Shown here: positions 1-64,000 of the stretch, in pieces
Numbering within the stretch: the stretch's first letter is position 1
Layout: each line of letters starts with the position of its first letter
Translations under genes and position numbers: made by a program
NCBI GenBank assembly: GCA_944474755.1
Contig: OX104116.1
Location: forward strand, 5,583,547 to 5,647,546
Length of the DNA: 64,000 nucleotides
Reading direction: 5' to 3'
Source: Limnoperna fortunei
Lineage: Eukaryota > Mollusca > Bivalvia > Mytilida > Modiolidae
The notes under the pieces: generated by a model
What the model was told of the DNA's origin: nothing
Database searches by the model: none
Seen by the model: the letters and a program-made list of their open reading frames with translations, nothing else

Positions 1-2535
1 AGTGTTTTGTTGTGTTTACCCACTGTTTACAGTGTTGTGTTTACCAACTGTTAACAGTGTTGTGTTTACCAACTGTTTACAGTGTTGTTGACAGTATTGT
101 GTTGTGTTTACCCATTGTTAACAGTGTTGTGTTTACCAACTGTTTACAGTGTTGTGACAGTCTTTTGTTGTGTTTACCCACTGTTTACAGTGTTGTGTTT
201 ACCCACTGTTTACAGTGTTGTGTTTACCCACTGTTTACAGTGTTGTTGACAGTATTGTGTTGTGTTTACCCACTGTTAACAGTGTTGTGTTTAGCAACTG
301 TTTACAGTGTTGTTGACAGTATTGTGTTGTGTTTACCCACTGTTAACAGTGTTGTGTTTACCAACTGTTTACAGTGTTGTTGACAGTGTTTTGTTGTGTT
401 TACCCACTGTTTACAGTGTTGTTGACAGTGTTTTGTTGTGTTTACCAACTGTTTACAGTGTTGTGACAGTCTTTTGTTGTGTTTACCCACTGTTTACAGT
501 GTTGTTGACAGTATTGTGTTGTGTTTACCCACTGTTTACAGTGTTGTGTTTACCCACTGTTTACAGTGTTGTTGACAGTATTGTGTTGTGTTTACCCACT
601 GTTAACAGTGTTGTGTTTAGCAACTGTTTACAGTGTTGTTGACAGTATTGTGTTGTGTTTACCCACTGTTAACAGTGTTGTGTTTACCAACTGTTTACAG
701 TGTTGTTGACAGTGTTTTGTTGTGTTTACCCACTGTTTACAGTGTTGTGTTTACCAACTGTTTACAGTGTTGTGACAGTGTTTTGCTGTGTTTACCCACT
801 GTTTACAGTGTTGTTGACAGTATTGTGTTGTGTTTACCCACTGTTGACAGTGTTGTGCTTACCCACTGTTTACAGTGTTGTGACAGTGTTTTTTTGTGTT
901 TACCCACTGTTTACAGTGTTGTTGACAGTATTGTGTTTTGTTTACCCACTGTTTACAGTGTTGTGTTTACCCACTGTTTACAGTGTTGTTGACAGTGTTT
1001 TGTTGTGTTTACCCACTGTTTACAGTGTTGTGTTTACCAACTGTTAACAGTGTTGTGTTTACCAACTGTTTACAGTGTTGTGACAGTCTTTTGTTGTGTT
1101 TACCCACTGTTTACAGTGTTGTGTTTACCAACTGTTTACAGTGTTGTGACAGTGTTTTATTATGTTTACCCACTGTTTACAGTGTTGTGTTTACCAACTG
1201 TTTACAGTGTTGTGACAGTGTTTTATTATGTTTACCCACTGTCTACAGTGTTGTTTACAGTATTTTGTTGTGTTTACCCACTGTTTACAGTGTTGTGACA
1301 GTCTTTTGTTGTGTTTACCCACTGTTTACAGTGTTGTGACACTATTTTGTTGTGTTTACCCACTGTTTACAGTGTTGTTGACAGTATTGTGTTGTGTTTA
1401 CCAACTGTTTACAGTGTTGTGACAGTGTTTTGTTGTGTTTACCCACTGTTTATAGTGTTGTTGACAGTATTGTGTTGTGTTTACCCACTGTTTACAGTGT
1501 TGTGACAGTGTTTTGTTGTGTTTACCAATTGTTTACAGTGTTGTTGACAGTATTGTGTTGTGTTTACCCATTGTTAACAGTGTTGTGTTTACCAACTGTT
1601 TACGGTGTTGTTGACAGTGTTTTGTTGTGTTTACCCACTGTTTACAGTGTTGCGTTTACCAACTGTTTATAGTGTTGTTGACAGTATTGTGTTATGTTTA
1701 CCCACTGTTTACAGTGTTGTTGACAGTGTTTTGTTGTGTTTAACCACTGTTTACAGTGTTGTGTTTACCCATTGTTTATAGTGTTGTTGACAGTATTGTG
1801 TTGTGTTTACCCACTGTTTACAGTGTTGTGACAGTGTTTTGCTGTGTTTACCCACTGTTTACAGTGTTGTTGACAGTATTGTGTTGTGTTTACCCACTGT
1901 TTACAGTGTTGTGTTTACCCACTGTTTACAGTGTTGTGACAGTGTTTTGTTGTGTTTATCCATTGTTTACAGTGTTGTGTTTACCCACTGTTTACAGTGT
2001 TGTGTTTACCCACTGTTTACATTGTTGTGTTTACCCACTGTTTACAGTGTTGTGTTTACCAACTGTTTACAGTGTTGTGTTGTGTTTACCCACTGTTTAC
2101 AGTGTTGTTGACAGTGTTTTGTTGTGATTACCCACTGTTTACAGTGTTGTTGACAGTATTGTGTTGTGTTGTTTACCCACTGTTTACAGTGTTTGTGACA
2201 GTGTTTTATTATGTTTACCCACTGTCTACAGTGTTGTTTACAGTATTTTGTTGTGTTTACCAACTGTTTACAGTGTTGTTGACAGTGTTTATTGTGTTTA
2301 CCCACTTTTTACAGTGTTGGTGACAGTGTTAGTGACAGTGTTGTTGACAGTGTTAGCGACAGTGTTGTTGACAGTGTTTATTGTGTTTACCCACTTTTTA
2401 CAGTGTTAGTGACAGTGTTAGTGACAGTGTTGTTGACAGTGTTGGTGACAGTCACAGTGTTAGTCACAGTGTTTATTGTGTTTACCCACTTTTTACAGTG
2501 TTGGTGACAGTGTTAGTGACAGTGTTTGTTATTAT
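1..2535. repeat. GT-rich minisatellite with palindromic core
   Basis: Dense tandem array truncated by the left window edge. The core TGTTTACCCACTGTTTACAG alternates with TGTTG and TGACAGTGTTTTGT spacers, giving periods of about 25-42 bp. Some copies contain the perfect 12-bp palindrome ACTGTTAACAGT. The right end (about 2310-2530) decays to GTGACAGTGTTA-like 12-bp units. Open frames across it are only by-products of the repeat. Confidence 0.95.
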
Positions 2536-3588
2536 TTCTGTTTTGTATAAGACCTTTTGATGCCATTATGACAAGACTCAGTAACTAGTTACCATGGTAT
2601 TTCTATGATGTGAACTGGGATTTACAAAACCAAATGGCAGAACTATTTTAAAACATATTAAGTGTATCTTATGATAATAATCGTTGCGAATGAATAAAAG
2701 CCAAACAATAATCTGGGTAATGACGCAATAAGAAAAAAATTAATAAAAGGAAATAAATTTATGGTGCAATTTGCCTTAAGTACCCATCTGCACACTCGAG
2801 AGCTTTACCGGAGATTATACTAAGATTAATCCAGAGACTCCTTAGCGAATATTGATTCTACCTGCTGCTGCTTATTGACTGTTCCAAAGATTACCCTGAT
2901 CTATAATAATTAATTTTAACAAATTGAATAGAAAGTGTCAAAATTAAATAATAGTATCATTTTGCTAATGGAAATTATCTCTAATATGTTGTGTGGATAC
3001 CAGTCAAATTAAAGTACAACGATAGAAATATTAAAATTTCTAGATATGCTGTGATGGAAACTTTATGTCTTTCAGAATGGTAAGTTATTTATTTACCGTG
3101 AACCTTAATGTTAAATATCATTTCCATTTACGATTACTTTAACAAAATGCAACCAGATTATGGTGTTAATTAAAAAGAAAACTTTATTTAAACTCATAGA
3201 CACATATTGTTCATAAAACAAGATGTAATTTATACATGTCATAAATAGTTAAATAAAATTCAGAGAAATGGGCGAAATTAGCAATTAAATGGGAATCTAT
3301 AAGAATTAACGGAACTCGACTTGCATTCTTTTTTTTAAACATGAACAATGTAGAAAATCGCAGTTATTCAGATTATTTGACGTTTCACATGTAGTAATTA
3401 CGTCAGACACCCATAATGCATTTCAACCCCTGTCTCTTAAATTTCAATATCCAATGGTCAGTGTCGGGCAGCTTAGTTTTCCCAATATTTGTGTATTTAT
3501 AAGTCAAGAAATTGACTTACATCAAACCTGACAGAAAGATTCACGACAGGCGTCGTTCAAAGGAAGCGCTAACCTTTCCGAATCACTT
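2536..3588. other. Unique AT-rich intergenic DNA
   Basis: No convincing gene, RNA or repeat structure seen. Confidence 0.5.
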
Positions 3589-3652
3589 GGGTGCCGTTTC
3601 ATAAAGCGATTAAATTTAAATGGGATAACGTGCACGTTATGAAACGGCACCC
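3589..3652. mobile_element. Small foldback element (GGGTGCCGTTTCATAA ends)
   Basis: Inverted ends GGGTGCCGTTTCATAA and TTATGAAACGGCACCC flank a short core with GGATAACGTGCACG. A related copy lies at 18002-18072, so this is a dispersed miniature inverted-repeat family. Confidence 0.6.
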
Positions 3653-3869
3653 GGGTGTTTGTAGCAATTATAGTTTGTAGTTTATAGGTGTTTACGTGGT
3701 GTTTAGTTTTGTGTCATCGTTGGTTTTTGTCAGTACTTTGTCTTATTTAAAGGTGTTATATTCCGTAGCTTAAAACCCAAGTTATTACCCTATTATTACT
3801 ATGTATATATATTCTGTTTTCTGAACTACTTTTTCTTACTATCTTTTATACGCATTTTAGGTATAATTA

Positions 3870-4035
3870 GGAGATAACTGTATTCTATTTGAAAATTTGC
3901 CGGCATCAATTGGTGATTTGATGGTCGGAAATTGAGTTTATTGGCGACGCGTAAGCGGAGCCAGTAAACGGATATTCCGACCATCAAATCACCAATTGAT
4001 GCCGGCAAATCTTCAAATACAATACAGTTATCTCC
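3870..4035. mobile_element. 166-bp foldback (MITE-like)
   Basis: Long inverted arms: GGAGATAACTGTATTC at the left and its near complement ending ACAGTTATCTCC at the right, sharing CCGGCATCAATTGGTGATTT around a short loop at about 3932-3968. A related single arm (CCGGAAATAACGTC, GACGGCATCAATCG) follows at about 4096-4165. Confidence 0.75.
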
Positions 4036-4240
4036 ATTCTAATGCTAAGGCAATAAAAAACTAAATTAACTGATTAAAATTGGAATTTTTTATTTGCCGG
4101 AAATAACGTCTGCGCTTGCGTTAAAATCTGACGGCATCAATCGTGGAATTGATGCCATGAAATTATTCACGTTATCCAATCAGAATTGACGTTACATCAA
4201 GAACTGCATTAGAATTTTAATTGCATTTAAACTTTTATTT

Positions 4241-4455
4241 GGGGCCTCGGTGGTGGAGTGGTTAAGGTAGTTCGTCTATAATTGATCACTTGATCTGTCA
4301 ACACTGAGGTTGACGGTTCGAGTCTCACTGCTGGCAGGGTGCATTCGACTCCAATCTTAATTGACTAGGATTGCCAGTTTTCCTACCGAATATCACCCTG
4401 GCTACCTACGTAAATAAAAACTGGACGCCATGACATAGCTGGAAAAACACATAAT
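4241..4455 (+). mobile_element. tRNA-derived SINE copy
   Basis: The head has a pol III A-box-like TGGTGGAGTGGTTAAGG and B-box GGTTCGAGTCTCACT. The body ends AAAAACTGGACGCCATGACA. Same family as the copies at 26112, 29420, 29674, 45511 and 46342. The middle is degenerate, with no clear target duplication. Confidence 0.8.
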
Positions 4456-4829
4456 TTCTATTGGCAGTTATTTGCCCTTGAAAGAGCTGATTGAACAGAC
4501 CAAAAAATGCTACTTTGTTTCCCACAAAATCAAATAGGCATTGTTGAGAAAATATTTAATCACCAAGCATTTTTATTCCTGTTAAGCGTTGCCTCAAAAA
4601 TCCATTCCGTAACACGAAGTTAATAAAACATAAATAAGTAGACAAGATTACTTTGTATTTGTAAAGAAAATATTGATCCTACTGATGTAAAACGACGTAA
4701 AGCTTTTTTTCTTTACAATAATCAACTTTAGTAACGTTAAAATACCGTTACCACACCAATTAAATTCCGTTTCTGCGGTAAAACCCGTATTGTCGCGCCT
4801 GTTGCGTCGTTGATTTATTGATAAGATAT
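4456..4829. other. Unique AT-rich intergenic DNA
   Basis: Nothing recognised. Confidence 0.4.
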
Positions 4830-5092
4830 TTGCTTTACGTCCAGGGAGCAGTTTTTCAGCTGTATACAGGACGAGAACAAATTAAAACCAACTAATTAAT
4901 CAACTAAAAAAGGGATAAAACATCAGAAGCACAATTTTGACGTCCACTGGAAAGTATGGAGCATTAGTTAGGGGCGGAGAATTTAACCTTTTGTAGCGGC
5001 TACAATGAACTGACTCTTTTCAAAATCAACAACAAGATTTTCATCGTGCAAGGAGCGTGGCAATCTCTTAACACGTCCCCCACTTCTGTTCG
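4830..5092 (+). repeat. Dispersed repeat B, copy 1
   Basis: Shares blocks TTTACGTCCAG, GGGGCGGAGAATTTA and GCGGCTACAA with an inverted copy at 39205-39477, and a part with 43645-43735. No TIR or coding capacity seen. A 10-C run and further C-rich sequence follow at about 5099-5116. Confidence 0.6.
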
Positions 5093-5116
5093 ACAACCCC
5101 CCCCCCACCCCCGAAA

Positions 5117-5995
5117 AAAGGGTATCCCATATCCTCATTCGGGGACGCGCTAGGCTGCTCTGTGGGTCTAGCACTATGAACCCTCCCAGTATGGTCCCAG
5201 TCGTATCGTCATAAAAGTATATGGCATTTTGCTAATTTGCATTATTAAATGGCGACAACATTATTTTGAAATTATTTAATAGAGCTTTATAAGATACAAG
5301 GTAAATTTTCGCCTGAAAAAAAATTGCATCTATGCACCTATAAAGAAAAGCAGACGAAATACTAGTAATTATTTTCTTTTTGAAAATATAACAAGTTCCC
5401 TGAATCTTACGTAACTCATTACTGTTCTTTTCGTCGAAATTAGTTTAAATTTCGTTTACTTCATTTTCGTAAATTGGTTCGCCTGATAAACATAAACGTT
5501 ATGGCGTCAAATTGTAGGTTTACCTGATCGTCGTCTGCAAACGATAAAATTTCTAGGTTCCTAGAGTTCTTGAAAACGTGTTTTTATTCAATTTCTAATA
5601 ATCAAAGTAAGGTTCAGTTCGAGATTTTCTTAAATAATCTAGGAAATATAAGATGATTCTTTTTTTAAGTTCAAATATTTATTACACACCGACTTGCTGA
5701 ACTGTAAAATAACACGGTGGCTCAGATTTTATTTTAATATATTTACGACAAAAAAAAATGGCTCTAAACATCCGCATTTCAAAAACATATGATTGCAATT
5801 TGCACCTTTGCAATTGAGCATAAGCTCGACCATACGCGATAAGCAGTTTTTTATTTGTCAATAAAGAAATCTGCCAAAACACGCAGACTTTTACTTAAAA
5901 TATTTTCTTTAAAATATATATTACTTGTTGATTAAATATTTGTGAATATTATATTAAAACATTATAATTTGATCGCAAGCTTGTGTAATATTCTG
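5117..5995. other. AT-rich intergenic DNA
   Basis: No supported gene. Short open frames here lack any recognisable domain or codon signal. Confidence 0.4.
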
Positions 5996-6764
5996 CTGGG
6001 GCAATATTAAACATAACAAACATCTGATATCTACTTAATTAAGGCATATTTCGCTCGGCTCGGGCCAATATTCATGCAATATTACACCCACCACACATCT
6101 GATATCTACTTGCTTAGACATTATTTCGCTCTGATCGGGGCGATTCTGATGCAATATTACACCCATCAAACATCTGATATCTACTTACTCTAGCATTATA
6201 CCGCTCTGCACGGGGCAATATTCATGCAATATTACACCACCACACATCTAGTATCTACTAACTCCGGCATTATTTCGCTTTGCTTGGGGCAATATTCATA
6301 CAATATTGCACCCACCATACATCTGATATCTTCTTACTCAGGCATTATTTCGCTCTGCTAGGGGCAATATTCATGCAATATTTCATTCATCACCCTTCTG
6401 ATATCTTCTTACTCAGGCATTATTTCGCTCTGCTCGGGGCAATGTTCATGCAATATTACACCCACCACACATCTGATATCTTCTTACTCAGACATTATTT
6501 CGCTTTGCTAGGGGCAATTTCATGCAATATTACACCCACCACACATCGAGTATCTACTTACTCAGACATTATTTCGCTCTGCTAAAGGTAATATTCATGC
6601 AATATTACACCCACCATACATCTGATATCTTTTTACCCAGACATTTTTTCGCCCTGCTCGGGGCAATATTCATGCAATATTACACCCTCCACACATATGA
6701 TATCTACTTACTCAATCATTATTTCGCTCTGATAGGGGCAATATTCATGCAATATCACATCGAC
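5996..6764. repeat. 75-bp tandem array, about 10 copies
   Basis: The unit runs from GGGGCAATATTCATGCAATA through CACATCTGATATCT and CTTACTCAGACATTATTTCG. Because 75 is a multiple of three, a 25-residue open frame persists across units, but no start context, splice or domain supports coding. Confidence 0.93.
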
Positions 6765-7726
6765 TTTACACAAAGATTTCTGTCAAACATAAGAGACTAC
6801 GCAAAAGTTGTATTGTTTAGAAACTGTAGTACCCCTAAACCGTTAGGATGTATGTACACAAGCAACGCGAACCGTAAAAAAAACCATTTAAAATCGAACC
6901 AAAATGAGCTAAACGGCATGACGTCACTGGAGGTACGTAACCAACCGAAATAATAATGAGTCATGCTAAAGACAATATTTTGATAGAGATCAGTTGTTTT
7001 CAAATAAAGTAAATAAATAACAGTGACGGATACCTTTGATTGCAAAATCCCTTCCCTAAGGTAGGCATAATTTACGTCTGCCAAGTTATTAACCCGCAGT
7101 CTATGATCACATATCTAAAAAAAATATCAGCTCCTATAAAATACTGCAGTACATTTTGACCTGTATAACGGCGGCATTGATATTCTTGTTTAATGACAAG
7201 GATTTGTGTTTATAAACGCAGCACACACAAATGACCAATACTTAAATTAAAAGCCAGTTTTGAAAGAAATGAAAAGAAAGACAAAACAAGCTTAAGTGAT
7301 TTTGCAAGTCAGAAGATATTCACGTGACCTTTTATTTACGCTAGATAGTTTCGATTACAAATAATTAAAAATCCCCATTAATTCAACATATTGGCTTTTA
7401 ATAATACAATAGCTGTTTGCAAGTCCATCGTTCAGTGACAGAAAAACCCAAGAACCAGACCATAGTCTATGATTAAATAAACTTTATGACTGCAGTTACA
7501 CTGGAGAAGATATAACAATTTGTATTGACAGCCACGTATAAAGTTATTCAATAGTTTAAATGTGCAAATTTAATGAAAAAAAAATGTACGTGTAATTAGT
7601 ATGTGATTTACTTCGACCTTATTGTCTAATGATCATTTTGCTTAAAGACCTAAATAGCAATTTATTCATAGTGACACCCATTAAGCATGCGCAAAATTTC
7701 TTCTCTACGTTATATGCCTATTTTTA
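6765..7726. other. Intergenic DNA without recognisable features
   Basis: No gene or repeat recognised. One CRE palindrome TGACGTCA lies at 6919-6926. Confidence 0.4.
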
Positions 7727-7735
7727 CTCAATAAA

Positions 7736-8209
7736 CATCCTCACAAGTCAAGGTTTCTGTGTCCACATGTGTCCACGAACCCCTGACAAACTTAGCTAGG
7801 AAATTCCCGGGCTCATAGTCACTATTTTGATTGGCTACATCATACCTTGATGTAGCCAATCAAAAGCTCGCTTTCATTCGCGGCTTGGTTAGAGGATATC
7901 CCGATGTCGATTGTAAATAAACCAAACGGATGTGTTGCATAGACCATGTGAAAGTCAGTGTATTTTGTACAGTAGTGTTAATAGTTTGTTATAACCGCGT
8001 TATTTATTAGTTGCGTTACGTTTTCTTCCCACTCAAGAATGAGTAAGAATGACTACTGCCAAACACTTGCTTCTTTCAAGCAATTTCATTGGTTGATATT
8101 TTGAAGGATTGACGTCATATGAAAATCTTCTAGCCCAGGAATTTCCTAGCTAAGTTTGTCAGGGGTTCGTGGACACCTGTGGACACAAAAACCCTGACTT
8201 GTGAGGATG
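7736..8209. mobile_element. 474-bp MITE, MULE-like, with 9-bp target duplication
   Basis: Terminal inverted repeats of about 75 bp start CATCCTCACAAGTCAAGG and end CCCTGACTTGTGAGGATG. The 9-bp direct repeat CTCAATAAA abuts both ends (7727-7735 and 8210-8218). Long TIRs with 9-bp duplications are typical of Mutator-like transposons. An inner hairpin (GATTGGCTACATCA and complement) lies near 7835-7865. There is no transposase ORF, so the element is non-autonomous. Confidence 0.88.
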
Positions 8210-8218
8210 CTCAATAAA

Positions 8219-9019
8219 CTGTTTATTTTTTGTCTAGAAAACATCCGTTTTATGTTATTATGACGTAATGTACAATCTAGCATTGTCGACATGTTGTATG
8301 TTACTTTTTACATAATAATAGATGGTTTGTTTAATTTTTGGTGCGTTAAAGCACATTCAAATAACAAAATAATATTTGAGTTTCGCTTATTATCTAACTA
8401 TCTATATACATATTTGTAACATTTTTGAGCGTGGCTTTTTACTTTTGGTTTGTATGAATGGTGTTTAACCCCCACTTCAGCACTGTTTTAACTATATCAC
8501 GTTGCCCAGTTTTTAACAGAGGAAGAACATGAGTCGTACTTTGCAGGATAGTATAGAAAACAATACGTACCTCCCCTTTCGTATGGTGCAATTTTCTTTC
8601 TGCTGAATTTGTGTCTGTTTAGCTACATATGAGGATTTTATTTTGGATGAATTACTTTCACGTACATTACATCTGAATCTTCGCAACATTTCGCACGTTG
8701 TATCTATCTTGTTAACAGTTACAAATACTACTAATGCATATTGATCGAATTAATCAAATAACAAGTTACCCATTGCACGTACAGGAACTCACAATTCGAC
8801 GAACATAAACACAATGAACAGACAGACCTAAAGAGAGAAACTACGAACTCCTAAACACATCTACCGTAGAGTTCTTTGTTTGAAATGTTCACTATTAGCC
8901 TCTAAACGCACCGTAAATTTCTTTTATGACATCATGTAAGTTCATCGTCTTTTATCAAACCTCTTGAATAATCTTCCTGTTATGCAAAAATATAATTATT
9001 TAAACAAAACATAATTCCG
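8219..9019. other. Gene-proximal upstream DNA with a decayed SINE tail
   Basis: Mostly unique AT-rich sequence. About 8452-8540 resembles a degenerate minus-strand SINE tail (TGAATGGTGTTTAACCCCCA). No TATA box or initiator could be assigned. Confidence 0.4.
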
Positions 9020-9228
9020 AAAAAAGCTAGGAAACCGACCGAGCCGACAGTCGAGGGACGATTACAAATCCGGAAATAAACAGATACAACATGAAACAAA
9101 ACCAAAAACACAAAAAAAATCCAGAATGTAACCTGAACCCAATAAAAACCATGGGTGCACTCAGGTGCTCCAAATACATGCATCACAGAATCAGCTGCCA
9201 CAGAAAGACACTAACCCGTCTAGTGTGC
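9020..9228 (+). repeat. Dispersed repeat A, copy 1
   Basis: Shares GGAAACCGACCGA, GACGATTACAAATC and CCCAATAAAAACCATGGGTG with copies at 24841-25112 and 38581-38852. It ends about 60 bp before the start codon and so may lie in the promoter or 5' UTR. Confidence 0.7.
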
Positions 9229-9289
9229 CTACTGTGTGAGCAAGCGTGTCTCTCGTCTGAAATTTAACGGTAACTAATCGACAGAAATC

Positions 9290-9304
9290 ATGAATAGAGA
9301 ATGC
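9290..9304 (+). CDS. Exon 1, start codon and MNREC
   Basis: ATG at 9290 opens five codons (MNREC) ending at a GTAAGT donor at 9305. It ends in phase 0 and joins in frame to the hydrophobic exon 2, making a typical signal peptide. The 5' UTR start and promoter are not recognisable. A dispersed repeat ends about 60 bp upstream. A different first exon cannot be excluded. Confidence 0.65.
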
Positions 9305-12300
9305 GTAAGTGCTGAGTAAGAAAGATATATATACTTTACATAAAAAAATAGCAAAATGACCGATTCGAATAAAGCCAAAATTGACTCGTAAGTGTTTGAA
9401 AGGTTATATACAACATATAATGTTACTGGATAAAAAGTCCGTGTTACGTATTACGTACTTCACGAGGAAGCCTATTTTAAGCTTTAAGTCGTTATAGTTT
9501 GGGTTATGTTGTATAGGTAAAATAAATCTCTGCCGAAACCTAAGCATCGGGAGTAAAAAAAAAACACCGACATATTTATATAATAATATCATTGAGTTCC
9601 ATGATTCCTGGACCATTTTATATTAATTTGTCAATTATTTTTTTTACAGTTTCGATACTACGCACTGTTAAACTATTTAGTACTATGTGTGTCTTCTGGT
9701 AAGTACAAATAAGTCACTTTATAATTGTCCGATATCTTCGAGATTTTTTTCCTTTGCTGATATCTTATGAACTGCCTATAATTTCTTATGAAACTTTACA
9801 GGCAGATAAACGGATACACCATGTTTATCAGAAAAAATCAGTCAAAATAAACATAAACAGCTGTTGAACAAACAACACAAACATTTAATTCTATGAGGTC
9901 TTCAACAAGAGAATTGAAGCTTAAGTAATCACCTGTACGTAGGGCTTAAAGATACTTTCCTTTCTGAAAGTCCAATAAAGTCGAAGGCTGTAGCCATGTT
10001 ACTGTATGTTACAGCGGCTTACTACGTCTTAGACCTAAATAATAGCCAAAGCTTGCCCTTTCTGATTAAACAACAAGCCTATTAAAATTGTCTTTTTCCC
10101 TGTAAACTATCACATGGCTCTATCAGTAACTATGATTTTGGTTAACGGGTATTTAACTATCACATGGTTCTATCTGTAACAGTGATTTTGATTGACGGGT
10201 ATTTAACTATCACATGGTTCTATCTGTAACAGTGATTTTGATTGACGGGTATTTTACTATCACATGGCTCTATCTGTAACTATGATCTGATTGACGGGTA
10301 TTTAAATGTCACATGGCTTTATCGGTAACTTTGATCTGGTTGACGGGTATTTAACTATCACATGAATATATCGTTAACTTTGATTTTGGTTGAAGGGTAT
10401 TTAAATATCACATGGCTTTATCGGTAACTTTGATCTGGTTGGCGGGTATTTTACATTCACATGGCTCTGTCGGTATCTATGATCTGGTTGACGGGTATTT
10501 AACTATCACATGAATATATCGGTAACTTTGATCTGGTTGACGGGTATTTTACTATCACATGGCTCTATCGGTAAATTTGATTTGGTTGACTGGTATTTTA
10601 CTATCACATGGCTTTATCGGTAAATTTTATCTGGTTGACGGGTATTTAACTATCACATGGCTATATCGGTAACTATGATCTGGTTGACGGGTATTTAACT
10701 ATCACATGGCTATATCGGTAACTATGATCTGGTTGACGGGTATTTAACTATCACATGGCTATATCGGTAACTATGATCTGGTTGACGGGTATAAGTCACT
10801 AGATCTACATAATATTCGAAACGCATTAATTGTGACCTAAGTATAACGTTCTCCCAGTTTCGTTCAAATCGCATGATTAAAAATGACGTGTTCACATATA
10901 TTTATATTAAAAAAATGTGTAAATCTGCATATTAATCTTTCTCTAGCATCTCCTACAATAGATAGTGGATCATGCTTTGAGGGATGGACATGGCTGTCAG
11001 GACAGTGCTACACAGTAGAAGACAAACAACTGTCCTGGGACGATGCCCATCAGTACTGTATGACCGTCAATCATGGACGACTGGTCCAGTTTGATGATAT
11101 ACCCCAACAAACTGAATTACAGACTACCTTAACTGTTGATAGTAAAAAGGGGTTTTGGATAGGATTAAAATCTAATGTAAGTATATGTTGGATTAGAGAG
11201 AAATTAATGTAAAAATTTAAGAACTTAGAGTTATTACTGGACTTAAGTCGGGCTGTTAAAGTAGTTGTTTATTTAAACGAAAATGGAATTTTAAATAATC
11301 ACACATTCCATGAGAAACTGGTGGACGCAGAAATGAACAATCATTTGCTATACTTTTATTTCACAAACTATACAAAATTACTGAGTGGTGAGGGACATTC
11401 TACGAGAATATTTAGATCAAACACTAATTAATCTTTGCATACAGAAAAAGGGGGGTGGGGAGCTCAGTGACTGAGTAGTTAATATAGTTCGTCTACTATT
11501 GATCACTGCGGGCATGGTGTACTCGACTCTCTAATGACGTCACCCACAAATAGGTTTATAACGTGCAAGCATCATGGCACTCTTTAATGACGTCACTCAA
11601 AAAGGGTATGTATCTCCAATGACGTCACTCACTATGGTCTGTGGCTTGGTTTTTTGTATAATAATCAGACATCCGATGTTAGGACGATTTTTCCGATTTT
11701 CCACTAAGGAACGCAAAAAGTAGATATGTGTATTGAACCATGGAAACAGTTAAAAAATCTGGAACAATATTATCATCAATTTTTCGTTTACTGTCTGATT
11801 ATGTCAAAATATTAAAAAAAACCTGAAGTCAAATATTTAAGGTCATAATTGTAATTGTCAGTAAAATCAAATAGCAGTTACGTTAGTAAGATTGTGGTGT
11901 GGGTAGGCTGTTGGGATTGTGGATTGGGTGGGCTGTTGGGATTGTAGATTGGGTGGGCTGTAGGGATTGTAGATTGGGTAGGCTGTTGGGATTGTAGATT
12001 GGGTAGGCTGTTGGGATTGTGGATTGGGTGGGCTGTTGGGATTGTGGATTGAGTTCGCTGTTGGGATTGTGGAGTGGCTGGGCTGTTGGGATTGTAGATT
12101 GGGTAGGCTGTTGGGATTGTAGATTGGGTAGGCTGTAGGGATTGTAGATTGGGTACGCTGTTGGGATTGTAGATTGGGTGGGCTGTTGGGATTGTGGATT
12201 GGGTTCGCTGTTGGGATTGTGGAGTGGGAGGGCTGTTGGGATTGTAGATATGGTAGCCTGTTGGGATTGTGGAGTGGGTGGGCTGTTGGGATTGTGGATT

Positions 12301-15300
12301 GGATGGGCTGTTGAGATTGCGGAGTAGATGGGCTGTTGGGATTGTGGAGTGGGTGGGCTGTTGGGATTGTGGATTGGGTGGGCTGTTGGGATTGTGGTGT
12401 GGGTGGGCTGTTGGGATTGCGGAGTGGGTGGGCTGTTGGTATTATGGTGTGCGTGGGCTGTTGGGATTGTGGTGCGGGTAGGCTGTTGGGATTGTGGATT
12501 GGTGGGCTGTTGGGATGTGGTGTGGGTGGGTTGTTGGGATTGTGGTGCAGGTAGGCTGTTGGGATGTGGTGTAGGTGGGTTGCTGGGATTGTGGTGTGGG
12601 TAGGCTGTTGGGATTTGGTGTAGGTGGGCAGTTGGGATTGTGGTGTGGGTGGGTTGTTGGGATTGTGGTGCGGGTAGGCTGTTTGGATGTGGTGCGGGTA
12701 GGCTGTTGGGATGTGGTGTGGGTGGGCTGTAGGGATTGTGGTGTGGGGGCTGTAGGATTGTCGTGTGGGTAGGCTGTTGGGATTGTGCTGTGGGTGGGCT
12801 GTTGGGATTGTGGAGTGGGTGGGCTGTTGGGATTGTGGTGCAGGTTGGTTGTTGTGATTGTGGTGTGGGTGGGCTCTAAGGGATTGTGGTGTGGGTAGTC
12901 TGTTGGGATTGTGCTGTGGATGGGCTGTTTGGGATTGTGGTGTGGGAAGGCAGTTGGATTGTGTTGTGGGTATGCTGTTAGGAATGTGATGCGAGTGGGT
13001 TGTTGGGATTGTGGTGTGGGTAGGCTGTTGGTATTGTGTTGTGGGTGGCTGCTGGGATTGTTGTGTGAGTGGGCTTTTAGGATTGTGGTGTGGATGGGTT
13101 GTTGGGATTGTGGTGTTGGTGGGCTGTTTGGGATTGTGGTGTGGGAAAATGTTGGGATTGTCTTGTGGGTAGGTTGTTGGGATTGTGGTGTGGGTGGGCT
13201 GTTGGTGTTGTGGGTGGGCGGTTGGGATTGTGTTGTGGGTGGGCTGTTGGGATTATGGTGTGGGAAGGCTGTTGGGATTGTGATGAATGTGGGCTATTTG
13301 GGATTGTGGTGTGGGACGGCAGTTGGATTGTGTTGTTGGTATGCTGTTAGGAATGTGGTGCGAGTGGGTTGTTGGGATTGTGTTGTGGGTGGCTGTTTGG
13401 GATTATGGTGTGGGAAGCCTGTTGGGATTGTGATGTAGGTGGGCTGTTGGGATTGTGTTGTTTTTATGCTGTTAGGAATGTGGTGCGAGTGGGTTGTTGG
13501 GATTGTGTTGTGGGTGGCTGTTGGGATTGTTGTGTGAGTGGGCTTTTAGAATTGTGGTGTGGATGGGTTATTGTGATTATGGTGTAGGAAGGCTGTTGTG
13601 ATTGTGGGTGAGCTGTTGGGATTGTGGTGTTAGTGGGCTGTTTGGGATAGTGGCGTGGGTGGGCTGATGGGATTGTGGTGTGGGTGGGCTGTTGGGATTA
13701 TGGCGTGGGAAGGCTGTTGGGATTGTGATGTAGGTGGGCTGTTGGGATTGTGTTGTTGGAATGCTGTTAGGAATGTGGTGTGAGTGGGTTGTTGGGATTG
13801 TGTTGTGGGTGGCGGTTGGGATTGTTGTGTGAGTGGGCTTTTAGGATTGTGGTGTGGGTGGGCTCTTTGGGATTGTGGTGTTGGAGGGCTGTTGGGATTG
13901 TGGTGTGGCTGGGCTGTTGGGATTGTTTTGTGGGTGGCTGTTGGGATTGTTGTGTGAGTGGGCTTTTAGGATTGTGGTGTGGATGGGTTTTTGGGATTGT
14001 GGTGTGGTGGGCTGTTTGGGATTATGGTGTAGGAGGGCTGTTGGTATTGTCTTGTGGGTGGGCTGTTGGGATTGTATTGTGGGTGGGCTGTTGGGATGGT
14101 GGTGTTGGTGGGCTGTTTGGGATTGTGGTGTGAGTGGGCTGTTTGGATTGTGGTGTGGGTGGGCTGTTGGGATTGTGTTGTGGGTGGGCTGTTAGGATTG
14201 TGTTGTGGGTGGGCTGTTGGGATTATGGCGCGGGAAGGCTGTTGGGATTGTGATATAGGTGGGATGTTGGGATTGTGTTGTGCGTGGGCTGTTGGGATTC
14301 TGGTGTGTAGCTGTTGGGATTGTTGTGTGAGTGGGCTTTTAGGATTGTAGTGCAGATGGGTTATTGGGATTGTGGTGTTGGTGGGCTGTTGGGATTGTGG
14401 TGTGGGAAGGCTGTTGGGATTGTCTTGTGGGTAGGCAGTTGGGATTGTGGTGTGGGAAGGCTGTTGGGATTGTCTTGTGGGTAGGCTGTTGGGATTGTGT
14501 TGTGAGTGGGTTGTTGGGATTGTGTTGGGTAGGCTGTTGGGATTGTGGTGTTGGAAGACAATTGGATTTTGTTGTTGGTATGCTTTTAGGAATATGGTGC
14601 GAGTGGGTTGTTGGGATTGTGGTGTGGGTAGGCTGTTGGGATTGTGTTGTGGGTGGCTGTTGGGATTGTTGTGTGAGTGGGATTTTAGGATTGTGGTGTG
14701 GGAAGGCAGTTGGATTGTGTTGTTGGTATGCTGTTAGGAATGTGGTGCGAGTGGGTTGTTGGGATTGTGGTGTGGGCAGGCTGTTGGGATTTTGGAGTGG
14801 GTGGGTTGTTGGGATTGTAGTGTGGGTAGACTGTTGCGATTGTGGTGTGGGTAGGCTGTTGGGATTGTCGTGTGGGTAGGCTGTTGGGATTGTGGTGTGG
14901 ATGGTTTGGGATTGTGGTGTTGGTGGGATGTTTTGGATTGTGGTGTGGGAAGGCTGTTGGGATTGTCTTGTGGGTAGGTTGTTGCTATTGTAGTGTGTCT
15001 GGGCTGTTTGGGATTATGGTTTGGGAAGGCTGTTGGGATTGTTATGTGGTTGTGCTGTTGGTATTGTGGTGTGGGAAGGCTGTTTGGATTGTCTTGTGGG
15101 TGGGCTGTTGGGATTGTCTAGTGGATAGGCTGTTGGGATTGTCTTGTGGGTAGGCTGTTGGGATTGTAGTGTGGGTAGGCTGTTGGGATTGTGGTGTGGG
15201 TAGGCTGTTGCGATTATGGTGTTAACGTTGGAAGGCTGTTGGGATTGTAGTGTGGGTAGGCTGTTAAGATTGTGGTGTGCGTAGGCTGTCGGGACTGTGG

Positions 15301-18300
15301 TGGGTGGGCTGTTGGGATTATGGTGTGGGAAGGCTGTTGGGATTGTTGTGTTGGTAGGCTGTTGGGATTGTGGTGGGTAGGCTGTTGGGATTGTGTTGTG
15401 TAGGCTGTTGGAAAAAATACACATACAGATTTGGACGCATAAATTCGAGATCCCATCCAAGACATTGCCACTAAGTTTACATGTTATGATGGTTCGACTT
15501 GAAGGTTAAATTTTGAACCATTTGTTTGATTTGGATAGCATAGTACTAATATACAGATAAGATTTCTATAAAAGACAGTCGTGTGATAATTTTGCATATA
15601 AAATATTAAATCTAAATGTCAGTAGGGAACATTGAATAAATATGTTTAAAATGAACATAAGCAAGCCGTCTTTATAATTTATAACAGGGAACCGGCTGGA
15701 CATGGACAGATGGCCGCAGTAACCAGTATAACAGCTTCTCACAAGATGAATTCAAAGGTAGTAAGATAATGTTTACATTTAATTGTAATTAATAAAGGTA
15801 ATAACAAAATACCGAACACCGAGTAAATCTGTCAAAAAAGACAATCCGCAAAAGAATTTAAAAAAATCTTTTTATTTTCTGTTAATTTCATCATTTCTAC
15901 GTGTTATTTAAAGAAAAAGTATGTTTGGGGTTGACGCTTAAAAACATTGAAATAACGTTACCAGTGTGTCTGGGCTGTTTGGGATTATGGTTTGGGAAGG
16001 CAAACAAACAACAAACGGTTGATACCGGAAGCTAGGTAACATTAATTGATTTAGTGTTTTAAACGTTTTTTTTTAAATACGAGAACTACGATTTCTAATG
16101 CGGAAAACGTTTATAGGCGGATCTGTTTCTTTACTTGTCGCTCATCATTAAGGACCAAGTGGGATAAAAATTAGTTTGGTCAGAGTCTGTTCTGAACGAT
16201 TTGACATAATGGAGGTCCATACCGCTATTTTCTAGTTACGCTACTTTATGTTTTGTTATATTTATAGATTTACGACAATTTATCAATATCTAAACCCTTT
16301 AATTCTTTTAAACGTTCTCATCATAAAGTTAATATCATATATTTTAAAAACATTTATCTATTTTCTTTAATTATGGAGTGAATTACACACTGTTTTTTTT
16401 TTAAAATTCTGATACTAAATAAACATTACTGACATCATAATTTCTTTCAGTTATAATAAAGGGTATTTTTTTAGCAGTCTTTCAATCAATTATTAACGAT
16501 TTGACAATTCAATGTTTTTAATGAGAATTTGTGTTCTCTAAATGCAGAATTGAAAATTATTTGTAAATATTTTTCTTTTAATTTTGTTGCAATTATAGTG
16601 GGGTTGGGGGCGGGGCAGAGACGAGGTATGTGCGGCCTGTAGAAAGCCTGGGGTTGGGGGCGGGGCAGAGACGAGGTATGTGCGGCCTGTAGAAAGCCTG
16701 GGGTTGGGGGCGGGGCAGAGACGAGGTATGTGCGGCCTGTAGAAAGCCTGGGGTTGGGGGCGGGGCAGAGACGAGGTATGTGCGGCCTGTAGAAAGCCAC
16801 GCCTAAAATGATGTGGTTAGGTAACATATATAAGGAATTTAATTATAGATGCAATTAATAGTCATGATAGTGGACAATGTGTTCTAATGAACGGGCGCTA
16901 TTGGTACCAGAAAGACTGCGATTCTTTGAACCACTTTATCTGTGAAACATCAACCAAAGGTAAGGCTTCATTTAGGTAATATGTCTATGATAATATCTAA
17001 CCTTTAGAAATCATTATTAACTAGATATCAGTAAGATTGTACCAATCTCTGTTGGCCCCGCCGACCTTGAGGTCAAGGCCATCAACCATCTTATGTGACA
17101 CATTGCGTTGATATTAAATACACACATATCAAATAACCAAAGCCTACCTCAAAAGATAAAAAAAAAGTTATAGCTCGGACACGATAAGCTTCGGCGCGAC
17201 GAACGGACGGCGCGACGTACGGACACTCTGATCACTATAGGGCTTGCGCTACAAAGTGGCGGAGCCCTTATAAAACAAAAATGGTCTATATGTTCACACA
17301 GCGCACGAACATTCAGTGATAATCGCCACTTATGAGTCCTGGGTCGAGCGCCATAAACATTATCTTTGCTGAGAATTTTTTTATTCTCAATTTCATCCAA
17401 TCAAATATTTCCTTTTCCCTTGTTGTCGTAGTAATTGAGAAAATTCTCATGCTGAGCAAAACATTTGTACACAAAAAGGTTTTATGGCGCTGGGGCCAGA
17501 TTAGTCGAAACGATTGTCTAGCGTAGTATCTTTGATGATGATATTTGTACCATAAACCCTACTAGAACAGCATATCGCAACAGTATTACTCTGGTCACAT
17601 CGCGAAAGAGAAGTCTGTTTGGATAGCGTGTGTCTTTAAAGAAGTCTATTGGGATAACGTACGTTCTTACCACTTTTCTTTATTATCTCAAAACACTACA
17701 ACAATTATTTTGCACGGTTAATGTATTTATGTTATATAAATACGTGTTATACCACTGTTTTGCTGTCCTTCTAATCCTGACGACTTATAACAAAATTACC
17801 TACCTGTAAAAATCATAATCTTTTTTGATGCAACTGTGTTTCATGTGATTTATTGCACTAATAGTACAACAGCGTACCTTGTGACCAAACTTAGACTTTG
17901 TTTTATCTAAAACAAACATTGTACTAGATTAATTTCTTATAATGAAATGTTAGAAACATTAATAAAACAACGCTAAGTATGTGCAAACAAAATTTAGATC
18001 TGGGCGCCGTTTCATAAAGTTGCATGGGATAACGAGCACGTTAATTAGCGATGGCTTTAAGAAACGGTACCCTGATGTTTTACCATTCGTTATAATTTAG
18101 TTCCCCGAGAGATTACGGGAAAACGCTTCAACAGATCAATTAAAAACTTGATGAGGTATGAAGGGTCAACTCAAAGGGTGCAGTCAACTTTTTAAATTTT
18201 CAACATGGACTCTTATTTTAAAAATGACCGCCATTGAAAAAAAGTATATTTCTCTGGGAGGGATAAAGCGATTTCAATGATATCGATACACTGATACAAC

Positions 18301-21300
18301 TGACTATCCTGAGCAGTTTCAGGCAAAAACAATTGACGGAAAAGCCGCCATTTTGTGAAGGCAAAAATATACCACACCCCCAGGAAAAATTTATATTTTA
18401 ATTTTTTATTTTTAATCTGATTTTAACAGATTTTTTTTCTAGGCATATTTTAATGTACATAATACTATCCCTAGGGATTTTTGGGTTGTGTTGGCATCTT
18501 AACACAGTGTTACACATATAATTTAGAACGACAGATGAGAACTTTTACTGAATTTTTTTTTTCTATAACAAACTTCGTTCACTTGATAACTAGTATTCGG
18601 CTGTGGCGTTTTATTTAAGAATTAAATGCATTCTTTGGAAGTTTCATTGGCGTATGAAAGTGTTGACCAAAACACATTTTAAATGAAGAGCGGTCGAGCG
18701 CTTCATGATGAAAATGTCCTTTGGTCCACGCATTCAAACGTCCATGAAACTTCAAAATACAAGTACTGCATTCAGTTCTTATAGTTACATTCTATTTCAT
18801 TAAAAAAAACCGCTAGGTCTTAATATAACTCATACACATTGTGTTTTTGTTGATTTAAATTACTCTGCGCTGTTTGTTTACTCTGGGCGTTGTCAAGGAA
18901 GCGCGTGCTCGTCATGCGGCTACCGTTTTAATTTAGAAATGCAAAGAATAACTCTACCTCATATGTAACGGTTACCAATAGAAATCTATGATGCAGATGA
19001 AAAACAAACGTAGCGTAAACATATGAAATACGTGTAAAACCACAATGCATTTAATACGTAATTTTCAAGGTCAGTTTCATACTTAAACACATATATGGAA
19101 CAACTTATATAGATTGACTTCCACAAAAGGTATTTTATATCTTGGTGTGCCGTTTGCAGAATGTGAAATAAGAAATGGATGGACAATAACGCCGACCCAT
19201 CATTGTATAAAGATTGAGCAAGGAAATAAGACATGGCACAAATCACGCGAGTACTGCCTAGAGAATAATGCAGACTTGATCGTGTTAGATGATATTACAG
19301 AGAGAGAATTTGTCAAGAATTTAAGGCAAGATACTATGTATGTTTAATTACTGACAAATAATTATGTTAGGAGCACAAAACAAGAACATTAAGTTAGAGA
19401 TTGAATTAGCATTGTATTGTTTTAAATGTTTTTGATCAGTTTCGAAGCAAAGTAAACAATTTTAAGGTACGTCATAAGCTTATGAGCTTCATGCATTTTG
19501 AAATGTATTTGTCGCGTACTAGACCAAATTACAGTCTTAAAAGAACAAGAAAACAGTAGGACTGCACAGTGGTGTATCTATATTTTTTTGGTGGCAGTTA
19601 GACGATATGACACATAATATGTATCTTAGGGGTACATCTTAATATCTCATTTAAACTATAAATGTCTTTTCAGTCTCACGGCAGAGTTATGGATAGGATT
19701 GTATTACAATGATACAGTCAAGTCGTTTGTTTGGGTGAACGGATCCGTCGCCTACCAAATTGATTCAGGAAGTCACACTTTTTCGTAAGTTGGTTACTGG
19801 TGTTAGTAGAGAATGTTATCCACGTGGTTCATTGAGAATTTGTAAAATTATTTATAATTACTTACTAGTAACATCAATGTTTTTTTAAGAAATATTAACT
19901 CTAAAAATTACTACATAACTAAAATACAAAACAACAACAAATTAAAGTCAGAGCATGACTGTAAAATTACTTCAATTTCTGTCCCTTAAACAGGCGAATT
20001 TAATGGTTTAGGTCTAAAATGTAAAGTTTTGACAAGAATATAAAGTAAACTGACTCCTAAAATATTATGGTATGGTCTACCCTCTAGTACACCAAGGTTA
20101 TCAATTATATTCATATCGAGGCGATGTTATGCGTTATGCCCATTTTCAGTGATTTTTTTCTTATGCTTCCTATTCGTATCCCAGTCTTGACCAATATTTT
20201 AGACTTAAAGGATGTTTTACTGTGCATGTTTTCTTTGTAAATTTAGTCTGTTATTTACTGGTGTTTATTACATGTGATAAGGTGGACAGTTAATATATTA
20301 TATTTAATCATTTTCTTATTTCAGCGTAACAGCCCGACAATGTGCAGCTTTAGGACCTATCGGATTAGTAACACAGTCAGATCTCTGGGCATTAAGGTCA
20401 TGTGACATTAGATTGGGATTCATCTGCATATTGCGTAAGTATAATATGTGTACAGAAAGTTCCGGATTTTACCTGCTGCAATTTCAGCTACGCGCTAATT
20501 TTTTCAATTCTTATTTTTTACATCATTAAAATATTTATCTACTAATACAAGTAAAAACAAAACCAAAATATCATTGTAATATCATGATACAAAACAAAGG
20601 TATAAAACAAAGTTATGTCTGTGTGGTGAATTTATTTTAATCATAAAATCAAGTTAAATTTTTTGCACTGAATGTTTTTGAACATGTCAAAAATGATTTA
20701 TTGCGCGTCCTTTGAACTTAAACAAACAAACAAACAATATAGTTGATGAATTATTCATAAAGTCTATATCTTTATATTAAGTTATACATTAAACAATGTA
20801 GAAATCTTGGCTTTCAGAACAATACCTCATGATCAAATGCCACAATTTGACTCCTTTAATTATTTTTTTGTAGCTAAATAAATGAACGTCGTGATGAAAG
20901 TATTAGATCATTCTGTGAACTGTACATATGAACAATTAAATCTTTGAAATGAAAAAATCTGTATCCTCAAATAATGTATAGCTATACATCATCCTGTCAA
21001 ACTAGTATACATGGAAGCTTTTCTTTTTTTATATTCGTTACACATTTAAAATGGCTTTTATAAGGAACTAAAGGAAAAACTTAACAATATAAAGAACCAA
21101 AGGAAACACTTTACAATATAAGGAACCAAAGGAAACACTTTACAATATAAAGAACCAAAGGAAACACTTAACAATAAAAGGAACCAAAGGAAACACGTAA
21201 CAATACAAGGAACAAGCTATTGATTTTTGAGTTATATGCACTTACACTAATTTTGAATAACCCTTGTCACTTTTCAATACCAGTAAACAAACTTTTTTTA

Positions 21301-24300
21301 TGGTAATAAAGTATTGCATTTTATGAAGAATTAAAATCTGTTAAAACCGATATTTTCTATTTATTTTGTTCTCTTCGTATTTAAGACAAAACTGGACATG
21401 AAATTTTAAATCCATTAAAACAAATCACACAAATTCATAGGCATGTATTTCATTTTGATGAACACATTTTTGCCTCTACTATTGTTTCATAAATAATGTT
21501 CATTGTTTTCGTTTAATCAAATTAAAAAAATCTGTCAGTAATTTCTATAACAAGGAAGTAAACATCATAAGTTATAAAAACCTGGAAAATCAATTTACTG
21601 TTACTACCGGTAATTACGTCTTCATTCAGTTTATACATTACCGAGTTAAAGTCATAAAACATTTCAAACGGTATATATTTGGTGGTCACGACATTAACTA
21701 TTTGCTTTTCAAGAAAGGGAAAACAATCAAAAAGATTCAATAACAACAGAAATATCTTCGATATTTACGACTGTGGACACAGAAGAAATGGACAATGGCT
21801 CTATAACAACGGCGATGTCAACATCTATAAAGGTAAAAATTGACACATATACACACACAACAGATGAGAAAATATTAGCAGCCAACAGCCATGCCATGTC
21901 CGGACTTACCCAGGACACAGTACTGCCTGATACTATTACCCAGGACACAGTACTGCCTGATACTATTACCCAGGACACAGTACTGCCTGATACGTTTCCA
22001 ATGGATTATGTCGTCTCTCAGCTAACACAAGCAGCATACAAGGTAGGATAAACATGAACAATCAATATTTATACCAAATTGATCAAATTTTACACTAGTG
22101 GTAGACAGTTATTATCTGACCAGATTTAAGCATTAGTTATACATGTAATGTGTTTCAACTTTGGTGGCAGGTTACGAAAGCGTTTGGTTCAAGTTTTCCT
22201 GGTGAGACATGATGTATACAAACTCGCGTCTAACGTTTGGTTCAAGTTTTCCTGGTGAGACATGATGTATACAAACTCGCGTCTAACGTTTGGTTCAAGT
22301 TTTCCTGGTGAGACATGAAGTATACAAACTCGCGTCTAACGTTTGGTTCAAGTTTTCCTGGTGAGACATGAAGTATACAAACTCGCGTCTAACGTTTGGT
22401 TCAAGTTTTCCTGGTGAGACATGAAGTATACAAACTCGCGTCTAACGTTTGGTTCAAGTTTTCCTGGTGAGACATGATGTATACAAACTCGCGTCTAACG
22501 TTTGGTTCAAGTTTTCCTGGTGAGACATGAAGTATACAAACTCGCGTCTAACGTTTGGTTCAAGTTTTCCTGGTGAGACATGATGTATACAAACTCGCGT
22601 CTAACGTTTGGTTCAAGTTTTCCTGGTGAGACATGAAGTATACAAACTCGCGTCTAACGTTTGGTTCAAGTTTTCCTGGTGAGACATGAAGTATACAAAC
22701 TCGCGTCTAACGTTTGGTTAAAGTTTTCCTGGTGAGACATGATGTATACAAACTCGCGTGTAACGTTTGGTTCAAGTTTTCCTGGTGAGACATGAAGTAT
22801 ACAAACTCGCGTCTAACGTTTGGTTCAAGTTTTCCTGGTGAGACATGATGTATACAAACTCGCGTGTAACGTTTGGTTCAAGTTTTCCTGGTGAGACATG
22901 AAGTATACAAACTCGCGTCTAACGTTTGGTTCAAGTTTTCCTGGTGAGACAGGAAGTATACAAACTCGCGTCTAACGTTTGGTTCAAGTTTTCCTGGTGA
23001 GACATGATGTATACAAACTCGCGTCTAACGTTTGGTTCAAGTTTTCCTGGTGAGACATGAAGTATACAAACTCGCGTCTAACGTTTGGTTAAAGTTTTCC
23101 TGGTGAGACATGATGTATACAAACTCGCGTGTAACGTTTGGTTCAAGTTTTCCTGGTGAGACATGAAGTATACAAACTCGCGTCTAACGTTTGGTTCAAG
23201 TTTTCCTGGTGAGACATGATGTATACAAACTCGCGTCTAACGTTTGGTTCAAGTTTTCCTGGTGAGACAGGAAGTATACAAACTCGCGTCTAACGTTTGG
23301 TTCAAGTTTTCCTGGTGAGACATGATGTATACAAACTCGCGTCTAACGTTTGGTTCAAGTTTTCCTGGTGAGACAGGAAGTATACAAACTCGCGTCTAAC
23401 GTTTGGTTCAAGTTTTCCTGGTGAGACAGGAAGTATACAAACTCGCGTCTAACGTATACAATTAATAAGTGTGGACACAGAAAAATGACAAAATGTCCGC
23501 CTGAATTCCACGCTAGTAACGACATTAAAATTACTTTATGAGCAACATGTAAATAGCATGATATAGTCGTTATATAAAATATATAATGCATGGTTACTCG
23601 GGAAACTGACCTAATTAAAAAACTTTAACGTAGTCACTGGACCGAACAAATGAGGTCAAGGTCAGGTGACAGACTGTCATGACCAATTATTGTCATCCTA
23701 TCATGCATGTTTACTGGGGACCGCTAAATTGAGGTTAAGTCAGGTGACGGACTGACAAGTACTCGTGATAAGCTACCACTAGACATATTTGGTAGACCTA
23801 TGAATTAAGCTTACATAGATATAAAACAAAATGTCTAGTGTTAACGCCGCCGCCGAATTTTCTTATGTATGTCTCTCCTTCATCGACTATCTTTGCAGAC
23901 GAGACTTTTTTTATTTTTAGTGTTAGATATAGGTCACAGGTTATGCACTGAAACATGATAACAAACACTTGTAGAATTTTGACCCAATGAGAGGTACTAG
24001 CTAATATAATTTCTGGCGTAGATGATAGATGTCAATGAGAGGTACTAACTAATAGGATTCTGGCTTAGATGATAGATGTCAGTGAGAGGTACTAACTAAT
24101 ATGATTCTGGCGTAGATGATAGATGTCAATGAGAGGTTCTAACTAATATGATTTTGGCGTAGATGATACATGTCAATGAGAGGTACTAACTAATATGATT
24201 CTGGCGTAGATGATAGATGTCAGTGAGAGGTACTAACTAATATGATTCTGGCTTAGATGATAGATGTCAGTGAGAGGTACTAACTAATATGATTCTGGCG

Positions 24301-27300
24301 TAGATGATAGATGTCAATGAGAGGTACTAGCTAATATAATTTCTGGCGTAGATGATAGATGTCAATGAGAGGTACTAACTAATATGATTCTGGCGTAGAT
24401 GATAGATGTCAATGAGAGGTACTAACTAATATGATTCTGGCGTAGATGATAGATGTTTAATTCTATTCAGGCAGCGCACGAATTTAAACTTCAGTGCAAT
24501 AACAACGGGATGACTCACCTGCTACAGGAACTTTTGCAGATACTTGCAAATGCGAAAGATGTTGAACCTGGATCTAAATTTCAGGTAAATGAAATAATAA
24601 TTCAGAATTTGCATTTGAACACGAGGAACTGCTTTACTTTAAAACAAATAACTGAAAAAATCACAAATATTTCAATGAAAATTGCATGGTGCGTTAACAA
24701 TGACGATGTATGAATAATTGAGGAGTTTGTAATGACGATGATGCTCATGCAATGCTGAAGGATCATTGTAATGCGTAAAGAGAGCTAAAATAAAACAATA
24801 AAGAAGAGACTATTATGGAACTGTAGTAAAATAAAAAAAATCAAAGGAAACCGACCGAACCATAAGAGCCGAAAGTCAAAGGGACAATTACAAATCAGGA
24901 TATAGACAAACATATACAACGCAAAACGAAAAGCAATAACACAAATACAGAAAGTAAGTTACACGAACCCAATAAAAACCATGCGTGCACTCAGATGCTC
25001 CAGGCGAGTAATTAGTGTCTGGCTCTAATTAGACACCCGTCGAGTTACTCATTGCCGTGCCTAGGAAAAAGTCAGATCCAGGAATAGGAAACATAACCTA
25101 TGACTCGGCGAGAATGTCCGATTGTATTTGAGGGATTGATTTTCGATAACGATCAATCGGGTCATGAAGACGACCATAGAATTAATTCTAACTTCGAGCA
25201 TCAAATTAGTTGTCTCACTTCTGTTATAACCCACGCTTCGCTGTGATGTAAAAAAGAAAAAAAAACCGATATTATAAGTAATCAACTGATTGTTTGAGGT
25301 ATCATGAACTGTAATATTAAACAAGTTATATGATAGTTTTAACAAGTTATATGATAGTTTTAACAAGTTATATGATAGTTTTAACAAGTTAACCTTTTTA
25401 CATTGTAGATCATTCTGACCATATTAGACAGTGCTTTTGAAAGTAACAACAACGGGAGCAATTTCCAGAAATGTTTCGTACGTAGCCATACATTATATAT
25501 ATATATGTAAGAATTTGGGATTCTAATAGATCTGGACATAATCCATAAATGGTCACAGAAATGGCTCGTAACATTTAATTCACGTAAAATGGAAACAATG
25601 ACCATAACAAGACTAACAAAAAAAAACTATTCATCCCGATGTCCTTTTTTTTACTCAAAGATTGAATGTGTTAACGATCATAAACACTTAGGCCTTACCC
25701 TTTCTGAAGATGAAAGCTGGAAAAGTCACATCGATAATATTGTTCATAAAGCCTATATAAGAATTAACATCCTACGTAAATTCAAATTTATATTAGATAG
25801 ACGGACTCTTGAGAAAATATATTTCACATTCATTCGCCCTATCTTGGAGTATGCCGATGTCATTTGGGATAATCAAATTGCTATTCTGAAGCATAAAGTT
25901 GAGAACGTTCAGATTGCAGCAGCCAGGGGGGACAAGGCTAACATCACTGAACAACTTATATACAGAAACTGGCTGGGAAAAATTGTGCGATCGTAGAGAA
26001 ACACATCGTCTTTTTTACTTTTATAAGATGATAAACTCACTCACCCCTTCTTACTTATCAAAGTTAATCCCAAATAGGTTTAACGAAATTCACAATTATA
26101 ACACCCGAAACGGTGGCCTTGGTGGCCGAGTGGTCAAGGTAGTTCGTCTACTATTGATCACGTGGTCTGTCAACACTGAGATTGCGGGTTCGATTCTCAC
26201 TGAGGCAGGGTGTACTCGACTTAATTGACAAGGATTGCCAGTTTTCCTACCGCAGGTCGGGGGTTTTCTACGGGTACTCCGGCTTCCTCCCCCAATAAAA
26301 ACTGGACGCCATGATATAGCTGAAAAATTGCTGAAAGTGGCGTTAAACACCATCAAACAAACGAAACAAACAAACACCCGAAACTCTTCCCTGATCCAAC
26401 CCATTCGAGCCAGAACCTACTTATACTCAAACTACTTTCTGCCATCAACAGTCAGATCCTGGAATTCCCTTCCTTTGGCGGTACAATCATTGCCTACACT
26501 GAGTAGCTTTAAATTCTATTTTAAAAATAAATTGAAAAAGAAACCGTTCTAATACTATCATGGCAATCGTAAAAGCCAAATTCTACACGCTCGTCTTCGT
26601 ATAAAATGCAGCAATCTTAATGAACATTTGTATACAAAAAAATTGGTCCCCTCCGCACTTTGTGAGTGTGGATCTGTCGAAACTAAATCCCATTTCTTGC
26701 TACATTTTCCTAAGTATACCGAATTGAGGACTCGTTATATACAATCACTACGTCTGCCAGTTTTGCTTCTTTACTGTTCTATTGATCTTCCTTCAGATAC
26801 GAATCTATACATTTTTACATAAATTCAGCGTTACATTCTTGAAAGTAAGCGATTTTGAGAATACATGTATATATATTATACCTCTTTACATATTTTGTTT
26901 TTCTTTCACTTTTCACACATCACTTTTCCCTCTTAAATTTAACTTGAAATTATTCTTAACCACTTTCGCCTTACTCTCTCTCTTCTTATATTGTTCTCAT
27001 GTGTTAACATTTATTTTTTGCATTTGATAATGAATTGATTTATTTGTTTCACCTTCGAGTTATGTTATGGTAATTTAATTTGGTATCCAGGAGACGGATT
27101 AACATAAGACTTGAAGTCTTGTTTCCGAATCCTATTAATTAATTGTATTATTGATGATTGAAACTGTAAATTGTATATACATGTATTTAATGATTGGTTA
27201 ATAAAATATGTCTACACTTCACGGCAATTTCTAATAAGCATAATACAAATATTAGGAATCAAAATGAGACGACATAGATTGTCATTCATCTCCCTCTTTT

Positions 27301-30300
27301 CTCTACTGACACAAGACTATAAAATTTAACGTTTAGATAATAAACTCCTTAGACAGAAATCAACTAAGCAACTTTTATTTTGACTGCATTGGAGAAAATA
27401 TATAAAATATTCATTTCTTCGAGGCTTCTTTATGCAATTCTAATATTATTTACAAATTAGTAGAACCCGTTTGTTTTCCATGCAGATTCCATATTTTGCT
27501 GTGACGTAGAACCCCTGTTTGTTTTCCAGACACATTCCCTATTTAGCTTTCACGTAGAACCCCTGTTTGTTTACACATTCTCTATTTTGAAATGTTAAAG
27601 AGTTTTATCTTATTATTCTTTTTCCTGCAATTTAAACGCTGATGTTTAGTTTGTATTTATTTTTTTGTACCTTCTTTATTTTTCAGCAATCTAAAGAATC
27701 CTCCATTTTGGTAGAGCCATTTATTAGGACAACAATGCAGAAACTTAATATAACGTCTAAAAAGGAATTTGTTCTACCAAATTTGGGTAAGAGAAAAAAA
27801 ATTATAAAGGTAGCCAATACATATTTTGCAGAAATAGTTAGACCTTATAGTGATGAAACGTATAAGAAGCAACAAAATAAATGTAGTATAAGATTAAAGA
27901 TAAGATAAGATAAGATAAGATAAGATAAGATAATATTTATTGATATAAAAACCCAAAAATGAGTTGTTATCAGCAACAAACACAAGGAATACAGTATATA
28001 CATAGAAAACAACAATTACATATATATATGTGGGATGTACCCATGAAACCACTGGGATGTTTCGACTGAGGAGACAACTGTATACAATTCATCATATATA
28101 TATACTCAATAACATTATTTAATGATATAATGGGCTTGTAAAAGCCTATTTCTATATTTATAAAGTCCACTTATTCCTGAAATGCAACACATGCTAACAT
28201 CATAATCATTACTTTGAAAAATGAAATGAAATTTTTCTGTGTCAGACATTTTAATAAAATCTGGTACAATATCAGAAATTCTTTTGAAAAAGTCTATGCG
28301 ATATTCTTCGAGCTTAATGCATTTAATACTAAAGTGTAATTCATCTTCTACTTCAGTCTTACATAATGGACATAATCTGTTGTCTAAACTGAGTTTTCTA
28401 TGTCTACCCTTTTCAATCATTAAAGAGCTATTGCTTATACGAATTCTGACAAAATTTATAAGATCAGTTCTATCAGTGTCTAAAGTTAAAAATTTTTCCA
28501 TTTCAAATTCTTTTTTAAATTGTTGATACGTTCTTAGCTTGTTTCTCGAGTTGATATTTGAACTATTGGAAATTTTATCTTTCCAACTGTGGACAAACTT
28601 TTCTTTTAAATTTCTAGAAATTGCAAACATTAATCTATTTTTACTAAATGTATTTTGGTTTTGCCAGACATGGTTAAACCCTGTTTTATGGAAGAGAAGT
28701 TTCATTTTCTCTTTTAACCAAAATGAAATATGAATTAAATGTGAATTATCTCCCTTTTATGCAGACATTAAATTGAAATCATAGGCATGGCAGCCGGTAC
28801 GCCAGGTACGGCTTCCGCCGTACCAATAACTTTTGCAGGTACGGCATGCCGTACCAATAATTTTCAGGAAAAAAAAATTATTCAATTTTTTTTAATTTTT
28901 ATTGGTGTCTTTTGGCTATTCTCTCATCTCAAATACATAGGCGTATCAGCCGGTACGGCAGGTACAGCTTCGGTCGTACCAACATCAAATGCGATGCTAC
29001 GCCTCTAGAAATACAAATGAATTAAACGCGATTATTGTAAGGAAATAAACATGCATGACTAAAATGATTAACTGTCATACGTAAATATTGAACCGGAAAG
29101 ACTTCCATTTGAACCCCCCCACTAAAAATTGCATTATTTCGAACGTAAATAAAAGAATTTGGCACGGGGTGGCAGCTACTGGTGAACCTCACAGTGGACA
29201 CAGTCATGCATTGCCAATTGGACAGGCGCAAGCCGTGTGAACTCCATGTATCTTGTGATAGTCTAATGCATTGCGTTTTTATTGGGGGTTCAATTGGAAG
29301 TCTTACCATCGAACCAATAATAGAGGTTGTTTAAGTATATCTTGAGACTAATGCAGCCTATCGTAACTGGATAGCGAACAAAAGATACCAAGTAGTTAGA
29401 CAATTTCTTTAAAATTATTATGGCCGAGTGGTTAAGGTAGTTAGTCTACTATTGATCACTTGGTCTGTCAACACTGAGATTATGGGTTCGAGACTCACTG
29501 CAGGCAGGGCAGGGTGTACTCGACTCCAACCTTAACTGACAAACAAAAAATTAAATTACAGTGTATTATGTTATTGAGGAAGACGCACATATTATAAAAT
29601 ATTATAAACCACGATGAATCAGGATTTTAATGCCCTTCTCATCATAGCTATTGTAGTTAAACAAAAAGTGTTTAGATGATGTTGTTTAACGCCATTTTAG
29701 CGTCCAGTTTCTATTGGGGACCAAGCCGGAGTACGCGGAGAAAAACCCCGACCTTTGGTAGGAAAACTGACAAATTCCTGTCAATTAAGACTGGAGTCGA
29801 ACACACCATACACAGTGAGGCTCGAACCCGCAATATAAGTGCTGACATACCAAGTGATCAATATTATGATCAATAGTAACCACTCGGCCACCTAGGCCCA
29901 ACAAGTACTGAATGCAAAAGTTGCATTTAAAAAATGTCTACGGTGAATGTTTTAATTTGTAATGCTTGGACCAAAAACTTTTCTGATGTCATTTACAGCG
30001 GGGGCCAAGTAGTTGGGTATCTAAAGGTGATCTTTGGTTTGTCCGAGTCCGACTTTGTGCAAACTGTTCTCGACTCCAACCTTACTAGAAAAGAACGACA
30101 CCTAGTCCCAATAAAAAGTTATCTACAAATTGATGAAATTGGCGTAGAAAAACAAAACATGGTATTTTAATGTGTATTCCACATTCTTATTTTAGGCTAC
30201 ATATTAGAATTCACTAGTTTGGAAAACATACATACGAGGGATTATCAGTTAGGAAATGTTACCATCCAAATCATACAGCCATCTGTTTACCAACCAGGTA

Positions 30301-33300
30301 AGACGACTAAGTATTAAAAGTTACAAACAAACACGCTGTACAGATAGTAAATTCAAAGATGTAATGTGATTTTTTCGAAAATAAGATCGTAAAACAGAAA
30401 TACGCCCACTGTATAAGATCAGTTTACTTGTATAGACTGGAGTCCTACACAGGACGTGTAATTTAATAAATGTGCTGTCCGCGTATTTGTTTTCTCAGCA
30501 TTCGCTTATGTTCAAAATAGAAAAAATGTGTTGGCTTTTATCGATAATAATTTATATAGTCATTGTCAATGCACTTAGCTGAAAACGCAAAAAGGTTTTT
30601 TTAAACTCTTAAAGGTTTTTTTATTCCAATGATATGGACGGCCGTAGCAAAAATGTGTCATAATGTTTTCGAAGTACCTTGATAAAAGCTTGTAAATTTC
30701 CATTTTTAGTCTTTCAGTATTTTTATTTGCGCGTTCCTGGTGTTTCTTAGCTAAACCCAACGCGTCCCTAGCGTATTAATTATAATAACTTAAGTAACTA
30801 AGATTATGTTAGCATCTATTCATGTACTGAACGATAGACATAAATTTGTAAAACCTACTAAATGCACATTTACAAAATCATAGAAACTGACATATATCAA
30901 TATGTTATATAGAGTTGTCTTTCTTTTGTCATTCCAGAAGACGAAGAGATTACCATATCTATCGTAGTATTTAATTTCAATAAGTCGTCATCAAACACAC
31001 AACTCTATGAATGGGCAAGGTAATGTTTCAGTCGTCATCAAACACACAACTCTATGAATGGGCTAGGTAATGTTTCGGTCGTCATCAAACACACAACTCT
31101 ATGAATGGGCAAGGTAATGTTTCGTTATGAATGGGCAAGGTAATGTTTCAGTCGTCATCAAACACACAACTCTATGAATGGGCAAGGTAATGTTTCAGTC
31201 GTCATCAAACACACAACTCTATGAATGGGCAAGGTAATGTTTCAGTCGTCATCAAACACACAACTCTATGAATGGGCAAGGTAATGTTTCAGTCGTCATC
31301 AAACACACAACTCTATGAATGGGCAAGGTAATGTTTCAGTCGTCATCAAACACACAACTCTATGAATGAGCAAGGTAATGTTTCAGTCGTCATCAAACAC
31401 ACAACTCTATGAATGGGCAAGGTAATGTTTCAGTCGTCATCAAACACACAACTCTATGAATGGGCAAGGTAATGTTTCAGTCGTCATCAAACACACAACT
31501 CTATGAATGGGCAAGGTAATGTTTCAGTCGTCATCAAACACACAACTCTATGAATGGGCAAGGTAATGTTTCAGTCGTCATCAAACACACAACTCTATGA
31601 ATGGGCAAGGTAATGTTTCAGTCGTCATCAAACACACAACTCTATGAATGGGCAAGGTAATGTTTCAGTCGTCATCAAACACACAACTCTATGAATGAGC
31701 AAGGTAATGTTTCAGTCGTCATCAAACACACAACTCTATGAATGGGCAAGGTAATGTTTCAGTCGTCATCAAACACACAACTCTATGAATGGGCAAGGTA
31801 ATGTTTCAGTCGTCATCAAACACACAACTCTATGAATGGGCAAGGTAATGTTTCAGTCGTCATCAAACACACAACTCTATGAATGGGCAAGGTAATGTTT
31901 CAGTCGTCATCAAACACACAACTCTATGAATGGGCAAGGTAATGTTTCAGTCGTCATCAAACACACAACTCTATGAATGGGCAAGGTAATGTTTCAGTCG
32001 TCATCAAACACACAACTCTATGAATGAGCAAGGTAATGTTTCAGTCGTCATCAAACACACAACTCTATGAATGAGCTAGGTAATGTTTCGGTCGTCATCA
32101 AACACACAACTCTATGAATGAGCAAGGTAATGTTTCAGTCGTCATCAAACACACAGCTCTATGAATGGGCTAGGTAATGTTTCGTTATGAATGGGCAAGG
32201 TAATGTTTCAGTCGTCATCAAACACACAGCTCTATGAATGGGCAAGGTAATGTTTCAGTCGTCATCAAACACACAACTCTATGAATGGGCAAGGTAATGT
32301 TTCAGTCGTCATCAAACACACAACTCTATGAATGGGCAAGGTAATGTTTCAGTCGTCATCAAACACACAACTCTATGAATGGGCTAGGTAATGTTTCGGT
32401 CGTCATCAAACACACAACTCTATGAATGGGCAAGGTAATGTTTCGTTATGAATGGGCAAGGTAATGTTTCAGTCGTCATCAAACACACAACTCTATGAAT
32501 GGGCAAGGTAATGTTTCAGTCGTCATCAAACACACAACTCTATGAATGGGCAAGGTAATGTTTCAGTCGTCATCAAACACACAACTCTATGAATGGGCAA
32601 GGTAATGTTTCAGTCGTCATCAAACACACAACTCTATGAATGGGCAAGGTAATGTTTCAGTCGTCATCAAACACACAGCTCTATGAATGGGCAAGGTAAT
32701 GTTTCAGTCGTCATCAAACACACAACTCTATGAATGGGCTAGGTAATGTTTCGGTCGTCATCAAACACACAACTCTATGAATGGGCAAGGTAATGTTTCG
32801 TTATGAATGGGCAAGGTAATGTTTCAGTCGTCATCAAACACACAACTCTATGAATGGGCAAGGTAATGTTTCAGTCGTCATCAAACACACAACTCTATGA
32901 ATGGGCAAGGTAATGTTTCAGTCGTCATCAAACACACAACTCTATGAATGGGCAAGGTAATGTTTCAGTCGTCATCAAACACACAACTCTATGAATGGGC
33001 AAGGTAATGTTTCAGTCGTCATCAAACACACAACTCTATGAATGGGCAAGGTAATGTTTCAGTCGTCATCAAACACACAACTCTATGAATGGGCAAGGTA
33101 ATGTTTCAGTCGTCATCAAACACACAGCTCTATGAATGGGCAAGGTAATGTTTCAGTCGTCATCAAACACACAACTCTATGAATGGGCAAGGTAATGTTT
33201 CAGTCGTCATCAAACACACAACTCTATGAATGAGCAAGGTAATGTTTCAGTCGTCATCAAACACACAACTCTATGAATGAGCAAGGTAATGTTTCAGTCG

Positions 33301-36300
33301 TCATCAAACACACAACTCTATGAATGGGCAAGGTAATGTTTCAGTCGTCATCAAACACACAACTCTATGAATGGGCAAGGTAATGTTTCAGTCGTCATCA
33401 AACACACAGCTCTATGAATGGGCTAGGTAATGTTTCAGTCGTCATCAAACACACAACTCTATGAATGGGCAAGGTAATGTTTCGTTATGAATGGGCAACG
33501 TAATGTTTCAGTCGTCATCAAACACACAACTCTATGAATGAGCAAGGTAATGTTTCAGTCGTCATCAAACACACAACTCTATGAATGAGCAAGGTAATGT
33601 TTCGTTATGAATGGGCAACGTAATGTTTCAGTCGTCATCAAACACACAACTCTATGAATGGGCTAGGTAATGTTTCAGTCGTCATCAAACACACAACTCT
33701 ATGAATGGGCAAGGTAATGTTTCAGTCGTCATCAAACACACAACTCTATGAATGGGCAAGGTAATGTTTCAGTCGTCATCAAACACACAACTCTATGAAT
33801 GGGCAAGGTAATGTTTCAGTCGTCATCAAACACACAACTCTATGAATGAGCAAGGTAATGTTTCAGTCGTCATCAAACACACAACTCTATGAATGGGCAA
33901 GGTAATGTTTCAGTCGTCATCAAACACACAACTCTATGAATGGGCAAGGTAATGTTTCAGTCGTCATCAAACACACAACTCTATGAATGGGCAAGGTAAT
34001 GTTTCAGTCGTCATCAAACACACAACTCTATGAATGGGCTAGGTAATGTTTCGTAAAAAATAAATTAAAATGCACTTGGGGATGTTTACCCCAAAACAAT
34101 AGCTTATATCTGAATCAAAAAATTATCGTGCCTAAGATATGTTTACTTGATTGTTTTTGTTTGAATGGTGTTTTATGCCACTTTCAGCAATTTTTCAGCT
34201 GACATCCCAGACCTTCGGTAGTATGTTTACATGTATGAAGTTTTGCAACTATTTAGCAATATTTCTGCATATTCAGAACTTTTAATATCTATATGTTAAC
34301 TTAAGGGAGTGACATGACAATGAGGAAGATGTAATAGAATTAGTAGCCATAGACCACTTAGTAAAGATCTTGCATTATTCTTAGATATGCGGTGTGCATG
34401 GCTCGCCAAACAAAATCTCTGATTTAAACATACTTCCTTGTCGCATTTTGTAAATTTCATATATTGAAATTGACCTCTTAGGTAAATGGTATACCTCTTA
34501 TGGAAGATTAAGCGATTAAGTTAATTGATTTTTGTTCAAAGCTTTAAATAGAAAAAAGACCACAAACTGTAACAATCATGTCCTAAAATTGAAAAATTCA
34601 GTTCTTGGGGACTTTTTGGATCGTATGTTTTCCAATGAACTTGAGATGTAATTCATAACAAACAGTATAAGGCCTGTTTGGTTTTCTATATCTTATATCT
34701 TATATAATCTTAAAATTGCTTATAATGGTCGGTTAAACTCTAAATTATTCAACAAGTGGATCTATTTTAATTTCTCAATAATAAATTTCCATTTCTGTGT
34801 ACTAATATTTCTGCAGCTACTTCTTATATATAAAATAGCTTTCAAGATATTCCAGAGCCTGACATTCCTGTAGTGATTTTCTTGACAGGACATTGTTACT
34901 GGTAGAAGCATTTATATTGTAAAGGAAAGTTAACCTTCTTTATAGCCACCGTAAGTCAGACAATAAACATATAAAAAGAATGTTATTTTATTGGCAAAAC
35001 GTAAATATTTGTGTTGCAGCGAAAATGAAACAATGGTTATTGGTCCGATTTTATCAGTAACAGCATATACAAACAACGGTAGACTATCTCTCCAGCACAC
35101 CTTTGTAATTACTCATGGGACACCTTTACAACAGGTACAAAAGGTAAGAATATGTCAATTGTGTAAAAACCCTACAGTAAAACAGAATAAGTGCATAAAT
35201 ACAACAGCAAGCAAAACGACGAACATGAGCATTACTCTTTAACTCTATAATGAAAACCCCTCAAATCTTAATGTTGAGTTATTGCTTCTTGTTATCATGT
35301 ATATAATTATCATGTTTTGTGTCAAAAAGGATCATCTGTCCAAAATATCAGGACCCTGAACACAATACCTACAGAGATATTTAATAAACAGACAAAACTG
35401 ATGATCTGTCTTTGTATAAAACATACATGATTTTTTTTTTGAAAGATTAGTTAAACAGAAATAAAAATTTTAAAAATAATATTTGTTACAATATGGTTTT
35501 CAAATTTATATATGTATTATTTATTTAAAAGTGTTACATTTCTAGGAATCGTTGTTCAACCGATCCCTAGTTGTTGAATCACAGTGTGTGTTTTATGATG
35601 AGTTATACTAGTAAGTAGATGTACTTCCAAGTATTAAATAACTTTTAAACGCTCTTCAAATCGCCAATTATAACTGATTAATATACTTTACATTCATCCA
35701 ATGGAATTAACTAATATAGTATTGAAGTAAGAAGAAAACTGTAGAAAAATTGATTGTTTAAAAATAATCGACAACCATAGAGACAAGGCTAGGAATGACA
35801 CACGGTACGTCGATATACCGTTAAAAAAATTCTGACAACTTAAATGGGGTACTACGAGCTTTTGATTATTTGATAATCGTTAATAAAATTGATTGTTTTA
35901 TTTTTTCGAATTATGAAATATATTTAAAAATATAATAAACTCAACACCTTTTAGATTGAACTTAGACTGCTTCTAGTTTACATGTATGTACTGTATCTAC
36001 GGGAAATACAAACAAGATTTGTTCTCGCAATTTAGATAGTTGTTGACAGTAGTATTATCTATTTAGCAATAAACAGCATGACGTCATAATTATCTGCCCT
36101 TCTGGTTAAGCGTACCAGAAGAGGATTTTTTAAAGAAAGATTCAAACTTTATTGTAGTAGATTACATGTATATGTGAGTCTTATAACTTATACTTTTCCA
36201 CTTCTGTCAGACTTCATCATGCATTTTGTTATTCTTGCAATGGGATACGAAATTTTCTTTTTTGCGGCAATATTATTAACATTATTCAAACCTTTTAAAA

Positions 36301-39300
36301 TGATGCTGCAAATTTTCAACATCCTGTTTTGTAATTGCTCAATTTTGCACAATTTTGTTCTGTAAGTTTTTCTCTTAGATCCTAACTGCCTATCTCCTTT
36401 TTCAAATGTACTTTTGTACTTACTAGGTAGGATCTCCCTTAAGAGTACTGATGAATAAGTTATAAGTCTTTAAGAACACCACCCATTTGAACTCCAACGC
36501 ATGTATGCTCTTTGTTTGTATAATGTTAAAATGATGATTGAATACAACATTATTAATCAGAAAAAAGACATTATCTATTTGATCTTAATTAAGTGCCAAC
36601 CAAAATAGAAAGATATCCAAGTATAAGCCTTTAATGACGTGGTACGACAGGTAAAATTATCCCAATAGAACATATGCTGTTGAAGCATAAATGTATGCCT
36701 TCTGATTATGTAAATGAATTTGGTATATATTTTCAAAAAAGTATAAAAAATAGTATAACCTATAACTACTTTAATTGAAAAACGATAAAACTGCAAATAA
36801 ACACTGTATCAGTAAAATGAAAATGAAAATAATAAAATGTCTGTTTATCGTAATGACTTAGTTTTCAATGAAATGATGCTGATTTCATGTTGTTATGTTC
36901 GTAACTATACCATACTTAATGTTATTCTTACCACAGTACATAAAAGAGAGATTAAATAAATATTATGTTTAGGGATGAATGAATAGGACATGTGTTATAT
37001 GTTTGTGTTACTCACATGCTGATTTTTGTTGTTGGTTTTGATTCCTTCTTTGTGCCGTGTGTCTTAAGGGGATGCAGGACACCATCCGCCGTTTTTGTGA
37101 AAATGTATAAAAAGATGTAACATTTAGGTAAATTTAATAATAATTTCTTTCATTATTAACTCTTAATTTCCATAAAAATAAAAATATAAAAATGAAAGTC
37201 TTACACTAATATTATAACTTCAAGGGTTGAAATAAAAAGTTTACGCATAAATGAGTTCGGTATTAAAAAAAATAATGAAAGTGAAATTTTTAACTATGGA
37301 GGTTATTATTACAAATAGTACAATTTTTAGCACCTTTTGACCAGTTTTTTTACAATAGACAAAAATTTAACTTCGAGATCCTTATTTTTCTTTCCATCAC
37401 TAAAATGTATACCAATTGCTTGACATTATATAAAAATTCAGAAAACATTTGAAGACTTTTTTTTAGTGCTTTTTTATTCTCTTCATTGTATAAACTGTTA
37501 ACAAATTTAAAATATCCGTGCTCAACCCCTCGAAAAAAGCTCTGAAACTCCCATTTTTATTTTGAATTATGATAACTTGTAAAAAAATAAATTATATGGC
37601 GAATTTAAAGAAAATTCATTGACACAATTGACAAATGATTTTCTATGAAAGTGTCCTGCATCCCCTTAATCTGGAATTTAACACTGTCCTTAGATTTGTT
37701 ATTTTTGTTGAACTATTGGTTCTCTTTATTATTCGTATAATACGTAAAAGGCTGTTTTTTTAATAACAATGTGCAAACAGTTGTGTTTTAAATGGTTTGA
37801 GTGGCCAATTTATTCTTATGTAGGAGTTCTGATAACTTAAAATATTGCACAATAGTTTTAAACCGTGAAACTGTACATTTTGTAAATTTCCTTGAAACAT
37901 TGTTCTTGGCCTTGGATTAAAGGGTTTCCTAATCTGATTTTTTCTTTCACTAACCATGTGATAAAAATACTCAAAAGGAATCATTTTGTCCTTCTGTTTG
38001 TTTCAGTAACTGGTCAAATTATGGTTGTACTAAAGTTGGTGAAAATGAAGGCAAAACGATGTGTGAATGTAACCACACAACCAATTTTGCTATTTTGATG
38101 CAGGTCACAGATTTTAAGGTATTGTTAAAGATGGAGTTAAGGTAAACTTTAAAATTCAATATTTTTAAATGTATTGGGTAGGGGCTGAGAATGACTTAAT
38201 TTTAATTTTAAATATTTCAAACTGACAACATTTGTTTGTATTTAAAAAAAAGATAAATTTACTTTAAATGTATTTAGTTTAAAACAATTAAGCTGAAATT
38301 GCAATGTTTTGTAACTAACTTCAAATTTTCATTGGAGGATAAATCATCCCTCCTTAACTTGTGAAAAAGGTGACAAGAAATTAAGTTTCTAATCATAATT
38401 TGCTTTTATTGATTATGCATTAGAAAAAAATTATAACATGTTTTGATAAATTTGGATTAGGATACTTCATTTTGAACAACGACTAAGAATTCATATAAAG
38501 TTATTACAGTTATTGAGCCTCCCAGAGTATCAAGGAATATTTTTTATTTATAAATTAGACTGACAATAAATTAAGAAAAATAGCAAAGGAAACCGACTGA
38601 ATAACAAGAGCCTAAAGTCAAGAGACAATTACAAATCCGGATATTGACAAACATTTACAACGCAAAACAAAAAACCAAAACACAAAAAAGACAGAGTAAC
38701 CCGAACCAATTAAAAACCATGGGTACACTCACGTGCTTCGGACGTGTAATCAGTGCCTGCCTCTAACTAGACACTCGTCAATTTTTCTTATTAGCATGTG
38801 AAAGAAAAAGTCCAATCTAGGGATAGTAAAGACTACCTATAACTCAGCAAAATTTAATTTACACTTTGCCATTAAAGTACATTAACATAGATAATGAGTT
38901 TTATTGACAAAAAGTTGACCGTAATTTTATATTAACTATACAAAGTATGTACACCGATTATAATTTAACAAATAAAACTGAAAATCTTTTTCCCCTGAAA
39001 CCACTCGTTCAATTCGAACTGAAGTTGGCATTGATGGATGTCTAATAGCTCTCTATATTTTTTATGATGACAATCTGTATTATTTTTTATCTACAAAATT
39101 GTTGGGAAGAGTAAAGTGTTGTAAAGGTTCCCAGTCATCAACCTACAGTGGCGTATAGGGGAGACCCTTTTAAGGGAATTGTCAGTCATAATACGAAAGC
39201 CTTGCCGCGGACCGTAGTGGGTAACGTGTTATTAGAGTGTCACGCTCCTTACACAATAAAGAACCCTTTTGAAGATTTCAAAAAAGTAGGCTCGTTGTAG

Positions 39301-42300
39301 CCGCAACAAAAGTCTAAATTCTCCGCCCCTACCTAATACTCCAGTCTTTTCCAGTGGCAGTCGAAATTGTGTTCACCGTGTCCCAGCCCACCCCTTTTTC
39401 CGTTTATATATTGCTTGTTAGCTTGTTCTCGCCCAAATCTAGCTGAAATACTGCTTACTGGACGTAAAGCAGACATCTAATCGATCTCAACACATTTGTT
39501 ATTGAATAACTGGTAATATTTTAGCAAACGAAAATAAGTTTTATGAAAACATGGAATACATCCACAAAAATATGCTTTTGACAGTTGTGCCTAATATGCA
39601 AATTAGTTAAAAAGCTGTATTGTATTTGTTGGCATTGAAAACTACGTTTACTGGCTAATAGTTAGTATATAATATTTTCGTTCTGTTTTTCATACAGGTC
39701 ATGCTGATTATGAAATGAAACATAAAAGATTTAGTTTTCAATTTGATTTGACATTAAAATGCTATATATATTTATAAGTTTATTATAATAGGTTTCACCT
39801 TTGTCATCATTATTATTTGCAACATTAAATATGCTGTTAGCAGCAATTGAGAAATATAATTAAATAGCAAAATAATTGGATAACTCAGTTATGCATTTTT
39901 TTTCACGGAAGTTTTGCAAGCAAAAATTTAACGTCTATAAGCTGTTTTGATTCGTATTTTATTTATATGTTTAAGTGTGTTGTAGTCGGGTCTATTTGAT
40001 TGATTCAATCTATTAACTGTTGACGGCTACTATTTTATTGTTACCTTACGCTCAGGATAGATTTCACCATATGGGTTTTTATGACCGAAAATGAAGTTTT
40101 TCAAAGGTACGATTGTAGTCCGGTACATGTGGAGTTTTGCTCTTACATTTTCTTATTGATTGACCTTGTACGATTTTTAGTTTGTGTATGGTCATGTTTC
40201 TTACTTGTTTCTCTCTTTTTTGAGTAAGAAAATTTTGCCGATTTAGTTACATACACAATTTAAGAAAAATTACAAACGATACGATTTTTGTGATATTTAT
40301 CTGTTATAAGTAACACAGACGCATTGTTTCCAGAATGTGTATTTTGTTTGTTTGTTTGAATGATGTTTAACGCCACTTTCAGCTATTTTTCAGCTATTTC
40401 ATGGCGTCCAGTTTTTATTGGGGGAGGAAGCCGGAGTACCCGGAGAGAACCCCCGACCTTTGGTTGGAAAACTGGTCCAGAATGTTTAAAATTGTATTAA
40501 CCTTAAGATCAATTAATTAAAAACAAACTTGTCAATAGTTAAACAAACAAAACAATAGATTAGCTGTTCATTATTTGTATTCACTTCTGCTGATAATGAT
40601 GGGTAAAGGAGAAAATATTTTAAATGAAATGTCATCAAAGATACCGAGGTTAATAGAATTTCCAACTCCAGACGCGCGTTTGTCTAATCAAGACATATCA
40701 GTGGCTCAAACCTAAACAATACTTAAATCCAAATGTTTAGGATGTTGTAAAGTTTTTATCACCAAAATTCCAACACGTTATACCAATCCGGCTAAGGCTG
40801 TCTACAACTTTTAAGGTAACTTAGGTACCATGAATGAACAGTATTTAGCAAACATAATGTCATTCATTTCAGTTTAGTTATTAATCAGAAAGGTGAACTT
40901 TAAACAATGTTTTGAAGATGTCATTTTTTATGTTCTTTCGGTGACAGTGCTATTGATGAGCTTAGCCTTCAAAAATCGAACCAGAATAAAAGTCTACCTT
41001 TTGTTTACATCCGGATGCAAAAATAGATAAGCAGAAAAAGTTTATTTGCCGACTTTTCTTAAATGTAATAAATAAATCTACGTAATTATAATTGTCAATA
41101 TTTTAATAAATGGAAACATTAATTTTAATTTAAGTTTATTTAGGATTGAATATATGAAAATAGCTTTCACTTGTATAAAATGGCGGAAGTTAGTTTAGCA
41201 GTTGTTAAAAGATTTTTATCAGGATTGTACCAATATATGTTTTATCATACTACTAAATATCTATTTGATTCACTAATTTTTAAACTAACAATTTAAATAA
41301 AAAGCTCGTCAACGTATTCAAAATTTTAAAACAAGAAAATCGGAAATTCAAACTAGCCCCCACTGCAGGACTTAGAAACTTGTGTGAAAAAATTTCAAAT
41401 GCCTTTTTGAAAAGAAATGAAAAAAGCTGAATCTATGTGAAAGTTTATTTGATAGTCCTTTACAAAGAGTTTGTGTTTTTTATTAATTTAATTCGAACAA
41501 ATATCCGTGTTGCTTTTTACCGCAGGACTTATGTAATATAAACACTTACGGCACAATTTTTGTCAAATTCTCTGGTCTACACGTACAATATAAATGTAAA
41601 TAAGTAAAATTATATACTTTTACCTTTGGATTGTACCAATTTTTTACCAATTACTAAAATCATTACATTAAAAATTAGAACAACGTGTCTGGCTCAATCT
41701 ATTTTAACAGAACGATGACATTGTAAAATACCGCAGCAAAGATTTAATCTTAGAACAACAAAAGGACAAGTAAAACATTTTTGGTGTGTTTTCAAACCTT
41801 TCTTTAAAAACAGTTACAACAAATTATTTTACACTAAATCAATTTCTATTTTACAGCTACAGGACATACATGAACTAGCTCTGGATATAATAACATACAT
41901 CGGGTGTAGCGTATCCCTGCTATCCCAATTAATAACACTTACTGTCTTTACTTGTGTTGGGTAAGTTTTCTGTGGCTTTACAGCTGGAGGACATACATAT
42001 ACTAGATCTGGATATAAGTTTTCTGCGGCGTAGGATAAGCAGTGTAGACTCGCCCTATTTTGTAGTGATTAATTGAGGCTCATTAGACATATAACTGGAG
42101 ACTGCGCAATACAGATGTAATTGACAAAATATTCAAATTTCCTTTAAAAGAAGAGCAAAATATAAAAAAATAACAACGACTAGTAAGGGCTAAGATTTAC
42201 ATTATAGTGTATGCCCTGTTATTTGTCTTCTGTTTTATTATGATGTGTTATTTTATTTGTTCTGCGTCGTTTAATAATTAATTAAATTGTAGAGTTAGTG

Positions 42301-45300
42301 TATTGTGTATCCTCTTAGACAAAATGAATCATTGCCAATCTAACTAAATGTTTCGCTGCTAAAATATACTTAATCACCTGACTTATTCACTCTAAAACGT
42401 TAACGATATGTAAATATAATATTTCTCGTATTTATTTATAGCTCTCTAAATTCGGAGCGGGTGTTTGTACACCGTAATCTTTGTGTTGCAATCATATTCG
42501 CACAGCTGTGCTTTCTGTCTGGAATTAAGGCTGTCCAATACAAGGTTCGTAATATAAAATTGATCTACATACATACTCATTTTTCATTTTCGTAGATTTG
42601 TTTGGTTTTAGATAAAATTAAACCGGTTGGTTTATTTATTTATTAGGTGAGTTCGTTTTAACAGAGATGCCAACATTTTGTAGCTGTATGCTGCAGATTG
42701 ATGTTCGCGAATGAAGTCGGAACATCTTGCAAACTACTGAACACTTATAAAACAAAAATCAACCAATAAATTACTAAACTGTGTTGATATACCTTATTTT
42801 AAATTGTACAAGAAAATTAGACAGCATGGCAAATCAGGAGAATGGTAAAAGAAGTCGTGTAGGCCTGGATTCATGAAACAGTTCATATTTGAGGATTTCC
42901 AGAATTTTTCAATTCAAATATGGAACATTTAACATTCTGGAAACTTTACATTGAGATCAATCTGGAAATAGTGTTACTGGTATGCTTAAGTGTTTAATGC
43001 TAGTTTATCTTGGTTCCGTTTATGAAAAGAAGTAATTTGAAAGTGTTTTATTGTTGCCTAAACATACTTGAGCTATGCTGAAGTGTTTTCTGTTTGTTCC
43101 TTTTGGTAACTTGTATGTAGAAACGTTATTTAATATGCTTGTTTTGTTTCCCAAACTTATATAGGCATAATAGATACATCATTTACCCAGAAAAAAATGG
43201 CAGCACTTTTCATCATGAACAAAAGAAATATGTCTCTAAGTTTGCACATTAAAACCATACCATTTGAAGTGGATATTAAAGTTAATGAAATGTTTTGTTA
43301 ACAACAGATGACATTCTGTGCTTTTTTTTTTAATATCTTCAAACAAATAGTTGCACATTTCAGATTAATGTCAATAGTCATGCCAAAATGTGATAACAAT
43401 GACACAAATGTCAAATGAGACATTTAACGTCAATAAATCTCACAGCTAAATAATTTTGATGCAAAATATTACGTTTTCCATTTTATCTGCTATTTGATTG
43501 GGACCTGAGACTTTTCCATGGCTCGAATCAATAAACACATTTGCTTAGCGTGCCCAAAAAGTAGTGAATAAAGGATAAGAACAGGTTAATAAAAACATAG
43601 GATACTCCTCCAATCTTTAGAAAAAAAATTAAGTATGTAAATTTTAGAACCCTTGTGTAGCGGCTACAATGAGTACTCTTATCGACATCTACAAAAGAGT
43701 GGCACCAATTTAACACGTCAAAAGCTACGGTCGGTGGCCAGGCTACCGTATGACAGCTTTCCGACAACAAGTAGGCAAATCCTATTTTCCTTTTATGGAC
43801 GCAAGTTGAAGCTTTGTGGGTCCAGCCTTGCGATCCTTACTAGTATTTCATACTTAGAAAAGTGATAATATGTTGTAAATATACAACGTAAGATTGTCTA
43901 GTTGTTGTAGCACACATGTATGATAGGGAAACATTTCTTGTCGTCCGTCGAGTAATATTGATTTGTGTGGTCACATAAATGTTTATTTTATTTAAGTTCA
44001 TAACTGCGCAGTTATACATCGGAGTTATATTTTTAATCTTGTGCTATTTCAGGTAGTTTGCGCTATTGTAGCTGTTGTTCTTCACTATTTCTACACAGCA
44101 GTATTTGTATGGATGTTAGTGGAGGGTTTGCTATTGTACAGCAAAGTAGTACAAGTCTTTGGCACAGAGAAGTCACGTGTAACGTACTACTGTATGTTTG
44201 GATGGGGTAATTAAAGTGTTTAACGTGTTAGGCTTGATAAACAACTGCTTTGCTAAGTCATGACTGTGTATGATTTATAATGTACGCATCTCCTTCTTGT
44301 GTCTTGTACTTGGCAGACATGTGATAATTAAATGAAATCGAAATATATGATCAAAACATACAACAAAAACTAAAAAAGAAAACAGGGCGGGATGAAAAGC
44401 ATGGCAAAATCTGGACGCTTTAGTTAACAAAAGGACTAGGACTAGTGATAAATTTAATAATACGTCAATATGTGAGGGTAGTGAAGATCTTTAAATTGAT
44501 TGGCTGGTTAAACCTAGATCTATAACGCCAGAATATACAATTTAAAGCTGCTTCCGTCAATTCTTAACCTAAAATAATTGGACAAATCTAGATGGTGAAT
44601 CAACTGCAAGTATTTATAGTCAGTTCTGATCTATATAGTCCCGAGGGAAAGTTAATATATGCATCGTTACTAGTACCTGACAAATTTCCTTGTATGTTAT
44701 ATTTTGTTTTAAAAAATGTCCTGCAATATTTTGACTGACAATGTCATATAGTGTCCCAAATGATACATAGTAAATAAATAATTCCGTTTTACAGTTGCCT
44801 ACTAATTATTTCAAACAATCTATATTATCAAATAATTAAATATTTTTTATGGTTTAATATTTCTGTTTTAATATCACATTGATAACTGTCCTTTAGGAGT
44901 TCCTGTTGTAATGGTAGCGGTTTCTGCCTCTGCTGACTGGAATGGGTATGGGACAGAAACAAGGTATTTTATGCTGTAATATAATTTTTAGACAGCCAAG
45001 GTTCCTAACCTGTTGTACGAGGGTGACCGAGCTCGTTTTGCTGGTAGTAGTAATTGCTTAAGCTGAGCTGAATGACGCTTATTAACATTTGGCGTTGTAT
45101 ATATAAATATACAAATAAATATTTTTTAGCGAAATAAATGAGAATATTGAAACATAAGTAAAGGTGGGGATTTAAAAATATGCGTAGAAACATATTAATA
45201 TAAATACAGTGTATACCGGAAACAAAAAGTAAAACAGACTTAATAACCAATGAAGTTATTGCATATACTAATAAACAGGAAGAATTAAAAACATGTCTAA

Positions 45301-48300
45301 GATTTTGTCAATTGAATATTCGTGAACAGGTACAAATTCCATAACATAATTTATGGGAAACATTTCTTATTTGTCTCAATTCCATTTCAAACAACGATAA
45401 TGTTCGTATTATTAAAACCAGAAAAGAACAACAAGGCACCAAGACTGACCTCAAACATAATATAATACAATTACTATTACACAGGCATTACATAATAGTT
45501 TGTGTTTTGTGTTAGTTTATTTGAATGGTGTGTAATGCCACTATGAGAATACATTTGTCAGCTATATCATTGCGTCCGGTTTATATTGGCGGAGTAAGCC
45601 GGAGTACGAGGAGAAAACCCCGTTCCTGCGGTAGGAAAACTAGCAATCCTTGTCAATTAAGTTTGGAGTCGAGTACACACTGCCCGAAGTGAGAATCGAA
45701 CCCGCACCCTTAGTTTTGACAGACCACGTGTAAGTAATTACCAACTACCTTAACCAATCGGCAACCGAGTCCCCCTGAATTTCATAATAGAATTCTAACA
45801 AAAATGTTAGGAACGTGCTACAAAAACTTGTTATTTAGCAATACATTCATATTCTGATCATTAAATCTCGTCTTGCGATATGGAAAAGGAAGCAATACAT
45901 ATCTCGATAAAGACTGCGATCTAGTGTAGGGTTCAGCATGTATAGAAAACATTTCGAATATCGCAGCGGTTTGGTTACTTTTTTTCGTCGTTTGTACATT
46001 TCATTTAAATTTCAATCCTTATCAGCAATTTTGTTATATTCGATTCAAGCAAATAAGATTAATTGTTTTGTTTGTTTAAAAGTGACGGTTTTACGCCACT
46101 ATTATCAGTCAGATTGTTAACTATGTTAAGGTGCCCAGTTTTGTTCAGAGGAAGCAACTCTACCTATTGAGAACCTTAGTCATGAAGCAAGAAAATAAAA
46201 AATCATTGTCAATTAAGGTTGAAGCCGAGTTTGCAAGAAGTTGTTCTCGAACTTACAACCTCAGTATTGACACGACAGTGACTAAACTAAATGGCTAATT
46301 ACTTTTACAACTACATTACACAGGCCCCTCATCAATGTGACGGGGCTTCAGTGGCCTAGCGGTTAAGGTAGTTCGTCTACTTTTGATCACGTGGTCTGTC
46401 AACACTGAGATTGCGGGTTCGATTCTCACTGCAGGCAGGGTGTACTCGACTCCAATCTTAATTGACAAGGATTGCTACCGCAGGTAGGGGCTTTTCTCCG
46501 GGTACGCCGGCTTCCTCCCCCATTAAAAACTGGACGCCATGATATAGCTGAAAAATTGCTTAAAGTGGCGTTAAAACACCACCAAACAAACAAACAAAAC
46601 ATCAATGTGACATGTACAAAAATAGACATATTTTATGTTATATTTTCTGGTGTTATTACAACATTATGAAATACGAATCAAATATTACATAACAACTTAA
46701 TTTGCTGAAATCTGATATACAAATAAAATGAAACCCAGGTTATACGAAATAACATTACTAGTTTTCTGACGTCATCACTGTGTTCACTTAAAACTTGTCA
46801 AGGTTTGTCGTTAAAGGTATATTATAAGGAATATTTTTTAAAATTTCTTTACAGATTATACTCATTAACCTGTTAAGAAATTTGAAATATTCATAATATT
46901 TTTACTTTAAAGATGAAACTTGACAAATTTAATGTCAACAGCGATCTGTTAATGAACTAGTAGTTATACGCAGCGGGATATAATGTAAAGGCCGTCTTTT
47001 AGCCGCCCAATCGTAATGTAAGATTTAATAGTAGATTTCTCCAAATGCATTAAACATATCACAGTCCTAAAAAGAAGCCACTGAAAAACGTCCTTATATT
47101 CATATTATATGATGATGAAACAAATTTCAATGTCAAAAAGCGGGAATTAGGCAAGCAGAAACCGAAGACGCTTTGTAACAACAACGCACTTTGTAATAAA
47201 ATTTGGAACAGTTAAATTAAAGGTGTCAAACTGTATGCATAGCACTGTTCGGCTATTTAAGTTATACATTATTATAAAATATTCGGGAGCTTTAACTACT
47301 CAGACTTTTTTATCTACTCAGACTTTTTAACAAAGTCACGCTTTACACATTTCGACGATATCTTTCGTTGGGTAAGGGTCCGCAAATTTGAATGTAACTC
47401 TTCAAAACATCCAATTTTCGTTTCGTAAGTTAAACCGTAGCATTGTCTGGGAAAATAACCACACGTCTCCATAGCATTGTCTTTGTCTGGGAAACCACAC
47501 GTCTCCGTAGCATTGCCATTGTCTGGGAAAATAACGTCTCCTTATTCAAGTTATTTATCACACAATGAGTGGGTTTGTTCTTTCTTTATGTTTATACACG
47601 AACGTGTATGAAAATTATTTTGGAACAGTACACATTGACGAATCTTACAAACAGTCGTTTAAGATTTACACAGTTTGAGAAACTGACGAAAACAACAAAA
47701 ACTAAAATTATTTGGGTCTCGTATTCTTATTATAAATATAAGATTAAATATGTGTTTGAGTATTTTCAGTTTAGTATAAATTGCCTGCTATTTTACCGAA
47801 CATTTACTGCTTGTCATTCTCTACAATACACAAATAGAAATTCCCAGTTAACATCATTGTACAATTACTACACAGTGCCTCTCAATAGAAGTATATTCTG
47901 AACTGAACGTGATAAATTATCCCTAAAATAGGAAGTTCCATTTAGAGGCAATTTTATTAAGCACAAATATAATTTATGTTGTACTATAGTGACATGACCT
48001 AAGGGATATTGTATATTTCCTGTCTAAAACCAAGTAATTTAATTGATTTCTTTGATGGTTTATCGAGAAAAATGACAAACAAATCTGTACGTTAAAAAAT
48101 AAATAATAACATTGCACAAATTTAACTCAAACAATTCTAATATAGTTTTAAAATTAATGTTTAAATAATAAATTTTAACGACATTTTAAGAATTTCTTCA
48201 TTTATATTCTAAAGAACTTTTTGTAACATCAGACAAAGTTCCCAAATTTGAAAATACACTTAAGTAAAACAGGTCAACGGAATAAAGTTGTGAGTTGGTA

Positions 48301-50506
48301 AAAAATTGACAGAAGTACGGATTGACATATCAAATAATACAAAGCTTTATGATGAAAAAACAACTGTGCAAAACAAACCAATATCACAAGTCGAACGATT
48401 TAAGTTTCCTGTAGAACATTTTTTTATTAAACGCAATGTGGTCAGATTGTGCTCATTAATGAATAGTAATGCAGATAGATGGTTTCATAATTATCGTCAT
48501 AATGCCTATATGCATTATCACCAGACTAGATTGTCCTCACGTGATTCAGGGTTACGATCCTTTGTTTGAACGTTAATGCATCTGGTGCGTCTTAATAATC
48601 CACCGAAAGAATTGCAACACTGTCTGAATCACAGTGTTAGGCTTTTGTCTGAAAGCAGGCTACGACTAGAAAACAAGCAACCACTTTACAGTATGTGTAG
48701 CTTGAAGTCAGCTAGAGGAAATTGCATGAATAGAATTCTTGAATTTTGCAACAAACTTACTATTACTATGTAATATTTAAACAGTAGGTTTGCCTTCTAC
48801 ACTAATAATGCCTTCAACTTAGCGTTTGTATTGGCAATCTTTAAAAAGAAAATCACTTTTCCTAGCTTTATCAAATTATCAGGAAAATAAAGCCCCCTCC
48901 CCGGTTTTAGAAACTATTGTGAAATTATCTTGTTTCTGTTGTAGATTAACACCGTGTTTAAAAAAAAAGAAACAATCAAGTAGACAAGATTGAGCCCACA
49001 GAAAAATACGAAATGAAACAAAATTGCAACAACTTGGTCGCAGACAAATCTGTCAAATACCCGTAGTCAATATCGTAGTTACTTATAGTGTGTTACTCGG
49101 CAGTCAACATCGTGGTCCGAATAAACTCAATCAGCACTAAACAAGCAGGCAAGCAATACCACTCTAAAGGAAAATCAACCTTTAACAAGCAGGCCCACTG
49201 GGCCATAACAAATAAAAATACATTGTGTGCGTTCGAAATAACGGAATATCAATTATATGTTTTCAGCTGTTGGCTTTCAACTAACACTGGAGCTATATGG
49301 GCTTTTGTTGGACCAGCTATAGCTATAATCCTGGTAAACTGTTGTTTTTTACTTCAATTGTAGAAGTAATTGATGTAAATAATTAATTAGTCAATGTTTT
49401 GTTGAGACTGAGAACTTACTGAACTACTACATATATGTAATAAAGGTAATAACAAAATAAAGAACACAAAAAAACCAATAAAAATTCAAATTCTAAGAAA
49501 CCGGCAACTAATGAACCAAAAAATGAAGCTACTACAGTGGTCATAACTTGGAATAGGCATTCCAAAAGAAATTTTAGGTATAAACTATGTTTAATTGTAT
49601 GCTATACCTCCCTCTTCCAATACTGTAGTTATGTGCTGCCTAAAACGGTTGGGTATCACTAGTCAGTAAAAGTTGTATTCAATGATTATCGAAGAAGAAT
49701 CACCGTGTACTGAATTAAAAAATTGAGAAAATGTCTTCAATCATACTTTCAAAAGTTGTAGTCATATTTGTCAATTAAGAAATGGTCATTCAAACATCAT
49801 TGAAAATAACATCAATATAATTTACTTTAGAAATTAATTGTAAAAACATAAACTTGTAACAATTCCAAACATTAGATACATTAAAAATTTCTTAGATCAT
49901 CTATAACAAAACAACATATTTATATGATATGAAAGCAAGAATTAAAAGATTAACTTAACGTTATATTTCATATAATAATTTATCCAATACTGAATTATCT
50001 AACTAGAAAAAAGTGTTATTCAGTCATTTTGTTTAGGCATAAAAAAAGCCTACACACACACTCAACGCAATAAACAAGTCAACACTAAAACTATGGCCAC
50101 GACAATTGTTATTTAAGTTGAAACACGTTAAACAATATGATATATTATTAACTATGGGAAGCACCTGTTTATGTATACGTGTTCTATATTTAGCACCTGC
50201 TTATGTATACGTGCTCTATATTTAGCACCTCTTTATGTATACGTGTTCTATATTCAGCACCTCTTTATGTATACGTGTTCTATATTTAGCACCTCTTTAT
50301 GTAAACGTGTTCTATAATTTATGTATACGTGTTCTATTTTATGTATACGTGTTCTATATTTAGCACCTCTTTATGTATACTTGTTCTATATTTTATGTAT
50401 ACGTGTTCTATATTTTGTAGGTAAATATTGTTATCTTGTGGATGGTCATCAGAATAGTTATATCATCAGCAAAACATGAACGAAGAACTGAATACAACCA
50501 AATAAG
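9290..50506 (+). CDS. CTLD-GAIN-7TM adhesion GPCR, latrophilin-like (23 exons, 3' end beyond window)
   Basis: Spliced gene giving about 850 residues within the window. Domains in order: signal peptide (about 1-22), CTLD1 (about 28-158), CTLD2 (about 160-291), Ser/Thr-rich linker (292-401), GAIN domain (about 402-657) with GPS at 612-652, then TM1-TM5 and the start of ICL3 (658-850). Family knowledge: adhesion GPCRs sit in the plasma membrane. The GAIN domain self-cleaves at the GPS, leaving an extracellular fragment bound to a 7TM part activated by the tethered Stachel peptide. The 7TM part resembles latrophilins: HRNLC in TM2, WMLVEG in TM3, GWGVP at TM4, SCWLS in ECL2 and a Cys729-Cys801 pair. 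I see no RBL/olfactomedin region and no obvious HRM domain. All 22 junctions keep frame with GT-AG borders, which makes the model strong. The last TMs and C-tail are not in the window. Ligand unknown. Confidence 0.9.
9305..10103. other. Intron 1 and left part of intron 2
   Basis: Intron 1 spans 9305-9649 and intron 2 starts at 9699. Apart from exon 2 nothing else was recognised. Confidence 0.6.
9650..9698 (+). CDS. Exon 2, signal peptide core
   Basis: A T-rich tract and ACAG acceptor at 9649 precede 49 nt, followed by a GTAAGT donor at 9699. It encodes a hydrophobic stretch (YYALLNYLVLCVSS) ending in phase 1. The split codon completes Ala in exon 3, so the likely signal peptidase site is around VSSA-SPT. 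Phase and hydrophobicity both support the call. Confidence 0.75.
10104..10792. repeat. 49-bp minisatellite in intron 2, about 14 copies
   Basis: Unit contains ACTATCACATGGCT, TATCGGTAACTATGATCTGG and TTGACGGGTATTTA. It ends about 155 bp before the exon 3 acceptor and is not exon-derived. Confidence 0.93.
10947..11176 (+). CDS. Exon 3, N-terminal two-thirds of CTLD1
   Basis: Acceptor TTTCTCTAG at 10946 and donor GTAAGT at 11177. It encodes CFEGWTWLSGQCY, then WDDAHQYC and FWIGLKSN, the standard long-form C-type lectin start with an extra N-terminal Cys pair and the WIGL strand. It ends in phase 0. The exon is preceded by a 49-bp array and followed by an intron with a 3.5-kb G-rich array. Confidence 0.92.
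11177..11889. other. Left part of intron 3, with SINE fragment and three CREs
   Basis: A plus-strand SINE fragment (TAGTTCGTCTACTATTGATC) lies at about 11455-11530. Three TGACGTCA palindromes follow at 11535, 11588 and 11620. The rest is unremarkable. Confidence 0.6.
11890..15411. repeat. 25-bp G-rich minisatellite in intron 3, about 140 copies
   Basis: Unit is close to GGGATTGTGGTGTGGGTAGG plus CTGTT. It is strongly G-rich on the sense strand, with multiple GGG runs per unit, so G-quadruplex formation in DNA or pre-mRNA is plausible. A stray 38-bp copy lies at about 15963-16000. Confidence 0.95.
15688..15757 (+). CDS. Exon 4, CTLD1 middle
   Basis: Acceptor ATAACAG at 15687, donor GTAGTA at 15758. 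It encodes GTGWTWTDGRSNQYNSFSQD, the W-x-WTDG strand that follows WIGL in CTLDs. Enters in phase 0, leaves in phase 1. No EPN or QPD sugar-specificity motif is present in the long loop. Confidence 0.9.
15758..16597. other. Intron 4, unique part
   Basis: Unique AT-rich sequence except for 15963-16000, which matches about 14991-15027 of the upstream G-rich array (CTGGGCTGTTTGGGATTATG), isolated 550 bp beyond the array end. Confidence 0.6.
16598..16798. repeat. 51-bp G-rich tandem repeat, 4 copies
   Basis: Near-identical units start GGGGTTGGGGGCGGGGCAGA and continue through TATGTGCGGCCTGTAGAAAG. Ends 50 bp before the exon 5 acceptor. Guanine runs suggest quadruplex potential. Confidence 0.95.
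16849..16959 (+). CDS. Exon 5, CTLD1 C-terminus
   Basis: Acceptor AATTATAG at 16848, donor GTAAGG at 16960. It encodes GQCVLMNGRYWYQKDCD...FICE, the final conserved Cys residues and FICE strand of the fold. The usual WND calcium motif is replaced by RYWYQKDC, so classical calcium-dependent sugar binding is unlikely. Ends in phase 1. Confidence 0.9.
16960..19159. other. Intron 5 with several foldback remnants
   Basis: Contains an inverted-repeat element bounded by AGCGCCATAAA and TTTATGGCGCT (17347-17491), a copy of the GCCGTTTCATAAAG foldback (18002-18072), and an imperfect hairpin with GAAGTTTCAT/ATGAAACTTC ends (18638-18753). GC-rich GGCGCGACG sequence lies near 17190-17225. No coding sequence found. 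Confidence 0.55.
19160..19337 (+). CDS. Exon 6, N-terminal part of CTLD2
   Basis: Acceptor GTTTGCAG at 19159, donor GTATGT at 19338. It encodes ECEIRNGW, HHCIKIEQGNKTWHKSREYC and ADLIVLDD, matching the first helices of a second C-type-lectin-like domain. The split Glu codon joins exon 5 directly, so almost no linker separates the two CTLDs. Ends in phase 2. Confidence 0.9.
19338..20324. other. Introns 6 and 7
   Basis: Short introns (19338-19673, 19785-20324) on both sides of exon 7. AT-rich, nothing else recognised. Confidence 0.6.
19674..19784 (+). CDS. Exon 7, CTLD2 middle
   Basis: Acceptor CTTTTCAG at 19673, donor GTAAGT at 19785. It encodes LWIGLYYNDTVKSFVWVNGS, the WIGL and W-x-NG strands of the CTLD, with two possible N-glycosylation sequons (NDT, NGS). 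Enters in phase 2 and leaves in phase 2. Confidence 0.9.
20325..20434 (+). CDS. Exon 8, CTLD2 C-terminus
   Basis: Acceptor TATTTCAG at 20324, donor GTAAGT at 20435. It encodes ARQCAALGPIGLVTQSD, SCDIRLGFICIL, carrying the last three cysteines of the fold. As in CTLD1, the WND calcium motif is absent. Ends in phase 1. Confidence 0.9.
20435..21713. other. Intron 8 with a small A-rich tandem repeat
   Basis: A 29-bp repeat (AAGGAACCAAAGGAAACACT plus TTACAATAT) has about five copies at 21062-21213. The rest is AT-rich without features. Confidence 0.7.
21714..22042 (+). CDS. Exon 9, Ser/Thr-rich linker with 10-residue repeats
   Basis: The acceptor TTTTCAAG at 21713 fits the phase left by exon 8; the donor GTAGGA is at 22043. 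The 109 codons are rich in Thr, Ser and Asp and include three tandem copies of TQDTVLPDTI (positions about 21906-21995), a mucin-like or flexible stalk between lectin domains and GAIN. The C-terminal DYVVSQLTQAAYK may start the GAIN helices. An internal GTAAAAATTG is a weaker donor and using it would lose the repeats. Confidence 0.8.
21906..21995 (+). repeat. Coding 30-bp repeat, 3 copies
   Basis: Three near-identical 30-bp units inside exon 9 (ACCCAGGACACAGTACTGCC plus TGATACTATT) add 10 residues each (TQDTVLPDTI) without frame change. Confidence 0.92.
22182..23454. repeat. 53-bp minisatellite in intron 9, 24 copies
   Basis: Unit runs GTTTGGTTCAAGTTTTCCTG, GTGAGACATGATGTATACAA, ACTCGCGTCTAAC. 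Copies differ at few sites (GATG/GAAG, CATG/CAGG, GTCT/GTGT). Each unit carries CTG|GTGAGA, a fair 5' splice-site match. Confidence 0.96.
23455..23983. other. Intron 9 between arrays
   Basis: Contains two diverged GAGGT(C)AAG-GTCAGGTGAC blocks at about 23650-23755. Otherwise nothing. Confidence 0.5.
23984..24457. repeat. 47-bp minisatellite before exon 10, 10 copies
   Basis: Unit contains ATGAGAGGTACTAACTAATA, TGATTCTGGCGTAGATGATA. The last copy stops 13 bp before the exon 10 acceptor AG and merges into its polypyrimidine tract. It includes TACTAAC, identical to the classical branch-point consensus, in most copies. Confidence 0.93.
24471..24584 (+). CDS. Exon 10, GAIN subdomain A helix
   Basis: Acceptor TCTATTCAG at 24470, immediately after a 47-bp array; donor GTAAAT at 24585. 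It encodes amphipathic helical sequence (MTHLLQELLQILANAKDV) of the type that begins GAIN domains. Phase 0 on both sides, 38 residues. Confidence 0.82.
24841..25112 (+). repeat. Dispersed repeat A, copy 2
   Basis: Same family as 9020-9228 and 38581-38852 (GGAAACCGACCGAAC, CCCAATAAAAACCATGCGTG, TAGACACCCGTCGAGTTACT). Lies in intron 10. Confidence 0.75.
25326..25390. repeat. 21-bp tandem repeat, 3 copies, before exon 11
   Basis: TTAACAAGTTATATGATAGT plus T repeated three times, ending about 18 bp before the exon 11 acceptor. Confidence 0.9.
25409..25477 (+). CDS. Exon 11, GAIN subdomain A
   Basis: Acceptor CATTGTAG at 25408, donor GTACGT at 25478, 23 codons, phase 0 on both sides. It encodes IILTILDSAFESNNNGSNFQ. 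It has no strong motif, but position, phase and hydrophobic pattern fit a GAIN helix pair. The exact donor is less certain than for other exons. Confidence 0.65.
25529..27215 (+). mobile_element. 5'-truncated LINE remnant interrupted by a SINE
   Basis: Non-LTR retrotransposon remnant in intron 11. Translated segments show the C-terminal part of a reverse transcriptase (HKHLGLTLSEDESWKSHI, FIRPILEYADVIWDN at about 25680-25880), then GWEKLCDRRETHRLFYFYKM, and after the SINE LPSTVRSWNSLPLAVQSL. A Cys/His end (CECGSVETKSHFLL, about 26655-26700) follows. Frame changes near 25925 and 26560, plus the SINE, break it. It lacks the RT active-site part and 5' end. AATAAA lies near 27199. Clade not assigned. 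Confidence 0.88.
26112..26372 (+). mobile_element. Full-length tRNA-derived SINE nested in the LINE
   Basis: The head GGCCGAGTGGTCAAGGTAG and B-box GGTTCGATTCTCACT resemble a Leu/Ser-type tRNA. The tail runs AAAAACTGGACGCCATGATA, AGTGGCGTTAAACACC and ends in (AAAC)n. A 12-bp target duplication, AACACCCGAAAC, flanks it at 26100-26111 and 26373-26384. Flanking LINE codons resume in frame after one duplication copy. Confidence 0.95.
27465..27590. repeat. ~57-bp degenerate tandem repeat, about 3 copies
   Basis: Blocks GTAGAACCCCTGTTTGTTTT and CACATTCCCTATTT recur three times, about 100 bp before exon 12. Confidence 0.7.
27687..27786 (+). CDS. Exon 12, GAIN helix SSILVEPFI
   Basis: Acceptor ATTTTTCAG at 27686, donor GTAAGA at 27787. 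It encodes ESSILVEPFIRTTMQKLNIT, resembling the helix before the GAIN beta-sandwich. Enters in phase 0 and leaves in phase 1. Just upstream (about 27465-27590) lie three degenerate ~57-bp tandem copies. Confidence 0.8.
27898..28765 (-). mobile_element. 5'-truncated LINE 3' end with (TTATC)n tail
   Basis: On the minus strand, an open frame of about 196 codons (28705 down to 28115, extendable upstream to about 28750) encodes the C-terminal region of a molluscan-type LINE ORF2: SRNKLRTYQQFKKEFEMEKF, IEKGRHRKL and CPLCKTEVEDELHFSIKC. The 3' end reaches a (GATAA)n microsatellite at 27898-27935 that reads as a TTATC tail in element orientation. Reverse transcriptase and 5' parts are absent. Confidence 0.8.
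28766..29419. other. Intron 12, middle part
   Basis: Two diverged blocks with CAGCCGGTACG and GTACGGCATGCCGTACC palindromic motifs at about 28785-29008. Otherwise no feature. Confidence 0.45.
29420..29546 (+). mobile_element. SINE copy, 3'-truncated
   Basis: Head TGGCCGAGTGGTTAAGGTAG, B-box GGGTTCGAGACTCACTG, truncated after CTTAACTGACAA. Same family as 26112-26372. Confidence 0.85.
29674..29902 (-). mobile_element. SINE copy, minus strand
   Basis: Reads as the complement of the family: tail GTTTAACGCCATTTTAGCGT, then GGAGTACGCGGAGAAAAACC and the head complement CACTCGGCCACCTAGGCC. Faces the copy at 29420, so the pair could form an RNA hairpin. Confidence 0.88.
30196..30297 (+). CDS. Exon 13, GAIN subdomain B start
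   Basis: Acceptor CTTATTTTAG at 30195, donor GTAAGA at 30298. It encodes GYILEFTSLENI and LGNVTIQIIQPSVYQP, beta-strand-like sequence. Phase 1 in and out. Confidence 0.82.
30298..30937. other. Intron 13
   Basis: AT-rich intron without recognisable features. Confidence 0.6.
30938..31019 (+). CDS. Exon 14, GAIN strand; source of the 47-bp array
   Basis: Acceptor GTCATTCCAG at 30937, donor GTAATG at 31020. It encodes EDEEITISIVVFNFN...LYEWA, matching the ISIVVF beta strand of GAIN domains, and ends in phase 2. Its last 35 nt (30985-31019) plus the donor are repeated about 65 times immediately downstream. Unspliced continuation reads AGG TAA, a stop one codon past the exon. Confidence 0.85.
31020..34053. 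repeat. 47-bp array made from the exon 14/intron 14 junction, about 65 copies
   Basis: Each unit is TCGTCATCAAACACACAACT + CTATGAATGGGCAAG (35 nt identical to the exon 14 end at 30985-31019) plus GTAATGTTTCAG. Copies retain the donor AAG|GTAATG and are preceded by TTTCAG. Variants are GGGC/GAGC, CAAGG/CTAGG, AACT/AGCT and short units with TTTCGTTATGAATGGGC. The array begins directly at the true donor. Confidence 0.97.
34054..35019. other. Intron 14 remainder
   Basis: Contains a decayed minus-strand SINE tail at about 34160-34222 (TGAATGGTGTTTTATGCCAC). Otherwise AT-rich. Confidence 0.55.
35020..35143 (+). CDS. Exon 15, GAIN beta-sandwich
   Basis: Acceptor TGTTGCAG at 35019, donor GTAAGA at 35144. 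It encodes VIGPILSVTAYTN and HTFVITHGTPL, typical late GAIN strands before the GPS. Phase 2 in, phase 0 out. An alternative donor at 35135 (GTACAA) would keep frame and drop three residues. Confidence 0.87.
35144..35545. other. Intron 15
   Basis: AT-rich, nothing recognised. Confidence 0.6.
35546..35610 (+). CDS. Exon 16, first half of GPS
   Basis: Acceptor ATTTCTAG at 35545, donor GTAAGT at 35611. It encodes SQCVFYDELY, the first GPS cysteine with the C-V-F-x-D pattern. Ends in phase 2, joining exon 17 in frame. Confidence 0.9.
35611..37063. other. Intron 16, left part
   Basis: AT-rich, no supported gene or repeat. One TGACGTCA at 36079-36086. Confidence 0.5.
37064..37669. mobile_element. 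~600-bp MITE with TTAA ends
   Basis: Perfect inverted ends TTAAGGGGATGCAGGACAC (37064-37082) and its complement (37651-37669). The outer TTAA is likely the target duplication, leaving a 15-bp TIR GGGGATGCAGGACAC, as in piggyBac or Kolobok groups. The AT-rich interior has no transposase. Confidence 0.82.
37670..38006. other. Intron 16, right part
   Basis: AT-rich intron sequence up to the exon 17 acceptor. Nothing recognised. Confidence 0.5.
38007..38118 (+). CDS. Exon 17, second half of GPS and Stachel
   Basis: Acceptor TTGTTTCAG at 38006, donor GTATTG at 38119. It encodes NWSNYGC, then CECNHTTNFAILMQ, the C-x-C-x-H-x-T-x-F-A-x-L-M signature. Expected autoproteolysis lies between Thr644 and Thr645 of His-Thr-Thr; the Stachel would begin TNFAILMQV. 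All four GPS cysteines (about 612, 627, 639, 641) are present. Confidence 0.95.
38581..38852 (+). repeat. Dispersed repeat A, copy 3
   Basis: GGAAACCGACTGA, ATTACAAATCCGGATATTGA and AAAAACCATGGGTACACTCA match copies at 9020 and 24841. Confidence 0.75.
39205..39477 (-). repeat. Dispersed repeat B, copy 2 (inverted)
   Basis: Reverse complement matches 4830-5092: TAAATTCTCCGCCCCTACCT, GTAGCCGCAAC and CTGGACGTAAAGCA. Confidence 0.65.
40345..40475 (-). mobile_element. SINE tail fragment, minus strand
   Basis: TTTGAATGATGTTTAACGCC, CATGGCGTCCAGTTTTTATT and GGAGTACCCGGAGAGAACCC. The tRNA-like head is missing. Confidence 0.85.
41857..41960 (+). CDS. Exon 18, TM1
   Basis: Acceptor TTTTACAG at 41856, donor GTAAGT at 41961. 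It encodes HELALDIITYIGCSVSLL..., the family-B2 entry to TM1 (compare latrophilin H-x-x-L-D-x-I-T-x-x-G). Ends in phase 2. A partial copy of its acceptor and first bases lies 15-50 bp downstream of its donor. Confidence 0.93.
41961..42441. other. Intron 18 with partial duplication of exon 18 start
   Basis: At 41977-42014, CTTTACAGCTGGAGGACATA and CTAGATCTGGATA mirror the exon 18 acceptor and first bases (ACAGCTACAGGACATACAT, CTAGCTCTGGATATA). The following AAGTTTTCTGCGG repeats the start of the intron. A short, decayed tandem duplication. Confidence 0.75.
42442..42544 (+). CDS. Exon 19, ICL1 and TM2
   Basis: Acceptor ATTTATAG at 42441, donor GTTCGT at 42545 (GT present, weak consensus). It encodes SERVFVHRNLCVAIIFAQLC, the V-H-x-N-L-C signature of adhesion GPCR TM2. 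Phase 2 in, phase 0 out. Confidence 0.93.
42545..44052. other. Intron 19
   Basis: AT-rich. About 43645-43735 matches part of dispersed repeat B (GTAGCGGCTACAATGA). Otherwise nothing. Confidence 0.5.
44053..44206 (+). CDS. Exon 20, TM3 to TM4 start
   Basis: Acceptor CTATTTCAG at 44052, donor GTAATT at 44207. It encodes VVCAIVAVVLHYFYTAVFVW then MLVEGLLLY, VFGTEKSR and MFGWG. The TM3 Cys729 is the usual disulfide partner of ECL2. Phase 0 in, phase 1 out. Confidence 0.95.
44207..44896. other. Intron 20
   Basis: No recognised feature. Confidence 0.6.
44897..44963 (+). CDS. Exon 21, TM4 and ECL2 start
   Basis: Acceptor TCCTTTAG at 44896, donor GTATTT at 44964. It encodes GVPVVMVAVSASADWNGYGT, which with exon 20 completes G-W-G-V-P. 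Close to the latrophilin TM4/ECL2 pattern (VSA-x-x-D-x-x-x-YGT). Ends in phase 2. Confidence 0.92.
44964..45510. other. Intron 21, left part
   Basis: No recognised feature. Confidence 0.5.
45511..45775 (-). mobile_element. SINE copy, minus strand
   Basis: Complement of the family: TTGAATGGTGTGTAATGCCA, GGTAGGAAAACTAGCAATCC, GAGAATCGAACCCGCAC, TTAACCAATCGGCAACCGAG. Nearly full length. Confidence 0.88.
46058..46305 (-). mobile_element. Highly degenerate SINE, minus strand
   Basis: Residual similarity only: ACGGTTTTACGCCACTATTA, GTGCCCAGTTTTGTTCAGAG, GTCAATTAAGGTTGAAGCCG. An old copy. Confidence 0.6.
46342..46599 (+). mobile_element. Full-length SINE with 12-bp target duplication
   Basis: Head GTGGCCTAGCGGTTAAGGTA, B-box GGGTTCGATTCTCACTG, tail ending AAACAAACAAACAAAA. 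Direct repeats CATCAATGTGAC flank it at 46330-46341 and 46600-46611. Very close to the copy at 26112, so probably young. Confidence 0.95.
46612..49266. other. Intron 21, right part
   Basis: A small ~45-bp triplication (CCATAGCATTGTC...CTGGGAAA, CACGTCTCC) lies at about 47437-47540. Two short open frames at 48306-48569 and 48576-48773 match no family I recognise and look non-genic. Confidence 0.5.
49267..49333 (+). CDS. Exon 22, ECL2 cysteine and TM5
   Basis: Acceptor TGTTTTCAG at 49266, donor GTAAAC at 49334. It encodes SCWLSTNTGAIWAFVGPAIA, the conserved C-W-L and W-x-F-x-GPA of latrophilin-like receptors. Phase 2 in, phase 0 out. Confidence 0.94.
49334..50163. other. Intron 22, left part
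   Basis: AT-rich, nothing recognised. Confidence 0.55.
50164..50416. repeat. 32-bp array abutting the exon 23 acceptor, about 9 copies
   Basis: Unit CACCTCTTTATGTATACGTG plus TTCTATATTTAG. The last copy merges into the true acceptor (TTCTATATTTTGTAG at 50406-50420), so several copies present an acceptor-like TATTTAG. Confidence 0.9.
50421..50506 (+). CDS. Exon 23, TM5 end and ICL3; source of the 80-bp array
   Basis: Acceptor TATTTTGTAG at 50420, donor GTAAAA at 50507. It encodes VNIVILWMVIRIVISSAKHE and a basic ICL3 start, and ends in phase 2. The exon itself begins GTAAAT, so acceptor and a donor-like site are juxtaposed. Its last ~59 nt plus donor are repeated for 13 kb downstream. Unspliced continuation reads AGG TAA. 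Confidence 0.88.
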
Positions 50507-53500
50507 GTAAAAATACCATAAGTACTTATCAGAATAGTTATATCCTCTGTAAAACATGAACAAAGAACTGAATACAACAAAATAAGATACAAATATCATA
50601 AGTACTTATCAGAATAGTTATATCATCTGTAAAACATGAACAAAGAACTGAATACAACCAAAAAATAGTAAAAATACCATAAGTACTCATCAGAATAGTT
50701 ATATCATCTGTAAAACATGAACAAAGAACTGAATACAACCAAATAAGGTAAAAATATCATAAGTACTCATCAGAATAGTTATATCATCCGTAAAACATGA
50801 ACAAAGAACTGAATACAACCAAATAACTACTCATCAGAATAGTTATATCATCTTCTGTAAAACATGAACAAAGAACTTAATACAACCAAATAAGTACTCA
50901 TCAGAATAGTTATATCATCTGTAAAACATGAACAAAGAACTTAATACAACCAAATAAGTACTCATCAGAATAGTTATATCATCTGTAAAACATGAACACA
51001 GAACTGAATACAACCAAATAAGGTACAAATACCATAAGTACTTATCAGAATAGTTATATCATCTGTAAAACATGAACAAAGAACTTAATACAACCAAATA
51101 AGTACTCATCAGAATAGTTATATCATCTGTAAAACATGAACAAAGAACTTAATACAACCAAATAAGTACTCATCAGAATAGTTATATCATCTGTAAAACA
51201 TGAACACAGAACTGAATACAACCAAATAAGGTAAAAATATCATAAGTACTTATCAGAATAGTTATATCATCTGTAAAATATGAACAAAGAACTGAATACA
51301 ACCAAATAAGGTAAAAATGCCATAAGTACTAATCAGAATAGTTATATCATCTGTAAAACATGAACAAAGAACTGAATACAACCAAATAAGGTAGAAATAT
51401 CATAAGTACTCATCAGAATAGTTATATCATCTGTAAAACATGAACAAAGAACTGAATACAACCAAATAAGGTAGAAATATCATAAGTACTCATCAGAATA
51501 GTTATATCATCTGGAAAACATGAACAAAGAACTGAATACAACCAAATAAGGTAGAAATATCATAAGTACTCATCAGAATAGTTATATCATCTGGAAAACA
51601 TGAACAAAGAACTGAATACAACCAAATAAGGTAAAAATACCATAAGTACTCATAAGAATAGTTATATCATCTGTAAAACATGAACAAAGAATTGAATACA
51701 ACCAAATAAGGTAAAATACCATAAGTACTCATCAGAATAGTTATATCATCTGTAAAACATGAACAAAGAACTGAATACAACCAAATAAGGTAAAAATACC
51801 ATAAGTACTAATCAGAATAGTTATATCATCTGGAAAACATGAACAAAGAACTGAATACAACGAAATAAGGTAAAAATATCATAAGTACTCATCAGAATAG
51901 TTATATCATCTGTAAAACATGAACAAAGAACTGAATTCAACCCAATAAGGTAAAAATATCATAAGTACTCATCAGAATAGTTATATCATCTGTAAAACAT
52001 GAACAAAGAACTTAATACAACCAAATAAGTACTCATCAGAATAGTTATATCATCTGTAAAACATGAACAAAGAACTTAATACAACCAAATAAGTACTCAT
52101 CAGAATAGTTATATCATCTGTAAAACATGAACACAGAACTGAATACAACCAGATAAGGTACAAATACCATAAGTACTTATCAGAATAGTTATATCATCTG
52201 TAAAACATGAACAAAGAACTGAATACAACCAAATAAGGTAAAAATACCATAAGTACTTATCAGAATAGTTATATCATCTGTAAAACATGAACAAAGAACT
52301 GAATACAACCAAATAAGGTAAAAATACCATAAGTACTAATCAGAATAGTTATATCATCCGTAAAACATGAACACAGAACTGAATACAACCAAATAAGGTA
52401 AAAATATCATAAGTACTTATCAGAATAGTTATATCATCTGTAAAACATGAACAAAGAACTTAATACAACCAAATAAGTACTCATCAGAATAGTTATATCA
52501 TCTGTAAAACATGAACAAAGAACTGAATACAACCAAATAAGGTAAAAATACCATAAGTACTCATCAGAATAGTTATATCATCTGTAAAACATGAACAAAG
52601 AACTGAATACAACCAAATAAGGTAAAAATACCATAAGTACTTATCAGAATAGTTATATCATCTGTAAAACATGAACACAGAACTGAATACAACCAAATAA
52701 GGTACAAATACCATAAGTACTTATCAGAATAGTTATGTCATCTGTAAAACATGAACACAGAACTGAATACAACCAAATAAGGTAGAAATATCATAAGTAC
52801 TCATCAGAATAGTTATATCATCTGGAAAACATGAACAAAGAACTGAATACAACCAAATAAGGTAAAAATACCATAAGTACTCATCAGAATAGTTATATCA
52901 TCTGTAAAACATGAACAAAGAATTGAATACAACCAAATAAGGTAAAATACCATAAGTACTCATCAGAATAGTTATATCATCTGTAAAACATGAACAAAGA
53001 ACTGAATACAACCAAATAAGGTAAAAATACCGTAAGTACTAATCAGAATAGTTATATCATCTGGAAAACATGAACAAAGAACTGAATACAACCAAATAAG
53101 GTAAAAATATCATAAGTACTCATCAGAATAGTTATATCATCTGTAAAACATGAACAAAGAACTGAATTCAACCCAATAAGGTAAAAATATCATAAGTACT
53201 CATCAGAATAGTTATATCATCTGTAAAACATGAACAAAGAACTTAATACAACCAAATAAGTACTCATCAGAATAGTTATATCATCTGTAAAACATGAACA
53301 AAGAACTGAATACAACCAAATAAGTACTCATCACAATAGTTATATCATCTGTAAAACATGAACACAGAACTGAATACAACCAGATAAGGTACAAATACAA
53401 TAAGTACTTATCGGAATAGTTATATCATCTGTAAAACATGAACAAAGAACTGAATACAACCAAATAAGGTAAAAATACCATAAGTACTTATCAGAATAGT

Positions 53501-56500
53501 TATATCCTCTGTAAAATATGAACAAAGAACTGAATACAACCAAATAAGATAAAAATACCATAAGTACTCATCAGAATAGTTATATCATCTGTAAAACATG
53601 AACAAAGAACTGAATACAACCAAATAAGGTAAAAATACCATAAGTACTCATCAGAATAGTTATATCATCTGTAAAACATGAACAAAGAACTGAATACAAC
53701 CAAATAAGGTAAAAATACCATAAGTACTTATCGGAATAGTTATATCATCTGTAAAACATGAACAAAGAACTGAATACAACCAAATAAGGTAAAAATACCA
53801 TAAGTACTCATCAGAATAGTTATATCATCTGTAAAACATGAACAAAGAACTGAATACAACCAAATAAGGTAAAAATACCATAAGTACTTATCAGAATAGT
53901 TATATCCTCTGTAAAACATGAACACAGAACTGAATACAACCAAATAAGGTACAGATACCGTAAGTACTTATCAGAATAGTTATATCATCTGTAAAACATG
54001 AACAAAGAACTGAATACAACCAAATAAGGTAAAAATACCATAAGTACTCATCAGAATAGTTATATCATCTGTAAAACATGAACAAAGAACTGAATACAAC
54101 CAAATAAGGTAAAAATACCATAAGTACTTATCAGAATAGTTATATCATCTGTAAAACATGAACAAAGAACTGAATACAACCAAATAAGGTAAAAATACCA
54201 TAAGTACTAATCAGAATAGTTATATCATCCGTAAAACATGAACACAGAACTGAATACAACCAAATAAGGTAAAAATATCATAAGTACTTATCAGAATAGT
54301 TATATCATCTGTAAAACATGAACAAAGAACTTAATACAACCAAATAAGTACTCATCAGAATAGTTATATCATCTGTAAAACATGAACAAAGAACTGAATA
54401 CAACCAAATAAGGTAAAAATACCATAAGTACTTATCAGAATAGTTATATCATCTGTAAAACATGAACAAAGAACTGAATACAACCAAATAAGGTAAAAAT
54501 ACCATAAGTACTCATCAGAATAGTTATATCATCTGTAAAACATGAACACAGAACTGAATACAACCAAATAAGGTACAAATACCATAAGTACTTATCAGAA
54601 TAGTTATGTCATCTGTAAAACATGAACACAGAACTGAATACAACCAGATAAGGTACAAATACCATAAGTACTTATCAGAATAGTTATGTCATCTGTAAAA
54701 CATGAACACAGAACTGAATACAACCAAATAAGGTAGAAATATCATAAGTACTCATCAGAATAGTTATATCATCTGGAAAACATGAACAAAGAACTGAATA
54801 CAACCAAATAAGGTAAAAATACCATAAGTACTCATCAGAATAGTTATATCATCTGTAAAACATGAACAAAGAATTGAATACAACCAAATAAGGTAAAATA
54901 CCATAAGTACTCATCAGAATAGTTATATCATCTGTAAAACATGAACAAAGAACTGAATACAACCAAATAAGGTAAAAATACCATAAGTACTAATCAGAAT
55001 AGTTATATCATCTGGAAAACATGAACAAAGAACTGAATACAACCAAATAAGGTAAAAATATCATAAGTACTCATCAGAATAGTTATATCATCTGTAAAAC
55101 ATGAACAAAGAACTGAATTCAACCCAATAAGGTAAAAATATCATAAGTACTCATCAGAATAGTTATATCATCTGTAAAACATGAACAAAGAACTTAATAC
55201 AACCAAATAAGTACTCATCAGAATAGTTATATCATCTGTAAAACATGAACAAAGAACTGAATACAACCAAATAAGTACTCATCAGAATAGTTATATCATC
55301 TGTAAAACATGAACACAGAACTGAATACAACCAGATAAGGTACAAATACCATAAGTACTTATCAGAATAGTTATATCCTCTGTAAAACATGAACAAAGAA
55401 CTGAATACAACAAAATAAGATACAAATATCATAAGTACTTATCAGAATAGTTATATCATCTGTAAAACATGAACAAAGAACTGAATACAACCAAAAAATA
55501 GTAAAAATACCATAAGTACTCATCAGAATAGTTATATCATCTGTAAAACATGAACAAAGAACTGAATACAACCAAATAAGGTAAAAATATCATAAGTACT
55601 CATCAGAATAGTTATATCATCCGTAAAACATGAACAAAGAACTGAATACAACCAAATAACTACTCATCAGAATAGTTATATCATCTTCTGTAAAACATGA
55701 ACAAAGAACTTAATACAACCAAATAAGTACTCATCAGAATAGTTATATCATCTGTAAAACATGAACAAAGAACTTAATACAACCAAATAAGTACTCATCA
55801 GAATAGTTATATCATCTGTAAAACATGAACACAGAACTGAATACAACCAAATAAGGTACAAATACCATAAGTACTTATCAGAATAGTTATATCATCTGTA
55901 AAACATGAACAAAGAACTGAATACAACAAAATAAGATACAAATATCATAAGTACTTATCAGAATAGTTATATCATCTGTAAAATATGAACAAAGAACTGA
56001 ATACAACCAAATAAGGTAAAAATGCCATAAGTACTAATCAGAATAGTTATATCATCTGTAAAACATGAACAAAGAACTGAATACAACCAAATAAGGTAGA
56101 AATATCATAAGTACTCATCAGAATAGTTATATCATCTGGAAAACATGAACAAAGAACTGAATACAACCAAATAAGGTAAAAATACCATAAGTACTCATAA
56201 GAATAGTTATATCATCTGTAAAACATGAACAAAGAATTGAATACAACCAAATAAGGTAAAATACCATAAGTACTCATCAGAATAGTTATATCATCTGTAA
56301 AACATGAACAAAGAACTGAATACAACCAAATAAGGTAAAAATACCATAAGTACTAATCAGAATAGTTATATCATCTGGAAAACATGAACAAAGAACTGAA
56401 TACAACGAAATAAGGTAAAAATATCATAAGTACTCATCAGAATAGTTATATCATCTGTAAAACATGAACAAAGAACTGAATTCAACCCAATAAGGTAAAA

Positions 56501-59500
56501 ATATCATAAGTACTCATCAGAATAGTTATATCATCTGTAAAACATGAACAAAGAACTGAATACAACCAAATAAGTACTCATCAGAATAGTTATATCATCT
56601 GTAAAACATGAACAAAGAACTTAATACAACCAAATAAGTACTCATCAGAATAGTTATATCATCTGTAAAACATGAACACAGAACTGAATACAACCAGATA
56701 AGGTACAAATACCATAAGTACTTATCAGAATAGTTATATCATCTGTAAAACATGAACAAAGAACTGAATACAACCAAATAAGGTAAAAATACCATAAGTA
56801 CTTATCAGAATAGTTATATCATCTGTAAAACATGAACAAAGAACTGAATACAACCAAATAAGGTAAAAATACCATAAGTACTAATCAGAATAGTTATATC
56901 ATCCGTAAAACATGAACACAGAACTGAATACAACCAAATAAGGTAAAAATATCATAAGTACTTATCAGAATAGTTATATCATCTGTAAAACATGAACAAA
57001 GAACTTAATACAACCAAATAAGTACTCATCAGAATAGTTATATCATCTGTAAAACATGAACAAAGAACTGAATACAACCAAATAAGGTAAAAATACCATA
57101 AGTACTTATCAGAATAGTTATATCATCTGTAAAACATGAACAAAGAACTGAATACAACCAAATAAGGTAAAAATACCATAAGTACTTATCAGAATAGTTA
57201 TATCATCTGTAAAACATGAACAAAGAACTGAATACAACCAAATAAGGTAAAAATACCATAAGTACTTATCAGAATAGTTATATCATCTGGAAAACATGAA
57301 CAAAGAACTGAATACAACCAAATAAGGTAAAAATACCATAAGTACTTATCAGAATAGTTATATCATCTGAAAAACATGAACACAGAACTGAATACAACCA
57401 AATAAGGTACAAATACCATAAGTACTTATCAGAATAGTTATGTCATCTGTAAAACATGAACACAGAACTGAATACAACCAAATAAGGTAGAAATATCATA
57501 AGTACTCATCAGAATAGTTATATCATCTGGAAAACATGAACAAAGAACTGAATACAACCAAATAAGGTAAAAATACCATAAGTACTCATCAGAATAGTTA
57601 TATCATCTGTAAAACATGAACAAAGAATTGAATACAACCAAATAAGGTAAAATACCATAAGTACTCATCAGAATAGTTATATCATCTGTAAAACATGAAC
57701 AAAGAACTGAATACAACCAAATAAGGTAAAAATACCGTAAGTACTAATCAGAATAGTTATATCATCTGGAAAACATGAACAAAGAACTGAATACAACCAA
57801 ATAAGGTAAAAATATCATAAGTACTCATCAGAATAGTTATATCATCTGTAAAACATGAACAAAGAACTGAATTCAACCCAATAAGGTAAAAATATCATAA
57901 GTACTCATCAGAATAGTTATATCATCTGTAAAACATGAACAAAGAACTTAATACAACCAAATAAGTACTCATCAGAATAGTTATATCATCTGTAAAACAT
58001 GAACAAAGAACTGAATACAACCAAATAAGTACTCATCAGAATAGTTATATCATCTGTAAAACATGAACACAGAACTGAATACAACCAGATAAGGTACAAA
58101 TACCATAAGTACTTATCAGAATAGTTATATCATCTGTAAAACATGAACAAAGAACTGAATACAACCAAATAAGGTAGAAATACCATAAGTACTCATCAGA
58201 ATAGTTATATCATCTGTAAAACATGAACAAAGAACTGAATACAACCAGATAAGGTACAAATACCATAAGTACTTATCAGAATAGTTATATCATCTGTAAA
58301 ACATGAACACAGAACTGAATACAACCAGATAAGGTACAAATACCATAAGTACTTATCAGAATAGTTATATCATCTGTAAAACATGAACAAAGAACTGAAT
58401 ACAACCAAATAAGGTAGAAATACCATAAGTACTCATCAGAATAGTTATATCATCTGTAAAACATGAACACAGAACTGAATACAACCAGATAAGGTACAAA
58501 TACCATAAGTACTTATCAGAATAGTTATATCATCTGTAAAACATGAACACAGAACTGAATACAACCAGATAAGGTACAAATACCATAAGTACTTATCAGA
58601 ATAGTTATATCCTCTGTAAAACATGAACAGAGAACTGAATACAACCAGATAAGTACTCATCAGAATAGTTATATCATCTGTAAAACATGAACACAGAACT
58701 GAATACAATCAAATAAGGTACAAATACCGTAAGTACTTATCAGAATAGTTATGTCATCTGTAAAACATGAACACAGAACTGAATACAACCAGATAAGGTA
58801 CAAATACCATAAGTACTTATCAGAATAGTTATGTCATCTGTAAAACATGAACAAAGAACTTAATACAACCAAATAAGTACTCATCAGAATAGTTATATCA
58901 TCTGTAAAACATGAACACAGAACTGAATACAACCAGATAAGGTACAAATACCATAAGTACTTATCAGAATAGTTATATCATCTGTAAAACATGAACAAAG
59001 AACTGAATACAATCAAATAAGGTACAAATACCATAAGTACTTATCAGAATAGTTATATCCTCTGTAAAACATGAACACAGAACTGAATACAACCAAATAA
59101 GGTACAGATACCGTAAGTACTTATCAGAATAGTTATATCATCTGTAAAACATGAACAAAGAACTGAATACAACCAAATAAGGTAAAAATACCATAAGTAC
59201 TCATCAGAATAGTTATATCATCTGTAAAACATGAACAAAGAACTGAATACAACCAAATAAGGTAAAAATACCATAAGTACTTATCAGAATAGTTATATCA
59301 TCTGTAAAACATGAACAAAGAACTGAATACAACCAAATAAGGTAAAAATACCATAAGTACTAATCAGAATAGTTATATCATCCGTAAAACATGAACACAG
59401 AACTGAATACAACCAAATAAGGTAAAAATATCATAAGTACTTATCAGAATAGTTATATCATCTGTAAAACATGAACAAAGAACTTAATACAACCAAATAA

Positions 59501-62500
59501 GTACTCATCAGAATAGTTATATCATCTGTAAAACATGAACAAAGAACTGAATACAACCAAATAAGGTAAAAATATCATAAGTACTCATCAGAATAGTTAT
59601 ATCATCTGTAAAACATGAACAAAGAACTGAATACAACCAAATAAGGTAAAAATACCATAAGTACTTATCAGAATAGTTATATCATCTGTAAAACATGAAC
59701 ACAGAACTGAATACAACCAAATAAGGTACAAATACCATAAGTACTTATCAGAATAGTTATGTCATCTGTAAAACATGAACACAGAACTGAATACAACCAA
59801 ATAAGGTAGAAATATCATAAGTACTCATCAGAATAGTTATATCATCTGGAAAACATGAACAAAGAACTGAATACAACCAAATAAGGTAAAAATACCATAA
59901 GTACTCATCAGAATAGTTATATCATCTGTAAAACATGAACAAAGAATTGAATACAACCAAATAAGGTAAAATACCATAAGTACTCATCAGAATAGTTATA
60001 TCATCTGTAAAACATGAACAAAGAACTGAATACAACCAAATAAGGTAAAAATACCGTAAGTACTAATCAGAATAGTTATATCATCTGGAAAACATGAACA
60101 AAGAACTGAATACAACCAAATAAGGTAAAAATATCATAAGTACTCATCAGAATAGTTATATCATCTGTAAAACATGAACAAAGAACTGAATTCAACCCAA
60201 TAAGGTAAAAATATCATAAGTACTCATCAGAATAGTTATATCATCTGTAAAACATGAACAAAGAACTTAATACAACCAAATAAGTACTCATCAGAATAGT
60301 TATATCATCTGTAAAACATGAACAAAGAACTGAATACAACCAAATAAGTACTCATCAGAATAGTTATATCATCTGTAAAACATGAACACAGAACTGAATA
60401 CAACCAGATAAGGTACAAATACCATAAGTACTTATCGGAATAGTTATATCATCTGTAAAACATGAACAAAGAACTGAATACAACCAAATAAGGTAAAAAT
60501 ACCATAAGTACTTATCAGAATAGTTATATCCTCTGTAAAACATGAACACAGAACTGAATACAACCAAATAAGGTACAGATACCGCAAGTACTTATCAGAA
60601 TAGTTATATCATCTGTAAAACATGAACACAGAACTGAATACAACCAAATAAGGTAGAAATATCATAAGTACTCATCAGAATAGTTATATCATCTGTAAAA
60701 TATGAACACAGAACTGAATACAACCAAATAAGGTAAAAATACCATAAGTACTAATCAGAATAGTTATATCATCTGTAAAACATGAACAAAGAACTGAATA
60801 TAACCAAATAAGGTAAAAATACCATAAGTACTAATCAGAATAGTTATATCATCTGGAAAACATGAACAAAGAACTGAATACAACCAAATAAGGTAAAAAT
60901 ACCATAAGTACTCATCAGAATAGTTATATCATCTGTAAAACATGAACAAAGAATTGAATACAATCAAATAAGGTAAAATACCATAAGTACTCATCAGAAT
61001 AGTTATATCATCTGTAAAACATGAACAAAGAACTGAATACAACCAAATAAGGTAAAAATACCATAAGTACTAATCAGAATAGTTATATCATCTGGAAAAC
61101 ATGAACAAAGAACTGAATACAACCAAATAAGGTAAAAATATCATAAGTACTCATCTGAATAGTTATATCATCTGTAAAACATGAACAAAGAACTGAATTC
61201 AACCCAATAAGGTAAAAATATCATAAGTACTCATCAGAATAGTTATATCATCTGTAAAACATGAACAAAGAACTGAATACAACCAAATAAGTACTCATCA
61301 GAATAGTTATATCATCTGTAAAACATGAACAAAGAACTTAATACAACCAAATAAGTACTCATCAGAATAGTTATATCATCTGTAAAACATGAACAAAGAA
61401 CTTAATACAACCAAATAAGGTAAAAATACCATAAGTACTTATCAGAATAGTTATATCATCTGTAAAACATGAACAAAGAACTGAATACAACCAAATAAGG
61501 TAAAAATACCATAAGTACTTATCAGAATAGTTATGTCATCTGTAAAACATGAACACAGAACTGAATACAACCAAATAAGGTAAAAATACCATAAGTACTA
61601 ATCAGAATAGTTATATCATCTGGAAAACATGAACAAAGAACTGAATACAACCAAATAAGGTAAAAATATCATAAGTACTCATCAGAATAGTTATATCATC
61701 TGTAAAACATGAACAAAGAACTGAATTCAACCCAATAAGGTAAAAATATCATAAGTACTCATCAGAATAGTTATATCATCTGTAAAACATGAACAAAGAA
61801 CTGAATACAACCAAATAAGTACTCATCAGAATAGTTATATCATCTGTAAAACATGAACAAAGAACTTAATACAACCAAATAAGTACTCATCAGAATAGTT
61901 ATATCATCTGTAAAACATGAAGAAACAACTGAATACAACCAAATAAGTACTCATCAGAATAGTTATATCATCTGTAAAACATGAACACAGAACTGAATAC
62001 AACCAGATAAGGTACAAATACCATAAGTACTTATCAGAATAGTTATATCATCTGTAAAACATGAACAAAGAACTGAATACAACCAAATAAGGTAAAAATA
62101 CCATAAGTACTTATCAGAATAGTTATATCATCTGTAAAACATGAACAAAGAACTGAATACAACCAAATAAGGTAAAAATACCATAAGTACTCATCAGAAT
62201 AGTTATATCATCTGGAAAACATGAACAAAGAACTGAATACAACCAAATAAGGTAAAAATATCATAAGTACTTATCAGAATAGTTATATCATCTGTAAAAC
62301 ATGAACAGAGAACTGAATACAACCAAATAAGGTAAAAATATCATAAGTACTTATCAGAATAGTTATATCATCTGTAAAACATGAACACAGAACTGAATAC
62401 AATCAAATAAGGTAAAATACCATAAGTACTCATCAGAATAGTTATATCATCTGTAAAACATGAACAGAGAACTGAATACAACCAAATAAGGTAAAAATAT

Positions 62501-63588
62501 CATAAGTACTTATCAGAATAGTTATATCATCTGTAAAACATGAACAGAGAACTGAATACAACCAAATAAGGTAAAAATATCATAAGTACTTATCAGAATA
62601 GTTATATCATCTGTAAAACATGAACACAGAACTGAATACAACCAAATAAGGTAAAAATACCATAAGTACTCATCAGAATAGTTATATCATCTGGAAAACA
62701 TGAACAAAGAACTGAATACAACCAAATAAGGTAAAAATATCATAAGTACTTATCAGAATAGTTATATCATCTGTAAAACATGAACAGAGAACTGAATACA
62801 ACCAAATAAGGTAAAAATACCATAAGTACTAATCAGAATAGTTATATCATCTGGAAAACATGAACAAAGAACTGAATACAACGAAATAAGGTAAAAATAT
62901 CATAAGTACTCATCAGAATAGTTATATCATCTGTAAAACATGAACAAAGAACTGAATTCAACCCAATAAGGTAAAAATATCATAAGTACTCATCAGAATA
63001 GTTATATCATCTGTAAAACATGAACAAAGAACTTAATACAACCAAATAAGTACTCATCAGAATAGTTATATCATCTGTAAAACATGAACAAAGAACTTAA
63101 TACAACCAAATAAGTACTCATCAGAATAGTTATATCATCTGTAAAACATGAACACAGAACTGAATACAACCAGATAAGGTACAAATACCATAAGTACTTA
63201 TCAGAATAGTTATATCATCTGTAAAACATGAACAAAGAACTGAATACAACCAAATAAGGTAAAAATACCATAAGTACTTATCAGAATAGTTATATCATCT
63301 GTAAAACATGAACAAAGAACTGAATACAACCAAATAAGGTAAAAATACCATAAGTACTAATCAGAATAGTTATATCATCTGTAAAACATGAACACAGAAC
63401 TGAATACAACCAAATAAGGTACAAATACCATAAGTACTTATCAGAATAGTTATGTCATCTGTAAAACAAGAACACAGAACTGAATACAACCAAATAAGGT
63501 AAAAATACCATAAGTACTTATCAGAATAGTTATATCATCTGTAAAACATGAACAAAGAACAGAATACAACCAAATAAGGTAAACTATC
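50507..63588. repeat. 80-bp array made from the exon 23/intron 23 junction, about 165 copies
   Basis: Each full unit holds 59 nt matching the exon 23 end (ATCAGAATAGTTATATCATC ... TACAACCAAATAAG) followed by GTAAAAATACCATAAGTACT. Nearly all copies differ from the exon by TCTGTAAAA for TCAGCAAAA and AACAAAG for AACGAAG. A 64-bp subtype lacks 16 bp of the intron part. Copies are 90-100% alike and arranged in higher-order blocks. The final copy decays at about 63580. Confidence 0.97.
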
Positions 63589-64000
63589 ATCAGAAAACGC
63601 AAAATAAAAATATTAATTTAAATCTTATACAATTTAATATATTTCTATATTTATTATACATTGTACATAATATTTAATATTTAATAGTTATCGAATACAA
63701 ACCTTCAGACCAAATATATGATCCGCTCGTACTCAGTATTGCTACGATGAGCGTCAATATCCTGATTAGCAAAAACATTGGATATTTTTATTTTGAGGTT
63801 TTTCACAATTTAAAAAAATATTTGAGTTTACTCCGTTGTTTTTGTTTAGAAATATACTAATCTCTAACTCATTTTGTTTTATTTGTTCGTACATAGTACA
63901 TATCTGTAATAGTCCTGCGTGTTGTACCCTCAACGTGTTAAAATCAAATTGCCGAAACAAATGCAGTCTTTATTTTTTTACATTGTCTTTACTACAATAA
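63589..64000. other. Intron 23 beyond the array
   Basis: AT-rich single-copy sequence. No TM6/TM7 exon is visible before the right edge. Confidence 0.6.

Follow-up and report, generated by a model that had tools for sequence, protein, structure and literature searches.

An exon-intron border repeated 171 times within an adhesion-GPCR-like gene of Limnoperna fortunei

The window, a 64,000-nt stretch of Limnoperna fortunei contig OX104116.1, was predicted to carry an ADGRD1-like, mollusc-like adhesion-GPCR gene; all features described below lie on the forward (+) strand. Splicing of the exon at 50421..50506, here called the parent exon, with the exons on either side and the TM6 exon gives a full 7TM domain. 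Joining eight exons, including these two, gave 215 bits to Pfam 7tm_2 and 41 bits to GPS. The TM6 exon, 15.75 kb downstream of the parent exon, scored 30.3 bits alone. The GPS exon lies at 38007..38118, the gene's strongest 7tm_2 exon (TM3) at 44053..44206, and the TM5 exon preceding the parent exon, with a phase 0 junction, at 49267..49333.

The parent exon (TM5/ICL3, VNIVILWMVIRIVISSAKHERRTEYNQIR) has the acceptor TTTTGTAG and the donor AAG/GTAAAAAT, the slash marking the junction, and ends in phase 2. Identity to relatives was 71% for Ylistrum and 67% for Gigantopelta. The exon junction was crossed straight, without insertion, in 8 of the 12 aligned relatives; in two of the 12 (P0004 and P0005) the chain departed at or after the parent exon, perhaps owing to gene-model errors. 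Against the possibility raised earlier that this exon, then numbered 23, is not part of the gene, the gene structure and the relatives show the exon to be genuine. On its acceptor side lies a 32-bp array (50160..50420), whose final copy continues into the true acceptor and in which TTCTATATT(T/C)AG occurs in four copies before the last.

The end of the parent exon opens a 13-kb tandem repeat, array D (50447..63586), far above chance with a Tandem Repeats Finder score of 19,897. Its unit consists of the last 60 nt of the exon, including the donor junction, and 20 nt of intron, and there are 171 copies, counting the exon's own end as copy 1. The preliminary description had recognised the array but put it at about 165 repeats of 59 nt of exon and about 21 nt of intron. 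The 170 spacings were 80 nt (127), 64 nt (31), 79 nt (8), 81 nt (2) and 67 nt (2), and exact internal repeats were up to 782 bp long. A 35-place unit pattern had 75 exact matches in 1.34 Gb, all inside array D and all on one strand; the array is thus a single-locus repeat. Its length may be a product of the assembly.

The exon is the parent and the array its derivative: at three positions the exon copy departs from the consensus of the array, and its letters there occur in none of the 126 other 80-nt units. Alignment to nine covering relatives gave the exon's A in seven versus the array's V in none, and the exon's R in four versus the array's Q in none. The array's 3' flank (63587..63595) is TCATCAGAA, identical over 9 nt to the unit start in the exon (50447-50455); for this microhomology at the duplication joint, the probability of meeting the word inside 30 nt is about 1e-4. 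We favour, with a probability of about 0.72, a gene-born single-locus minisatellite that arose by duplication of the exon-intron border, was amplified and is mostly tolerated, with the first donor still used. The word TCATCAGAA, present in the exon and again about 80 nt downstream in the intron, would have bounded a tandem duplication that doubled the exon end and donor. Unequal exchange or slippage, in which blocks as long as 782 bp were moved, could then have produced 171 copies. Protein constraint would have held the parent exon while the array copies drifted; exon residues match the relatives and array residues do not.

AAG/GT was retained in 132 of the 171 copies, as AAG/GTAAAA (93), GTACAA (24), GTAGAA (11), GTACAG (3) and GTAAAC (1); the true donor's 9-mer was present in 93. 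The earlier statement that most copies keep AATAAG/GTAAAAAT holds for these 132 as regards AAG/GT, but not for the other 39, which comprise 33 short units of 64 or 67 nt lacking a 16-nt stretch that includes the donor, four with AAGAT and two with AATAGT. The donor core (4 of 80 columns) took 1 of the 31 mutation events counted in the 126 array units that are 80 nt long, which is not a depletion. Because the core is not short of mutations and 39 donors are lost, there is no sign of upkeep of the donor ladder. In a post hoc comparison, AAG/GT was absent in 7 of the 9 first downstream copies versus 32 of the 161 others, which speaks against the favoured reading in hinting at a fitness effect of the decoys; those near the exon are perhaps mildly harmful. 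Array C, described below, shows no such near-donor depletion.

As the preliminary description proposed, the pre-mRNA is predicted to carry a series of nearly identical 5' splice sites, and the computed U1 pairing energy was the same, -6.8 kcal/mol, for the true donor and the GTAAAA decoys. The unit contains five pyrimidine-poor AGs, with pyrimidine contents of 0.33-0.53 versus 0.40-0.87 for 17 acceptors of the gene. Internal copies have no good acceptor and could therefore compete for splicing solely as donors. In that competition the true donor is the probable winner. Splicing would keep using it because no other donor makes an exon of normal size (86 nt) with the one good acceptor, and because it would be transcribed minutes before most decoys. 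Since intact GTAAAA decoys are not weaker, its advantage would rest on exon definition and transcription order, not on sequence. Every decoy product would meet the same immediate stop just past the true junction (AGG TAA). The truncated receptors suggested earlier are thus expected in one sense only, as one truncated or NMD-targeted product and not a range. Decoy misuse would lower full-length receptor output without creating a new isoform, for which reason the decoys may be mostly tolerated.

This kind of arrangement is already known, since human IFI6 and CBS are precedents at smaller scale. The literature search found none of array D's size, in line with the earlier statement that no case at this scale was known. 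In the TM5-TM6 exon interval of the seven paralogs examined, no array comparable to array D was present. The array offers a natural test of how cells choose the correct splice site. Its scale is unusual, as is its doubling in this gene, where array C (30983..34052) is a second array of the same kind. The parent of array C, exon C (30938..31019, EDEEITISIVVFNFNKSSSNTQLYEWA), lies just before the GPS exon, which fits it through matching phase 2; read by eye, its phases match both neighbours. Exon C had no Pfam match of its own, and adding it gave a small gain for GPS. The 47-bp units of array C consist of the last 35 nt of exon C and GTAATGTTTCAG; among about 66 copies, AAGGTAATG was present in 58 and TTTCAG in 57.

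The location of the array given in the preliminary description was borne out: it starts at 50447, inside an 86-nt exon (50421 to 50506, forward strand, encoding TM5 and ICL3) that ends at the true donor, and runs to 63586. It holds 171 copies, and the 170 spacings between them were 80 nt in 127 cases and 64 nt in 31. The 80-nt unit joins the exon's final 60 nt to the 20 nt that open the intron, while the 64-nt unit is without a 16-nt stretch that contains the donor. The 80-nt units number 127 with the exon copy included, and the remaining 126 have a mean identity of 95.4%. There were 62 distinct unit sequences among the 171 copies, arranged in an irregular mosaic, and identical stretches as long as 782 bp recur kilobases apart, indicating that blocks of many units were copied.

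A core donor, AAG/GT (the slash marks the exon-intron border), is kept in 132 of the 171 copies. These comprise 93 AAG/GTAAAA, one of which is the true donor, 24 with GTACAA, 11 with GTAGAA, three with GTACAG and one with GTAAAC; six units additionally contain GTAAGT. The 39 copies lacking AAG/GT were 33 units of 64 or 67 nt, four reading AAGAT and two reading AATAGT. Counting only the copies downstream of the exon, which we call decoys where they offer a donor, AAG/GT is intact in 131 of 170 and the complete 9-mer of the true donor is present in 92 of 170. The computed U1 pairing energy was −6.8 kcal/mol both for the true donor and for the GTAAAA decoys, −5.6 for GTACAA and −6.5 for GTAGAA, with the other scored donors of the host gene ranging from −1.9 to −11.3 kcal/mol. 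The true donor is thus not separable from a GTAAAA decoy by sequence alone. No good acceptors were found inside the array: the five AGs of the unit follow stretches with a pyrimidine share of 0.33–0.53, compared with 0.40–0.87 at 17 acceptors of the host gene. Concealment of the decoys by RNA structure was rejected, as z was +0.9 to +1.1 for three pieces of this array and +2.6 for a piece of array C, another array of the host gene described below, and Rfam gave no match at gathering cut-offs.

When eight exons, that of the array among them, are joined at GT-AG borders with their phases in agreement, the resulting protein matches Pfam 7tm_2 (215 bits) preceded by GPS (41 bits), the arrangement that defines an adhesion GPCR, and its best PDB match was ADGRD1 (8x9s, 239 bits). 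The next exon, encoding TM6, falls outside the window, at 66259 if its numbering is carried on (position 2259 on in the adjoining fetched piece, L001), and alone scores 30.3 bits. The intron between the two exons is 15,752 nt, of which 83% is array. Among 55 related proteins found, the top one was a Ylistrum balloti 'adhesion G-protein coupled receptor D1-like' protein (71% identity), followed by one from Gigantopelta (67%). Twelve of the 55 were aligned. Eight of these are continuous from the array's exon into TM6; two (P0004 and P0005) diverge at or after that exon, and two (P0010 and P0018) do not cover it. On the strength of these relatives and domain matches, the host is an ADGRD1-like gene, nearest to its molluscan counterparts.

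At three columns the exon copy departs from the consensus of the array, and its letters there occur in none of the 126 other 80-nt units. Two of the three differences alter the protein, giving A and R in the exon and V and Q in the array. In nine relatives covering these residues, the first is A in seven, S in two and V in none, while the second is R in four and Q in none. The relatives thus share the residues of the exon and not those of the array, which makes the exon the parent. In the exon the unit opens with TCATCAGAA, and TCATCAGAA is found again directly 3' of the last copy, with divergence thereafter; the probability of finding it in 30 random nucleotides of the same composition is about 1e-4. 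Its presence at both ends is the joint expected of a tandem duplication at microhomology. The last copy is 12 nt shorter, so one further event is required there.

The array appears to be confined to one locus. A 35-place unit pattern had 75 exact matches in 1,335,373,924 bases, each of the 75 lying in this array and all sharing one strand, and a dispersed satellite or repeat family was rejected on this count, although diverged copies could escape an exact pattern. Seven paralogs (L033, L034, L066, L067, L068, L070 and L071) have their TM5 and TM6 exons in one fetched piece; L069 showed TM6 only. No comparable array was found between TM5 and TM6 in any of the seven by TRF at a period of at least 15, the sole array at that setting being a stretch of 35 bp in L070. 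Only in L034 and L066 was the exon that separates TM5 from TM6 itself located. Paralog L034 has an intron at the same position and phase, which argues against gain of the intron within the duplicated stretch, as does the continuity of 8 of the 12 aligned relatives across the junction.

Array C (30983 to 34052) is of the same kind and lies in the same gene. It comprises about 66 copies, most of them 47 bp long, each combining the last 35 nt of an exon (exon C, 30938 to 31019, just before the GPS exon) with the 12 nt GTAATGTTTCAG. The phases of exon C, read by eye, match its neighbours on both sides. Alone it has no Pfam match, and adding it lifts the GPS score from 41.3 to 43.9 or 44.9 bits. 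In this array we counted 68 anchors, 58 AAGGTAATG and 57 TTTCAG, and GGTAATGTTTC sites are followed by AG in 55 of 66 cases. Most of its units therefore carry an acceptor-like TTTCAG, unlike those of the 13-kb array. A copy with TTTCAG resembles a 35-nt cassette exon.

In both arrays the unit spans an exon end and an intron start, and in the larger one 132 of 171 copies hold a usable-looking 5' splice site, as in a splice-donor minisatellite. The minisatellite of human IFI6 (6-16) is much shorter, at about 26 units of 12 bp. According to the title of Turri et al. 1995 it 'provides multiple splice donor sites'; PMC4526556 reports that two of its downstream units act as donors, and PMC3618361 cites it for interference with splicing. 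The likeness is that minisatellite units supply extra donors downstream of an exon. However, the IFI6 donors are reported to be used while those of the Limnoperna array are predicted, and the latter has 171 units, mostly of 80 or 64 nt and spanning 13 kb, each extra donor leading to an immediate stop. The human CBS 31-bp VNTR, c.1444_1467+7(16_21), is polymorphic in people at 16–21 copies (PMC2630376), and the title of Lievers 2001 connects it with lower CBS activity. By its name, its unit comprises 24 nt of exon end and 7 nt of intron start including the donor; the Limnoperna array has 171 copies against 16–21, and its gene holds another array besides. Intron gain through tandem duplication likewise starts from a duplicated splice-signal segment, and an intron-gain paper cites a fission yeast case with multiple 24-bp AGGT copies; here, in contrast, the host intron is old and no new intron was made. 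In the open papers and few wordings covered, no case of this size was found, and the array is a new, much larger variant of the IFI6 and CBS kind. It indicates that an exon-intron border can seed a minisatellite with the exon remaining intact.

Work on how one of several identical 5' splice sites is selected has usually relied on minigenes with few copies. Here a natural gene has one true donor with 131 intact copies behind it at known distances, and an easy single-stop readout. Were array length to vary among animals, 5' site choice, co-transcriptional order and limits on exon length could be tested in vivo. The parent exon ends in phase 2 (ATA AG), and carrying the frame past the true donor adds AGG TAA, whose second codon is a stop. 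Use of any decoy, wherever placed, would thus end the protein at one and the same point after TM5, and the ladder cannot yield a range of receptors. Transcripts with such an early stop are expected targets of NMD. Read-through of exon C likewise gives GCA AGG TAA.

We favour the reading of a minisatellite that arose by tandem duplication across the exon-intron border, was amplified and is mostly tolerated. The true donor would probably be used because it is the first: only this donor pairs with the true acceptor to form an 86-nt exon, and the 13 kb of array would be transcribed later. Against this, experiments with duplicated sites often show a preference for the one closer to the acceptor, so the decoys may draw real leakage. 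No protection of the donor core was seen among substitutions, with 1 of 31 events falling in the four core columns and about 1.6 on average (80 columns, 126 units; losses by deletion lie outside this count). The nine copies right after the exon (50528 to 51171) are depleted, AAG/GT being absent from 7 of 9 compared with 32 of 161 elsewhere. Nine-copy windows this low numbered 2 of 162, including the exon-adjacent one, and at other sizes the near-exon set ranked weaker or about the same, at 35/168, 8/166, 3/165 and 9/156 with three, five, six and fifteen copies. Divergence outside the donor is not raised near the exon, at 0.88 per 54 columns (8 of the 9 copies) against 1.04 in 150 later copies, and the 3' edge is unaffected (7 of 9 intact). 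This loss is compatible with selection against those decoys that lie within the usual length of an exon; the comparison is post hoc, weaker with the strict 9-mer (14/162) and absent in array C, and the copies are non-independent, a 575-bp block from 50511 being exactly repeated at 55344.

Among the alternatives, the most durable is a regulatory one, in which the array donors compete for U1 and set the amount of full-length receptor, with copy number as the dial. The 131 AAG/GT sites in 170 downstream copies, 92 of them the true 9-mer with equal U1 pairing, are consistent with it, as are the second array in the same gene and the two downstream IFI6 units reported as donors. We nonetheless consider it improbable, since 39 of 171 copies have lost the donor, the core is unprotected, all decoys share one stop and the seven paralogs have no comparable array. 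A fuller version is slightly harder still to credit: a length-tunable splicing brake, in which more than 100 decoys would titrate U1 and divert a copy-number-dependent share of transcripts into post-TM5 truncation or decay, selection having disarmed most of the nearest decoys so that the gene stays on. That the assembler multiplied a short real array is yet less likely; the array is seen in one assembly and has long exact internal repeats, but its 62 distinct units in irregular order, its unique flanks and the second, independent array argue against this.

Tandem arrays make up 41.6% of the window and 1.7% of 281,617 bases in 71 other loci of the genome, a difference of about 25 times; those loci were picked by gene family and place and form a non-random sample. 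With 19 arrays placed randomly relative to 34 splice sites, arrays that cross a donor after starting in its exon, no more than 70 nt before it, numbered 2 of 19 against 0.34 expected (P=0.046). No excess was seen among the 19 for arrays spanning a donor (2, 3.7 expected), spanning any splice site (2, 4.2 expected), or spanning or lying within 20 nt of a site (5, 4.4 expected, P=0.44). Arrays thus lie on donors beyond chance weakly, in one of four counts. A kinase search used as a multi-exon survey gave open-frame matches at 30 of 30 loci and yields no donor rate; a Sushi search gave no loci. That splice sites of the L. fortunei genome attract tandem duplication, the arrays being signs of a mutational bias, is the least likely explanation: the first count and a paralog duplicated across its TM3 donor speak for it, but the test is post hoc in a single window, the other three counts show no excess, and chance overlaps are likely where tandem arrays are this dense.

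The paralog duplication (L035, 640 to 986, contig C9) has two copies of 173 bp across the TM3 exon end and donor, and looks like a first step of the same process. A third array in the window (50160 to 50420, 32 bp) adjoins the parent exon's acceptor, with TTCTATATT(T/C)AG present in four of the copies. The parent exon accordingly has arrays on either side that contain the surroundings of that exon's own splice sites. Two other arrays, array B (22181 to 23455, 53 bp) and array A (16599 to 16798, 50 bp), were considered as exon-end arrays; neither is counted as such, as the phases of the supposed exons, read by eye, misfit their neighbours. The latter consists of four perfectly identical 50-bp copies directly after an acceptor-like TTATAG and contains GAG/GTATGT. 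At 21906 to 21993, about three copies of a 30-bp (10 aa) repeat lie in a Thr-rich open frame and look like a coding VNTR of the gene, and 11890 to 15411 is a 3.5-kb G-rich array with a 25-bp unit.
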